Shown: one piece after another, positions 1 to 64,000 of the stretch
How positions within the stretch are numbered: position 1 is the stretch's first letter
Layout: every line of letters begins with the position of its first letter
Assembly: GCF_018446385.1 (NCBI RefSeq)
Contig: NC_056002.1
Location: 43,723,671 to 43,787,670 of the forward strand
Direction of reading: 5' to 3'
DNA length: 64,000 bases
Source of the DNA: Zingiber officinale
Taxonomy: Eukaryota > Streptophyta > Magnoliopsida > Zingiberales > Zingiberaceae
Translations under genes and position numbers: made by a program
Notes under the pieces: generated by a model
What the model was told of the DNA's origin: nothing
What the model saw: only the letters and a program-made list of their open reading frames with translations
The model's database searches: none

Positions 1-837
1 ATTGAATCCTGACCTCTGATAAGTAATTCCTAAACTCTCCTAAGAGGTATTCGCCACCACGATCGACCGTAGTGTCTTGATACTTTTACCTAGTCGTTTC
101 TCCACATCAGCCTTGTATTCTTTGAACTTATCAAAGCACTCGGACTTGTGGCGCATTAGGTAAATGTATCCATATCTTGAATAATCGTCTATGAAAGAGA
201 CAAAATATTCAAAACCTCCTCTTGCCTGGACAGACATAGGACCACACAAATCAGAGTGAACCAACTCTAACACTTCTTTGGCTCTATACCCCTTGGCCTT
301 GAACGGCCTCTTGGTCATTTTACCTTCTAAGCAAGATTCACAAGTTGGAAAATTTTCCAACTCTAATGAACTCAAAAGTCCATCGGCTATAAGCCTCTGA
401 ATCCTACTTAAGTTAATATGACCAAGCCTTAGATGCCAAAGATATGCTTGGTTCATTTCCGAAGGTTCTTTTCTCTTATTAGAATTAGAAGATGAGTTAT
501 AAATTTCCATGTTTTGCTTTGTGGAAGAAATTGGATTTAAAGTATATAAATTGCCAACTAATGCACCAGAACAGATAATCACTTTATTTCTTTTAATAAC
601 TACATCGTTACTAAAAGAAACTGAATATCCATCTAAAAACAGTAGTGAAATTAAATTCTTTCTAAAGCTGGGTACATAAAGACAATTTCTTAAAACCAAA
701 TTCCTATTTCTACTAAAAGATAAGTAGGCGTCTCCCACTACAACAGCTGCCACCTTAGTAGCATTGCCCATGTAGACGGTAATTTCTCCTTCAGATAGTC
801 GTCGGGTTTCTGGAACCCTGCAAGGAATTGCAGACAT
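1..837 (-). pseudogene. copia-1 protease end, GAG-pre-integrase and integrase start
   Basis: The minus frame from 837 encodes the end of the aspartic protease region, then the GAG-pre-integrase block (WHLRLGHINLSRIQ) with the zinc-binding pair CESC, then the integrase core opening HSDLCGPM and FIDDYSRYGYIY. These domains cut the polyprotein and insert the cDNA. Near position 70 the frame is broken: the second catalytic aspartate with its RGGEY motif continues in a neighbouring frame to the window edge, so this frame ends early at 40. The protease active-site motif DTGA lies upstream of 837 in another frame. The element therefore cannot make an intact Pol here. Confidence 0.85.
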
Positions 838-1010
838 GATCGATGGCTCCCGTATCTACACACAGGTGCTGGTAGATAACACCGCTAAACATGTTTCAAC
901 AACTAGAGTATGAGATATACCTTTGTTTTGGTTCCTACGAGACAGATCGCCTTCCAATGTCCTGCCTGCTTACAGATGAAGCATTTGCCCTTGACTTCTT
1001 CATTCCGACT
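838..1010 (-). pseudogene. copia-1 nucleocapsid zinc knuckle and protease active site
   Basis: Directly after the gag stop codon, in the same frame, the minus strand encodes a CCHC knuckle, CFICKQAGHWKAIC, at about 935-980. One TAA codon separates it from gag. A shift then carries the linker (LVVETCLAVLST), and a further shift is needed to read the protease site CVDTGAIDHVCNS at about 825-865. So one nonsense codon and at least two frameshifts fall within 170 bp. This is ordinary decay of a Gag-Pol junction. Confidence 0.75.
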
Positions 1011-1706
1011 TTAAATCTCGTACTGAGATTTATTCACTTTCACACCGACTTGTTTCTTCTTCTTCTTTCCTTCATTAGAAGTAGAACCATTTTCAAGATA
1101 GTGAATTTGAGCATTGTGATGAATTCTTCCGCTTGAAGTTCTCAATAGTTCCGCTAATGAATAAACCCTCTTATTCATATTATAGTTCCGCTCAAAACTT
1201 CTAGGTAGCGTTTGGAGGATCATATCGATCTGGGTTTCCCCATCAATTTCTCCTCCAAGGATCTGTATCTCGTTCAGATAAGCCATCATCTTTAGGATAT
1301 GATCCCTTACAGGAGTACCCTCTTGCATGGTGGCTGTCATTATCTTTCTCATGGCTTCTTGCCTAGAAGCCCTATCTTGATGACCAAAGAGTTCCTTGAG
1401 ATTGTTCATAATATCATAGGCTGTTGGTAAATCTTGATGCTGATGTTGCAATACATTTGACATTGAAGCCAAAATGTAACACCGCGCCATCTCATCTGCT
1501 TTTACCCATTTCCTATGATATTCAATCTCCTCTTGGGTAGATTCACCAGTAGGTGCATCAGGGCACTGCTCAGTCAGTACATATTTATAGCTTTCAGCAG
1601 TAAGAACAATGTCCAGGTTTCTTTTCCAATCTATGTAGTTTGGTCCAGTAAGTCTATTCTGTTGAAGTATGATGGACAGTGGGTTGAAAGACATCCTAAG
1701 AATCAC
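1011..1706 (-). pseudogene. copia-1 gag capsid region
   Basis: A 231-residue reading frame starts with MILRMSFNPLSIILQQNRL and contains LTGPNYIDWKRNLDIVL, the usual opening of the plant copia capsid (DUF4219/UBN2 type). It then has FGHQDRASRQEAMRKIMTAT and a lysine-rich tail. The protein would form the virus-like particle. The second methionine (MSFNPL) is the likelier start, matching related gags. The frame ends in TAA just before the zinc knuckle, which continues in the same frame, so this is a truncated Gag rather than a natural stop. Confidence 0.85.
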
Positions 1707-1712
1707 AAATAA

Positions 1713-1922
1713 CTTTTGGTCAGAACTCTAAATTTAGAATAATATTGATTCCTCAAACAATACTATTTTAAGTTAACCAACACCTCATAACACCGTGAAT
1801 TTTGTATGCCACGTTAGTGTGGACGTATACAAATTCAACATTTATAAAAGGAGGGTTTTAACCCATTAATTTTATTATCTTGTCAACCTAACTTTTTGAC
1901 AAATAAAATTAATAGTTGGTAT
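1713..1922 (-). other. copia-1 leader next to gag (no gene)
   Basis: This is untranslated leader between gag and the inserted solo LTR. It is AT-rich with no reading frame of note. It continues at 3664 on the other side of the insertion. Confidence 0.5.
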
Positions 1923-2424
1923 TGTTAGGATCCTTCGTACGGAGGCTAGAGAGGGGGGTGTGAATAGCCGACCCCAAATCGTCGTTTCTTTCTACAAAAC
2001 ATGTTAGCGCAGCTGAAAATAAACACAGAAACGAAAGGGAAAGAAGACAAACCTCAAACAAACCGATGTAACGAGGTTCGGAGATAAACTCCTACTCCTC
2101 GGCGTGTCCGTAAGGTGGACGAAGCCTATCAATCCGTCGGTGGATGAGTCCCCGGAGAACCGGCTAATAGATGCTCCTTGTGGGTGGAGAAACCTCGCCA
2201 CAATACTTGTAACAACAAGAAAGGAGTACAAGGAAAGCAAGAAGCAAATACAAACAACAATATGAATGCAACACTCGCTTGCCTTCTCTGTCGACCGGAG
2301 GTGATGAAGCAGCAACTTCACAACCCAACTGCAGCAGCTGATCGACGACTGGAAGCTCACGCGAAGCTTCGGAAGCGAGCTCAACAAAGCTCAGAACCTC
2401 AGAGCACAGGAGCAGAAGCTTCAA

Positions 2425-2465
2425 TCCAAGGAAGAAGAAGAAGAAGTAGAAGAAGAAGAAGAAGC
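2425..2465. repeat. GAA-type microsatellite in solo-1
   Basis: A purine run of GAAGAA and AGAAGA triplets lies just downstream (minus strand) of the solo-1 TATA box, in the presumed R/U5 part of the LTR. Solo-2 has a shorter GAAGAA run in the same place (39362-39380). Confidence 0.7.
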
Positions 2466-2488
2466 CAATGTAGAAGCTCTCAGCCTCC

Positions 2489-2495
2489 TTTTATA
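2489..2495 (-). promoter_or_regulatory. TATA box of solo-1 LTR
   Basis: The minus strand reads TATAAAA followed by GGAGG. The same TATAAAAGGAG context occurs in solo-2 at 39403-39409. This fixes the transcriptional orientation of the LTR. Confidence 0.6.
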
Positions 2496-2550
2496 CCTGC
2501 GGAGAAAGAAGCACAGAAGAAATCTAGTCATTGCGTCGCAACGGCTAGTG

Positions 2551-2757
2551 CTGATCGGTCCACAGACCGATCAGGGAACTTCCTGATCGGTCCGGGGGAC
2601 CGATCAGGCTTTGTGCTGATCGGTCCCCAGACCGATCAGCCCCTCTTGCGCCTCGCTCCTGCTCGGCTTCTGATCGACTCCTGATCGGTCACCAGACCGA
2701 TCAGTTATCACACAGTATGCTACTGATGTGTTACTGATCGGTCACCAGACCGATCAG
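2551..2757. repeat. Array of five CTGATCGGTC hairpins
   Basis: Five inverted repeats have the form CTGATCGGTC, a 4-5 nt loop, GACCGATCAG, at 2551-2574, 2583-2607, 2616-2639, 2681-2704 and 2734-2757. The 10-bp arms are perfect while the spacers differ in sequence and length. A degenerate half-unit (GGATCGATCC) follows near 2774. The array begins 56 bp from the TATA box on its upstream side. No function is known to me. Confidence 0.95.
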
Positions 2758-3019
2758 AATATTCGCGGTATCACTGGATCGATCCAGCTCATGGTTTTCG
2801 CCCAAACCAACATCCGGTCAATCTTGACCTGTTGGTACATTGCGCCTAGCATCCAGTCACTCCCTTGACCTGCTAGGACTCCCCGCTAAGTGTCAGGTCA
2901 ATCCCTTTGACCCACTTAGACTTTTCTCTCCGTACCAAGTATCCGGTCAATCCTATGACCTACTTGGACTTCCCATCACCAGATGTCCGATCACCCTTGA
3001 TCCATCTGGATTTTCCCTT

Positions 3020-3260
3020 GCCCAGCTTCAATCACCAGGACTTTCACCTAGCTTCACTCACTAGGGTTTTCACCTGGCTTCACTCACCAGGATTTCCAAT
3101 CTGTCTGGCTTCACTCACCAGGATTTCCCAACTGCCTGGCTTCACTCACCAGGACTTTTCCAATTGCCTGGCTTCACTCACCAGGACTTTCTAACTGCCT
3201 GGCTTCACTCACCAGGACTTTCCCGTCTGTCTGGCTTCACTCACCAGGACTTTTCCACAT
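3020..3260. repeat. Short tandem repeats, CTTCACTCACCAGGA type
   Basis: About eight imperfect copies of a unit of about 30 bp built on GGCTTCACTCACCAGGACTT lie inside solo-1, with diverged copies in solo-2 (40045-40325). A second simple repeat (GTGCCAAGCTCC..TTGGACTTTTCC) follows at 3335-3460 and is expanded in solo-2 at 40465-40680. Long reading frames across these repeats are artefacts of the repetition. Confidence 0.85.
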
Positions 3261-3663
3261 CCGGTCCAGAGAACGAGCTTCCGAGCCCTCTCTGACCACA
3301 GTCCGGAGAACGAGCTTCCGAGCCCTCTCCGACTTCCCATGTGCCAAGCTTCCATACTTAGACTTCTCCGTGCCAAGTCTCCATACTTGTACTTTTCCCG
3401 TGCCAAGTCTCCATACTTGGACTTTTCCCGTGCCAAGCTCCCTGCTTGGACTTTTCCGAGTCAGGTCAACTCACCTTGGGTCAACCAGGTCAACCTTGAC
3501 CGCGGGTTGCACCCACAATCTCCCAAGCTTGTATCCTTGTCAAACATCAAGATACAAACATTGTCAAACATAACTCGTCAAACATCAAAACACAACTCGA
3601 GTCCAGTCAACTCAAGTCTAGTCAACCAGGTCAACCTTGACCTAAGGTTGCACCAACAGGTAT

Positions 3664-4535
3664 CATTTGGTCACACAAATAATAGCAGTGACTCCGTTAG
3701 GGAGGATACTATTAGATGTGTCTAAGTGTATACCATTACTTGACACTAAGTCCATTAATAAGATTATGCCCCTTCCGTTGGGGAAGATCACACGCTCTTA
3801 ATTAACTTCCTATAGTCATCCAAAAATGGAAGTCTGTTCTAGTGATCCGCAAACAAGCTCATCCGTTATGGAGGAAGGCACTCAGAGCCAACGCGCAAGC
3901 TTGTTTGCATCACTTACAAACCAGTAATGGAGACCATGGGATTTATTTAAAAATCCCTCTCCCACTTAGTTATTTATAAATGAGGAATTTTAACTATGCT
4001 AACCTACTTAAACTTGTAAACTAACATGCACACACAGCACAATATAAAAGCAATAAATAGAAAATTTAATTTTCAACTATTATGGCTTTTATCTCTAATT
4101 GTCCTCCATGTGTTGTCATCCCAAGTTGCTGCCATATTTGGCCACCGCCACCGGGTCTAGCTGTCGCATCCATCTTGCTCCTACTTCCGCTGCGCCTCTG
4201 GTCCTTAGAAGGTTCCACGCTTTGCAAGATTCGATCCATGACATAAATAGAATTTTACATTTTGATCCTATATTCCATAAAAGGAATGTACATGTATCTA
4301 GATCAAAATAAAATCCTAATAAAACTAAATACGACTCTGCTGTATTTTAATACAATCATGCACACACATATAAATTGCCCTTGACATGTCCAGGGTCCAA
4401 TCACACATAATTAACTAAAAGCCATAATAGTTGGATCTGCATCCACAAAGTTAGCACATCCTACTATTATCACCTAAATTATGTATGACATGTGCATAAT
4501 TAAACTAAATACCAAATACACAGAGGCAAAACCTA
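3664..4535 (-). other. copia-1 leader between primer site and gag (no gene)
   Basis: This is untranslated leader of copia-1 on the far side of the inserted solo LTR. It is AT-rich and contains no domain I recognise. A short GC-rich patch at 4100-4240 is not a recognisable gene. Confidence 0.5.
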
Positions 4536-4547
4536 GCTCGATACCAA
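4536..4547 (-). other. Primer binding site of copia-1
   Basis: The minus strand reads TTGGTATCGAGC directly after the LTR end CAACCAACA. This matches the initiator-methionine tRNA 3' end complement (TGGTATCAGAGC) with small changes. It marks the junction of LTR and leader and proves the minus orientation. Confidence 0.8.
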
Positions 4548-4548
4548 T

Positions 4549-6928
4549 TGTTGGTTGCTACTCGGAAAACCTAGAGGTTCCATTGTCAAAAATTTTGTAC
4601 AAAGGTCTGAACCTTTTCCTAGCTACCATGTGTTCTTTAAATTAAATTTTGGATCCCTGCGGAACTTAACACGTTTGATCCAAAACTTAATCTATTTGTT
4701 CTTTTAGGTTTTGACTTGGATCTCCTGCGGAACTTAACACGTTCAACCCAAGTCTCCTTAAGTTATTAATTCCATTAAATATTAATTTCCATAAAAGGTT
4801 CCCAGTACTGACGTGGCGAGGCACATGGCCTTCTTGGATATGGGAGCAACCACCACCGACTAGACAAAACCTTTAATAGAAAGCTAATATTTAATTTCCT
4901 AAAATAACTTTAGGTTAACCAAAGAGAACAATCAAATCACAAGGAAAAGAAAGAAAACAAAAGAACACAACATCGAAAAACATATTCGAAATACTAGATC
5001 ATAAGCCTCTTGTATTTGGTATTATTTCCATAAATAACTAGCATGATGCGGAAATAAAAATTACTAATTATACCTTGTAGAAAAACCTCTTGATCTTCTA
5101 CCGTATTCCTCTTCTAACCTCGGACGTTGTGTGGGCAACGATCTACCAAGATGAGAAACCACCAACCACCTTCTTCTCCTCCAAGCAAGGTTCGGCCACA
5201 AAGGAAGAACTTTACCAAAGAAGAAAATCAAAATACTAACCAAGCTCCAAGAGATGCTAACTTTCTCTCCTTCTTCTTCTTCTTCTCCAAGTAGTATCCG
5301 GCCACCACAAGAACTCCAAGAGAGATGAAGTATTCGGCCACCACAAGAGGAAGAGAGGGAGAGGGTAATGGCCGGCCACAACACCAAGGAAAAAGGAAGA
5401 GAAAACAATAGAGGTTGTATCCCATGAAGGCACCCTCACCCCTTCTTTTATATTCCTTGGCCTAGGCAAATTAGGAAATTTAATTACAATAAATTTTCCT
5501 TAATTTCCTTGACTTGATTTAATTGAGAGAAATAAAATAAAATTTCCCAAATCAATTTCAAGTGGCCGGCCATATCATTGGAAAACAAAAGAGGACAAGT
5601 TTTAATCAACAATTAAAACTTCCTAATTTGTTTCCGGAAATTTAAAAAAAAATAAAATTTCTCTTTAAAATCTCTTCATGGTTAATAAAAGGAAATATCT
5701 ATAATTTTAATTTTATTAACATGTGAATAATTTTAAAGAGAAAATAAAACATCTCTCCAATCTACAAATAAGGAAAGAGATCTAATCTCTTTCTTTAATC
5801 TTTTAAATCTTTTACAAGAGATATTTTAATTCTAATTCTCTTTAAATTATATCTTCCATTATAATAAAAATTAAAATTAAATTTCTTTTTAATTTATTTT
5901 GGCGGCCCTACTAGCTTGGGTTCAAGCTAGGCCAGCCACACTATACCTAGGCGGCCCTAGCTTGGTTCCCAAGCTGGCTTGGCCGACCCTGGGTGGGTAT
6001 AGAAGGTGGGTATAGGTGAGTATAGAACTCTATAAATAAGAGGCTACGATAGGGACTGAGAGGAGGAATTGGTTTTGGTCTCCCGATAAAATTAAGCATC
6101 CCGTGTTCGCCCCGAACACACAACTTAATTTTATCAATGATAATTCATTCCACTAGAGAACTATCATTGAACTACGCACCAATCCCAAATTACATTTTGG
6201 GCTCCTTCTTATTATGAGTGTGTTAGTCTCCTATGTTTAATGTCCACTAATTAAGTGAGTTACGACAACTCATTTAATTAATATCTAAGTCCAAGAGTAG
6301 TACCACTCAACCTTATTGTCATGTCGGACTAAGTCCACCTGCAGGGTTTACATGACAATCTTTATGAGCTCCTCTTGAGGACATTATCAACCTAGTATCT
6401 CTAGGACACAGTTTCCTTCTATAATCAACAACACACACTATAAGTAATACCATTTCCCAACTTATCGGGTTTGTTGATTCAACGAACTAAATCTCACCCA
6501 TTGATAAATTAAAGAAATAAATATCAAATATATGTGCTTGTTATTATATTAGGATTAAGAGCACACACTTCCATAATAACTGAGGTCTTTGTTCCTTTAT
6601 AAAGTCAGTATAAAAGAAACGACCTCAAATGGTCCTACTCAATACACTCTGAGTGTACTAGTGTAATTATATAGTCAAGATAAACTAATACCTAATTACA
6701 CTACGACCTTCTAATGGTTTGTTCCTTTTCCATTTTGGTCGTGAGCTACTGTTTATAATTTATAAGGTACTGATAACATCATCTTCTGTATGTGACACCA
6801 CATACTATGTTATCTACAATATAAATTAAATGAACAATTACAAACAAATGTAGACAATTAGACCAAATGTGATTCTTTATTCATAATAAATGTTTACAAA
6901 TCTTAGGCTTTCAGTATACATTCCAACA
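4549..6928 (-). repeat. 5' LTR of copia-1 (2.38 kb)
   Basis: The LTR starts TGTTGGTTGCTAC and ends CATTCCAACA on the plus strand, giving TG..CA termini, and abuts the primer site at its left end. A minus-strand TATA (ATATAAAAG, about 5445-5453) puts U3 at 6928 to about 5460. About 450 bp upstream of it are two imperfect palindromes, CTAGCTTGGGTTCAAGCTAG near 5910-5930 and AGCTTGGTTCCCAAGCT near 5959. The right-hand flank (CATAA) cannot be compared because the other LTR is outside the window. Short coding-looking stretches at 5060-5470 come from CCACCACAAGA repeats and are not genes. Confidence 0.85.
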
Positions 6929-6938
6929 CATAAACCCT

Positions 6939-9136
6939 TCATGCACTATCATCAAAATTAAAGAGAGAATCAGGGATGGAGCCCATCATGACCGCCAGAT
7001 CTTCGAGGGGGATCGACAGCTCGGTGGGTATGTGGCCCTTGGTCTTCAGATATTCGACTGCCACTTTGATCATCTCTTCAAAAGTTAAGGACAGCTTGTC
7101 GCTGAACTTTTCGCCAAATTCATCCGAGCGGACGAAGGCTTTGCGCACTTCCGCCGACCGACCGGGCTCCCCATCTTGATATTCTTTGAGCGTGACTTGG
7201 GAAGCGTCAAGGGCAACCTGAAGATATTTCAAAGCCCCTTCAGATTTTGCCTGGTCAGCCGAGCGACTCTCTCGTTCAGTGGCCAGCAAGGCGTCCAAGT
7301 CCTTCACGCGCTGTTCTAGCCCGCGGTTTTCCACCTTCATCAAGTCCATATCTTCGATGGCCTTGAGCTTCTGGGTGGTCGCGAGCTTTATTTCTTTATC
7401 GCGTTGCTTGACCAGGGCGTTGAGCCGAGTTACTTCACCTGCCAAGTCAGAGGATCTATTCCGCTCGGCTTCCAAGAGCTTCTTGGCCTTCTCCAAAGCA
7501 GCCGTGGATTGTCCTCTGCTTTCGTTCGAAGCTTTGAGATTTTTCAGCTCGTCCTCCAACTCGGCCAGGCGGTTGCTGATGGCGATCTGCTCCACCCAGT
7601 TCTGTGAACGGATGTGATCAAGTTAGAAGCTAAACCAAATTAGCCAACAAGACAAAGGATATACCCAGTTGCCTATTGCAAATTGCTGTCTCCTAGTTGG
7701 CTGGGGGTCATAAGAGCGATGCGAAGCCGAGCGTCCTCCCAAGCTTTGGCCAGAGCACCTGTAAGGGTGATTTGCTGTTCGGGAACCGCTGGCCGATCGG
7801 CAGCCAATAAATATTCCTCCGACAGAAATCGCAGAACAGTTTTTATCAACCGCGGGCCGCTCGGATCATCGTGGGGCGCAGTTGCTGTGCCAGACGGCTC
7901 GCCAATTGTGGAAGGATGGTCGCCCAAACGTCTTAGGCGACGCAAGGTCCGAGGAGGACTAGTAGGCGGCACCTCGGAAACAGCCCGGGGGGAGCCGAGC
8001 GGCGTAGGGGTGCTCTCCGTGGAAACCGCTCCGGAGATCAAGGGAGCATCATCACCTCGCTCGGAACGCTGCTCATCGGATGAGGTCGGCTGAGAGGCTT
8101 GCTCTTGCCGTCTGCGTTTCCGAGTCGCTAGAGGAACCTCATTTGCCGAGCGGCCCTCTACCTCGGCTTGAGCAGAGGACGCGATATTGCCTCCAGCCTC
8201 GTCTAGAGAGACAGAAGCGGTTACGGCTTCGGGGACCATCTGAGTCCCCTCACCCCCTCCAGCTGCTGAGCCAGCCAGGACCAATCCCCGTTCGGCGACC
8301 TCCTTATTCTTCGCCGCCTCAATCTCAGCGGCTCTCAACTTTAGCCGCTCGGTAGCCTTGGCGCGCCACATGACTTCGGCTGCAGAAGCAAAGAATAAAT
8401 CAGTTAGAACAAAAGAAAGAGGACGATAAGAGCACTTACTCATGCTGCAAGGCAAGTCGGCTGGGACTAGGGACAAGCCGAATATATACAACACTCCCGG
8501 AAGGAGCAGCTTGTCGATGTGGTAGCATTGGCCGACCAGCCGGTCGGCTGCATGAAGATAGGCTGGATCGCCCCTAAACTTGCCGAGCTCCGGTTGTGCT
8601 GGCATCGTCGTCTGCCATTTGATACAGAAAGTCGGTGGCTCGGGGAAACACATATAGAAAAAATGCTCCTTCCAGTGTTTGTTGGAGGTCGGCATATTAT
8701 TGAAAAGAACAAAACCTATCCTAGATTGGAAAACGAAGGTACCCCACTCGGCTTGCTTAGGATAGTAGAAGTAGTGGAAAATTTTGGGATCCAAGGGGAT
8801 GCCGTTCAGTTTAAAGAGAATTACCACCCCGCTCAGCAGCCTAATCGAGTTCGGAACTAGCTGGCCGAGCGGGATGCGGAAGTAGTTGCACACTTGTAAG
8901 AAGAATCGATGTGGAGGAAATCGCAGCCCGACCAGAAATTGGTCTCGGAAAAAGAGAACGGTGCCGGGCGGCGGTTCATTAGGCCGGTCGGTGGGTGTGG
9001 CTAATACTATGTGGTGGTCGGCGGGAAGTTCATAGGTCTGAGCGAGGCACAGTGCGTCCTCCTCGTCAAACCGGCTCTCCATGGTCGTGTACCAAAGACC
9101 AGGAGCGTCGGCGGTAGGTTGGGAAGTGCTAGTCAT
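6939..9136 (-). pseudogene. Antisense gene (aORF) of Tat-1, three exons
   Basis: This is a protein of unknown function encoded antisense to gag-pol, as described for the Tat lineage. The start (9134-9136) is the methionine of MTSTSQPT, matching the start of the homologue at 41058. Exon 1 runs to 8440 (WYTTMESRFDEED, FYYPKQAEWGTF, SNKHWKEHFFYMCFPEPP). A 60-bp intron (8380-8439, GTAAGT..TGCAG) follows. Exon 2 is low-complexity, rich in Ser/Pro/Glu. A 63-bp intron follows at 7602-7664. Exon 3 is a coiled coil (NWVEQIAISNRLAELEDELK) ending SLFNFDDSA. A TAG codon just before the second intron replaces the GAG present in the Tat-2 copy, so this copy is broken by one nonsense mutation. The intron signals are read by eye. 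Confidence 0.8.
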
Positions 9137-9211
9137 GGGTGAAAATAAAAAAGAAATGCAGGACAAAAAGAAAGGGAAATCAAGCAGGAAAGAAAGGTGG
9201 CAGAACGACAA

Positions 9212-9817
9212 GGGCAGCTAACAGAAAGCGTAAAGGAAGGAGGAAGTGAAGAAAGGAAGGGCTTACGAGTAAATGGGTGATCGAAAGGGGTTGTGAGGTC
9301 GTCGGAGAGCTGAGAAACGGAGTCGCCGGAGCAGAAGGAAGCAGTAGTGCGTCGAAATGCGATGGAGCAGGAAGGCGGCGGAGAGAAGAAATCGAAAGCT
9401 TTATAGCGTTGGCCTCTGATAGCCCTAGCCGTTGGATTCAGGTTGCAAAAAACGAAGCTATCATCAAACCGTTCATTTCAAACGGCGGCTGTCCCATCGG
9501 AGGTAACGCCACCGCCATACACTGACAAAAGCGAGATCGCCATGTGTCAGCAGGATACGGGTCACATTTAATGAACGCCCCTTACTGCGCGCAGTGCACG
9601 TGCTTGGCAGTAAAGGAGAAGATTCGGTATGGATTCCAAGGGAATACAAGGCACGGGCAAGAAACCGCCGAACGGGTGTAACGAAGAGTGTAAGCTGAGC
9701 GGATGAGCATCCCTAAGCCAGGCCGAGCGGACTAGTATAGCAGCCGTTACTCAATCAGATCGGTAGTCCAGTCAGTCGGACTTCGCCTCCTTCGACTAGA
9801 CTTGAGGGGGAGGCGAG
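9212..9817. other. 5' region of the antisense gene and polypurine tract of Tat-1
   Basis: There is no coding region. It contains the TATA box and presumed 5' UTR of the antisense gene, then GC-rich spacer, then the purine run at 9802-9817 directly against the LTR, which would prime plus-strand DNA synthesis of the element. Confidence 0.6.
9400..9405 (-). promoter_or_regulatory. TATA box of the Tat-1 antisense gene
   Basis: The minus strand reads GCTATAAAGC about 265 bp upstream of the antisense gene start. Tat-2 has CCTATAAAATC in the equivalent place (38741-38750). The antisense gene thus appears to have its own promoter, separate from the LTR. Confidence 0.55.
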
Positions 9818-10664
9818 TGATCCGGCGGTGAGAACGGGGGACCCCCTTTTCGAGGAGTCAACGCCACGTGGAAGTCAGAAGGCCAGGTGGCCGATCGGAT
9901 AAGGAGGGACCGACCGGACGATCGAGAAAAGGTGGGAGCGGTAGGCCGACCGGAAAAGGGGGGCCGACCGACCGGCCGGTCGACTGGTGTCTGACTGATG
10001 GCAAAAGGTGCCCCGGCGAGATTCGGGGTTCCGACGCTCGCTGAACAGGATCATAGGGCCGAGCGGATGGCACGCTCAGTCGAAGACATAAGGTGGCATA
10101 CTGCGAACAGTCCCCACATAGCACATTACCGAGGATCTCCCAAGCATACCAGTGCATATGGAGGGCCAGACGTGAGGTGAGTGCCGGCCGGCCGAACGCC
10201 CCGGCATGGAGCGGGGAGAGAAGGACAAGGAACATCTTCTGACAGCTGTCATGCTCTATGACTAGGCCATACTCCAAATCTGGCGACAAGGTGTTCTGCT
10301 GTCCCATCGAAGACGTGCCTGGACTGTAGCAGTATGGTATCAGGTAAGCTTTCTGACAAACGCATACCGAGGTATGGGCTAAGGACACGTATTTGCCTTG
10401 GTAGGCGTGCATGAGCTCTTTCACCGCTCTATATAAGGAGCCTTATACTTCGCCGAAGGTACGCGTTATATAATTTTTGGAGCCACTTCTTCGTCGTTCG
10501 CTTACCTGACTTGAGCGTCGGAGGGTCGCCGCCGGGAACCCTTTCCTGACCCGACTTCTGTGCAGGTTCGCCGGAGGTTCGTACGACCAGTCGAAGATCT
10601 ACGTCAGCGACTCGGAGAGCGCCACGTGCCCAGCGTCCGTTGATTCAGCTTTCGGACAGGATCA
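9818..10664 (+). repeat. 3' LTR of Tat-1 (847 bp)
   Basis: It begins TGATCCGGCGG and ends CGGACAGGATCA. Blocks shared with the Tat-2 LTRs (reverse orientation) include ACTTGAGCGTCGGAGGGTCG, the GCCACGTG run and the terminal CCGTTGATTCAGCTTTCGGA. A TATA box (CTATATAAGGAG at about 10431) precedes the shared R/U5 part. No matching duplication can be tested because the 5' LTR is outside the window. Confidence 0.85.
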
Positions 10665-10757
10665 GTTATGTTGTCATATCCTAACGACCATTGTATCCTA
10701 TTTGTGGTTGAGAGAGTCATTAGTAATCGTTGGTATATCCTGTCGATCATTGTCTCC

Positions 10758-12493
10758 TGATACGATGCATTATCGTGGGGTCAATAAGATGATGTGGTTA
10801 GGAGTCAAGACTACAGAATGGTCAGAAGTCAAGCTTACGTGAAGGTCAGAAGTCCAGCCTCCGTGGCTGGAGTCTAGCCCCCGTGGAGGTCAGAAGTCAA
10901 GCTTGCGTGGCCAGGATCAAAGTCTCAGCTGACGGAGCAGTCAAAGGTTAAGATTACAAGTCGGACAAGAGCCAGCCCCGATAGCGATCAAGGACTGGGC
11001 CCACGGGCCAGGTACAACTGAGGACTGAGCCCATAGGTCAGGTAAAGGTAAAGAAAAGAAGGCCTCTGGCGCAAAACAGACCTAGCATACAGGTCGGAAC
11101 GTACAAGCCATGGATAACAGCAGAGACAGGTCAGGATACAGACCTGGTGTACAGGTCGGAACGTACAAGCCATGAATAACAGCAGAGGCAGGTCGGGATA
11201 CAGACCTGGCGTATAGGTCGGAACGTACAAGCCATGGATAACAGCAGAGGCAGGTCGGGATACAGACCTGGCGTACAGGTCGGAACGTACAAGCCATGGA
11301 TAATAACAGAGGTAGGTCGGGATACAGACCTGACGTACAGGTCGGAACGTACAAGTCAGGGATAACAGCGGACAGATGTAGGTCGGGATACAGACCTGGC
11401 ATACAGGTCGGAACGTACAAGCCATGGATAACAGTAGAGGCAGGTCGGGATACAGACCTGGCATACTGGTCGGAACATACAAGTCATGGATAACAGCAGA
11501 GGCAGGTCGGGATACAGACCTGGCGTACAGGTCGAAATGTATAAGCTATGGATAACAGCAGAGGCAGGTCGGGATACAGACCTGGCGTACAGGTCGAAAT
11601 GTACAAGCTATGGATAACAACAGAGGCAGGTCGGGATACAGACCTGGCGTACAGGTCAGAACGCACAAGTCAGGGATAACAGCGGACAGAGGCAGGTCGG
11701 GATACAGACCTGGTGTACAGGTCGAAACGTACAAGTCAGGGATAACAGCGGACAGAGGCAGGTCGGGATACAGACCTGCCATACAGGTCGGAACGTACAA
11801 TCCATGGATAACAGCAGAGGCAGGTCGGGATACAGGCCTGGCGTACAGGTCGGGACATACGAACCATGGATAACAGCATACAGAACCAGGTCGGAGTACA
11901 GACCGCAGAATGCAGACCTAGCTTCCAGGCACTACAAGACAAACAAGCCAGGGAATCGTAACTGCCTGTCAGAGAATGTAAGAGAATAATCAGTATGTCA
12001 GGGAATATGCTAACAGTAGGGGCACATTACCTCTTTGATTCTACTGCCAGCCTATAAGAAGGTGTGACATGTCATTTACTGCTAGACAAAGTCTGACAGC
12101 CGACATTCCCTGACACCCGTCAGACCTAAAAACATCCGTTGTAGTATAAAAAGGGATGCTTTGTCCCTTATGCAGGTACGCACACTCATCATTTCTCACT
12201 AGTCTTTTCTTTTCGTCCTTTCTCTGTGTTTTCTGGGAAAAAAGTACTTGACTTGAGCGTCGGAGGGCCTGACTCGGGGACTTTTTCCCTGGTTTCTGGT
12301 CTCTAATGACTCGTGGGCTCGTCTGAGTGTGCGCAGAGCCCTAGCGTCATCTTCCCGATCATCATCCTTCGTCATCTGCCCGTGTGAACCCTTTCGGAAG
12401 GGTGCCAGGTAGATCAGACGCCGCAGAGACTTTTCGTCAACTTCTAGTACATCAAGGCCCACCTTCATCCAACTCAGCTTCCGGACGGGATCA
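10758..12493 (+). mobile_element. Probable solo LTR, gypsy-like, with internal minisatellite
   Basis: The right end (CTTCCGGACGGGATCA) and the block CTTGACTTGAGCGTCGGAGG resemble the Tat-1 LTR end and R/U5. A TATA box (GTATAAAAAGGG at about 12143) gives plus orientation. The left end is less certain: TGATACGATGC at 10758 gives flanks TCTCC and TCTTC (4 of 5 matching). The sequences on either side (10665-10757 and 12494-12600) look like parts of one repeat family, as expected for an insertion. There is no coding region. Confidence 0.5.
11080..11905. repeat. 62-bp tandem repeat, about 13 copies
   Basis: The unit runs CAGGTCGGGATACAGACCTG, then GCGTACAGGTCGGAACGTAC, then AAGCCATGGATAACAGCAGA and GG. 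Several copies carry a 4-5 bp insertion (GCGGACAGAGG) giving a 66-67 bp variant. The unit contains an inverted repeat (CAGGTC..GACCTG). Open frames here on both strands only reflect the repeat and are not genes. Confidence 0.95.
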
Positions 12494-13600
12494 TCTTCCA
12501 TTCGTGTTTGAAAGAGTCGTCAGTGACCGTTAGTGTATCTTGTAGACCATTATCTCCCATTTATAGTTGAGAAAGTCGTCATCAATCATGATATATATGA
12601 CTGCCCATGAGACCATTCGTGGTAGTGAGTTCACGTGCAGTCCGTAGCTAGATAGCTACTTATCTACCCTTTCTACCCACGAGACCATTCGTGGTAGTGA
12701 GTTTGTCTGCAGATAGTGTTTACTTATCCTGTCTGCCCACGAGATCATTCATGATAGCGAGTTCGCCTGCAGACAGTGACTATTTGTTTATCTTAACTGC
12801 CCACGAGACTATCCATGATAGAGCGTTATCCTGCAGTCAGTGCTCGTTATATACTTGTTATATGTCGGTCATACATTTATTCATGCAAGTTGGACGTACT
12901 ATATGTACCCCCGATTTGTTGGTTATACTTGGTTGAGCATGTTAGTGAAGTGCTATATTATTGATTATACTTTTGGTTAACTGGTGATTATGTTGGGACA
13001 CATACATTGGTTAATAAGTATTTTACTCGAGACTGCATCTTTTGATCTTCTGATAGTATATTATTCATGTGCTATTTTCTTCTACCCACTGCGTTGTTGT
13101 ATTCACTACCCCCTTATTTTTTTCCTTTGACTTTTAGATTAGCATTAGAGGAGGTGTTGTGTCATTCAGAGGTCCTGATTATCGGTCCCACTCGAGTTGG
13201 ATTTTTTATTTCAGTGTTCGAGTTATTTTATTCTTCTGTTCCGCTGTCACCATTCATGTTTTCTTTACTTTGCCGAATCAATGAAGTTTTATTAAAATGG
13301 TATAACTATTTTGGTTAGTTTAATATGATCACATGTTCATATATACATATATGCATTGTTATTTGTGACTTGGTGTTATTATATTACATTGATATTTTAT
13401 TTTGGCTTGTATATGATCACATGTTAATTTCCTATATTGTCATTAGGAGGTACCGTCCGATTTGACGGACAAATATACTCTCGAGGTGTGACACTGAATA
13501 CCCCAGAGGTTGATCTTTGAGCCCAAGTAAGGGAGGGTAGAGTTGAGGATATGTAAAATCCAAACGTGGGTGGGATCAATAACAAACGAGTAAGATGTTC
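12494..13600. repeat. Gene-free DNA with short dispersed repeats
   Basis: At 12600-12850 four copies of a unit of about 65 bp built on CCCACGAGACCATTCGTGGTAGTGAG occur; the core CACGAGACCATTCGTG is itself an imperfect palindrome. The rest, to 13600, is AT-rich and shows no reading frame, tRNA or recognisable element. Confidence 0.6.
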
Positions 13601-13892
13601 TTAATACACTCTTGAATCTACTCTCTTGGCCTGTAACAAACTCGTAACATTACGCATTAAACTCACTTTGATCACACACGTACACCTTTGCGCTATTAGC
13701 TCATGAATTTCATATCAAACCCAAGTATTAAGGCGAGTAAACTATTAATCCAAACAAGTTTTCTATACATATACACATGAAGTTACAATTACAGAATATA
13801 CTTGGCATTCTCATCTATTAGTGAGAGAGAGATGTGTTGCCTCAACAACTAGTTAACAAAGTTTGCAATGTATATTTTATGGCCAAACTTTG

Positions 13893-13925
13893 CATATATA
13901 TATATATATATATTTTTTTTTTTTT
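13893..13925. repeat. TA/T microsatellite
   Basis: A run of TA dinucleotides followed by T's lies 55-90 bp beyond the PI4K gamma stop codon, in the presumed 3' UTR or just downstream. Confidence 0.9.
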
Positions 13926-13980
13926 GCCTATATCCAAATAATTCCCGTATATAGCAGTCGACTCTAGTTTGTTGTGTGAG

Positions 13981-15705
13981 TCAAAACTCGCACGAGGTGC
14001 CGAGCCTCTGTTTAAACCCCATGCTCTGCCTCCCTGCCAGAGCCAACGGCAGCTGCTCCTCAAACCGCGCCAGGAACAGCCTCCATTCCTCCTCGCTCAG
14101 TCCCTCGAAGGAAACGCTTCTGATCCCGTCGTGGTTCAGGTCCGCCGCCGAGAAGCTGAAGCTTTTGGCGATGACACCGGCGGCCGCGGCCTTGTGCTCC
14201 TTCACGCTGCCTTCGCCGTCGCTGACGTCGACGCCGGTGGAGGAGTCGTGCTCGTCGAAGGCCTTAGTTGGACCCTCGACCTGGCGCCGCAGGAAGAGGG
14301 GCACGCCGAGAACGTCGTCCTCTGTGCGCCTCTCCGGGAATATTCCGTCGTCATCGTCCATGTCGAAAAGGTAGTCCGCCGCCTCGCCGCTCGCTTCCTC
14401 GTCGTCGCTGTTTCCGTGATTTAAATTGCAGCGGGAGAAGAAGACACCGACGAAATACTTCTAAAATTTTATGAATTACCTTTGCGGGAGAGGATGGTCA
14501 GGCGGAGAGAGGGAGCTGTTCCTCATGGACTCTTCCACGCTGATGCATAGCGCTTCCAGCTCGCTCGGTCCTTCCCCTAGTCCGGAGAAGTCCCGCGTCA
14601 TCATCTGCCCGATCTCCGCCAGGCACAGCCCCGCCTCCACCGCCCTCTTCAGCAACACCGTGCACACCACCAGGACCCGCAGGCTCGCCTCTCGCAGCGA
14701 CGGTAGCTCCGCGCGCAGCAGCTCCACGTCCCGGAACGGCTCCAGTGACGCCACGTACTTCTCCTCTGCTTCCGAGAACGGCACCGCCGCCTGTGGCCAG
14801 TGCAGCCACTCGAAGTAGGGATCCTCCAGATGCTCCGGCAGGCATAGCCCGTGGTCGATCGGCACCAGCTCAACCGTCGCCTCGTTGCCGCAACCGCCAT
14901 TCCCCTTCTTCACCAGGATGTTTCCGGCGTGCCGGTCCACGTTCAGGATCCGGACGTCGATGATTCCGATCCGGTGCACTGACGCCACCGAGAACCGCGA
15001 CGGCCCGATCTCGCCCGCGTCGTACTCGTGCGGCACGAACCGCTGGATCGACGCGACGCGCTTCGTCACCGCTGTCTGCTCGCAGGAAACGGGACGGCTG
15101 ATCATGATCAGCGCCGTCGGCGGGACGTCGGCGAAGGTGCCGTGGTCAAGGAGGTAGGCGGCGACCTCGCGGACGCCCATCTCGCTGGCCTGCGCCGCCA
15201 GGTGCTTGAGCACGGACCGCCCCTGTTGCGGCTGCGGCGGGCCATCGAGGTCCATCACCTTCACGACGGCGAAGTTCTCCCCGAAGCGGTCGAAGAGATA
15301 GTGCGCGGCGCTGACGCCGTTGCCGACGGGGACTGGCGTGGCGCCGGAGGCCAGCGCGATTTCTGCCTCGACGACGAGGGCGTGGACTGCGCCGCAACGG
15401 CCGCCGGAGACGATCTCGAGTCGGGCGATGCGGTCCCTCCGGGGTTCGTCGGCGGCCGCCGCCGCAAGTGCAGAAGCGGCGTCGGAGCAGAGGCAGGGGG
15501 TGGAGACGCTGCGGGTGAATTTCCCGCCGCGTTTAACGTGGACATCAAAGCGCGCAGAGAGCGGCGCCACCGCAGGCGACGCGGAGGGCGGCGGGTCAGG
15601 TTCGAAGAACGAGAGCAAATGGGGGAAGGAGAGAAGCAGGCATCGGCGGTGCCTACTGGGCGGCTTGAGGCCATGGCGATGGTCGACTGCGACGGCGGCA
15701 GCCAT
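13981..15705 (-). CDS. Phosphatidylinositol 4-kinase gamma family protein (no ubiquitin-like domain)
   Basis: This is the only intact host gene. The 550-residue product belongs to the plant type II-like PI3/4-kinase (PI4K gamma) family, thought to phosphorylate phosphatidylinositol; some relatives act as protein kinases instead. Start chosen at MAAAVAVDHRHGLKP (15703-15705), which aligns with relatives. FAVVKVMD (about 145-152) fits the ATP-binding lysine strand, VDRHAGN (about 256-262) the catalytic loop, VPIDHG (281-286) the metal-binding motif; PYFEWLHWPQA and GLCLAEIGQMMTR are family hallmarks, as is the ending RLGTSCEF. No ubiquitin-like repeat is present, as in the gamma-1/gamma-8 group. 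Exon 1 ends at 14480. Two in-frame stops follow, removed by a 72-bp intron (14408-14479, GTAATT..AACAG) that keeps frame into DDEEASGEADYLFD. Coding GC is very high. The splice is predicted by eye. Confidence 0.85.
14408..14479 (-). other. Predicted 72-bp intron of the PI4K gamma gene
   Basis: The donor AAG/GTAATT and acceptor AAACAG/CGAC, with a pyrimidine-rich stretch between, flank two in-frame stops (TAA, TAG). Removing 72 bp joins exon 1 to an acidic stretch and keeps the frame to the conserved C-terminus. A 19-bp alternative ending at TTTTAG is too short and breaks the frame. Confidence 0.65.
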
Positions 15706-16451
15706 GAAAGGCGGTGAGCATCGGTGGGGGTGGTCGGTATGCATGCATGTGTCCTTTCACCTCGTGTTAACCATCTCACTTCTCGCCATTAACACTGCTA
15801 AGGTTTCTTCTTCCCGTGGACAATACATCGAAAATCAAAAGGAAGAGGAAAAGGGAAGGAGAGTGAAAAGTCAGGAACCAGAGAGATAGAACATAAGGGA
15901 TGCAGAACAGAAGCTCGTCGGTCGTCGGGTGCAGCTAGCGTTGCGGGGTTCGTCGACGGCTGGATCGGATCGATCACCCCACCGCCACCCTTCTCCTCCT
16001 CTCTCTGCTTCTCTCTACGTCAGTCACGGGCTAAGGGCTCTACTTTTTTCCTTCCACCTCTGGCCATTTATTGAGCTCCGCGCGTCACCGGCTTCTGCGC
16101 CGATGATAAGAATTTTGGGAGCTCCTAGAAATGGATGGATGGATTGGTTCCTGATTCTGCTCGTTTTAGCAGCTGCTTCTTCTTCTTCTTCTTTGGATTT
16201 GAATGGAGTTTGTTGTTTCTTGTTCAGTCGATGGTGATCTGCTGATTGCCGTTAATGGGATGGATTCCACGCACCAACGGATTAGCTAAAAATGGCCGCC
16301 GCTTCCATTCCAGCCTGAAACCACGCGCGATCACCCGCTCGGCCTTTCGCTGTCGAGCAATTTAAAGAATTATATTCTTAGACGAAGAATTTTTGGCAAA
16401 TCACGAGATTGAGTTTTATTATTTTGGTAATGATGGTGTAAAAGAGAGAGG
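15706..16451 (-). promoter_or_regulatory. 5' flank of the PI4K gamma gene
   Basis: The 746 bp between the start codon and the copia-2 insertion hold the 5' UTR and promoter. CT-rich runs occur at about 15985-16015 and 16160-16195 (read plus). I see no clear TATA box. Copia-2 begins 747 bp upstream of the start codon and so may limit or alter the promoter. Confidence 0.45.
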
Positions 16452-16726
16452 TGTTAAAAGAAGAATAGGAAGAAGATAAAATAGAAGAATAATAATTAAT
16501 CTTATTGTTTGTTAATATTTGTCCTCAAAATAATATAATATATAGGGTTTAAATAAGTATTCGGTCAATTAATCAATTAATAAATAACAGAATAATTTTA
16601 AAAATTATTCTTAGAATTATTCTAATAATTATAACAGAATTATTAGAATAATCCTAAAACTAATTTGATTTGATTTGATGATTTGATCCGGTCAATTCTG
16701 GTAATTTTCTTTTATCTCTTTTAACC
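16452..16726 (-). repeat. 3' LTR of copia-2
   Basis: It starts TGTTAAAAGAAG and ends near CTCTTTTAAC. It matches 20510-20769 along its length with scattered substitutions and one extra segment of about 10 bp (TTCTTAGAAT). Confidence 0.85.
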
Positions 16727-17280
16727 CCGACAAACTTAACGGGAGATCTTTGACGTTGAGTTTGCTTGCTAACTTGTTGAAACGTTGTCTGGATAATGGC
16801 TTAGTAAAGATATTAGCAATTTGATCCTCAGCAGAGATATAAGAGATTGATAATTGTTGAGTTGTCACACGTTCACGAACAAAATGAAAATCAATCTCCA
16901 CATGTTTTGTACGAGCATGAAAGATTGGATTTGCTGTGAGATATGTTGCTCCAATATTGTCGCACCAAATTTTTGGTGCAATATTTGATGCAAGATGAAG
17001 TTCAGAGAGAAGTGATTGAAGCCAAATAATTTCAAACGTTGTATTTGCTATAGCTTTATATTCTGCCTCAGTACTTGAACGAGATACCGTAGGTTGTTTC
17101 TTCGAATTCCATGAGATAAGATTTCGTCCAAGAAATATTGCATATCCACTAGTAGAGCATCTATCTTCAGGAGAACTTGCCCAATCCGCATCACTATAGG
17201 CATGTAAATCTCGAGACGATTGACGATATAAAAGAAGACCATGTAGAATAGTACCTTTGAAATAGCGAAGTATTCTTTTT
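16692..17280 (-). pseudogene. copia-2 RNase H
   Basis: After a 1-bp frameshift near 17275-17280 the pol frame continues with [13 protein letters not shown], then [18 protein letters not shown], the first catalytic Asp of copia RNase H, then [12 protein letters not shown] (Glu), [10 protein letters not shown] (Asp) and [15 protein letters not shown], ending [11 protein letters not shown]. It would degrade the RNA strand during reverse transcription. The motifs look intact; the break lies between RT and RNase H. Confidence 0.85.
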
Positions 17281-18213
17281 TACATTATCCCAATTTTGTT
17301 CAGTTGGAGCATGCATGAATTGACAAGCACGATTTACTGCAAAAGTAATATCAGGGCGTGTGATAGTGACATATTGTAAGGCTCCAACAATGATTCGATA
17401 AATCTGTGGATCAGACAGAGCAGGAGAGGATGAAGATGGAGAGTTGTTTATAGCAATTGGTGTAGAGACTGGACGTGCTCCATCCATTTTGGCTCTTTGA
17501 AGAAGTCCAGTAATGTATTTGCTCTGAGAGAGAAGATAGTCATCCTCATGTGGAATAAGCTCAATACCAAGAAAAAAACGAGCAATACCCAAATCTCGGG
17601 TAGGAAATTCTTGATTGAGAATACTTAATAATGTTATGATGCCCTTGTGATCATCACCGGTTATCAGGATGTCATCCACATAAATAAGAAAAAATATCAT
17701 AGACCCATCATTATATTTGTGAAATAGAGATGAGTCAGTCTTTGATCCAGAAAATCCTTGAGATTGTAACCAATTGGATAGTCGATGAAACCATGCACGA
17801 GGAGCTTGTCGAAGACCATATAAGGATTTCTTAAGTTGGCAAACATGAGATGAAAATTGTGGATGAATGAACCCAGATGGTTGCTCCATAAATACAGTTT
17901 CCTCAAGATGACCATGGAGAAACGCATTTGAGATGTCCAATTGGCGTACAGGCCAATTAGAACTAACAGCTATCGATAATAATAGTCTGACAGATGTAAT
18001 CTTGATGACTGGACTAAAAGTGTCATTGAAGTCAATACCTGGTTGCTGACTAAAACCTTTGGCTACAAGTCGAGCTTTGTATCGTTCAAAAGAACCATCA
18101 GCTTGATACTTAAGACGGAATACCCATTTAGAGCCCACAACATTCATTGAGGAAGTGCGTGGAACTAGACTCCATGTTCCATTGCGAAGAAGTGCATCAA
18201 ATTCTGTAGCCAT
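17194..18213 (-). pseudogene. copia-2 reverse transcriptase
   Basis: The frame opens at [18 protein letters not shown], the standard start of the copia RVT_2 domain, and holds [49 protein letters not shown] and the catalytic [11 protein letters not shown]. The domain copies element RNA into DNA. The core is uninterrupted for about 310 residues. The frame fails only at the RNase H boundary, so this is a recently decayed or nearly intact RT. Confidence 0.9.
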
Positions 18214-18834
18214 TGCACTACGCCAATTTGGATCCTTGTTTGCTTACGTAAAACAAGTTGGTTCAATAGATTTTGAAGAAACCACTAGAGCCCGTGGAAG
18301 AGGATATCGAGTCGCATTTGGTGGGCAACGTTCATAAATGTCACTAATGGGAAGCATGCGACGAGGAGCATTATCATCTGAATCACTTGTTGATGGTGAT
18401 GAGGAAGTAGGCTGACATGGTGATGTAGATGACGGACTTGCATTATCCGAGGATTCAGAACTAGAGAGCATATTATCTTCGAACGACGAGGCTTCCAAGA
18501 TTGGAGCAGCATCCTGAGGTGATTCTGATGGTATAGGGGAGTTATTAGAGAGCGGAGCAGGACCTAGGATGCCATCATTTCTGACAATATTAGGTGGTAT
18601 TAAGAAGGTGTCACTTGTATCTGGAGGAGAGATCGAAGTAGATACTGAAAAAGGGAATAGAGTCTCATCAAAAGTAACATGTCGTGAAATATAAATTCAA
18701 CCTGTTGGTATATGTAAGCAACGATAACCATGGTGTAAATTGTTGTAACCAAGGAAAACACATTGTAGTAAACGAGAGTCAAGTTTGTGTTTAGAGTAGG
18801 GGCGTAACCATGGATAACATGCGCAACCAAAAAT
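18214..18834 (-). pseudogene. copia-2 integrase C-terminal part and linker
   Basis: Reading on from the integrase, the frame gives FGCACYPWLRPYSKHKL and VFLGYNNLHHGYRCLH, the GKGY-like module of copia integrases, then a TGA stop, then HVTFDETLFPF and a Ser/Pro/Asp-rich linker (SSESSDNASPSSTSPCQPTS) leading into RT. In-frame stops occur before VFGC (near 18838), near 18698 and at about 18246. Confidence 0.75.
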
Positions 18835-19941
18835 TCAAAGAAAAGTGTAATTAGGAGTTTGATTATAAAGTGTTTCAAAAGGACATTTATGATTGAGCAA
18901 TGGAGTAGGGAGTCGATTTATGAGATATACAGCAGTGGTAACAGCTTCATCCCAAAATTTACGTGGAACTGATGCATGATGAAGAAGAGCTAAGGCAGTT
19001 TCGACTATGTGTCTATGTTTTCTCTCAGCAGAGCCATTTTGTTCTGGAGTGTGAGGACAAGAGACTCGATGAACAATTCCATAAGAGACAAGATGACGAT
19101 GGAGAGCTTGATATTCACCTCCCCAATCATAATGAAATGAAAGTATTTTACGATTAAAATATCGTTCAACTTGATTTTGAAATTTACAGAATATATCCAA
19201 TAAATCATATTTTCTTTTCATAGGATAGAGCCAAGTATATTTACTAAAATGATCAATAAAGGTAACATAATATTGAAAACCTTGGTTAGATAAAATAGGT
19301 GCAGGGCCCCAAACATCAGAATGAATTAATTCAAGTGGGAAATTAGAAATATAATCGGATGAATAGAAAGGTAGTTTATGACTTTTAGATTCCATGCAGG
19401 CCCTACATGAATGAGATGGAGAGGAGGTAATGGAAGTAGGTAAACCATACCTATTGATGATTGACTGGACAATATGAAGAGAAGGATGACCAAGTCGAGC
19501 ATGCCAAGCTGGTTTATTTGTGCGTTCACCAACAAAAGCTTTGATTGAAGAACTTTGAAGATAGTAGAGGCCATTTTTGATTCTCCCATGAAACACAATA
19601 GCATTTGTTCCTTTATCTTTTATAAGATAATGATTATGATGAAACTCAAAAATGACATTGTTATCAAGACAAAATTGACGGGTAGAAAGTAAATTTTTAG
19701 TGATAGATGGAACATGAAAGATATTGCGCATGTGAAAAGTTTGATTAGATAAATGAATATATGTGTTTCTAAGATTAGCAATTTGCAAACCTGAGCCATC
19801 GTCTACTTGAACCGTATCTGAGCCATAATATGACATTACGTCTGTAAGGATATTATAATCCGATGTGACATGATGAGTTGCTTCAGTGTCAATATACCAA
19901 TCAGTAGATGAAAACTCTGGGGTTTTACCGCAAGTAGGCAC
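18835..19941 (-). pseudogene. copia-2 protease, pre-integrase and integrase core
   Basis: Near the start is the protease site WYIDTEATHHVTSD, where the usual DTG(A/S) triplet reads DTE, so catalysis is probably lost. Next come WHARLGHPS with CRACMESKSHKLPF (zinc-binding pre-integrase), HSDVWGPAP (first Asp), FIDHFSKYTWLYPM, YDWGGEY (second Asp) and PEQNGSAERKHRHIVE (Glu). The domains total 368 residues without a stop. All three integrase acidic residues are visible. Confidence 0.9.
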
Positions 19942-20029
19942 AGATGAGAGAGCTTTAGGATATGCTTGTGAAATAGACGGTTGTCTTGAGATTGTAGAAC
20001 CACCAATGAAATTTGAGGCAAATCTTTAA

Positions 20030-20200
20030 GAGCATAGATTTCTAGGATGACCAATGATGTGATAAATTTGACATTTTACCCGAGAGTAATCAAATCTTTT
20101 AGGGCATAGATTTCCAGTATGGCCAATGATGCCACAAATTTGACATCGGACTGAATTTTGTTTTTGCCCTCCTTGATAGTGTTGAGTATTTGACATCTAA
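20030..20200 (-). pseudogene. copia-2 gag C-terminus with two zinc knuckles
   Basis: The minus strand encodes CQICGIIGHTGNLCPKRF, a CCHC knuckle, followed by a second diverged copy, CQIYHIIGHPRNLC, in which one cysteine is now tyrosine, before a stop. The two are a tandem duplication of about 55-60 bp. The capsid part of gag is absent: untranslated leader (20200-20490) joins almost directly to this tail. Confidence 0.75.
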
Positions 20201-20496
20201 AGTAAAATAACTTATCTTGTAGAGAGACTGGATCGCCGGAAAGGGGGCCTTTCGCCTGGAGAAACTCCTCTTGGAGGAAATAGAAGCCTTGGCTGGAGCA
20301 ACCACTTGTTGTCGAGGTTTGGTCGGCGTTCGGTGGACAGCGGCGGTAGCACAAAAGGAGAAGCCCTTTTTGTCGTCTTGTTTTGCGGTTTCAAAAAAAA
20401 AAGAAACTCCTCTTTTGTCTTGGACGGCGGCAGAAAAAGCAAGAGAAGAGGATTTGTGAGGGAAAATTAAGAGAAAGAGAAGGAACGAAGGATCAT

Positions 20497-20509
20497 GACT
20501 CTGATACCA
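20497..20509 (-). other. Primer binding site of copia-2
   Basis: The minus strand reads TGGTATCAGAGTC at the inner edge of the right LTR, complementary to the 3' end of initiator methionine tRNA. Confidence 0.9.
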
Positions 20510-20769
20510 TGTTAAAAGAAGAATAGAAAGAAGATAAAATAGGAGAGTAATAATTAATCTTATTGTTTGTTAATACTTGCCCTCAAAATAATACAATATA
20601 TAGGGTTTAAACAAGTACTCGGTCAATTAACCAATTAATAAATAACAGAATAATTCTAAAAATTATTCTAATAATTATAACAGAATTATTAGACTAATCC
20701 TAAAACTAATTTGATTTGATTTGATGATTTGATCCGATAAATTCTGATAAATCTCTTTTATTTCTTTTA
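20510..20769 (-). repeat. 5' LTR of copia-2
   Basis: It starts TGTTAAAAGAAG at the primer site and ends at CTTTTA before the AGAGG duplication; the expected terminal CA is missing, so the outer edge has lost or changed a few bases. Confidence 0.85.
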
Positions 20770-20774
20770 AGAGG

Positions 20775-21849
20775 TACCCTTTTAAGTTTATCTTTAATCA
20801 AAACACCTTTATTATTATTATTTTATTGGGCCAAAAATTTAAAAAGGGCTGCTATTTTTTTAAATCGTTAGCTGCCCCTCTAGTTTCTACCACGCACATT
20901 AAATTCTAAATCTATTAGGTAAGTAATTAAGATTGTGTAATTATTACAATCGTTAATCTTAGAGGAGCAAATTCAATTATACCGCTACTATTTGTAACAA
21001 ACGGTAGTGGCTGTTATACTAATTATAAAATTATAACAGCTAAAAAATTATAATTGTTATAATACCTCCGATCGATTAGCATTTAACACACACCGGATGA
21101 CCGGAGCTCTAGGAACTCTCATTTTATAAAGGCAGGAGAGGTGACGTCACTCCTTTAATTTAAAAAAAAATACAAACGTCTCTGATATTTTATACGTTAT
21201 AATTTTAACATTGTACTTATCATTCATTCACGCTTATTATTACAAAATGATAACAAGTTACAAGACATTTAAAAGGTAGTCAAAGTAGTTGATCTAAATT
21301 GAAATGAGACAAAACCTAATTAGAATAAAATATTTTAATGAAAACATTATATATTCAATCTAAATTATTAATAAATAACTTAAATCCATTGAATATTCCA
21401 AAACATTACTTTGTTTTTTTTTAAAAAACAATAATTATAGAAATCATTTAAATGAGCATCAATTAATATTATTAATTATATTTTTAAATTTAAATTTATT
21501 TTCTAAATGTTATTTTATACTTAAATGTTTCAATTATATAATTTAGTTTATTATATTCATATTTACAAAGCTAATTTTAAGTAATGTTTTCTGAATATAA
21601 GATTATTTTGTTCTTCCATATTTACAATTAACTAGTAGAGAATAATTGTTATTTTCACAATATAAGTATAAGTAGATCTACTCGTTTTTCAATTGAATGG
21701 AAATTGTTGTGATGTAAGGCCGTAGTGTTCATTGTAAGACTATGAGTCGTGTGACGGAGAGACTTTGTGCAAGAATCCTTATACTTGGAACACATGATTT
21801 TATCTGGGAATGTCGATGAATGAACCCACTAGTGAGTTGACATGATTGT
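20775..21849. other. AT-rich intergenic DNA
   Basis: I see no gene, RNA or complete mobile element. It is mostly AT-rich with a few short inverted repeats (for example around 21000-21060, TTATAACAG/CTGTTATAA). Confidence 0.5.
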
Positions 21850-22194
21850 TAACTTGTCGCTAATAGCCTAACAACGAGGAGATGAGGAGATCTAGCTACT
21901 AAGATCTGGACAGAAGTTAACCAAGGAAAAATAGTTAGAATGACGTCCATGGGTTTCCAGGCATAGCCACTCCAACACTCAAGTTAGGGAACGAAGAGGA
22001 GCGATAATTAGGGTTTAGATACATTTATTCACATACTTAGCCGTTAAGGAGGACTACCTTCTATAGGGCAAGAACTAATCCCTATGTCCTCTCCTCCTAC
22101 GAGATTATTATTTGCTTCCTGAAACTTTCCAAAATCTCAAAATCCACTCAAGCATTATCTTCTTCTTGAAATAGTTCAGGATTTCGAGTAGGGT

Positions 22195-22370
22195 CGCCAA
22201 GGAGATGGGGCGCTAAAGAGTTAAGGCATCAAGGAAATAGAGCACCAAGGAGACGAGGGCACTAAGGAGATGAAGTGCCTAGGAGTCGAGGTGTCAAAAA
22301 GATGAGGTGTCAAAAAGATGAGGTGCCAAAGAGACGGGGGTGCCAAGGAGTTGAGGCGCAAGGCCGGTCC
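22195..22370. repeat. Degenerate 15-21 bp repeats
   Basis: A run of imperfect AAGGAGATGGGGCGC/AAGGAGACGAGGGCAC-type units alternates with GTCAAAAAGATGAGGT. It is not coding. Confidence 0.7.
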
Positions 22371-22790
22371 TAGACTTTAAAGGACTCGGTGCAAAAAAAA
22401 ATCCTTTAATTTAAGTAAGAAAATTTCATTTAAATCAAAGGGTTTACATGTGTGCACTACTATGTAGTGTCGGTGGGCGAGGGCGGTGACACGACACTAG
22501 ACGATGGGTATCAGTGTGGGCAAAGAGTTTGAGGTCGAACAAAAGTGGATTCCGAAAGATTAGGGTTTAGGAAAATAGAAATAGGAAAAGACTCCTCTAC
22601 TCTCGTGCAGATTTTTCTCTTTTTTAGGGGCACCTTTATAAAAAAATCCATAATATTTTAAAATTTATAATTACATCTTTTAATTTTTTTTTTCTAATGA
22701 ATATATTTTATTAGTTTTTACTTAAAAAAATATATAAAATTTTTTTACAAAAAAAAGGAGCCCCGCTAGAGGCGGGGCCCTGTGCGCTGG
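22371..22790. mobile_element. Possible small hAT-like non-autonomous element
   Basis: The left boundary (GGCCGGTCCTAGACTTTAAAGG) and the right part (GGCGGGGCCCTGTGCGC) resemble the GGGCCGGCCCTG..GGGCCCTGTGCG ends seen on some plant hAT-type MITEs, with an AT-rich middle. I could not confirm terminal inverted repeats or an 8-bp duplication, so this is tentative. Confidence 0.25.
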
Positions 22791-23556
22791 CCCCACCTTG
22801 ACAGCCCCATGGTCGTCTCTGTTGAGACGTCAAGGAGACAAGGCGCTGAGGATGCCTTGGGATCGGGGTCGATTCAACTTTTTCCCTGGCCACTTCAGCC
22901 AGACTACTATTCTCCCGTATCTGCGTGGTATTCTCATATTACCTCCTTGATCCTAAGTCTCTTCTTCAAGTCCAGTCGAAAGAGACAAGAGTCTGATTGA
23001 CTAGACTTAATTGTGTTCTAACGGAGGAATCCCAACCATCTCGATTATCTAAGCCATGTGGTAGATCTTTTGCATATTTTTTGAAGAGATTATGAATTAA
23101 ATGTCGACATACTTCTAATGTGACACCTTTAAATGCAGCCATCCCTTTTAAATGCATCACCTGCATCATGTGCCTCAATTCCCTAGCCCGAAATGCACCG
23201 ATGTGTCTCCAAGATTGTATCACATTAATGTAATGTGACCTAAGATAGAGAAGACTAAGCATCCTTCATCAATAGACTTTATTCGTTCCATGCACCCGAT
23301 CCTATGATTGAATATTCGTCACATCTATATAACCATGGTGATCAAAATGGCCATGGTTAACCGAGCCAGGATATATAAGGTTAGATAAGGATGCCCTTCT
23401 CCTTGCACCCTCATTAATCCTATGTTCGCCATTCATCTTCTTCGTCTTTGAGTCTTTTGCGCCTCCTTTCTTAGTAAGTCTTTCAATTCCTCCTGGTTGT
23501 TTCTTGTTTTGATCGACCTTCGACCAGGTGTCCCTTGTAGCTTAGTGATATCCTTC

Positions 23557-23823
23557 ATGGCTAGAGAATCGTCTTATTCTCCTTGGTATAGGTCGATTGA
23601 GTCTAGCTTTACCGACAACTCCCTAGATCAGTTAAAGACCAAATATGGGATCCCAACCAATCACCTGATATGACTCCCAAACGACAATGACCGGTCGGAT
23701 TGTCCCTCTTCTGGTTTTGTGACATTCTTTAGAAGTTGTTTCTTGAGTGGGTTGTGCTTTCTCATTCTAGCTTTCTTTGCTGAAGTGTCCCAATATTTCC
23801 ACATTCCCCTGTCACTTATGTAA
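23557..23823 (+). pseudogene. Antisense gene exon 1 fragment of Tat-3
   Basis: From ATG the frame reads MARESSYSPWYRSIESSFTD, then DQLKTKYGIPTNHLI, a TGA stop, and after it GFVTFFRSCFLSGLCF and VSQYFHIPLSL, ending in TAA. This aligns in order with the starts of the other two antisense genes (WYTTMESRF; FFRDQFLVGLRFP; VCNYFRIPLGQL). It covers about 88 codons, then similarity is lost. It is a third, much older copy of the same gene family, in a Tat-2-like orientation. Confidence 0.75.
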
Positions 23824-24292
23824 GTACACGGTTAAATTATCAAGTAATAAAAATACTAATCCACAAGGATTATTAATTAAGCACTAGTCAAGTTCACAAA
23901 GTAAGTTATCTAGACAATCGAAAGTTGTGTGAAAGCTTGAAAACAAAATATTAAGAGAGAGAGAGAGAAAAACAGAGAGAGTTCAGAGCAAGAGGTCCAG
24001 AGGATGTAAGTGAGATTTAAAAGTTAGTTGGGAAACAATTCTAGAATTTTGGTTTCATCATAATGCTAGTTGATGTACTATGAATTGTTCATCTCCTACC
24101 CTCTATGTTTATGCTTTTATAGGAATTCTAACTAAATACCGGTACAACCCTGTGACAGCTTCACCGGAGTGTTTATCCAATTGGGTTGCAATGTCATTAA
24201 GTGGAAGAGGTAATATAAAAAGTCTGGTTAAAGAGATACTCTTATCACATGAGAGCCCCCGATCATACGGTCTAAATTATACAGATCACTTC
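23824..24292. other. Intergenic DNA left of the SIRE-like element
   Basis: No gene is visible. It contains a GA microsatellite (23955-23990). The last ~70 bp (..GAGAGCCCCCGATCATACGG) resemble the sequence beyond the far end of the element (53725-53750), so the insertion site lies within a duplicated or repeated stretch. Confidence 0.5.
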
Positions 24293-25600
24293 TGTTGGTG
24301 TAGGAAGCATCCGACGATCGAACCTAAGTTTTGATAATGGCAAAGGAATCAAAGTTAAGCTTATATGTGATCTAACATGTCTAATGGAGATTGCAGGAAA
24401 GTCCTAAGTGTTCTTAGGCAAAAATCCTAGCTGCCGTTAGGCAAGGTGAAAATCCTAGGGGGTGGTAATCCTAGGTCCTAGGGGGTGGTACCCCGAGGTG
24501 GAGGAAAACCCTAAGGGGTGACAACCTTAGGTCGTAGGGGGTGGTAACCCTAGGTGGAGGAAAATCTTAAGGAGGGGTAACCTTAGGTCCTAGGGGTTGG
24601 TAACCCTAGGTGGAGAAAAACCCTAGGGGGCGGTAACCCTAGGTCCTAGGGGGTGGTAACCCTAGGCAGAAAGTCCAATCGGTCTGGAGGACCGGACTGG
24701 CGTCAAGTAATCTCTCCTAAGGGGAGTAGGTGAGGGCGCGTTCCCCGTAGATGGAACAACATGCGTCGGGTTGACCTAGGGTTTCCGGTCGGAAATCCGA
24801 AGTCAGACTCAGACAGTTCGATGACTGTCGATCACTTGATTTATCATCTGTTCTAACTTTTTCTTGCAGGATATGTTGTTCTTTTGGGACTAACGTGTCT
24901 TGCAGGTATAAAAGGAACAAGCTAAGCCTCGGATGAACAGCGTCCGAGGCACCTCCATGGAGCTTGGAGGCACCTCGGGTGCAAAACAGAAGTTGGCTGC
25001 GAAGAGGAGCTGGAGGCTCCTCGGATAGAGCTGGAGGTGCCTTGGAGCAGGGCTTGGAGGCGCCTTGGACTGGCCATGGAGGCGCCTCAATCAGGATAAG
25101 CGACGAAGGTTTCTTCGCTGATCCACGCGGCTGACTCGGGAGGCTTGGAGGTGCCTTGGATGAGGTTTGAGGCGCCTCCAGCAGTGCATAAAAGGGGTGT
25201 TCAAGTAGCAGTGTAAATCATCAATTCTGAAGTGCTTCTACAACAACGTGCTGCTCCAAAAGACGCCCTGAAGTGCTGCTACAAGTTCCTAACGACCCGG
25301 AGCTCCAAGATTTCGATTCTGTCATCGGTATAATTGTTATTATTACTGCACTTATTGTAATACATATTTGTACTATCTTTGCGCGATATAGTTGTTGTCC
25401 ACAAAAAGCGATCAATGATCGCGGGCCTTGGAGTAGGAGTCGTCCTAGGCTCCGAACCAAGTAAAACCTTGGTGTTCTCTTGTGTGCTTGTTGTCTTTCT
25501 TTTATTTACGTTGTGCGTAATTCTTGATCGTTTTACGAATCTACAAAGTGAAAGCCACGAGCTCTATTCACCCCCCTCTCTAGCGCATCTCGATCCAACA
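24293..25600 (+). repeat. 5' LTR of the SIRE-like element
   Basis: It begins TGTTGGTGTAGGAAGC and ends CGATCCAACA. It contains imperfect 30-35 bp repeats built on CCTAGGGGGTGGTAACC (24450-24665), then a cluster of eight GAGGCGCCTC-like palindromes (24944-25178), then a TATA-like GCATAAAAGGGG (25186-25197). A second TATA-like string (GTATAAAAGG, 24905) is not kept in the 3' LTR, where it reads GTACAAAAGG. The 5' and 3' LTRs differ by scattered substitutions and small indels. Confidence 0.9.
24944..25178. repeat. GAGGCGCCTC palindrome cluster, 5' LTR
   Basis: Eight units occur: GAGGCACCTC (twice), GAGGCTCCTC, GAGGTGCCTT (twice), GAGGCGCCTT and GAGGCGCCTC (twice). All derive from a 10-bp perfect palindrome, mostly inside TTGGAGGCGCCTTGGA-like context. 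The last unit ends 8 bp before the TATA-like box. Confidence 0.9.
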
Positions 25601-25602
25601 AT

Positions 25603-25615
25603 TGATATCAGAGCG
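25603..25615 (+). other. Primer binding site of the SIRE-like element
   Basis: TTGATATCAGAGC follows the LTR end by two bases. It is the initiator methionine tRNA complement TGGTATCAGAGC with one G-to-A change. Confidence 0.85.
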
Positions 25616-25862
25616 AGGTATCTTTGATGTGGTGCAACCACCAATCAAACATTCTTTTCGTGTTTTTTTTTATTTTCGGAGTCGATTGGAATTAGTATAA
25701 TTGCTACATTCTGATCTAATTCTTTTCGTAATCGTATTTCTTTCTCGAAGTTGGTGCAACACCACTCAAGAACGCCATTTATTCTTATTTCCATACCGCA
25801 CTACTAATTCAGGATCAAGTCCTGGGACATCTTTTTGTTTTCTTTGTGTGCATATCCTTTAA

Positions 25863-26973
25863 ATGGCCCAACAAGAAGGCTACAACACTGTTCATCCCCC
25901 GCTCTTCACCCGATAAGACTTCGATTATTGGAAGGGCAGAATGGGAATTTTCCTGAAGATCCAGTTCGAGATGTGGATGATCGTCAAGACTGGGTGTGAA
26001 CTACTGACTGACGGAGATGACAAACCAATACCCTGCGAAGACTGGGATCCAGCATTAATCAAGAAGGTGGAAGCAAATGCCAGAGCAACTTGCACCCTCC
26101 AGTGTGGACTAACAAAAGAGGAGCTCAACCGCGTCAGCCCTTTTTCCAGCGTCAAGGAGTTGTGGGAGAAGTTGATCGAACTTCATGAAGGAACATCCGG
26201 CACCAAAGTAAGTAAAAGGGACTTAATCTTTAATAAATTATATAATATTAAATTACAGGAAGCCGAGAAAGCTACCCAACTCCATGCCTGGATACAAGAC
26301 CTACTCAACGGGCTTCATGCGATTGGGTAAAAGATAGATAACCAGGACATCATCAGGTATTTCTTAAACGCTTTTCCGAGGAACACCTTGTGGGCATCCA
26401 TGGTAGAAGCTTACAAGGTTTCTAAGGACCTTTCTTGTATTAAATTAGATGAGCTATTCTTTGAATTTGAGTTGCATGAGCAGGTTAATGCACGTCCGAC
26501 CGAGAAAGGTTTGGCTTTGATTGCAGGTATAGGAAGAGCACACGAGTCAAGATCAAAGCGCAGAACCGAACCGGAGTCAGAAGAAAAATCATATTCGGAT
26601 GATGACGACGACGAGCTCATAGTCGAACTCGTCAACCTAGTGAGGAAACTCTACAAGAAAAAGAAAGGCTTCAACAAGAAGGACCTCAAGAAGGTAATTC
26701 AATCCAAGGAGGCCCAAGCCAAGGTAAAGTTCTAGGTGACGTGCTATGGGTGCAATCAGAAGGGGCACATCAAGGCGAACTACCCAAACCAGAAAGATCC
26801 AAAAGAAACCAAGGAGGAAGAAAGCTCTAAAGGCAACCTGGGACGAGTCTTCATCAGAAGAGTCCGACGACGAAGAACTCGAGCAGGCAAGCCTTCTCGC
26901 ATTGACGGCCCGGGACTACACCAACGAAACCGGAAGTGAGGATGAATTAGAAGCCGAGTCTGAGAGAAGCCAC
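25863..26973 (+). pseudogene. SIRE-like gag, 5' part
   Basis: From ATG at 25863 the frame reads MAQQEGYNTVHPPLF, then a TAA, then DFDYWKGRMGIFLKIQF, and continues through the UBN2-type capsid (SPFSSVKELWEKLIELHEG, AWIQDLLNGLHAIG), a stop at 26328, an acidic/lysine-rich stretch and the knuckle CYGCNQKGHIKANY, whose last cysteine is replaced by tyrosine. A frameshift follows before SEESDDEELEQASLLAL. It is cut at 26973 by the CACTA insertion; the rest resumes at 33722. Confidence 0.85.
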
Positions 26974-27190
26974 CACTACAACAAAAACCCTCATAGACAT
27001 CGGTGGAACAACAACAGTTTTAAGCAAAAACCGATGTCTATGAGTATTTTACACCGGTTTTTCGAAAAACCGGTGTCTATGAGCGCATATTTTCGCTCAT
27101 AGACATCGGTTTTTTAGCCGATGTCTATGAGCGCCTTTTTTTTATTAATAGACACCGGTTTTAACAGCGATTTTTAAAACCCGATGTTAA
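26974..27190. repeat. Left TIR and subterminal repeats of the CACTA element
   Basis: CACTACAACAAAAACCCTCA is followed by alternating copies in both orientations of TAGACATCGGT and ACCGGTTTTT. In CACTA elements such subterminal motifs bind the transposon protein. Confidence 0.9.
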
Positions 27191-27606
27191 TGAACCAAAA
27201 AAAAAAAATTTAATGTTTCCACTAGTCAAAATTTACAACACTTCGTTCCCTTCAAACCTAAACCAATATCGCGCCGCTTCTCTCAACCTAAACCTAAACC
27301 TCCTGACCATCTCTCTCAGCCTCATCTTCCCCTTCCCCTTCCTGGATCTCTTCCCCTTCTTGGATCGATGCCCCCTCAATCGGATCAAAACCACCTGCTT
27401 CTTCTCCACGCTCGCCGACACGATCTGGCCGGGCCAGTCCGACGGCTCCGGCCTCACCGGCACCCACGGGGGCTCCGTTGAAGGCTCTTGCTTGCTCAAC
27501 GACGGCGGCGAGCTCGTGTTGAGGCAAAAGGAAGCAGAGAACAGGGATGCGTCTCCTCCATTTCCTTGTTGCCGCTGAAGCTCGAGAATCGATTCCTCCA
27601 ACCTTT
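27191..27606. other. Unidentified GC-rich segment in the CACTA element
   Basis: This is a codon-like, GC-rich stretch between the left subterminal repeats and the NEDD1 piece. Open frames on both strands (for example TIWPGQSDGSGLTGTHGGS, plus) match nothing I recognise. It may be a first exon or promoter from a fifth captured locus. Confidence 0.4.
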
Positions 27607-27612
27607 GAGCAA

Positions 27613-27721
27613 CCTATGAGCAAGCTCTTCGACGTCACGGTGGATGCCGGCGATCCCTGCACCCTCAGCTACACTCCTTCCCCCGGATCTCAAATCAACT
27701 CCGTCAAGTGGAACCACACCA
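27613..27721 (+). pseudogene. NEDD1: Captured NEDD1 exon fragment (gamma-tubulin targeting WD40 protein)
   Basis: The frame reads [20 protein letters not shown], then [15 protein letters not shown], followed by a splice-donor-like A/GTAAAA. This resembles the N-terminal blade of plant NEDD1, which recruits gamma-tubulin complexes to microtubules; the family has a K-LFDV start and SVKWNHTN at this point. Only about 35 codons, part of one WD40 repeat, are present. The sequence before KLFDV does not continue the expected repeat, marking the capture breakpoint. Recognition is from memory of the family, not a search. Confidence 0.6.
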
Positions 27722-28580
27722 GTAAAAACACTTTCCCGCCTCATTTTATATCGCAGTGTCTGTTTGCTTCCTCTTTGCTGTGCATTTCTGTTATGCTTGT
27801 GTCGGAGGGTTTTGTTTGCTTGATTTTAGCCTCTCTCTTTTTTTCACGATAGTGTGGGATGCGATACTCTCTGAAGCAAAATTACTAGGAAACTGCGTAT
27901 CTGCATTTTTTACTTCTCTTGGAAATTTGTTGCTTTGCCTTGGATCTACACTATTCGAATTGTATAAGGGCATGTTTCATCCTTGCCTAGTGCCATCAGA
28001 ATTTAATTTTCCCATGACTCATCATTCAAGTTTATTTTGTATCTTGTATAACTTAGTTAATTTTGTTAATCCAGCGGATGGTGGCTGACTTTAACGGTGG
28101 AAAAACCTAAAGTACCTAATGTGGGATAACTGTGATATTATATGCACCTCATGTGCATTAGAGTTAATATATAAACCTAAAGTACCTAATGTGGAATTAA
28201 ACTCCATTACATGACTCAAAATACTCTAATAACTTGAATACTCTTAACTGCTACAAAGCACAGTGGGAAATTCTTAGGTCCGTGCTTTGTGAGAATTATA
28301 TTGTGATAGAGCTTGTAATTGGAAATCATCTGTCTTTTTCTTCATTCATATTTGCAAATAGCATCTTAAAATCTTCTGTTAAATACTTATTCCAGGTTTT
28401 TATGAATGTGTTTGCAGTATGTTCTGTAATCTTTTTGAAAACTATTGGTAATATTTTGGCATAGCTGGTATTGATTTTCTATATACCTCCTTTCCTTTAA
28501 AAGCATTAGTTCTTCTTACTATTTCTGAACTTGACTTCTCAATCTTGGGTTACCAAATTTCTCAGTAACCTGATTTACAG
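27722..28580. other. Intron-like sequence between NEDD1 and protease pieces
   Basis: AT-rich, T-biased sequence starts at a donor-like GTAAAA and ends at an acceptor (GATTTACAG) before the first protease exon. The junction between the two captured loci should lie here but cannot be placed by eye. Confidence 0.4.
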
Positions 28581-30294
28581 GTCTTAGCTAGAGGCATAGA
28601 GTGTGACATTGCATTACTTGCAGTTGAGAGTGAAGAATTCTGGAAAGGTGCTGAACCACTTCGTTTTGGTCAATTGCCTTGCCTTCAGGTTGTTGTTGTT
28701 CATGAATTGCAAAAATGTTGCTCTTCCTTCATGATAAGCAACTTTTCCATAAGTAATTTGTGTTTCTTTTGATGCATCATTGAACCTGGTATTAGCCCTT
28801 CTCCAGTTGTTCATTGAATTGGCTTAATTATTTTTTAATTCCTATAAGCATTTTGCTTCAATGATACAACATATGATTGTTTTTTTTAATCCCTGACTTG
28901 CAGGATAATGAAGAGCTGGAAAATTGTAAATAACTGGCCTACACTTCTATATCTGTAATTTTGATGAATTAAGTGTATCAAAATGCCATAATTAGCCTTT
29001 TTGTTCATCAAAGCAAACTCCAGTTACCAAGTTTGATAGATTGCTTGTGGTTCTTGTCACATAGTGGTTAGGTATTTATCCAATGTGAAGAAAGTGAGGA
29101 AATTTTATGTTCCATTTTGAATCACTGGTAGGTGATGGGCTATTATAATATAATCTATAATGTTCTTTCATAAGGCAACGTACTCCATGTTTCTCCAAGT
29201 GAATTTATGCTTTGCCACTTGCAGCATGTTTTCTTTTGAAACAATAAAGATATTGATTATCCACACTTGAATTTTATCAGTGGTAATATGTACTTTTGGT
29301 ATGCCAAGTCTGTATTTGTTGTCAAATCTTTATGTGATGAAGTGTGATCAAGTAGAAGTTCAGTTGTTGCAACAGTTAACATTTTCTAAGGCTCTCTTTT
29401 CTATAGGGTTATTTAATCTAGTTGTTCTTCCATAATTCATCAAACTAACAAGTTATATGATACACAGGATTCAGTAACTATTGTAGGATATCCACTTGGT
29501 GGAGATACAATCTCTGTGACAAAGGGTGTGGTATCACGAATTGAGGTTTGATTTCATGAAATTGTGATCATAAGCTTTTAGTATTTTTTTGGTGAATTTT
29601 ATATTCTTGTTGAGATTGTTTTATAGATGATAAATTGCTGACTTAAGTGTTATCAATTTTAAGTTGGTTGAAAATTTTAGAACATGGTGTCCAAATGAGC
29701 TTTTTAATATTAATCACTTTTTTTTTTGCTTCTGTTTCAGGTTAGTATGCTCATGGATCCTCTGATCTGCTTGGTATTCAGATTGATGCTGCAATAAACC
29801 CTGGTTGGTAACTCAACCTAGTTTCCTTGCTAGAAAGATAGCATTTTATTTTTTAGATAGTTGGATGTTATTGCACCACTTTCTCTGGCAAGGTACAGAT
29901 ATATTCTTGTAAAAGTATATTAATGTTGTCAAAGAAACGTACTTGTTTTGCAGGAAACAGTGGTGGTCCTGCCTTCAATGATCGTGGTGAGTGTATTGGT
30001 GTGGCATTCCAGGTATTCCTTCTGCTAAATCTGCCTTTTATTTTCCCTACTTTATCTATTCCAAACTTTTCAAAAATCTTTTATAGATTAACTTTGTCCC
30101 AGAATAATGTTTAATGGAAATGCATCTGAGTACTGCTTTTGCACCTAAATTAGCATTCTACCTTCTTTCATATCTCACTAGATATTTCATTTAGGTTTTC
30201 AGATCCGAAGACACTAAAAATATTGGATATGTTATTCCAGCCACTGTGGTTTCTCATTTTCTTGATGATTATGAAAGAAATGGGAAGTATACTG
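28581..30294 (+). pseudogene. Captured Deg (DegP/HtrA-like) serine protease fragment, five exons
   Basis: Five exon-like blocks with introns between: 28581-28688 ([17 protein letters not shown], catalytic Asp), 29468-29545 ([24 protein letters not shown]), 29741-29803 (YAHGSSDLLGIQIDAAI), 29954-30012 (GNSGGPAFNDRGECIG, catalytic Ser) and 30195-30294 (NIGYVIPATVVSHFL). This matches the protease domain of plant Deg proteases of the Deg9/Deg10 kind. The catalytic-His exon and the C-terminal PDZ part are missing. Block 3 is 4 bp short of what the phase requires, and after its acceptor the frame meets TAG, so the copy is frameshifted. It cannot encode an active protease. Confidence 0.8.
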
Positions 30295-30319
30295 GTAAGC
30301 TGACATCGTGAGTCATCAG

Positions 30320-31019
30320 GAGCCTTCTCTGCATGCAGCTGTGATGCTTGAACAAGCATCCTACTGCTATTTGCTTTCCATCCCACCAATGTTACGCAAG
30401 TATGGTTTTCATCTTGTTTTGTCTGGAAATCGTTACTACATTTCTGATCAGGTACTCGATTGCATGTCAAATTCATCTTCATATTGAAACTTGTCTCAGA
30501 TATTTAAAGTATGTTCAAAGTTTTATGTGCTAATTGTAAAACATTCATTCTGTAAAATGTAGAGACAACATGCGATTCGAGCTTACAGGAATGCACTCTT
30601 CGTTTACATAGAAAATGGTTAGAGTTATATATCTAATCATGTTCACTACAATGTTGGAAGGTTCTCTATGCTTTGTTTGTATATTTGTGAATTTATCTTT
30701 GATGCTTTTGACCTTATCTCCTTCCATTTACTTACATGGTATTCTTTTATTGGAGTTCTTGATTTGGCTATCAAGCATATGCTAGAGGTTTTGGCTTGCA
30801 GTCATCTATCCCTAGCCACACAAAATGCATTCCTTAATGAATTTTCCCATGTTGTCCAGGTACTTCTATAGATTCTTCCTCATGATATTTTTGTTTAGTA
30901 GTTCGTAAATCTTAAAATCTTGCTATACCTTGATTCATCAGAGCATGGGAATGAAATTTGAGGTTTACAATCTTCGACTACCTGTTATCAATATGGCCTC
31001 ACTCAAAGTATTTTATTAA
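30320..31019 (+). pseudogene. TRAPPC8: Captured TRAPPC8-like fragment (vesicle tethering complex subunit)
   Basis: Four exon-like blocks: 30320-30451 (LHAAVMLEQASYCYLLS, PPMLRKYGFHLVLSGNRY), 30563-30660 (RQHAIRAYRNALFVY, then a TAG, then SNHVHYNVGR), about 30738-30859 (GVLDLAIKHMLEVLACSH) and 30942-31019 (SMGMKFEVYNLRLPVIN). These resemble consecutive exons of plant TRAPPC8, a subunit of the TRAPPIII tethering complex in ER/Golgi and autophagy traffic. One tryptophan codon is now TAG, and the last block ends in TAA, so it is dead. Identification is from family knowledge and should be confirmed by protein search. Confidence 0.7.
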
Positions 31020-31602
31020 GATTTTCGAACTTACGCATCACCTTCAGATTTAAGTTAGTTGCTTGATTTTCATTGTCTTTGAAGGACTACTGTTATTATA
31101 TATTTTCCTGGTTTCTTGTCATGGTTATTCCTTATCCTCTATCCTTAATGTACTTTCTTTTGCTTTAGATGCTAGAACAAAAAGCAAACTAATGCTTTGA
31201 TTGAGGTTATGAAAATTCATAATTTTTTGTGCTCCAGAGAAAAATTAATTCTTAGCGATGGATTTGGGTTCAATTCCATCAATAAGAAAAATGAAAAACA
31301 GTACTAGACATGATTTTGTTTAAAAATTCATGCGGGCTATGAAGAATGCTCCTAAACAAGGAGACAACAACGTTAAACAAACATGTTAACAACATTTAAC
31401 ATCAAAATAGTGTTGTAAATATAGAAATTGATTTTCCTCATTATTATTCTTCTTCTCTGAACTTGGGATAAAAGCTACTGAGGTTCCTACACAATTGGGA
31501 GACTTTGCAAAACCAAAGTAACTAATTTATTAGGTTGAAATGATAGATAGATGAGTGATCTCAGTCTTGGCTTTTGAATGCTCCTCATTTTATAATTTAT
31601 AG

Positions 31603-32705
31603 ATGCTCGAACCAGATCCTAAGAAGAGCTTGACGGCTCAGCAAGTTCTTGGTAACTTTTAGCTCCTCGCTTATTCGTCCTTTGTAAAGAGAGTATTAAG
31701 TACTGGTTATGTTAGTTTCTCTGTATGATCGTTCATGCTTTGTAAGAGTAGAGAAACTTATTTCTCATTGACAATGATGTTTTACTCGTTGAGTCAGTAT
31801 AACGCATGTTCCATCATTCTATTATGTATGAAGGTGCCAGTCATCAGTTTGAAACTCATCTTCACTGATAGTGCCTTGCTTACATATAGAACATCAACAA
31901 GCAGTTATATAGATATCTTTTCTAATCGAACCAATTTAGTTATATAGAATGTACTTAATCTATGAATTCTCAGATCATACATGGCTGCAGAATGCAAGTA
32001 AAGCTCCCAATGTTAATCTAGGTGAAACCATACGAGCAAGACTTCAGCAATTCTCTGGGATGAACAAACTTAAAAAGAAAGCTCTACGGGTAAGTGATCA
32101 TAGCTCAACACTCTTAAGGCATGCAACTTTTGATTTTGATTATCTATTTGTTGATTAGTGAATTATATTGCATGATAAGTCTGCTCTGCTCTTTCTTACA
32201 GGTTGTGGCTGAATACCTCTCTGTCGAGGAAGTTGCAGACATAAAGGAAATGTTTGACAAGATGGACATTAATCAAGATGGGAAACTATGCTTTGAGGAG
32301 CTGAAACTCGGTTTGCATAAGCTCGGTCACCAGATTTCAGATTCAGACATTCAGATATTAATGGAAGTAGTGAGTGCTTAACTGAACATCTCATTGAGCA
32401 GGATCGTCTTCGTTGAAAATATCATGATGCCTTACTTAAAACCTGTGTCTCTTATTCGATCTTGTTGATGACAGGCTGATGTCAATGGAAGCGGTACCTT
32501 AGAATACGGAGAATTTGTTGCTGTCTCAATCCACTTGCGCAAGATTGGAAACGATGAACACCTGCACAGAGCCTTCTCATACTTCGATCTGAACAAGAGT
32601 GGATACATAGAAATTGAAGAACTCAGTGATTCCTTAGCTGATGACTTGGGTCCAAACCGAGAAGAAGTTATTAATGCAATCATCCATGATGTCGACACAG
32701 ATAAG
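31603..32705 (+). pseudogene. Captured calcium-dependent protein kinase fragment (autoinhibitory junction and EF-hands)
   Basis: Exon-like blocks 31603-31651 (MLEPDPKKSLTAQQVL, end of the kinase domain), 31974-32089 ([29 protein letters not shown]: autoinhibitory junction), 32202-32369 (AEYLSVEEVADIKEMFDKMD, first EF-hand DINQDGKLCFEE) and 32475-32705 (second EF-hand ADVNGSGTLEYGEF, third FDLNKSGYIEIEE, and the start of the fourth, DVDTDK). The junction sequence is that of plant CDPKs of the CPK7/8/10/30/32 kind. Splice phases agree and these blocks have no internal stop, but the kinase core and the end of EF-hand 4 are absent. It is the best preserved capture in the element. Confidence 0.85.
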
Positions 32706-33056
32706 GTCAGAAATTTAAGTCTTCTGTCCATGAACCATTCATCTGCTTTATACTTTTGTCTGCGGACATCAATAGTTTACGAAAATATGGCTGCATTTGC
32801 AATTATAACAACATCAGCTGACAATGGACGTCTTTCATCACAGGATGGTTAATAACTAGTCTTGGCTTGTGAACCACTGAAGATCCTTATTGCAAGCATT
32901 GAAGTAAGCATTGATGTGGTTGAGATAAATGATGAATATGTCTCTTTTTAAGCATTCAAATTAATCATCTTGTTACCTGGTGCTCTTACTACTTTTTCAA
33001 CTATGATTTTTGGTCTTGGTTTACTAATATATTATTTATGTGTTTTTACAGTTTAC

Positions 33057-33132
33057 AAATCTCAAGTACTCCAGAGTTGAAATTGATGAAGTGCGGTTCG
33101 AGTGGGCTGAATGCATGCTAGATTACATTTGA
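33057..33132 (+). pseudogene. Unidentified exon-like block after the CDPK piece
   Basis: A possible acceptor (TTTTTACAG) precedes FTNLKYSRVEIDEVRFEWAE, then CMLDYI and TGA. I do not recognise the protein. It may be the terminal exon of another captured gene; a short GAAGTGCGGTTC is repeated directly at 33089 and 33132. Confidence 0.35.
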
Positions 33133-33399
33133 AGTGCGGTTCTACCTTGATGTGTTGTAAAAAGAATGTTCTACCTTGATTTTGATATCTATTAGCTAGC
33201 TTTTGATGTAAAAAGAATGTTTGGGTATTTTATAGATACTGTTGTAAGAAGATTATTTATATAATTTGTGAATATTTGTGTATTTTATGGATATTGTTGA
33301 ATGAAGAATATTTGTGTAATTTGTGAATATTTGTGTATTTTTTTTTATTATTGCCGGTTTTTCATTGTTTCGGAAATCAAATTTGTGCTGTTAAAAAAT

Positions 33400-33718
33400 A
33401 TCCATATTACATCGGTTTTCCACCGCTGTAAAACCGGTGTTATTAACTACTATTACATCGATCATTTACCGCTGCCAAAACTGGTGTTATTAACATACAA
33501 TATTACATCGGTTTTACACCGTTGATGAAACGGTGTCGTTAAGTGATATTACACCGGTTAATAACCGATTCGAAGACCGATGTCGTTAAGCGATACTACA
33601 CCGGTTTTAATCCGATGTCTAAAATGACAGACCTTTTACATTGGCTTCATAGACATCGGTCGAAAATGAAATAGACACCGGTGGAAAACCGATGTCTATG
33701 AGGATTTTTGTTGTAGTG
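33400..33718. repeat. Right subterminal repeats and TIR of the CACTA element
   Basis: About nine units of about 30 bp alternate ACATCGGTTTT, ACACCGGTTTT and AACCGATGTC, ending with AGGATTTTTGTTGTAGTG, the inverted copy of the left TIR. Confidence 0.9.
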
Positions 33719-33721
33719 CAC

Positions 33722-34186
33722 GGATCCGTATCCATTTCTGAAGGGTCAAACCCCACTGTAAGTATAAATCGTCTTTATAATTTAATTAATTATTTAATGT
33801 GTAAATTAGCTAAGTCTAATGTTCGGGTCAAGTCGCTTCTAAAAGAGGTAACATCTCTTAAAGAAGCGACTAATACCGAATCTTTGATTGAATCTATCAC
33901 TGGAACCTCAACTCAAGTTCAAAAGCTTGAGGAAGAGAATTCCAGCCTGAAAATTCAAATCAAAGATTTGAAAACCTCATTGGAACAGTTTACACTGGGT
34001 TCCAAGAATCTTGACTTGATTCTTGGAAAACAGAAGGTCGTATACAATCGATCCAAACTAGGATTTAAAGCTAAAAAGAAATTACGTTCATATTTATCGC
34101 TTATTAACAGACCAAATAGTAAGATAGTCCAACCATGGGTACCCAAGTCCAACTTAGTCAATCAAGTTGGACTTGGTCAATATTAG
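33722..34186 (+). pseudogene. SIRE-like gag, 3' part
   Basis: Gag resumes after the CACTA duplication with GSVSISEGSNPTVSINRLYN, then LINYLMCKLAKSNVRVK, a coiled-coil stretch (VQKLEEENSSLKIQIKDLK) and RSKLGFKAKKKLRSYL, ending KIVQPWVPKSNLVNQVGLGQ and a TAG. This matches the C-terminal Gag part of SIRE-type elements, after the zinc knuckle and before protease. Confidence 0.8.
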
Positions 34187-35344
34187 GTCCCCAAGGGTCA
34201 AGTACATTACCTTGATAGACCATATCGAGGCTATGATCCAGGGGGAGCTAAAAGAAAAACTGTATTAATAAAAAGATAAACCAATAAAAGAACATAATTA
34301 AAATTAATTAAAAATTAAATTAAATTAAATTAAAATTAAATTAAATTAAAACTCAATTCTATAAAATTAAATAAAAATATATATGAAATTATCAATAAAG
34401 TAGGGGGAGGCTCCGGGATAACTGGCACCTCCAAAACTTACCTACCCGGCAGGGTAACCTAAACCAAGCTACCCGGCAGGGTAATTAGATCTAATTAGAA
34501 AGGGAACAAGTTTAATTTGACCTATGGTACTAATGAAATTTTGGATGATTGTACGTTAGGGAAGCTTAGTCTATGCATGTCTAGGAAGATATGGCTTCGA
34601 CCTGGTGCATTTGTCTAAGTGGAACTAACCGAACCTACTCTTTATGGATCCTAACCAGTTAGACCAAGGTTTTATATTAAGTTCAGTCGATATGACTATT
34701 TGGAAAACCTCGAAGGCATGGTTACTCTAATGATATCCAAGTAACTCAACATAGCCCAGAAGTTTATCCAAAAAATATCTATTTATTGAGCCCAAAGCTA
34801 AACCTGAATCTAACACAAAGTTAAACCAAACTCTATAATTGAATCCAATTCATCTCACAAAATTATAACATTCCCTGATTTGAAATTTAGATCGGGTGAG
34901 ATGACTAAGGATTAAAAATTAAATTAATAATTAAAAATTAAATCAAAATAATAATTAAAAATTAAATCAAAATAATAATTAAAAATTAAATTAAATTAAT
35001 AATTAAAAACTAAATTAAATTAATAATTAAAAACTAGATTAAATTAATAATTAAAAATTAAATCAAATTAATAATTAAAAACTAAATTAAATTAATAATT
35101 AAAAATCAAATCAAATTAAAAATTAAATTAATAATTAAATATTAAATTAATAATTAAAAATTAAATCAAATTAATAATTAAATCAAATTAATAATTAAAA
35201 ATTAAATTAAAATAATAATTAAAAACTAAATCAAATTAATAATTAAAAATTAAATCAAATTAATAATTAAAAATTAAGGAGTCAACTTCAATCAAACTAT
35301 TTGTTCCATTAAATAGATTCCAATTTCAAATACTTTCTGTGTAG
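34187..35344 (+). other. AT-rich spacer between gag and protease
   Basis: After a short coding-like remnant (GQVHYLDRPYRGYDPGGAKRK in one frame) the sequence is non-coding. It holds a unique-looking block (34540-34870) that recurs inverted at 62390-62665, and a run of AATTAAAAATTAAATCAAATT-type units of about 22 bp (34915-35275). It ends in TTTCTGTGTAG directly before the protease frame, which looks like a splice acceptor. Confidence 0.6.
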
Positions 35345-36856
35345 GAATTGGATCAATGGATGTTGGATAGTGGATACTCCAGACATTTGACTGGAGATAT
35401 ATTGAAGTTCACAAAGCTCAAATTAAAAGGATTAGGATCAGTTGCATTCGGCAACAACGGTAAACTAAAGGTAATCAGAAGAGGTAACATAAAAACTCAG
35501 TTCCGATTTTATTATACAAAAAGTATTATTAGTTGAAAATTTTAACTTTAACTTGCTCAGCATCAATCAATTATGTGTTAGTGGTTACTGAATAAACTTT
35601 ACCAAATCTGAGTGTATAGTTAAATATGTTGAGAACCCTGAAATCATTCTTAAGGGCATTAGGAGAAATAATGTTTATACAATTAACCTACCAACATCCT
35701 CAATAAAGTGTTTTCTAACACATCAAGAGGAAACTGAGTTGTGACACAGGAGACTGGTCACACTCATACAAGACTCATCTAAAAAATGAGTCAAAATGGT
35801 TTAGTTAGAGGTCTGTCCAAACTAAAATTTATTGAAAATTCAACTTGTGATACTTGTCAACAAGGTAAACAAACCAAGTCAAACCATAAGCTAACCAATC
35901 TAAACAGATCTACCTCAATACTTGAGCTCCTTCACCTAGACTTGTTTGATTCACACGGAGCCAAGTCACTAAGCAAAAACCAATATTGCTTAGTAATAAT
36001 CGATGACTACTCAAGATTCACTTGGGTAAAATTCATAAAAACTAAAGATGAAACTTTTGAAGTATTCAAAATCTTTTGTAAGCTAATAGAAAATGAAAAA
36101 GATACTCAGATAAAAAGAATTAGAAGTGACCATGGAAGAGAATTTGAAAACCATAACTTTATTGAATTCTGTGAAACTAATGGGTATAAGTATGAATATT
36201 CTTGCCCTAGAACCCCCTAGCAAAATGGTCTATTAGAATGTAAAAACAAAACCCTATAAGAAGCCGCTAGAACCATGTTAAACGAATACGGATTATCCAA
36301 TCAATTCTGGGCTGAAGCTATTAATGCAGTCTGTTATATACAAAATAGAATTCTAATTAACAAATTTCAGAATAAAACACCCTACGAAATATATTATAAT
36401 AAAATCTCTAACTTAAACTATTTAAAAGTATTTGGGTGTAAAGTATTCATCTTAAACACCAAAGATTATTTAGGAAAATTTTCATCAAAAACAACCCCAG
36501 GAATACTTTTAGGATACTCAACAACCAGTAGGGCATATAGAGTTTATAACAAAAATACCCTAAAAGTTGAAGAAACAACAAATGTAATATTTGATGAAGA
36601 AAACAAACTACCTACTACAATAAATGAAAATACAGAAAATGCTAACTCAAGAAATATAGAAGATGAAGAAAACACACTGAAACCTAGTGACTCTCAAGAA
36701 CTAATGACTAACCCAAATATAAGGCCAATTAGAACAAGTACAAATCACCCATCTGACCAAATTTTGGGTGATCCAACTCAAGGAGTCAGAACTAGGTCAT
36801 CATATAGGAACCTAAGTCAGATAGCCCTTATTTCCAAGATTAAACCCAAAATGTAG
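35345..36856 (+). pseudogene. SIRE-like protease and integrase
   Basis: The protease site reads WMLDSGYSRHLTGD (DSG in place of DTG, as in many copia elements). A broken pre-integrase (ETEL, TGA, HRRL) is followed by CDTCQQGKQTKS, then the integrase core: LHLDLFDSHG (first Asp), IDDYSRFTWVKFIKTK, IRSDHGREFEN (second Asp), CPRTP, TAG, QNGLLECKN (Glu kept). The C-terminal part has FGCKVFILNTKDYLGKF and GILLGYSTTSRAYRVYN. Stops and shifts near 35534, 35742, 36218 and 36256 disable it. Confidence 0.9.
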
Positions 36857-37539
36857 ATGAGGCCCTACCAGACCCAGACTGGACCTTAGCGATGTAGGAA
36901 GTGTTAGCCCAATTTGAAAGAAATCAAGTCTAGGAATTAGTACCTAAACCCATTAACAAAGCAATAATAGATACTAAATGGGTTTTTAGGAACAAATTAG
37001 ATGATCAGGGCAATATAGTTAGAAACAAAGCTAGATTAGTAGCCAAAAGGGTTCAACCAAGTAGAAGGGTTAAACTATGATGAGACCTATGCCCTTGTAG
37101 CCAGACTTGAATCTATCAGGATGTTGCTGGCCTATACAGCACACAAAGGATTCAAGCTATACCAAATGGGCGTGAAATCTACATTTCTAAATAGATTTAT
37201 TAAAGAAGAGGTATATGTAGGTCAACCCCTAGGATTTGAGGACTTAGAACGCCCAAGTCATGTCTTTAGACTAAAAAAGGCACTATATGGACTAAAACAA
37301 GCTCCTAGGGCTTGGTATGAACGGTTGTCTAATTATTTATTAGAAAAAGGATTGCACCAAGGTCAGGTAGATCCAATCCTTTTTGTGAAAACCTTAGAAA
37401 AAGACATTTTCATAGCTCAAATTTATGTAGATGATATAATATTTGGATCAACAAATTCAAAATTTTTAAAAGAATTTACAAACCTAATGGAAAATGAATT
37501 TGAAATGAGTTTAGTAGGAGAACTTAATTTTTTCTTAGG
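36857..37539 (+). pseudogene. SIRE-like reverse transcriptase, 5' part
   Basis: The first part is read across several stops (KWVFRNKLDDQGNIVRNKARL in pieces). From 37121 a clean frame gives YQMGVKSTFLNRFIKEEVY, where the catalytic-region MDVKSAFLNG has lost its Asp to Gly, then ALYGLKQAPRAWYERL and YVDDIIFGSTN, ending LNFFLGLL at the Tat-2 insertion. The remainder of the frame starts at 50792. Confidence 0.88.
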
Positions 37540-37544
37540 TCTAC

Positions 37545-38363
37545 TAATCCTGTCCGAAAGCTGAATCAACGGACGTTAGGCACGTGGCACTCTCCGAGTC
37601 GCTGACGTGGATCTCAGGCCGGTCGGATGACGCTCCGACGAACCTGCAAGGAAGTCGGGCCGGGAAGGGGTTCCCGGCGACGACCCTCCGACGCTCAAGT
37701 CAGGCAAAGCTCAACAAGAAAGTGGCTCCGAAAGTTGTAGAACGCGTACCTCCGGCGAAGGATGAGGGCCTTTATATAGGGCTGGGGAGAAGCGGGTGCA
37801 CACATACCCAGGTGTACACGTGTCCTTAGCCCATACCCTAGTAAGGGCCTGTCAGTGAGCTTACCTAATCCCATACTGCTACAGTCCAAGCATGTCTTCG
37901 ATGAGACAGCGGAATCCCCTGTCGTAAGATTTGGAGTAGGGCCTAAACGTGGAACATGCTCGCTGTCAGGAAAAGATGTCCCTTGTCCTTTTCCCCTTTG
38001 CTTCTGGCCGGTCGTCCGGCCGGCCGGCCTGCGCTCCGGGCGTCCGGCCGGCTTGCTGCCTTACGTCCGGCCGGGCGCATATAGTGGTCTACTTGGAATA
38101 TTCTCGGTGATGTGCTTTGTGGAGACTGTTAGCGGTATGTTTCCTCATGTTTCAGCCGAGCGTGCCCTCCGCTCGGCCCTACGATCCTGTACCATGAGCG
38201 TCGGGGCCCAGCTTCCTGCTGGGGTGCCCTTTGCCATCAGTTAGACCCCGGTCAGCCGGCCGGGCGTTCGACCCACCCATCTCCGGTCGGCCACCTGGCC
38301 CTTTGACTTCCACGTGGCGTTGACTCCCTAGAGCGGGGGTCCCCTGTTCTTACCGCTGGATCA
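37545..38363 (-). repeat. 3' LTR of Tat-2 (819 bp)
   Basis: On the plus strand it begins TAATCCTGTCCG (an altered TGATCC) and ends CGCTGGATCA. It matches 50071-50786 but has about 110 bp near 38095-38195 and about 15 bp near 37912 that the other LTR lacks. A minus TATA (CCTATATAAAGG, about 37771-37782) is shared by both. Confidence 0.9.
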
Positions 38364-38380
38364 CTTGCCTCCCCTTCAAG
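38364..38380 (-). other. Polypurine tract of Tat-2
   Basis: The minus strand reads CTTGAAGGGGAGGCAAG directly before the 3' LTR. Tat-1 has a matching purine run at 9802-9817. Confidence 0.75.
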
Positions 38381-38856
38381 TCTAGTCGAAGGAGGCGATT
38401 AGTCCGACTGACTGGACTGCGAGTCTAGCCGGGCGGCGCATCCGTGCCATTATACTCCGCTTGGCCTACCACCGGGATGGCCTTAAGGTTAGTCAACAAC
38501 CACATTCCTTGGACCTCCTCGTAATCTGTGCCAATCTTCGACATTAAGGCTGAGCATGCGCTCATTAAATGCTTCGAATGGTTGACTGCCACGTGGCACA
38601 CTGTCGTCATCGTACAGCGGCGACGGCGTGGTGCTTTGATGAGATCGAAGCAGTTCGAAATGGACGGTGTTGATCCACGCTTTGGTTCCCGTGACCTGGA
38701 TCCAACGGTGGAGGCCGCCCGACCTCCACCCTATAAAATCTTCATTCTCCCCTATCCCCCTCATTTGCTTTCGCGACCTCTACCTTCGTCCCTGGTATTT
38801 CGGTGCTCCGGCGATTCCATTCCTGCTCTCCGACGCTCTCCGGCGCCTCTTCCTTG
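38381..38856 (+). promoter_or_regulatory. Promoter region of the Tat-2 antisense gene
   Basis: This non-coding stretch ends with ACCCTATAAAATCTTC (TATA at about 38741-38748) and the start of a pyrimidine-rich 5' UTR. The UTR is interrupted at 38857 by solo-2 and resumes at 40898. The same TATA-UTR layout is visible in Tat-1. Confidence 0.55.
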
Positions 38857-40897
38857 TGTTAGGATCGTCGTACTCGGCTAGAGAGGGGGGGTGTGAATAG
38901 CCGCCCCAAATTCTTCGCGTCTCTTCCTACGATTAGGGTTAGCGCAGCGGAAATGAAACCGTAGAAACGAAAAGGAAGAAGACAAACCTCAAACTCGATG
39001 GATGTAACGAGGTTCGGAGGTGATACTCCTACTCCTCGGCGTGTCCGTAAGGTGGACGAGCCCTATCAATCCGTCGGTGGATGAGTCCCCAGAGAATCGG
39101 CTAATAAATACTCCTTGTGGGTGGAGAAACCTCGCCACAATAGCTTGCAACAGCAATATGGAAATACAAAGAAGAGCAAGAACAAAATACACAATGAATG
39201 TACAAATACTCGCTTGCCTTCTCGTCGACTGAAGTCCCGGATGAAGCACCAACTTCACGGACGAATGCCAACAAGCAACTCAGTCGAAGAAGCTCACACG
39301 AAGCTTCGGAGCTCAGCAAAGCTCAAGAGCACAGCTTTCAGAAGAACAGCAGCTCAGTTCAGAGGAGGAAGAAGAAGAAAGAAGTAGTAGCCCTCGATCT
39401 CCTTTTATAACCTCTGATATCCTGAGCCAACCTGCGAACCTGCAAGCAAAAAGGCCAGAACACAGAAGCCCGAAATAACCTAGCCGTTGAGTCACAACGG
39501 CTAGTCCTGGACCGATCAGGCTCCACCCTGATCGGTCCAGGGTTCTTCTGATCGGTCATGGAGACCGATCAGGCTCTATGCTGATCGGTCCCCAGACCGA
39601 TCAGAATGCTTTCATAGAGAGTTGCCCAACTCTCTGTGCGTACCCTGATCGGTCCCGGGGACCGATCAGGCTTCCTGCTGATCGGTCCCCAGACCGATCA
39701 GTAAGCTCACAGAGGCACACTGATCGCTTTCTGATCGGTCTCCAGACCGATCAGGAAACCACAGTATCAGTGGATCGGTCACCAGACCGATCCAGGTCTT
39801 GGTTTTTGCCCAAACCAAGTCCAAACCAATATCCGATCAACCTTGACCTCTTGGTACATCATGCTTAGCATCCGGTCACTCCCTTGACCTGCTAAGACTC
39901 CCCACCAAGTGTCCGGTCAATCCCTTTGACCCACTTGGACTTTTCTCTTCGTGTCAAGTATCCGGTCACTCCCTTGACCTACTTGACCTTCTCAACACCA
40001 GATGTCCGATCACCCTTGATCCATCTGGATTTTCCCTTGCCCGGCTTCACTCACCAGGACTTTCACCTAGCTTCACTCACTAGGATTTTCACCGCCTCAC
40101 CGGATTTTCCAACTGCCCGGCTTCACTCACGTGACTTTCCAACCCCCGGCTTCACTCACGGGACTTTCCCGCTTCACTCACGTGACTTTGCTGGCTTCAC
40201 TCACGTGACTATCACCTAGATTCACTCACTAGGGTTTTCACAACTGCCCGGCTTCACTCACGGGACTTTCCCCTGCTTCACTCACGGGACTTATCCGTCT
40301 TCTGGCTTCACTCACGGGACTTTCCACATCCGATCCAGGAGAGCAGGCTACGAGCCCTCTCGACCACAGTTCGGGAGCAGCTCGAGCCCTCTCGACTTCC
40401 ATCCGGTCCAGAGCAGGCTCCGAGCCCTCTCGACCAGTTCGGAGAGCAGCTCGAGCCCTCTCGACTTCCCATGTGCCAAGCTTCCATACTTGGACTTCTC
40501 CGTGCCAAGTCTCCATACTTGGACTTTTCCCGTGCCAAGCTCCCTGCTTGGACTTTTCACCATGCCAAAACTCCCTGCTTGGACTTTTCACCATGCCAAA
40601 CTCCCTGCTTGGACTTTTCCCATGCCAAGCTCCCTGCTTGGACTTTTCCCGTGCCAAGCTCCCTGCTTGGACTTTTCCGAGTCAGGTCAACTCACCTTGG
40701 GTCAACCAGGTCAACCTTGACCACGGGTTGCACCCACAATCTCCCAAGCTTGTATCCTTATAAAACATCAAGATACAACTTTTCTGTTCACGTCAAACAT
40801 TGTCAAACATAACTTGTCAAACATCAAAACACAACTCGAGTCAAGTCAACTCGAGTCTGGTCAACCAGGTCAACCTTGACCTAAGGTTGCACCAACA
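38857..40897 (-). mobile_element. Solo LTR of the same family as solo-1 (solo-2, 2.04 kb)
   Basis: It starts TGTTAGGATCG, ends GCACCAACA, and is flanked by a perfect duplication CCTTG (38852-38856 and 40898-40902). It is colinear with solo-1, including GAGGTTCGGAG, ATCAATCCGTCGGTGGATGA and GTGGAGAAACCTCGCCACAA. The minus TATA (39403-39409) and a hairpin array next to it are in the same order. It is longer than solo-1, mainly through expansion of the CCAAGCTCC repeats. It lies between the TATA box and the start codon of the Tat-2 antisense gene. Confidence 0.93.
39507..39796. repeat. Array of GATCGGTC hairpins in solo-2
   Basis: Seven inverted repeats with CTGATCGGTC/GACCGATCAG arms or close variants; the first has arms CTGGACCGATCAGG/CCTGATCGGTCCAG. 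Number, spacing and loops differ from solo-1, but the arms are kept. The array starts 98 bp upstream (minus) of the TATA box. A further inverted repeat TAGCCGTT..AACGGCTA lies at 39481-39503. Confidence 0.93.
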
Positions 40898-41057
40898 CCT
40901 TGATCCTTTTCCTCGCAGTAAGGCTCTATATCTTTTCTTCCTTATTTCCGGTGTTTCCTCCGCATTTCTTTCCCCAGTTTCAATCCTTGGGGCCTTTTTT
41001 CGCTTGCTGTCGCCTTTCTTCTACCTTTCCGCCTTTTTTATTCCTTCCGCTCGGATC
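40898..41057 (+). promoter_or_regulatory. 5' UTR of the Tat-2 antisense gene
   Basis: A strongly pyrimidine-rich leader continues the sequence broken off at 38856. Tat-1 has a leader of the same character in front of its start codon. Confidence 0.5.
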
Positions 41058-43271
41058 ATGGCTAGTTCTTCTCATCCTGAAGACCAGTCCCTCGGCTCAT
41101 GGTACACCACCATGCAGTCCCGATTCGACCAGCGTGATTTTGATGTTCTAACAGACAATTTTGAAATCCCCGATGATTTTGAACTTCTTTTGGTCGGTCC
41201 CTCCGCTTGGCCGCACAGGCCACCGCGCGGAGCCTTCTGTGTCTTCCGCGACTAGTTTACCGCTGGTCTGTGTTTCCCTGTACATCCTTTCATTATCGAT
41301 GTTTGTAACTTTTTTGGTGTTCCGCTCGGTAGTCTAGTACCCAACACTTTTCGCCTTCTCTGCGGGGTTGTTGTTTTGTTCAAAATTCACAACATCCCCC
41401 TCCGACCGGACGTCTTTTTTTATTTCTATTACCCCAAGCAATCCGAGTCGGGCACCTTCATGTTTCAAGCTCGGCCCGGCTTAGTCTTCTTTAACAAACT
41501 GCCTTCTTCCAATAAACATTGGAAGGAGTATTTTTTCTATATCCGTATGCCCGAGCAGGCCAATTTCCGGACCAAGTGGCAGGTCGACCTACCCCCCACT
41601 CCTGAGCTGAAGAAATTCAAGACCCGACCGGACTACCTCCATGCTGCAAACATGCTAGCCGGTCTACGGCTCGACATCAATAAGCTTCTTCACGAAGGAG
41701 TGATGTACATATTCGGTCTGAGTCTCATACGGACTCCTCTTCCGACCGGCTTCGGTAAGAATTTTACTTGGGTGTTTGCTTTGATTGCTAACTGATTTTT
41801 CTCCTTTCCTTTGCAGCGGACATCGTCATGGAGTCGGTAATGGCCGACATCCTGAAGAGAAAGGCAGCGGCGCTTGAAGCCGCTGCAGCAAAGGAGATGG
41901 AGGCGCTCGGCATCCAGCCGGTCGGCTCGCATGAAGGGGAGAGCGGGACTCATGCAGAGTCGGTCGCTCAGGCTTCTCAACAGCATGTGGCAAGAGGAGC
42001 CACTCCCAGCGGAGGACAAACTATCCAAGAAGAAGGTTCCGCTCGGGAAGAGGGACAACCCGCCTCGAAGAGGCGCCGAGTGGAAACTCCACTCCGCTCG
42101 GCTACCTCGGCCGTTCAACCGTCTGCCCGAGCTACTGCACATGCTCACAGCAAGGCGCCAGAAATCGAAGCTATTTCGTCTGACCGGACGCCTTCTGAAT
42201 GGGACGAGCCGACAGCCCCTATTGAGGCTATTCCGGTCAGCACCCTTCCGCCCGCTCGTCAACCAGTCAAGCGCTCAACCATTCATTCTCAGTTTTCGGC
42301 GCCGGCTTCTGATCCTCTTCCGACCGCCGGTCGGACGACCCCGGCCATGGCCGCACTATACGAGTCTCTCTTCATCTCCCGACTGAAGAGCTGCTGCCAG
42401 AGACCGATCGCCCAACCGTGCCCGAGCATACCATCACCTTGAAGGGGCCCCTAGCCGAGATGTGGGCTGACGCTCGGGCGCACGTCGCGCTGATCCCCCT
42501 TCGAAATTTGGCCAATAGCCATATGCAGGAGGCCACGGGGGTAAGTTTGTTTTCTTCAGTGTTTGGTATGCATTATCTCCGCTCGGCCACTAACAACTTC
42601 TAATTCTCTCGCCAGAGATGGGTGGAAGAGATAGCTGTCTCCAACCGCCTGGCGATGGAGGACGAGGAATTGAGACAACTGAAGGCGGTTAGCGGCCCGT
42701 TCGGCTCTCAAGTCCCCTCGTATGCCGACTGCAAAAGGAGCTGAAGAAAGCTCAAGATTTGTTGGCGGCCGAGCAGAAAAAGACGGCCGATCAAGCCCAT
42801 GCCTTGGCCGAGTCCGAGCGACAAGTCAAGTCGCTCGACACAAAAATAACCTTGGCCACCACTCGGAAAAACACGGCCATTTCCGACTTGGAGAAGAAGA
42901 ACGTGGAGGCTCGGGGCCTGGAGCTGAAGGTAAAGGAGCTGACGGAGCAGCTTGATAGAGAGAAGGCGGACCGCTCGGCCGACGCGGAAAAACTTCAGGA
43001 TTCCCTTACTGCCTCCCAGGCGACCCTCAAAGAATATCAAGAGGCCGAGCCGAGTCGGGTCGCTGCCCTAAGACAGAGCTACATCCGCTCGCCTGAATTC
43101 TCTGAAAAAATCTGCGAGCGGATGTACACAGCCTTCGACTTGGCTATGACCGCCACCACCACTTATCTGAAGTCTAAGGGTCTTCTTCCGGAGTCTACTA
43201 CTATTCCGGTCGGCGATCAAGTGGCACTCCTGGACAACATCCCCAAGGACCTTTATGATTACATTGAGTAG
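41058..43271 (+). pseudogene. Antisense gene (aORF) of Tat-2, three exons
   Basis: It is homologous to the Tat-1 antisense gene. Exon 1 (41058-41754) begins MASSSHPEDQSLGSWYTTMQ; a TAG at 41253 replaces the Gln of FRDQF. FYYPKQSESGTF, SNKHWKEYFFYIRMPEQ and LLHEGVMYIFGLSLI follow. Intron 41755-41816 is 62 bp (GTAAGA..TTTGCAG). Exon 2 starts DIVMESVMADILKRKAAALE, is low-complexity and shifts frame near 42375 before LLPETDRPTVPEHTITLKGP. A second short intron ends at 42615 (CTCGCCAG). Exon 3 (VEEIAVSNRLAMEDEEL) shifts once near 42720, then gives a long coiled coil ending NIPKDLYDYIE. Function unknown. The shared exon structure in two copies argues it was a real gene; this copy is broken. Confidence 0.85.
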
Positions 43272-43646
43272 ACGTCTGTATATGTAGTTAGGCTGCTAGG
43301 CCAAAAAATGATCCTTTTTTGTACTTAGGTCGCTCGGCCTAAAGTTTTAATTTTAATGCAACATTTCCCTTTCGCGTACTTTGTCCTTTTGCTAGTTAAT
43401 GTGTGTTGTCCGCTCGCCTATTATCACATCTCTGGTATTCGAAATGTGTTTTTTTAAGTATTTGGCGTTGCCCTTCCGCTCGGCTAAATATCTAATATTT
43501 CCAATATGCAACATTCCGCTTTGATAGCAGAGATCGCTCGCTAGACACCGATGAAGCACCTTTGGGTACTGGGCCGAGCGGAACGTAGAGACGATCGAAC
43601 GATATTGACGGCGAGTTTCTTGGACAATTGCATCCTTTTTATTGGC
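43272..43646. other. 3' flank of the Tat-2 antisense gene (no gene)
   Basis: This is untranslated sequence between the antisense gene and the tandem array. It contains degenerate array-like motifs (CCGCTCGGCTAAATATC) but no frame. Confidence 0.5.
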
Positions 43647-44862
43647 CTCATCCGCTCGAATGATTTATAGACGCCGGCTCGTATCTCGATATTTAACGTC
43701 GGAGCTCGACGGTCTTCCGCTCAGATGATTTATAGACGTCGGCTCGTCTCTCGATATTTAACGTCGGAGCTCGACGGTCTTCCGCTCGGATGATTTATAA
43801 ACGCCGGCTCGTCTCTCGATATTTAACGTCGGAGCTCGACGGTCTTCCGCTCGGATGATTTATAGACGCCGGCTCGTCTCTCGATATTTAACGTCGGAGC
43901 TCGACGGTCTTCCGCTCGGATGATTTATAGACGCCGGCTCGTCTCTCAATATTTAACGTCGGAGCTCGATGGTCTTCCGCTTGGATGATTTATAAACGCC
44001 GGCTCATCTCTCGATATTTAACGTCGAAGCTCGACGGTCTTCCGCTCGGATGATTTATAGACGCCGGCTCGTCTCTCGATATTTAACGTCGGAGCTCGAT
44101 GGTCTTCCGCTCGGATGATTTATAGACGCCGGCTCGTCTCTCGATATTTAACGTCGGAGCTCGACGGTCTTCCGCTCGGATGATTTATAGACGCCGGCTC
44201 GTCTCTCAATATTTAACGTCGGAGCTCGACGGTCTTCCGCTCGGATGATTTATAGACGCCGGCTCGTCTCTCGATATTTAACGTCGGAGCTCGACGGTCT
44301 TCCGCTCGGATGATTTATAGACGCCGGCTCGTCTCTCGATATTTAACGTCGGAGCTCGACGGTCTTCCGCTCGGATGATTTATAGACGCCGGCTCGTCTC
44401 TCGATATTTAACGTCGGAGCTCGACGGCCTTCCCCTCGGATGATTTATAGATGCTGGCTCGANNNNNNNNNNNNNNNNNNNNNNNNNNNNNNNNNGCCGG
44501 CTCGTCTCTCGATATTTAACGTCGGAGCTCGACGGTCTTCCGCTCGGATGATTTATAGACGCCGGCTCGTCTCTCGATATTTAACGTCGGAGCTCGACGG
44601 TCTTCCGCTCGGATGATTTATAGACGTCGGCTCGTCTCTCGATATTTAACGTCGGAGCTCGACGGTCTTCCGCTCGGATGATTTATAGACGCCGGCTCGT
44701 CTCTCGATATTTAACGTCGGAGCTCGACGGTCTTCCGCTCGGATGATTTATAGACGCCGGCTCGTCTCTCGATATTTAACGTCGGAGCTCGACGGCCTTC
44801 CGCTCGGATGATTTATAGACGTCGGCTCGTCTCTCGATATTTAACGTCGGAGCTCGACGACC
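43647..44862. repeat. 65-bp tandem repeat array, about 18-19 copies, with an assembly gap
   Basis: The unit runs TCGGATGATTTATAGACGCC, GGCTCGTCTCTCGATATTTA, ACGTCGGAGCTCGACGGTCT and TCCGC. Copies are nearly identical. A run of 33 N's (44463-44495) lies inside, so the true copy number is unknown. The array sits between the 3' ends of integrase and the antisense gene, where Tat/Ogre elements often carry tandem repeats that seed satellites. Confidence 0.97.
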
Positions 44863-45007
44863 TTTAAGGCTAATTTGAACACCGTCGTTCGGCGAAGCTA
44901 TTTGTCATCCTTTTTATCATTTTACTGCCTGCATTACAAGTACATAGGCGACCAAAATATACACAAAGTGAGTTACATCAGTGCACCTTTCACCCAGCTC
45001 AATAAGG
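44863..45007. other. Spacer between the array and the end of pol
   Basis: This short non-coding segment lies beyond the array (minus-strand 3' UTR of pol). I see nothing else in it. Confidence 0.4.
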
Positions 45008-45839
45008 TTAGAGATGATTCGCGCTCCACGGTCTGTCCAGCTGTCGCCCGTTTTCATCCTCCAAATAATAAGCGCCCGAGCAGAGCTTTTCGATGATTTT
45101 GAAGGGGCATGCCCAAGGAGCCTCCAGTTTGCCGACGTCGCCGACCGGCTTTACTGGGGATTACGCGCCGGTTGTAATTCTGCTTCATTCTTTGACGATA
45201 CGCCATCAGCCGGACGGACGCCTTGGCCCTTTCTTCTTCGACCAAATCCAGCTCCATGTTCCTCCACTCGGCGTTGTCGTCATCATAATTCTGGATCCGA
45301 GCAGACTCGACGCCAACTTCGACAGGAATAACCGCTTCGCCGCCATATACCAGATGGAAAGGCGTGACGCCCGTTCCTTCCTTCGGGATCGTTTGGATGG
45401 CCCATAAGACGCCTGACACTTCATCCACCCAGCTACCTCCCATATGGTCGAGCCGAGCCCGTAAAATGCGAAGAATTTCCCGGTTGGCTACTTCGGCTTG
45501 ACCATTGCTTTGGGGGTATGCCACGGACGTGAAGTGTTGCTCAATGACATAGCTTTTGCACCAATCTTCGAGCAACTTTCCTGTGAATTGCCGCCCGTTG
45601 TCTGAAACAAGTCGACGAGGGATGCCGAACCGACAGATGATGTGCTGCCAGATGAACTTCTTGACCATCTGCTCGGTGATATTGGCCAGTGGCTCGGCCT
45701 CCACCCACTTGGAAAAATAATCAACCGCCACTAGCAAAAATTTCCGTTGTCCGGTCGCCATAGGAAACGGACCTACAATATCCATTCCCCATTGGTCGAA
45801 CGGACAGGACACAGTAGCCGCCTTCATTTCTTCTGCCGG
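45008..45839 (-). pseudogene. Tat-2 integrase
   Basis: Directly after a TGA (in place of an Arg codon, near 45842) the frame continues PAEEMKAATVSCPFDQWGMD, then DIVGPFPMATGQRKFLLVA (first Asp), YFSKWVEAEPLA, VSDNGRQFTG (second Asp) and AYPQSNGQAEVANREILR (Glu). The C-terminal part has VYGGEAVIPVEVG and MKQNYNRRVIP, after which a shift near 45140 is needed to read EAPWACPFKIIEKLCSGAYY and the natural end SANHL at 45008. The catalytic triad is present. Confidence 0.9.
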
Positions 45840-46751
45840 TCAGTGAGAGAAATTATGAGACCTTTGGCAAGATAGGCACGTCGCAACGGTCCGAGCAGCG
45901 TCTGCTTGTAGGGTCGGCCAGAAGTACCCGGCCAGCAGGACCTTTTTGGCCAATGATCGTCCGCCCGGATGCCCTCCGCAGGATCCTTGATGCACTTCTT
46001 GGAGGATGTACGCCGCATCTTCCGAGCTCACGCATTTCAACAGTGGGCGAGAGAAGGCCTTCTTGTATAATTGATCTCCAATGAGCGTGAACCGACCGGC
46101 TCTCCTCCTTAGTAGCTGGGCTTTATCCCGATCGAACGGTGTAGCTCCCGAGCGGAGCAACTCCATGATGGGTGTCCGCCAGTCGCTCGGGAACGAGAGG
46201 CCCTCCATCCGGTCGACGTGAGCCACCAGCGAAACTTGTTCAATTGGCTGCTGGATGACGACCGGCGTTATTGAGCTTGCGAGTTTGGCAAACTCATCGG
46301 CCGCTTGGTTCTCCGCTCGGGGTATCTTCTGGATAATAACCTCTCTGAAGTCGGCCTTGAGTTTCTCGAAGGCTTGAGCGTAAAGCTTGAGCCGAGCATT
46401 GTTGATTTTAAAGGAGCCTAAGAGTTGTTGAGCGGCCAATTGGGAGTCTGAATGTAGCGTCACCTGTCCGGCCCCTACATGCCGAGCAGCCTGTAAGCCG
46501 GCTATAAGGGCTTCATACTCTGCTTCATTATTCGTAGCTCTATAATCAAGCCGGACGGATAGATGCATCTTTTCTTCTTGGGGAGAAAGCAACAATACAC
46601 CAATACCGCTCCCGAGCCGAGTGGCCGATCCGTCCACAAATATCTTCCACATGGCTTCGGGTTCTGGCCTTTGTACTTCGGTGACAAAATCTGCCAAGGA
46701 CTGTGCCTTTATCACCGACCGGGGCTGGTATTGGATGTCGAATTCGCTCAA
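45840..46751 (-). pseudogene. Tat-2 second RNase H and integrase zinc finger
   Basis: The frame opens MSEFDIQYQPRSVIKAQSLA, then KIFVDGSATRLGSGIGVLL (first Asp of an RNase HI fold), RATNNEAEYEALIAGLQAAR (Glu), LHSDSQLAAQQLLG (Asp) and QAADEFAKLASS. This is the extra RNase H found in Tat elements beside the ordinary gypsy one. The C-terminal part has the HHCC zinc finger of integrase (HQGSCGGHPGG, CLSCQRSHN). It is separated from the RT frame by one TAG where relatives have Trp, and from the integrase core by one TGA. Confidence 0.88.
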
Positions 46752-47846
46752 CTCCGTCGTCTATTTAATGAGCCGTCCGGACGCTTCGGGATTCAACAGC
46801 ACTCTTCCCAATGGGCTATTCGTCCGGACGATGATAGTATGAGCCAAGAAATAAGGATGGAGGCGCCGAGCGGCGAGGACCAAAGCGAAAGCTAGTTTCT
46901 CGAGCCCAGTGTAGCGAGATTCAGCATCTTTTAAAATATGGCTCAGAAAATATACAGGCTCTTCTCCGCTCGCCCTTACTAGTGCCGAGCCGACGGCTTG
47001 CTCGGTTGAAGATAAGTAGATACAAAGTGGCTCACCCATAGTTGGCTTGGCTAGTACCGGAAGAGAATTTAGATATGTCTTCAGATCTTCGAACGCCCGA
47101 TCGCATTCTTCGTCCCAGTGAAACTTGGTGGCTTTACGCAAGATTTTGAAAAAAGGCAGGCTCCGATCGGCGGTCTTTGAGATGAATCTGGACAGAGCAG
47201 TTATCCGACCGGTCAAGCGCTGCACTTCCCTCAGATTTCTTGGAGGCGGCATATCTTGTAAGGCTTTCACTTTGCTGGAATTTGCTTCGATGCCCCACTC
47301 GGTCACTATGTAACCCAAGAAACGCCCTCCTTTTGCTCCGAACAGGCACTTCTGTGGGTTTAACTTGACTCCATATTTCCGTAGCGTTCGGAAAGTCTCT
47401 TCCATGTCTTCAAAGAGATCGGCCGATCGGACGGACTTGATGAGAATGTCGTCCACGTATACTTCCAGATTTCGCCCGATCTGCTCTTTGAACACTTTGT
47501 TTATCAATTGCTGATAAGTGGCTCCCGCGTTCTTTAGTCCGAATGGCATCACATTATAGCAATAGGTGTCGTCGGCTGTAACGAAGCTGACTTTTTCTTG
47601 GTCTTCTCGGGCGAGCGGCACTTGATGATAGCCTTGGTAAGCGTCGAGCATACATATCAGCTCGCAGCCAGCTGTGGAGTCCACCAGTTGATCGATCCGA
47701 GACAGAGGATAAAAGTCTTTCGGGCAAGCTTTGTTGAGATACCGAAAATCTATGCACACTCTCCACTTGTTGCCCGGCTTGGAGACTAATACTACGTTCG
47801 CCAGCCAGCTCGGGAACTGCACCTCGCGAATATGGTCGGCCTCCAA
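46752..47846 (-). pseudogene. Tat-2 reverse transcriptase and first RNase H
   Basis: The frame has PSWLANVVLVSKPGNKWRVC, LDAYQGYHQVPLA (residues 67-79, catalytic Asp), MPFGLKNAGATYQQ and YVDDILIKS (130-138), then LGYIVTEWGIEANSSKV and the RNase H part FHWDEECDRAFEDLK and YFLSHILKDAESRYTGLEKL. The order and motifs are those of Ty3/gypsy. The 361-residue run is uninterrupted. Upstream, the normal lead-in to RT is shortened by an internal deletion (see 47847-47962). Confidence 0.9.
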
Positions 47847-47962
47847 AAGCTTCTCAACTTCCGCCCGGATGATGATATTTTGTTCGGCGCTGAAATCCCG
47901 GGCAGCTCGTGCGTTGACCAGACGAAGACATCACAGTTTCTCCGGAGGCATTTGATCACTTC
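47847..47962 (-). pseudogene. Tat-2 protease-RT junction, deleted and shifted
   Basis: After the stop that ends the protease frame, the sequence reads EVIKCLRRNCDVFVWSTHEL, then PGIS, and jumps by shift to SAEQNIIIRAEVEKLLEADH. A segment that in relatives contains the conserved HHLNV-type motif is missing, so this looks like an internal deletion of a few tens of codons. Confidence 0.6.
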
Positions 47963-49003
47963 CTATTTTTGGCCTACCTCCAGGTCAGACGCAACGAACG
48001 TTGTGGCCTCCGTTCGGGTCGGGTGAATCTGCACTTCCTCTTTTTCTTCATAAACTAGAGAGGGAGGCTTCTCAGTTATAGCGTTCACCTCGATCCGTGG
48101 CAACTTCTGAGCGGAATTGGCTTCTACTCGGACCATCTCGATGTAGCATCGCCGAGCTGCTAGTTGGTCTCCCCGTACTTCTCCCACTTTGTCCTCAACG
48201 GGGAATTTGATCTTCTGGTGGAAGGTGGAGACGGCCGCGCGGAATTCGCTGAGCGCCGGTCGTCCCAAAATGACGTTGTATGATGAGGGAGAGTTAACCA
48301 CCACAAAGTTTGCTGTCCGCGTCCTCCTGAGCGGCTCTTCTCCCAGTGAGATAGCCAGTCGGATCTGTCCGACCAGCAGGACTTCATTGCCCGTAAACCC
48401 ATAGAGGGGGGTTGTCATGGGCAGTAGCTCGGCGCGGTCAATTTGCAGTTGATCGAACGCCTTTTTGAATATGATGTTGACTGAGCTACCTGTGTCAATA
48501 AAAACATGATGAATAGTGTAATTGACTATTACCGCTTTGATGAGAAGAGCATCGTCGTGGGGGACTTCGACTCCTTCCAAATCCCAAGGCCCGAAACTGA
48601 TTTCGGGTCCACTTGCCCGTTCCTGGCTGCAGCCGACCGCATGGATCTGGAGCTGTCGAACGCTCGCCTTCCTTGCTCGGTTAGAGTCGCCTCCGGTCGG
48701 CCCGCCAGCAATAATGTTGATCTCGCCTCGGGAAGTATTACTTCTATTTTCTTCTTCCCAAGCGGACGGTCGGGACCGTTCTCTAGACATTCGGCGATTC
48801 TCCCGCCTCGGAGAGCGATGCCGATCGGGTGACTGTTGTTTTCTCCTGTCAACTTGAGTCTGATCGGCTTCATGAGTTCTCTGTCGCCTATCGGATGAGG
48901 GCGATCGTCGACCACCACTTCGGGAAACGGGATGAGCAATCAAGGGAAGACTTCGACAATCCCTTGTGTTGTGTGTATCCGTCCGGTGGAAGGAGCAGAA
49001 CAT
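47963..49003 (-). pseudogene. Tat-2 zinc-binding region and protease
   Basis: The start has a zinc-binding CSFHRTDTHNTRDC motif. A charged linker with IIAGGPTGGDSNRARK follows, then the retropepsin core VIVNYTIHHVFIDTGSSVNI (active site DTGSS) and NVILGRPALSEFRAAVS, the usual ILGRP motif. It ends DLEVGQK and TAG. It is in a different frame from gag, with a shift near 49035. Confidence 0.88.
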
Positions 49004-49041
49004 TGGGGTCCATTTCTTCTTTGGCTTGGGCCGAGCGGCAG

Positions 49042-50025
49042 CTACCTCTTACACGTGGGACCTAGCATGGGGGGAGCGGATTGCTTCGGCCCTTGGTCCT
49101 CTGGGTGGTTGAGCAGCGTGCGGCTTCCGCTCGGCAGGAGGAGCCCGCTCGGTTGGAGTTTCTTTTTTCGAGCTGCTTGGGCTTCCTCCACGTTGATGTA
49201 TTCGTTGGCCCGGTGTAGCATGTGGGCGTAGTCTCGAGGCGGCTTCCGAATGAGTGATCGGAAGAAATCCCCATCCACTAGGCCTTGTGTGAAGGCATTC
49301 ATCATGGTCTCCGAGGTGGCCGTTGGAATATCCATGGCCACTCTGTTGAACCGCTGGATGTAGGCTCGGAGCGATTCGCGTGCTTCCTGTTTGATGGCAA
49401 ACAGGCTGACACTAGTCTTCTGATAGCGCCGACTGCTTGCGAAGTGATGGAGGAAAGCCGTTCGGAAGTCTTTGAAGCTTGAGATAGATCCGTCCGGCAA
49501 TCTCCGAAACCACCGTTGAGCCGATCCAGAGAGGGTGGTGAGGAAAACCCGACACTTCACCCCATCTGTGTATTGATGCAGGGTTGCCGTGTTATCAAAC
49601 TTGCCCAAATGATCATCCGGATCGGTGGTTCCATTGTATTCGCCGATCATCGGAGGCACGTAGTGCTTGGGCAGAGGGTCTCGTAGAATAGCCTCTGAAA
49701 ATTGGTGATTAATCCGCTCGGGCGATGCGTCCGCTCGAGGGGTTTTCCCTTTTCTGTCGTCTCGTCTAGGCATTTCATCCGAAGAAGATCCCCGATCTCG
49801 ATTAGTTGCTGCGGCTTCAGGGGTGCGGAATAGGGCCCGATGGAATGCAACGGTGGCCTGTGGTGCTTCCGCTCGGCCACCAGATGCTGACGTTGCTTGC
49901 TGCTCTGGCCGCTCGGCTGATGCTTTCTGTTTTTGCTCCACAAGCTTGACGGCCCTCAACTCGATCAGAGCGTCGAGTTCCTCCGTGGAAAGCGTCACCG
50001 TGTGTTGTCGTCCAGCTTCGTCCAT
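49042..50025 (-). pseudogene. Tat-2 gag
   Basis: A 327-residue frame begins MDEAGRQHTVTLSTEELDAL. The Retrotrans_gag domain is seen at KHYVPPMIGEYNGTTDPDDH, FLTTLSGSAQRWFRRLPDGS, FKDFRTAFLHHFASSR and LFAIKQEARESLRAYIQRFN, followed by FTQGLVDGDFFRSLIRKPP. It ends at a stop just before the zinc-binding region, which lies in another frame. The N-terminal half looks intact. It would build the particle of the element. Confidence 0.9.
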
Positions 50026-50050
50026 TGCTTCCGCTCGGATGCAGGAGCGT

Positions 50051-50067
50051 TCCCACAGACGGCGCCA
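50051..50067 (-). other. Primer binding site region of Tat-2
   Basis: The minus strand after the LTR reads ATT then TGGCGCCGTCTGTGGGA. This TGGCGCCG block stands at the LTR edge in many Tat elements. Which tRNA primes it I cannot tell. Confidence 0.75.
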
Positions 50068-50070
50068 AAT

Positions 50071-50786
50071 TGATCTTGTCCGAAAGCTGAATCAACGGAC
50101 GCTAGGCACGTGGCGCTCTTCGAGTCACTGACGTGGATCTCAGGCCAGTCAGACGACGCTCCGGCGAACCTGCAAGGAAGTCGGGCCGGGAAGGGGTTCC
50201 CGGCGACGACCCTCCGACGCTCAAGTCAGGCAAAGCTCAACAAGAAAGTGGCTCCGAAAGTTGTAGAACGCGTACCTCCGGCGACGGATGAGGGCCTTTA
50301 TATAGGGCCGGGGAGAAGCGGGTGCACACATATCGAGGTGTACACGTGTCCTTAGCTCATACCCTAGTAAGGGCCTGTCAGTGAGCTTACCTAATCCCAT
50401 ACTGCTATAGTCCAAGCATGTCTTCGATGGGACAGCGTAAGATTTGGAGTAGGGCCTAAACGTGGAACATGCCCGCTGTCAGGAAAAGATATCCCTTGTC
50501 CTTTTCCCCTTTGCTTCTGGCCGGTCGTCCGGCCAACCGACTTGCGCTCCGGGCGTCCGGCCGGCTTGCTGCCTTACGTCCGGCCGGGCGCATATAGTGG
50601 TCTACTTGGAAGATTCATGAGCGTCGGGGCCCAGCTTCCTGCTAGGGTGCCCTTTGCCATCAGTTAGACCCCGGTCAGCCGGCCGGGCGTTCGACCCACC
50701 CATCTCCGGTCGGCCACCTGGCCCTTTGACTTCCACGTGGCGTTGACTCCCTAGAGCGGGGGTCCCCTGTTCTTACCGTCGGATCA
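50071..50786 (-). repeat. 5' LTR of Tat-2 (716 bp)
   Basis: On the plus strand it begins TGATCTTGTCCG and ends CGTCGGATCA. It is shorter than its partner by deletions at about 50437 and 50614; elsewhere differences are scattered substitutions. Confidence 0.9.
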
Positions 50787-50791
50787 TCTAC

Positions 50792-51516
50792 AAATAAAGC
50801 AAACAAAAGATGGAATTTACATCTTCCAAACCAAATATGCTAAAGAGTTAATTAAAAAGTTTGGAATGGAAAACTCAAAAAATATTAATACACCTATGGC
50901 CACTAATATCAAAATTGACTCAGACCTAGAAGGTAAACCAGTAGACTTGAAATACTATCGAAGTGCTATAGGAAGTCTACTGTACCTAATTGCAAGTCGA
51001 CCATACATTCTTTTTGCAGTAGGTATGTGCGCAAGATATCAATCTTGTGCAAAAGAGTCACATCTAACTTATGTTAAAAGAATACTTAAGTATATTAAGG
51101 GAACCCTAAATGTAGGACAATGGTACCCTAGGACTTGCACCCTTGATCTAACTGGCTATTCTGATTCAGACTATGCCGGGTGTAAACTAGATAGAAAACG
51201 TACAAGTGGTAGCTGTCAATTTTTAGGTCAGAGCCTAATAAGTTGGTCAAGCAGAAAGCAACACTGTGTTGCCCTATCTACCACTAAAGCTAAGTACATA
51301 GCCCTAGGAGAATGTGCATCTCAATTATTATGGATGATACATACCCTAAAAGACTACCAACTAGAATATTCGAACACTAAAATTTCAATTGACAACATAA
51401 GTTCAATTAATTTAACCAAGAATCCAATTCACCACTCAATAACTAAACACATAGAAGTAAAACACCATTTTGTAAGGGATCATGTAGCTAGGGGTGATAT
51501 TTTACTTAAAACCTGA
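50792..51516 (+). pseudogene. SIRE-like reverse transcriptase end and RNase H
   Basis: This continues the RT frame broken at 37539 (QIKQTKDGIYIFQTKYAKEL), then NINTPMATNIKIDSDLEGK and YYRSAIGSLLYLIASRP. The RNase H part has LTGYSDSDYAGCKLDRKRTS (Asp), ALSTTKAKYIAL (where relatives have TEAEY, so the catalytic Glu is replaced by Lys), IDNISSINLTKNPIHHSI and KHIEVKHHFVRDHV, ending GDILLKT. The frame is otherwise open for over 200 codons. Confidence 0.9.
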
Positions 51517-52298
51517 ACTTGAGTTCTTTCAAAAATTGATTACAAGGTTTCCAAATTTACCAAATGTTTTAAAGCGCTTTCCTTGCTAAGTATTTTTAAA
51601 CCTCAATTCTTTTTGCAAAAAGCCTTCTACACTAAGTAATCTTTTAACCTCTTTCAAAATTTAGCTAAATATTCTAGATTCTTTTAAACTTAAGCTAAGT
51701 ATTTTTCAAAAAGTTTTTTAACTTATGATTGTTCAAAAAGCTTTTCTAAAAAAAGACAATGTCTTTTAAGGCTTTAAGAATTTAAGGAAATATTTTTTTA
51801 ACAAAGCCTTTCAAATTAAGCATTTTACAAACTTACCTAGTCTTTTAAGCCTTTTCAATATTTCTTAGAATTTGTTGAGTTACTCTTGGCTAAAGTCATT
51901 TTCCAAACTTAATCAAGAATATTAATTTAAAAGTTTTCACTTAGCTAAAAGTTTTACAATAATATTAACTCCTAGAAGCTAAGTGTTAAAGCCTTTATAC
52001 TTTCTAAACATTTTTGAAGAGTTAAAAACAAGCTAAGGCCATTTGATCACTGTTCATTGTAACTCCCTTGTTTATTTTAATATATGGTAAAGGGGGAGAG
52101 TAAGGGAAAAAAAAAAAAATTCAAAATTCAATTATTCAATTCTCTCTTATTAAGGGGGAGTTTTACATCGTTAAAAGTTTAAGTATGTTTTAGCTTAAGT
52201 TATGCTTATTTACTTAAGCTTGTTTATGCTTCTTACTTAAACTTTGAAGATCGTTTATGCATCTATTTTACTTAACTTTGAATTTCAGTTGTTATAAT
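51517..52298 (+). other. 3' untranslated region of the SIRE-like element
   Basis: This is AT-rich sequence with many CTTTTAA/AAGCCTTT-type simple motifs and no envelope-like or other frame. A run of AGGGGGAGA occurs at about 52090 and 52151. Confidence 0.6.
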
Positions 52299-52312
52299 CA
52301 AAAAGGGGAGAT
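52299..52312 (+). other. Polypurine tract of the SIRE-like element
   Basis: AAAAAGGGGAGATT lies directly before the 3' LTR, the usual plus-strand primer position. Confidence 0.85.
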
Positions 52313-53604
52313 TGTTGGTGCAGGAAGCATCCGACGATCGAACCCAAGTTTTGATAATGGCAAAGGAATCAAAATTAAGCTTATATGTGATCTAACATGT
52401 CTGATGGAGATTGCAGGAAAGTTCTAAGTGTTCTTAGGTAAAAATCCTAGCTTCAGTTAGGTAAGGTGAAAACCCTAGGGGTGGTAACCCTAGGTCCTAG
52501 GGGGTGGTAACCCTAGGTGGAGGAAAACCCTAAGGGACAACCTTAGGTCCTAGGGGGTGGTAACCTTAGGTGGAGGAAAATCTTAAGGAGGGGTAAGCTT
52601 AGGTCCTAGGGGGTGGTAACCCTAGGTGGAGAAAAACCCTAGGGGCGGTAACCTTAGGTCCTAGGGGTGATAACCCTAGGCAGAAAGTCCAGTCGATCTA
52701 GAGGACCGGACTGACATCAAGTAATCTCTCCTAAGGGGAGTAGGTGAGGGTGCGTTTCCCGCAGAGGGAACAACAGGCGTCGGGTCTACCTAGGGGTTTT
52801 GATCGAAAATCCGAAGTCAGACCCGGACAGTCCAATGACTATCGATCACTTGATTTATCATCTGTTCTAACTTTGTCTTTCAGGGTATGTTGTTCTTTTG
52901 GGACTAACGTGTCTTGCAAGTACAAAAGGAAAAGCTAAGCCTCGGATGAACAGCGTCCGAGGCGCCTCCATGGAGCTTGGAGGTGCCTCGGGTGCAAAAC
53001 AGAAGTTGGCTGTGAAGAGGAGTTGGAGGCACCTCGCATGGAGCTAGAGGCACCTTGGAGCAGGGCTTGGAGGTGCCTTGGATTGACCATGGAGGCGCCT
53101 CAAGCAGGATAAGCCACGAAGGTTTCTTCGCTGATCCACGCGGCTGACTCGGGAGGCTTGGAGGCACCTTGGATGAGGTTTGAGGCACCTCCAACAGTGC
53201 ATAAAAGGGGTGTTCGAGCAGCAGTGTAAATCATCAATTCTGAAGTGCTTCCACTACAACATGCTGCGCCAAAAGACGCCATAAAGTGCTGCTACAAGTC
53301 CCCGACGACCCGGAGCTCCGAGATTTCGATTCTGTCATTGGTATAATTGTTATTATTACTGCACTTATTGTAATACATATTTGTACTATCTTTGCATCAT
53401 ATAGTTGTTGCCCACAGAAAGCAATCAATGATCGCGGGCATTTTAGTAGGAGTCGCCCTAGGCTCCGAACCAAGTAAAACCTTGGTGTTCTTGTTGTCTT
53501 TCTTTTATTTCCGCTGTGCGTAATTCTCGACCATTTTACAAATCCACAAAGTGAAAGCCACAAATGCTATTCATCCCCCCCCTCTAGCGCATCTCGATCC
53601 AACA
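52313..53604 (+). repeat. 3' LTR of the SIRE-like element
   Basis: It begins TGTTGGTGCAGGAAGC and ends CGATCCAACA, followed by the ACTTC duplication. It has the same GGTAACCCTAGGTCCTAGGG repeats (52455-52680), the palindrome cluster (52955-53195) and GCATAAAAGGGG (53198-53209) as the 5' LTR. Confidence 0.92.
52955..53195. repeat. GAGGCGCCTC palindrome cluster, 3' LTR
   Basis: Eight positions correspond to those in the 5' LTR. Some differ at the two central bases (for example GAGGCGCCTC here against GAGGCACCTC there, and the reverse), while the outer GAGG..CCT is mostly kept. Confidence 0.88.
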
Positions 53605-53609
53605 ACTTC

Positions 53610-53800
53610 CTAACATGGAATAGGGACAAATCTATTAAGATCTAATTAGACAATCTCTTATAGAGAATTGACCTCCATTTCAAGTTAATACTCTAGAAGG
53701 TCCGGTTAAAGGGAAACCCTCTATCGCTAAGGGCTCTCCGATCATATAATCTAGAGTATCTCCCCTATGTGGTGATCAATCTTTTACATATATTCGATTA
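53610..53800. other. Right flank of the SIRE-like insertion (no gene)
   Basis: Non-coding. The stretch GGTTAAAGGGAAACC..CTCTCCGATCATATAATCTAG resembles the left flank (24220-24285). Confidence 0.4.
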
Positions 53801-55012
53801 TGTTGATATAGGGAGCATCAGAATATTGAACCTGAGTTTTGATAATGACAAACAATTCTAAGTTAAGTGTTATTATTGTTCTAACAAGTTAAACTGAGTG
53901 TGCAAAAAAGTCCTAAGCAATCTTAGGCAAAGGCAAAGTCCTAGCTGTGGTTAGGCAATGAAATCTTGATCCGGGAGACTGGGCAAAGTCTTGACAGGTT
54001 GAGGATATTAGGTAAAATCCTAGGATCATGATTTAGGTGGAAGTACTAGGGGTTGCGGACACCAAGCAGAAGATTGGACAAGTCGGGGATCGAACAACCA
54101 GCAAAAAAGTCCTGAAGTCTCGGATGTTGAGCAAAAGTCCAGACGGTCTAGAGGATCGATCTGGAAAAAGGTAAACTCTCCTGAGAGGAGTAGGTGAGGA
54201 CGCATTTCCCATTGAGAGAGCAGTAGACGTCGGTTCAACTTAGGGTTTTCAAAAAATCAGAAAATTAGAATCAGACGGTCCAGAGACTGTCAAAATACCT
54301 TATTCGCCTACTATTCTAACTCTGTTTTGTAGGAAACTAATATTTTTACACCTAAAGGTTTTTTTACTTTGTTCAGTCGACTGAATGTCGAGATCAGTTG
54401 ACCGAACCTCAAAGATCATATCAGCTCATGGTGAAGTTTTGACCAAGGGATCGGTCAACCGAACCTTGGGTTTAGTCTATCGAATGGTGGATAGACAACA
54501 ACTTGATAGGGCCAGGTTGATCAAACCAGATAAACCGAGGAGCATCAGAGGTTCGGTCAATCGAACAGCTGGATCGATCGACCGAACGAAGACTTTATCT
54601 GAAGTGGAAGCATATGGACTGGAAGTTGGGCAGATTCAGAATGTTCGGTCGATCGAACGGCTAGATTGGTCGATCCATCAACATCGAGTCAAACAGTGAT
54701 CCCAAGATAAGTGGATTTGGATTAGGTTCACCTCGGCTATAAAAAGGGTTCGACCAGTAACTTCGAAAGACATCATTTTTAGAACAACCTTCGCTCTTGC
54801 ACTCTACTCTAGAATGATTCAACAACACCAAAATGTTGCTCTGATAATCGATCACCAACTGCTAATTCTCATGTTGTCGGTAAACTTTGTTTTATTGCAA
54901 TACTTTTTCTTATCATTTCTGTACTCCATTTGTAAAGATTTTTCGAAACTATAGTGATTGCCCAACGAAAGTGATCAACGATTGCGAGGCATGGAGTAGG
55001 AGTTGTCATAAG
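53801..55012 (+). repeat. Truncated LTR of a related copia family
   Basis: It starts TGTTGATATAGGGAGCATCA, like the SIRE-like LTR start, with AAAGTCCTAGC and GGAGTAGGTGAGGACGC blocks in the same order. A cluster of GGTCGATCGAAC-like motifs (54368-54680) is followed by a TATA box (GCTATAAAAAGGG, 54738-54745). It ends at 55012, where another LTR in reverse orientation begins; its own terminus is missing. Confidence 0.75.
54368..54680. repeat. GTTCGGTCGATCGAAC-like motif cluster
   Basis: Seven or so imperfect inverted motifs: CAGTTGACCGAACC, CGGTCAACCGAACC, GGTTCGGTCAATCGAAC, GGATCGATCGACCGAAC, GTTCGGTCGATCGAAC and relatives. The cluster ends about 60 bp before the TATA box. Confidence 0.8.
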
Positions 55013-55702
55013 TGTTGGATCGTGATCGTTTGATCGTTCGATAGGGGGGTGAATACCGATTTAAATAAAATCGAGAGATTACGCAGCGGAAAATGTATAA
55101 GGAAAAGTAATGCTAACACAATTCGATTTACTTGGTTTGGAGCCTTTGGCGACTCCTACTCTAAGGCCCGTACACAAGGGTGCTTTCAACGGACAATTCA
55201 CTAGCAATTAAAAAATTATTACAAACTAAGTACAGGAATGCCAATGAAAAAACAAAACAATACCGACAAAGGAAGAAACTAAAAGAGCAGCGCATTGTCA
55301 GAGCTTCGCAGCGTCGCAGGAGCACAGGAGAGCGGATTCTGAGTTGTTGTTTTGACTCCAACCTTGACTCTCCTTATAAAGGAGGTTTGGGGCACCTGGA
55401 ACCTTCAGGGCACCCTGGAGTGACGTAGATGAGCCAACCAGCGAACTCCACCTGGCACAGCGACGTTGGGGATAACTTTTTGCCTCCGGGCGCCCGGACC
55501 TTGATGTTCAGTAGCTTCCTTCATGCAAGAAAATGTTAGTCCGAGGTAAATATATATCCTGAAAAATAGATTATTAGCACAGTTCATAGTTTAATAGAAA
55601 AAGAGTATTAATTAGATTCCATCTCTCCGAGACCGGAATTTAGTCAGGATCTCGACTTAGAGTTTCGAAATGGTTCTAAGTCGGATCGACGCCTAAGTTC
55701 CC

Positions 55703-57331
55703 TGTTGGATCGAAAGCGCTAGAGGGGGTGAATAGTGCTCATGGATATTTCATTCGTTTCAGAATCGTAAATCAATCGAGAGTTGAAGCAGCGGAATAAA
55801 GTAAAGAGAACAAAACCACACACAGAGACACGAGGAGTTTACTTGGTTCGGAGCCTTGAGCGACTCCTACTCCAAGGCCCACGCTCGTTGAGCGTTTACA
55901 TTGGGCAACACTTATAATCTCGAAAATATATTACAAGCTAAGTACAGATAAAAATAGTAATCAACTTAATACCGACAACAAAGAAATGAAAGTTGAAGCT
56001 CCGGGTCGTTGGGATGATGTTGCAGCACTTCAGGATCATCTCGTTAGCAGCTTGTAGCGTTATGATTGCTCGGGAGTTGTTGTTTTGAGTTGCTGCCTCG
56101 ACCCCTCTTTTATACTGGAGGCACCTCCAAGCCTGTCCAAGGCGCCTCCAGGCCGCCGAGTCGCACGGGTGGATCAGCGCAAACCTGGTCGCACCTTATC
56201 AGGTTTAAGGTCCCTTCAAGCCTCCTCAAGGTGCCTTCAAGCCCTGATCCAAGGCGCCTCCAACTTCCTCCGAGGCGCCTTCAGCTCCTCTAGACAGCTG
56301 GCTTCGGCTTTCACCCAAGGCGCCTCCAAGCCCCATGGAGGCGCCTCGGACACTGTTCATCCGAGGTCAAGTGTGCTTCTTTGTTCCTGCAAAATGTGTT
56401 AGTCCCAAACACCAACCCTGCAAAACAAAGTTAGCACAGAAATATGATAAATAATATTTTGACAGTCCAAGGTCGCACCTTATCAGATTTAAGGCGCCTT
56501 CAAGCCTCCTCAAGGCGCCTTCAAGCCCTGGTCCAAGGCGCCTCCAGCTTCCTCCGAGACGCCTTCAACTCCTCTGGATAGCTGGCTTCGGCTTGCACCC
56601 GAGGCGCCTCCAAGCCCCATGGAGGCGCCTCGGACACTATTCATCCGAGGTCAAATGTGCTTCTTTATTCCTACAAAATGTGTTAGTCCCAAACACAAAC
56701 CCTGCAAAACAAAGTTAGTATAGAAATATGATAAATAATATTTTAACAGTCTCCGGACTATCCGAGTCTGACTTCGGATTTCCAACCGAAAACCCTAGGT
56801 CGACCCGACGCCTACTATTCCCTCTACGGGGAACGTGTCCTCACCTACTCCACTCAGGAGATTTACCTGTTGGCAGTGCGATCCTCCAGATCGACGTTCC
56901 TGGCCCGTCCAGTCTTCCACCTGGTTCGCGACACCAAGACTTTTCACCTAGGGTTACCACCCCCTAGGACTTTTGCCTGAAGCTCTCAACCTGCCAAGAC
57001 TTTTTGCATAGGGTTACCACCCCCTAGGACTTTTGCCTGAAGCTCTCAACCTGCCAAGACTTTTCGCATAGGGTTACCACCCCCTAGGACTTTTGCCTGA
57101 AGCTCTCGACCCGCCAATACTTTCCGCATAGGGTTACCACCCCCTATGACCTAGGGTTACCACCCCCTAGGGTTTTCCACTTGCCTAACCGTAGCTAGGA
57201 CTTTTTCCTAAGAAACCTTAGGACTTTCCTGCAAACTTGTTCAACATGTTAGAAAACAAAATACCTTAACTTTGAACCCTTTGACATAATCAAAATATAG
57301 GTTCGATCGTCGGATGCTTCTCGCACCAACA
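55703..57331 (-). mobile_element. Solo LTR, SIRE-like family (solo-3)
   Basis: It starts TGTTGGATCGAAAGCGC, ends CTCGCACCAACA, and is flanked by a perfect duplication TTCCC (55698-55702 and 57332-57336). It is the reverse-oriented relative of the LTR at 24293-25600: its right end (GGTTCGATCGTCGGATGCTT) matches that LTR's start, and it carries the CCTAGGGTTACCACCCCCTAG repeats (56950-57170). The minus TATA (TATAAAA, 56108-56114) abuts a GAGGCGCCTC cluster. A 284-bp direct duplication (56187-56470 and 56471-56751) contains most of that cluster. Confidence 0.92.
56117..56640. repeat. GAGGCGCCTC cluster in solo-3, partly duplicated
   Basis: Units such as GGAGGCACCTCC, AAGGCGCCTCC, GAGGCGCCTT and GGAGGCGCCTCGG occur about eight times at 56117-56347 and again in the duplicated segment. 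The first unit starts 3 bp from the TATA box. Confidence 0.88.
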
Positions 57332-57514
57332 TTCCCTTCCATGGAACACGTCCTCACAGTCACTCCCCTCCAATGACTTACCTTTACTTACCTACCAGAC
57401 ATCAGGTCAGCCCTTCGACCCGTCTGGACTTCGTGCCAGCTATCTGGTCAGTCCGTCGACCTAGCTGGACTTCGTGCCAAACGTCCGGTCGGCCCTTCGA
57501 CCTAGCTGGGCTTC

Positions 57515-59560
57515 GTGTGTAACACCCCACCCTCCTCACTACTGGACTGCGAGGGCGGAGCGCTACTGGACTACTAACTTATCTTAACTAACATTGCACA
57601 CATGTAATGTTCTATACTTAAAACTCTCTAAACACTCAAAACATGCAATTAACTGGCAGCGGAAGACTAAATAAACAATTTCTATAGTCTAAATACATAG
57701 CAATCTTAATAAATTCTTATGCTAAATCCCAAGGCTTCTATAGTCCAGGCATCACACATCCATCCGCACCTCCTTGTCGCCTTCCTTTATCTGCAGTAAG
57801 AGGAAATGCAAACTATAAGCGAATGCTTAGTAAGCGCTATCTAACTCACAAAACTCGAATATACATGTAACTGGAAGAAATCTAAAACTTAATGCTCAAA
57901 AGGAAAACTACTCATGCTCATCTACAAGCAAAAGAAACATACTGAAATGCTAAACGTGTAAAACAAATCTATACAATTATGCTAGCATAAACTTGCTGAA
58001 TTTTAAACACTTTCTGAATCTTATTTCACTTGTTTAAAAACTTATACTTTAATACTTCAAAATAATAATCAACTTTCTTCTTGGGCCCAGGCGTAGTACC
58101 ATTATATGCGCGTTCCCTAATAGGTTGGGGTAGCGAGCCACCAATCCTAAAAGAGCAGACCTCGGTCTACCAGGGCCAAGACCTGGATTTGTTTAACGAC
58201 AACCTCGGAAGTCGGGTACTAGCCTCTTAAATAAAGTAAAATACATGTTATCTTTTATTACTTCTAATATATAATGCCTCGGCATTTTCTTTAAGCACCT
58301 TGTGTGCCAAAATCCCTAAAGTCTTGACTTTGGGATCTACTTAAGGCCTTGGCCTTTTTCTTTCTTTTCTTTATCTTGCTTATACTTGTTAATACCTCTA
58401 TTAAAAAGGTGTCTCATACAAAACTACACTAAAATGCTTATTAACTCTGCACTGAAATGCTTAACAGAATTGCATGGAAATACTTAATAGAACTGTACTG
58501 AAATGCTTATTGAAACTGCACTAAAACTAAATCTGCATACAAGCGTAATCAAATCTGCCTACAAACTTAATCAAAATTCTGCACTATAAGCTTAATCAAA
58601 ATTTTGCACTATAAGCTTAATCAAATCTGCACTGTAAGCTTAATCAAATCTGCCTACAAACTTAATCAAAATTCTGCACTATAAGCTTAATCAAAATTCT
58701 GCACTATAAGCTTAATCAAAATTCTGCACTATAAGCTTAATCAAATCTGCCTACAAACTTAATCAAAATTCTGCACTATAAGCTTAATCAAAATTCTGCA
58801 CTATAAGCTTAATCAAATCTGCACGATAAGCTTAATCAAATCTGCACTATAAGCTTAATTAAAATCTGCACTATAGACTTAATTAAAATCTGCATTATAT
58901 ATTCCACCAAAAATCTGAAAGTAAAGTTTCCATCCTTAATTTAAGTCATCAACATTTGATCATCATCTTTTCTGAATCTAATATTCCCTTAAATTTATGT
59001 ATTCTCTTCCCATAAATTAATCAATATGATATCTGTCTCATGCTCACTGCATAACAAAACAATTTACTCCTTTCCAAATCTAAATGAACTAAATTTAGTT
59101 TCATGGTAGCAGCACCAATCAAACAATAAAGAATAAACTAAACCACATATTCAAATTAATTAAAACCTCTTCTCATCTTCTTTATGAAACTCACGGCAGG
59201 AAATCTTCAAAATCATTAATCTTTGTAGCATGCGTCGGAAATCAAGAACACATGAATCCAAAACTACTCTACTGCAGGTGAGGAAGCACTTACCTTGCTT
59301 CTTGGACTCACAACCGAACAAAAAGGGCTTCTAGGACCTTGGCCGGCCGCCGGAGACGATGCCTTAACTCCCTTTTGTTTTCTGCCCGAGCCCCGTCGTC
59401 GCACGCAGAAGGGAAGGAGAGAATGGTTTAAGTCGCGGGAAAACAGAGCATCAACTTATCCCTTTTTATAACTTAATATTTCTGTTAACTCCTTAAATAA
59501 ATTTTTCTAACTTTTCTAAACAGATTTGTCCATTTGCATTCTTGGTCCGCCGTAAGTTTG
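57515..59560 (-). repeat. LTR-like block of an unidentified element, with 27-bp repeats
   Basis: The left edge TGTAACACCCCACC is typical of one terminus of plant gypsy LTRs. Near the right side the minus strand has a TATA box (TTATAAAAAGGG, about 59459-59470), a GC-rich leader and a donor-like AAGGTAAGTG (about 59288), suggesting minus-strand transcription. No right terminus or duplication was found and no coding domain is present. A repeat array lies at 58520-58900. Confidence 0.4.
58520..58900. repeat. 27-bp tandem repeats, AATCTGCACTATAAGCTTAATC type
   Basis: About 13 units built on TCTGCACTATAAGCTTAATC, with length variants of 24-27 bp and a CTGCCTACAAACTTAATC variant that recurs in a higher-order pattern. 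Confidence 0.9.
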
Positions 59561-62500
59561 CAGATTAATTTTCAAAAGATAATTATTGCAATCATAAATT
59601 TATAAAAGCTAATTTTTCAAGTATAAGTTTAAAGTTAACAAAAAAAAAATCCAAACTTCCAAACATAAGTTTATATGTTCCAAAAATTTTCAAAATAAAC
59701 TTGAACTTGAAACATTTTTCAAACATAAATTCTATAAGGATAATTTTACAAAAGTAAAATTTTCAAAAACTAGGTAAAATTCAATGTTCAAAATCTAATT
59801 TTTCAAAGTTAGGTTTGTGAAATCTAATTTGCAAAACTAAGTTTGTAACATTCGATTTTCAAAACCAGTTTCCAAACCAAGTTTATAACATACAATTTTC
59901 AAAACTAAGTTTAAAAAAAGTTAACATAAAACTTAGTTTTACAAAGATTAGGTTTCATAAACACATTTCTAAAACATTTTTAGAAGAATATTTTTCAAAA
60001 CTTAATTTCAAAAATATTTTTAATAAAACAATAGATGTGAAAATAATTATTGCTCCCCCTGAACCTGACATTATTAAAATAAAGCTTTTGAAAATATTTG
60101 CTAAGAATATAAGATTTTCAAAGTGATTTTTTAAAAAATAAAATAAATTGAGGTAGAATTTTCTACAGAGATTTTAAAGAGAAAATTAAAAAAATAACAC
60201 TTAAGGAGATAATAAAAAAATAAACCTCCCCCTGAATTTGATACTCTTTAATTTATTCTCTCCCTTAATTTATTAATCCTCCTTATTTTATTACTCCCCC
60301 TTAATATAATGATAAGGTTTGGGTGTGTTAAATTTCAAAGCCCTAACACATTTTTGTGTTCTAAGGGATTTAGTAACACTTATATTATTTACATAATTAT
60401 CTCTGTATCCTTAGTATAATTGTTTATTTGAGTTTGATTAATCAATAATTAATTTTAGATTCAGGTGTTTAACTTCAGTTTAAGGTTAAATAAGATAAGA
60501 TTTTATTAATTCAATAACAGTTAACCATTATCAATAATTTATTAATTAATTTTTACTCGATTTAATAATTTAATACTTAGTAAAATAATTTAAATTTCAT
60601 ATTAATTGATTGAGTTGGTGAAAGTGTTAGTTATAATTATTTTTTTTTATTTACTTCCTTTTAAGTAGGATTAATTTAGTTTGAAGTCAGTATGAAGTTA
60701 AAGTTATTCAACACAGTTAAGTAAGGTTTAATTAAGTCAATTTTAGTTCTTAAATAAAGTTAGACTTAAACAATTAAATTCTACTTATTAATTACATAAT
60801 TAAGTTTAAAGTTTAAGTTAATGGAGTTTAAGTTTTTAAGTTAGGTGTCTAAGTTTTAAACGAATTTAAAAGAAATTTTTATTATTATTATTTTTTAAGG
60901 GATTTCTAACAGGATTTCTAAAATAGTTTTTAAAAGGATTTTAAAATGATTTTTATAATATGTTTAATGGCAATTAACATACGTTTAATTCAGTTTTGAT
61001 TTTAGATTTAAATTAATATTAATGTTAATTTAAGTTTAAGTTTAATTTTAAGTTTAAGTTAAATTTTTTAAATTTTAATTATAATTTCAATATTAAGTTT
61101 TAATTTAAAATTTAATTTTAAGTTAAGTTAAATTAAGTTTAAAAATAATGTTTAAGGTTACAATAATGTTTAAGGTTAAAAATAAGTCTAAAGTCTAAAT
61201 AACAATTTTTTTTAATTTAATAAAATTTTATTAAAGTGAAAAATAATTTTTAAAATAATTTTTAAATAATTTTTAAAAGAATTATTAAATAATTTTTAAA
61301 AGAATTTTTAAACAATTTTTAAAAGAAGTTTTAAATAATTTTTAAAAGAATTTTTAAATTATTTTTAAAAGAATTATTAAATAATTTTTAAAAGAAATTT
61401 TAAAAGAATTTTTAAATGATTTTTAAAAGAATTTTTAAGTAATTTTTAAAAGAATTTTAAATAATTTTTAAAAGAATTTTTAAAAGAGTTTTAAAATAAT
61501 TTTTAAAATAATTTTTAAAAGAATTTTTAAAATGATTTTTAAAAGAGTTTAAAATAATTTTTAATAGAATTTTTAAATTAATTTTTAAAATGATTTTAAA
61601 AAAAGTTTTTAAATAATTTTTAAAATAATTTTTAAATAATTTTTAAAAGAATTTTGAAATGATTTTTAAATGAATTTTTAAATAATTTTTAAAAGAATTT
61701 TTAAATGATTTTAAAAAGTGTTTTTTAAATAATTTTTTTTAAAAAAATTTTAAATAATTTTTAAAAGAATTTTTAAATGATTTTTAAAAGAGTTTTTAAA
61801 TAATTTTTAAAAGAATTTTTAAATAATTTTTAAAAGAATTTTGAAATAATTTTTAAGAGAATTTTTAAATGATTTTTAAAAGAGTTTTTAAAATAATTTT
61901 TAAATAATTTTTAAATTATTTTAAAAACAATTTTTAAATTATTTTTAAGAGAATTTTTAAATAAATTTTAAAAGAAGTTTTTAAATAATTTTTAAAAGAA
62001 TATTTAAATAATTTTTAAAACAATTTTTAAATAATTTTAAAAATATTTTTAAATAATTTTTAATATTATTTTTAAAATTATTTTTAAAAGAATTTTTAAA
62101 TAATTTTTTAAAATAATTTTTAAATAATTTTTAAATGAATTTTTAAAATGATTTTTAAAAGAGTTTTTAAATAATTTTGAAAATAATTTTTAATATAGTT
62201 TTTAAAATGGTTTTTAAAAGAGTTTTTTTTTTTAAGTTAAAAGGATTTTTAAAATAATTTTTAGTTAACTTAATTTTAATTTTAATTTAATTTAATTTTA
62301 AATCCTTAGTTATCTCATCTGATCTAAATTATCAATTAGTGAATCCTATAGTTTTGTGAGATGAATTAGATTCCATTTAGGGTTTGATTTAACTTTATGT
62401 TAGATTCAGGTTTAGCTTTGGGCTCAACCAATAGGCATTTTTTGGATAAACTTCTGGCCTATGGTAAGTCACTTGGACATTATTAAAGTAACTATGCATT

Positions 62501-62666
62501 TAAGGTTTTCCAAATAGTCCTATCCACTGAACTTAGTACAAAACCTTGGTCTAACTAGTTATGATCCATAAAAGGTAGCTTCGGTTAGTTCCACTTAGCC
62601 AAATACACCATGTTGAAGTCATATTTTCCTAGATATGCATAGACTAAGATTCCCTAACGTACTATC
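59561..62666 (-). repeat. AT-rich copia spacer, inverted relative of 34200-35280
   Basis: No coding sequence. The last part (62390-62665) is the reverse complement of a block at 34540-34870 in the SIRE-like element (GTTAGATTCAGGTTTAGCTT; ACCTTGGTCTAACTAGTTA; CTAAGATTCCCTAACGTAC), with substitutions. The adjoining 61205-62260 is a degenerate array of AATTTTTAAAAGAATTTTTAAA-type units, the counterpart of the AATTAAAAATTAAAT run there. So this is the spacer of another copy of that element type, in reverse orientation; the rest is low-complexity T/A-rich DNA. Confidence 0.6.
61205..62260. repeat. AATTTTTAAAAGA low-complexity array
   Basis: About 1 kb of imperfect repeats with periods near 17-22 bp, almost only A and T. 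Such tracts are prone to assembly error. Confidence 0.9.
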
Positions 62667-63680
62667 TGTTGGTGCAATCGACCTAGGTTTTGATGTGTGT
62701 GTCAAAGAATTTAAGTTAGGCTTTCATATGTACTTGATATGTGTTTGAGTCTTGCAGGACTTGGTGGAACACATGAGAACTTGGTACGACCAAGTATGAG
62801 AAACTCATCCAAGGGCTCGGATCCTTGAGTCGGTGAAGGATGGTGTGGAAGACATCCGAGGGACCGCCGGACGAGGAGCAATGGAGTGGAGCCGAGGGAA
62901 GTGGACTTCAAGGCAGCATGAAGGATGGCACGGAGAGGAGCCGCGGGCTCAGGTGCATCTGAGGGGCGAAGGCCGAGGAAGAGGACTTCAAAGGCGACTC
63001 CGGAAAGGATGAGAGGAGTGAATGTACTGGGACCAGTCGACTGGTATTGGGTCCAGTCGACTGATCCATTCTGTGCTTGTCGGCTACGGGGACCAGTCGA
63101 CTGGTCCTGAGACCAGTCGACTGGTACATAGCCGTTGGCAGGATTTGACTTTCTGCAGAGAACCGTTGGCTAGGTCCAACGGCACACCAGTCGACTGGTG
63201 CTTGGACCAGTCGACTGGTGTCGGGGTTTGAGTTGATTAGTGATCAACTCTCTCCTCTTATTTAAGGAGAGCTTTGGGGCATTAAGGAGGTTACTGATGC
63301 TTGTAGTTTAACTCCTATTCTGTGCCCAAAGCTCCCAAGTCAATTCTCTTCCTCCTAATTCTAACTCCATCTTGTAAAGAGGAAGAGTGCCCTTGTGAGA
63401 GGTTTGCTCCACCAAGAAGGAGAAGCTTTAGCCGGAGATTGCCGGGGACTGATCCACCGAAGGATCAAGGGATCGTCCACCTCAAGGACACGCCGTGGAG
63501 TAGGAGCATCATCTCTGAACCACGTTACATCGAGTTTGTTAGCATTTGCATTCTTGTTTGTTTCATTGCCTTAGTTTTAGTATATTCCGCTGTGAACTAA
63601 CCCTTGTGTAGAGAAGAAATCGATTTGGGGGTGGCCTAGCTATCCAACCCCCCTTCAAGCCGGCCACCGATCCTCCAACA
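62667..63680 (+). repeat. 5' LTR of a further copia element (copia-4)
   Basis: It begins TGTTGGTGCAATCGACC and ends GATCCTCCAACA, directly followed by a primer site. A cluster of ACCAGTCGACTGGT palindromes (63032-63219) is followed by a TATA-like CTTATTTAAGGAG (63257-63269). U5 contains GGGGGTGGCCTAGCTATCC near the end. Upstream flank is CTATC; the partner LTR is outside the window. It was inserted at, or next to, the spacer of the preceding relic. Confidence 0.88.
63032..63219. repeat. Array of ACCAGTCGACTGGT palindromes
   Basis: Five perfect 14-bp palindromes at 63032-63045, 63092-63105, 63112-63125, 63186-63199 and 63206-63219, and one degenerate copy at 63051-63064. Spacers differ. The last ends about 40 bp before the TATA-like box. 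Confidence 0.95.
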
Positions 63681-63681
63681 A

Positions 63682-63694
63682 TTGGTATCAGAGC
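63682..63694 (+). other. Primer binding site of copia-4
   Basis: TTGGTATCAGAGC is a perfect complement to the initiator methionine tRNA 3' end, two bases after the LTR terminus. Confidence 0.93.
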
Positions 63695-63742
63695 AAGGAA
63701 GCTCTTCAACAGACTAATCGCCAAGAAGAACAACATCATCAA

Positions 63743-63985
63743 ATGGCCGGCTCAAACATTCATCCACCCAAATTCGAAGGAGACTTCTCTTGGTGGAAGA
63801 AGAAAATGGAGGTATTCTTCGAAACCGATTTTGATATTATGTTAATCATGGAAAATGGTTTCGAAGTACCTAGGGATCAAGACAACAAGATACTTGAGAA
63901 AACAAGGTGGAGCAAGAAGCAAAGGGAAGAACATTTAGCGAATTCGAAAGCCATCCATCATCTACTACATGTTTTTCCCCAATAA
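63743..63985 (+). pseudogene. copia-4 gag, start
   Basis: MAGSNIHPPKFEGDFSWWKK begins a copia gag: PPKFEGDFSWWKKKMEVFFE matches the first motif of DUF4219/UBN2 capsids (xxFDGxNYxxWKxxME). It continues KTRWSKKQREEHLANSKAIH and ends FPQ with TAA after 80 codons, where relatives continue for several hundred residues. Whether a shift restores the frame cannot be told, since only 15 bases remain in the window. Confidence 0.8.
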
Positions 63986-64000
63986 GAAGTAACAAGAGTT

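Follow-up and report, generated by a model that had tools for sequence, protein, structure and literature searches.

Within one 64,000-nucleotide stretch of the Zingiber officinale genome (the window), several long terminal repeats (LTRs) carry short palindromes beside the TATA box. Do these arrays arise by chance, are they of a known kind, and what might read them? The preliminary description took them for promoter-side arrays of protein-binding type whose core turns over between families. Judged from sequence, their position, the one predominant core class of each LTR, the different cores between homologous flanks and the phasing of the dyads support that proposal.

Palindrome arrays lie upstream of the TATA box

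The palindromes reported beside the TATA box of the first LTR, solo-1, are present as five core dyads (Table 1). For seven window LTRs, we summed the arm lengths of palindromes with perfect arms of at least 7 bases in the 350 bp before the TATA box and compared each sum with 200 dinucleotide shuffles. The sum exceeded all 200 shuffles in solo-1, solo-3 and copia-4. The other four LTRs were weaker, the observed sum being reached by 3 of 200 shuffles for the 55.7-kb LTR, 24 for the 24-kb LTR, 36 for the 53801 LTR and all 200 for the 52-kb LTR. Cores in these four are short or decayed, but they recur far above chance: the word RAGGYRCCTY was found in 7, 8 and 7 copies against 0.00–0.01 expected, and TTCGRTC-type words in 5 against 0.34. 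The figure of five to eight palindromes per LTR therefore holds for recurring cores; as perfect palindromes they rise above shuffles in only three of the seven LTRs. In the 350 bp after the TATA box, palindrome arms were at chance in all seven. Across 20 random 10-kb stretches of the genome (200 kb), GC-rich palindromes numbered 105, against 3, 6, 8, 8 and 9 in five shuffles. The LTR shuffles, the core-word expectation and this 200-kb sample rule out a chance origin of the arrays.

Table 1 Arrays and associated features (positions are in the window unless a locus is named).
Feature	Position	Strand	Details
solo-1 LTR, class A	1923..3658	-	GGTAT on both sides (1918-1922, 3659-3663); U5 signature 2075-2098
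solo-1 TATA box	2487-2495	-	TATAAAAGG
solo-1 inverted pair in the array-TATA interval	2524-2548	none	AGCCGTTG-type, imperfect; perfect in solo-3, L002, L043
solo-1 class A array	2551-2757		five dyads CTGATCGGTC-N4/5-GACCGATCAG: 2551-2574, 2583-2607, 2616-2639, 2681-2704, 2734-2757
solo-3 TATA box	39401..39409	-	TATAAAAGG; LTR right end 40896
solo-3 perfect pair preceding the TATA box	39480-39504	none	CTAGCCGTTG-N5-CAACGGCTAG
solo-3 class A array	39506-39794		includes one symmetric variant, TGGATCGGTC-N4-GACCGATCCA, at 39771-39794
24-kb LTR, class D	24293..25600	+	core sites 24941-25178; TATA-like CATAAAAGG at 25187
52-kb LTR, class D	52313..53604	+	older copy of the 24-kb LTR's family; eight decayed cores, then GCATAAAAGG at 53199
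53801 LTR, class C	53808..55020 (ends approximate)	+	GTTCGGTC/GATCGAAC cores ~54374-54680; TATA 54738-54746
55.7-kb LTR, class D	55690..57331 (left end approximate)	-	array 56117-56640
copia-4 5' LTR, class E	62667..63680	+	followed by ATTGG and TATCAGAGC
copia-4 class E array	63034-63221		six palindromes centred on GTCGAC; TATA-like CTTATTTAAG at 63257
Gag-only Sirevirus-like element, class A	L021 4480-10000		
Gag-only Sirevirus-like element, class B	L010 1-5700		
AGCCGTTG site	window 2524-2548, 39480-39504; L002, L021, L032, L043; L027, L031, L037, L038, L040, L041		

To follow the arrays beyond the window, we searched the 3.09-Gb assembly (211 contigs). A U5 signature matched 22,859 and 22,798 times on the two strands; this and the other genome-wide counts are inflated accordingly if the assembly is the haplotype-resolved ginger genome, with loci on two haplotypes, described in the accessible text of PMC8342452. 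From about 100 listed places of the signature we picked 20, non-randomly, for varied U5 letters and separate elements, and examined 1.1 kb upstream of each; palindromes played no part in the choice. One core class predominated in each of 18 of the 20 sampled LTRs (class A in 4, D in 3, E in 8 and F in 3, as defined below), several of which held one stray word of another class. Sites of the predominant class numbered at least four in 14 of the 18 and one or two in L026, L034, L035 and L039. The remaining two, L036 and L042, had no core in the 1.1 kb upstream of U5, where their sequence is not LTR-like. Upstream of U5 in L037, class A palindromes also lie 900–1043 bp before the signature, beyond the counted stretch, and are perhaps those of a neighbouring LTR.

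With TATA-like boxes picked by eye in 17 of the sampled LTRs, 99 core sites lay upstream of the box and none downstream, where the stretch counted was only the 211–376 bp as far as the U5 signature. The nearest core ended 10–104 bp before the TATA box (median 39), so that the distance of about 3–100 bp first given for the window LTRs is about right for these LTRs from elsewhere. In Sirevirus LTRs, the distance from CpG island to TATA box is given as 37 bp (Bousios et al. 2010, PMC2829016).

Relation to Sirevirus repeated motifs

The preliminary description knew of no report of such arrays. One exists: the arrays are real and are of the same kind as the palindromic repeated motif (RM) boxes of Sirevirus LTRs, which, in the accessible text of Bousios et al. 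2010 (PMC2829016), are family-specific, lie in CpG islands some 37 bp upstream of the TATA box, and are tabulated as 13 family-specific cores, 12 of them with a CGG-CCG signature. Like RM boxes, the ginger arrays are built from many copies of a palindromic motif with a family-specific core; the copies lie in the upstream half of the LTR, shortly before the TATA box, with others in the linker. They differ in several respects. Ginger core classes B, D and E lack the CGG-CCG signature; linker arrays occur in two gag-only elements, whereas the linker copies in PMC2829016 are tied to an env gene; one gypsy family has an array as well; and helical phasing and arm co-variation, described below, are absent from the accessible text of that paper. 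These features are what the ginger arrays add to a kind of array already known.

On cis signals, the elements would belong to the Sireviruses. Tracts of AGGGGGAG occur seven times in L021 and six times in L010, and not on the other strand of either; the last tract in each of these two elements is AGGGGGAGATTG, and thus followed by AT/TG. An inverted repeat surrounds the junction of the PPT and 3' LTR in L021, the one element examined for it: the 16-bp arm to the left of the PPT is found again, in inverse orientation, 78 bp from its start. The letters ATTGG stand between LTR end and TATCAGAGC in copia-4, L005, L006 and L022, with the variants AGTGG in L010 and L015 and GTTGG in L019. A C-rich signal lies near the LTR end in the 52-kb and 55.7-kb LTRs, L008 and L010.

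In L021 (class A) as in L010 (class B), the linker contains another array, whose core is that of the element's own LTR. Only gag was found among the ORFs listed (486 aa in L021, 605 aa in L010), with neither env nor pol among those of L021 (stop to stop, at least 100 aa) or L010 (at least 130 aa). The two elements are possibly dependent on a partner.

The arrays are not confined to this copia group, of which they had been called typical: a Ty3/gypsy LTR family of this genome also has one. Its member L012 encodes Retrotrans_gag, RVP_2, RVT_1 and an H2C2 integrase, and its member L007 an integrase and a sub-threshold chromo domain. This one family, whose TATA box is not settled, carries 15 dyads that fit or come close to GGATCGATC-N4-GATCGATCC, and shares 10-bp arms and a 4-bp spacer with copia class B.

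Clustered palindromes in the LTR regulatory region with predicted hairpins are also described for maize Sireviruses, where the core is, unlike those of ginger, CACCGGAC-N3-GTCCGGTG (Bousios et al. 2016; accessible text of PMC5311732 and PMC10760457). Tnt1-type copia elements carry repeated activator boxes in U3 that differ between subfamilies; as commonly described, these are alike in being repeated and subfamily-specific, but belong to another copia lineage and have another motif.

Core classes and their differences between families

We grouped the cores into classes: A is CTGATCGGTC-N4/5-GACCGATCAG; B is GGATCGATC-N4-GATCGATCC, with G its gypsy form; C is GTTCGGTC/GATCGAAC, without spacer; D is GAGGCGCCTC; E is ACCAGTCGACTGGT; F is CCGGGCGCCCGG-like; and H, of unsettled lineage, is CACACGGCCGTGTG, in L011 and L014. 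The copia LTRs of the genome have at least six cores. By reading of the cores, the CGG-CCG signature is present in A and F, partial in C and absent from the other three, B, D and E.

Different cores stand between homologous LTR parts. The class B LTR of L010 and the class A LTR solo-1 have homologous stretches from the LTR start up to the array (452 bp at 80% for the longest, and as much as 88% for others), with no matching stretch beyond it. Upstream stretches are common to five of six A–B pairs. Among E–A pairs, the stretch from TATA box to U5 is common to 53 of 54, and upstream stretches to four. Both sides of the array in the class C 53801 LTR match stretches of five of seven class D LTRs; in L015, the other class C LTR, only the downstream side is shared, again with five of the seven. 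D–F pairs have a common upstream stretch in 5 of 28 cases and a common downstream stretch in one.

Class D cores are decayed: 53 AGGNNCC words in eight D arrays comprise 27 with CG, 12 with TG and 10 with CA at the variable positions, a mix that fits past CpG methylation. Class E cores are less decayed, with CG in 42 of 48.

In locus L015, two stretches of class F LTR sequence (1600-2230 and 4900-5102), some 3.2 kb apart, flank a copia gag domain; together they form a short element that is probably non-autonomous.

Spacer lengths and co-varying arms

The spacers had been called not conserved, which is true of their letters but not of their lengths. Among 156 exact GATCGGTC half-sites at the analysed loci, LTR mates included, 108 have an inverted partner 3–5 bp away (6, 79 and 23 at 3, 4 and 5 bp). 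None has its partner at 0–2 or 6–21 bp, 17 have it at 22–39 bp, and 31 have none within 40 bp. Among 50 of the class A matches listed at 31–33 bp between centres (see below), the letters make up 30 distinct sequences, or 13 groups at no more than two mismatches.

Do the two arms of a dyad change together? We chose dyads on their inner seven bases only, with spacers of 4 and 5 bp in the first copia set and the gypsy set and of 3–5 bp in a second set of ten further elements, and re-dealt the right arms within each array in 5000 rounds. As spacers were preset in these sets, spacer length is judged from the half-site count above only. At arm positions 8–10, complementary pairs numbered 136 against 119.7 expected in the first copia set (n = 54), 34 against 20.9 in gypsy (n = 15) and 151 against 124.8 in the second set (n = 61), each reached in 0 of 5000 rounds; these counts are of sequences, not events, because dyads of one array are related by descent. 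At positions 11–14, the first copia set has no excess (61 against 60.7), and the excess is weak in gypsy (29 against 21.7, 110/5000) and in the second set (77 against 68.8, 518/5000), where position 11 alone gives 29 against 20.5 (25/5000). Co-variation of the arms extends to about 10 bp.

Between presumed LTR mates, almost all differences are confined to one arm: 46 are one-armed and two are two-sided, neither of the latter a clean pair exchange, over 606 positions in 10 pairs. Four of these pairs have gap-rich alignments, and one, that of L012, may be made up of two copies that are not mates. Joint change of the arms therefore happened in the mobile lineage, not after insertion.

Helical phasing of neighbouring dyads

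Centre distances between neighbouring class A dyads have a best period of 10.5 bp (R 0.65, offset 0.2 bp, n = 85). Gypsy and class E dyads each have a best period of 10.7 bp (R 0.93, n = 13 and R 0.76, n = 34, respectively), and in all three cases none of 1000 jittered nulls reached the observed value. With each spacing value counted once, nulls reached it in 20 of 5000 rounds for class A, 16 for gypsy and 541 for class E, so counted the class E phasing is not significant. Class B, with n = 10 too small to tell, is not significant either, and class D (n = 41) shows no 10.5-bp phase, its preferred period being 11.5 bp. Intervals within 1.5 bp of a multiple of 10.5 make up 67 of 85 in A, 12 of 13 in G, 32 of 41 in E, 6 of 10 in B and 22 of 41 in D, where 29% is expected. 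When intervals of like sequence are collapsed, those of A, B and G form 55 lineages, of which 38 are in phase where 15.7 would be expected.

Genome-wide, GACCGATCAG-N-CTGATCGGTC with gaps of 5–35 occurs 65,728 times. By bp between centres, class A neighbours at whole turns number 35,319 at 31–33 bp (3 turns), 2,293 at 41–43 bp (4) and 26,598 at 52–54 bp (5), some of the last enclosing a further half-site, against 125 at 36–38 bp (3.5) and 690 at 46–48 bp (4.5); since most copies are related by descent, the counts give the extent to which phasing is kept, not independent events. Fifty of the matches listed in the 31–33 bp set have a gap of 8 in 48 and of 7 in two, and comprise 30 distinct sequences in 13 groups. 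Class E has 5,362 neighbours at 51–53 bp and 882 at 46–48 bp; in most of the listed 46–48 bp matches, the distance adds up shorter steps across sites in between. Relative to the TATA box, class A dyads have no consistent phase (six LTRs, R 0.37–0.69), and class E dyads are near whole turns in five LTRs (R 0.59–0.87, with no null computed). A narrow literature search found no description of helical phasing of LTR or retrotransposon palindromes.

That tens of thousands of copies keep whole-turn spacing suggests an agent that counts helical turns and reads class A arrays in the form of double-stranded DNA.

Candidate explanations

We think it rather likely that the arrays are a cis-regulatory part of U3, corresponding to Sirevirus RM boxes, and serve as sites for a putative DNA-binding protein, phased on one face of the helix. 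Each dyad of 8–24 bp would be the site of a sequence-specific, probably dimeric protein. In class A, class E and one gypsy family, neighbouring dyads are integer helical turns apart, and such spacing would put the bound proteins on the same side of the double helix, upstream of the promoter. The core would be replaced as a set between families while other LTR parts stay homologous, so that the factor acting on one family may differ from that on another or be its paralogue. Recurrence, position, phasing, the fixed length of the spacers, arm co-variation and the differing cores between homologous flanks are seen in the sequences; protein binding, an effect on transcription, and the identity and origin of the factor are what we infer here.

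A DNA-binding factor acting on one face would explain the position, the fixed gap lengths, the phasing, the symmetry and the equal cores in the two arrays of one element. Evidence on its side includes the 99-to-0 distribution about the TATA box, phasing in A, E and gypsy, the same core in LTR and linker of L021 and L010, and the dyad common to class B and gypsy, together with the lack of a sense-strand preference in folding and of a G-U over A-C bias, both given below. Against it count the 11.5-bp preference of class D, the non-significant phasing of class B, the once-counted class E result (541/5000) and the lack of phase between class A dyads and TATA box. Independent half-sites of one homodimer do not predict the co-variation of the arms, which needs several site types or another cause.

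A bolder version is possible but tentative: copia and gypsy LTR arrays might be platforms for a cooperative complex of several dimers that needs its dyads on one face, with specificity and core replaced set-wise per family, in the manner of an arms race, be it against silencing or among rival elements. Why structures able to feed small-RNA silencing persist in elements such as Sireviruses is a question raised in the accessible text of PMC10760457. How recognition of a mobile-element promoter is replaced could be studied in a natural series here, made up of the dyad common to copia and gypsy and of the differing cores between homologous flanks.

Alternatively, the dyads could work at the RNA level, forming hairpins in the U3 of the 3' LTR that serve as a processing or packaging signal, or could matter mainly as a hairpin source of small RNAs, as discussed for maize Sireviruses, whose palindromes are small-RNA hotspots (accessible text of PMC5311732 and PMC10760457). 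Arrays do fold well: fold energy lies under that of shuffles in all 17 arrays examined (z −3.9 to −22.5) and under that of the downstream stretch in 17 of 18 LTRs, the comparison using an arbitrary point in L029, where no TATA-like box was found. The arms co-vary, and in 14 of 17 arrays the sense strand has the lower raw MFE. Corrected for composition, however, the sense strand has the lower z in only 5 of 18, and G-T and A-C mismatches are equal (31 against 30; 18 + 13 against 9 + 21 in two sets). Class C dyads leave no spacer for a loop, and nothing in RNA calls for the whole-turn spacing of B-form DNA. The mismatch balance and the 5-of-18 sense-strand count disfavour a sense-strand hairpin as sole cause. 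Because of the phasing and the absence of strand and G-U bias, we favour a protein-on-DNA array and regard the RNA hairpin as unlikely.

A protein encoded by the element itself might bind the array and counter silencing, by analogy with VANC of VANDAL transposons, core and protein changing together. VANC targets are non-coding tandem repeats that diverge rapidly and whose short motifs, specific to each family, change in concert within it (accessible text of PMC10398659), and in ginger, too, the core is replaced set-wise per family and is equal in LTR and linker arrays. VANDAL elements differ from the ginger elements in being DNA transposons, and their binding protein is their own. L021 and L010 have both arrays and only a gag ORF among those found (at least 100 aa and at least 130 aa), and the B/G dyad in copia and gypsy fits a host factor better. 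We hold this account to be distinctly improbable.

Mutation alone, in which snap-back or template switching during reverse transcription copies an arm and slippage multiplies the units, giving dyads without selection, is very improbable: it would account for the same change often found in both arms and for the AGCCGTTG site, single in class E and an inverted pair in several class A LTRs, but is disfavoured by the absence of core sites between TATA box and U5 against 99 upstream, the fixed spacer lengths despite varied letters (30 distinct sequences, 13 groups, 50 rows), the whole-turn spacing with 38 of 55 phased lineages, and the one-armed differences of presumed LTR mates (46 against 2).

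Other features of the window

The AGCCGTTG site lies between array and TATA box across LTRs with different cores, as an inverted pair in class A and singly in class E; it resembles a MYB or MSA site. Class A and class E arrays alike contain a further palindrome (CACAGAA...TTCTGTG or GAACAGAATGCTTCTGTTC) between their cores. The array region of the 55.7-kb LTR contains a 284-bp duplication (56187-56467, 56471-56751). Longer tandem repeats, with 56-bp and 31-bp units, occupy the LTR part preceding the array at 24448-24666, 52468-52680 and 3073-3257, and large tandem arrays of 65-bp, 62-bp and approximately 12-bp A/T units lie at 43518-44965, 11076-11878 and 61097-62263. At 14476-15753, an ORF with a PI3/PI4 kinase domain (Pfam E 1.5e-37) is likely a host gene or gene piece.
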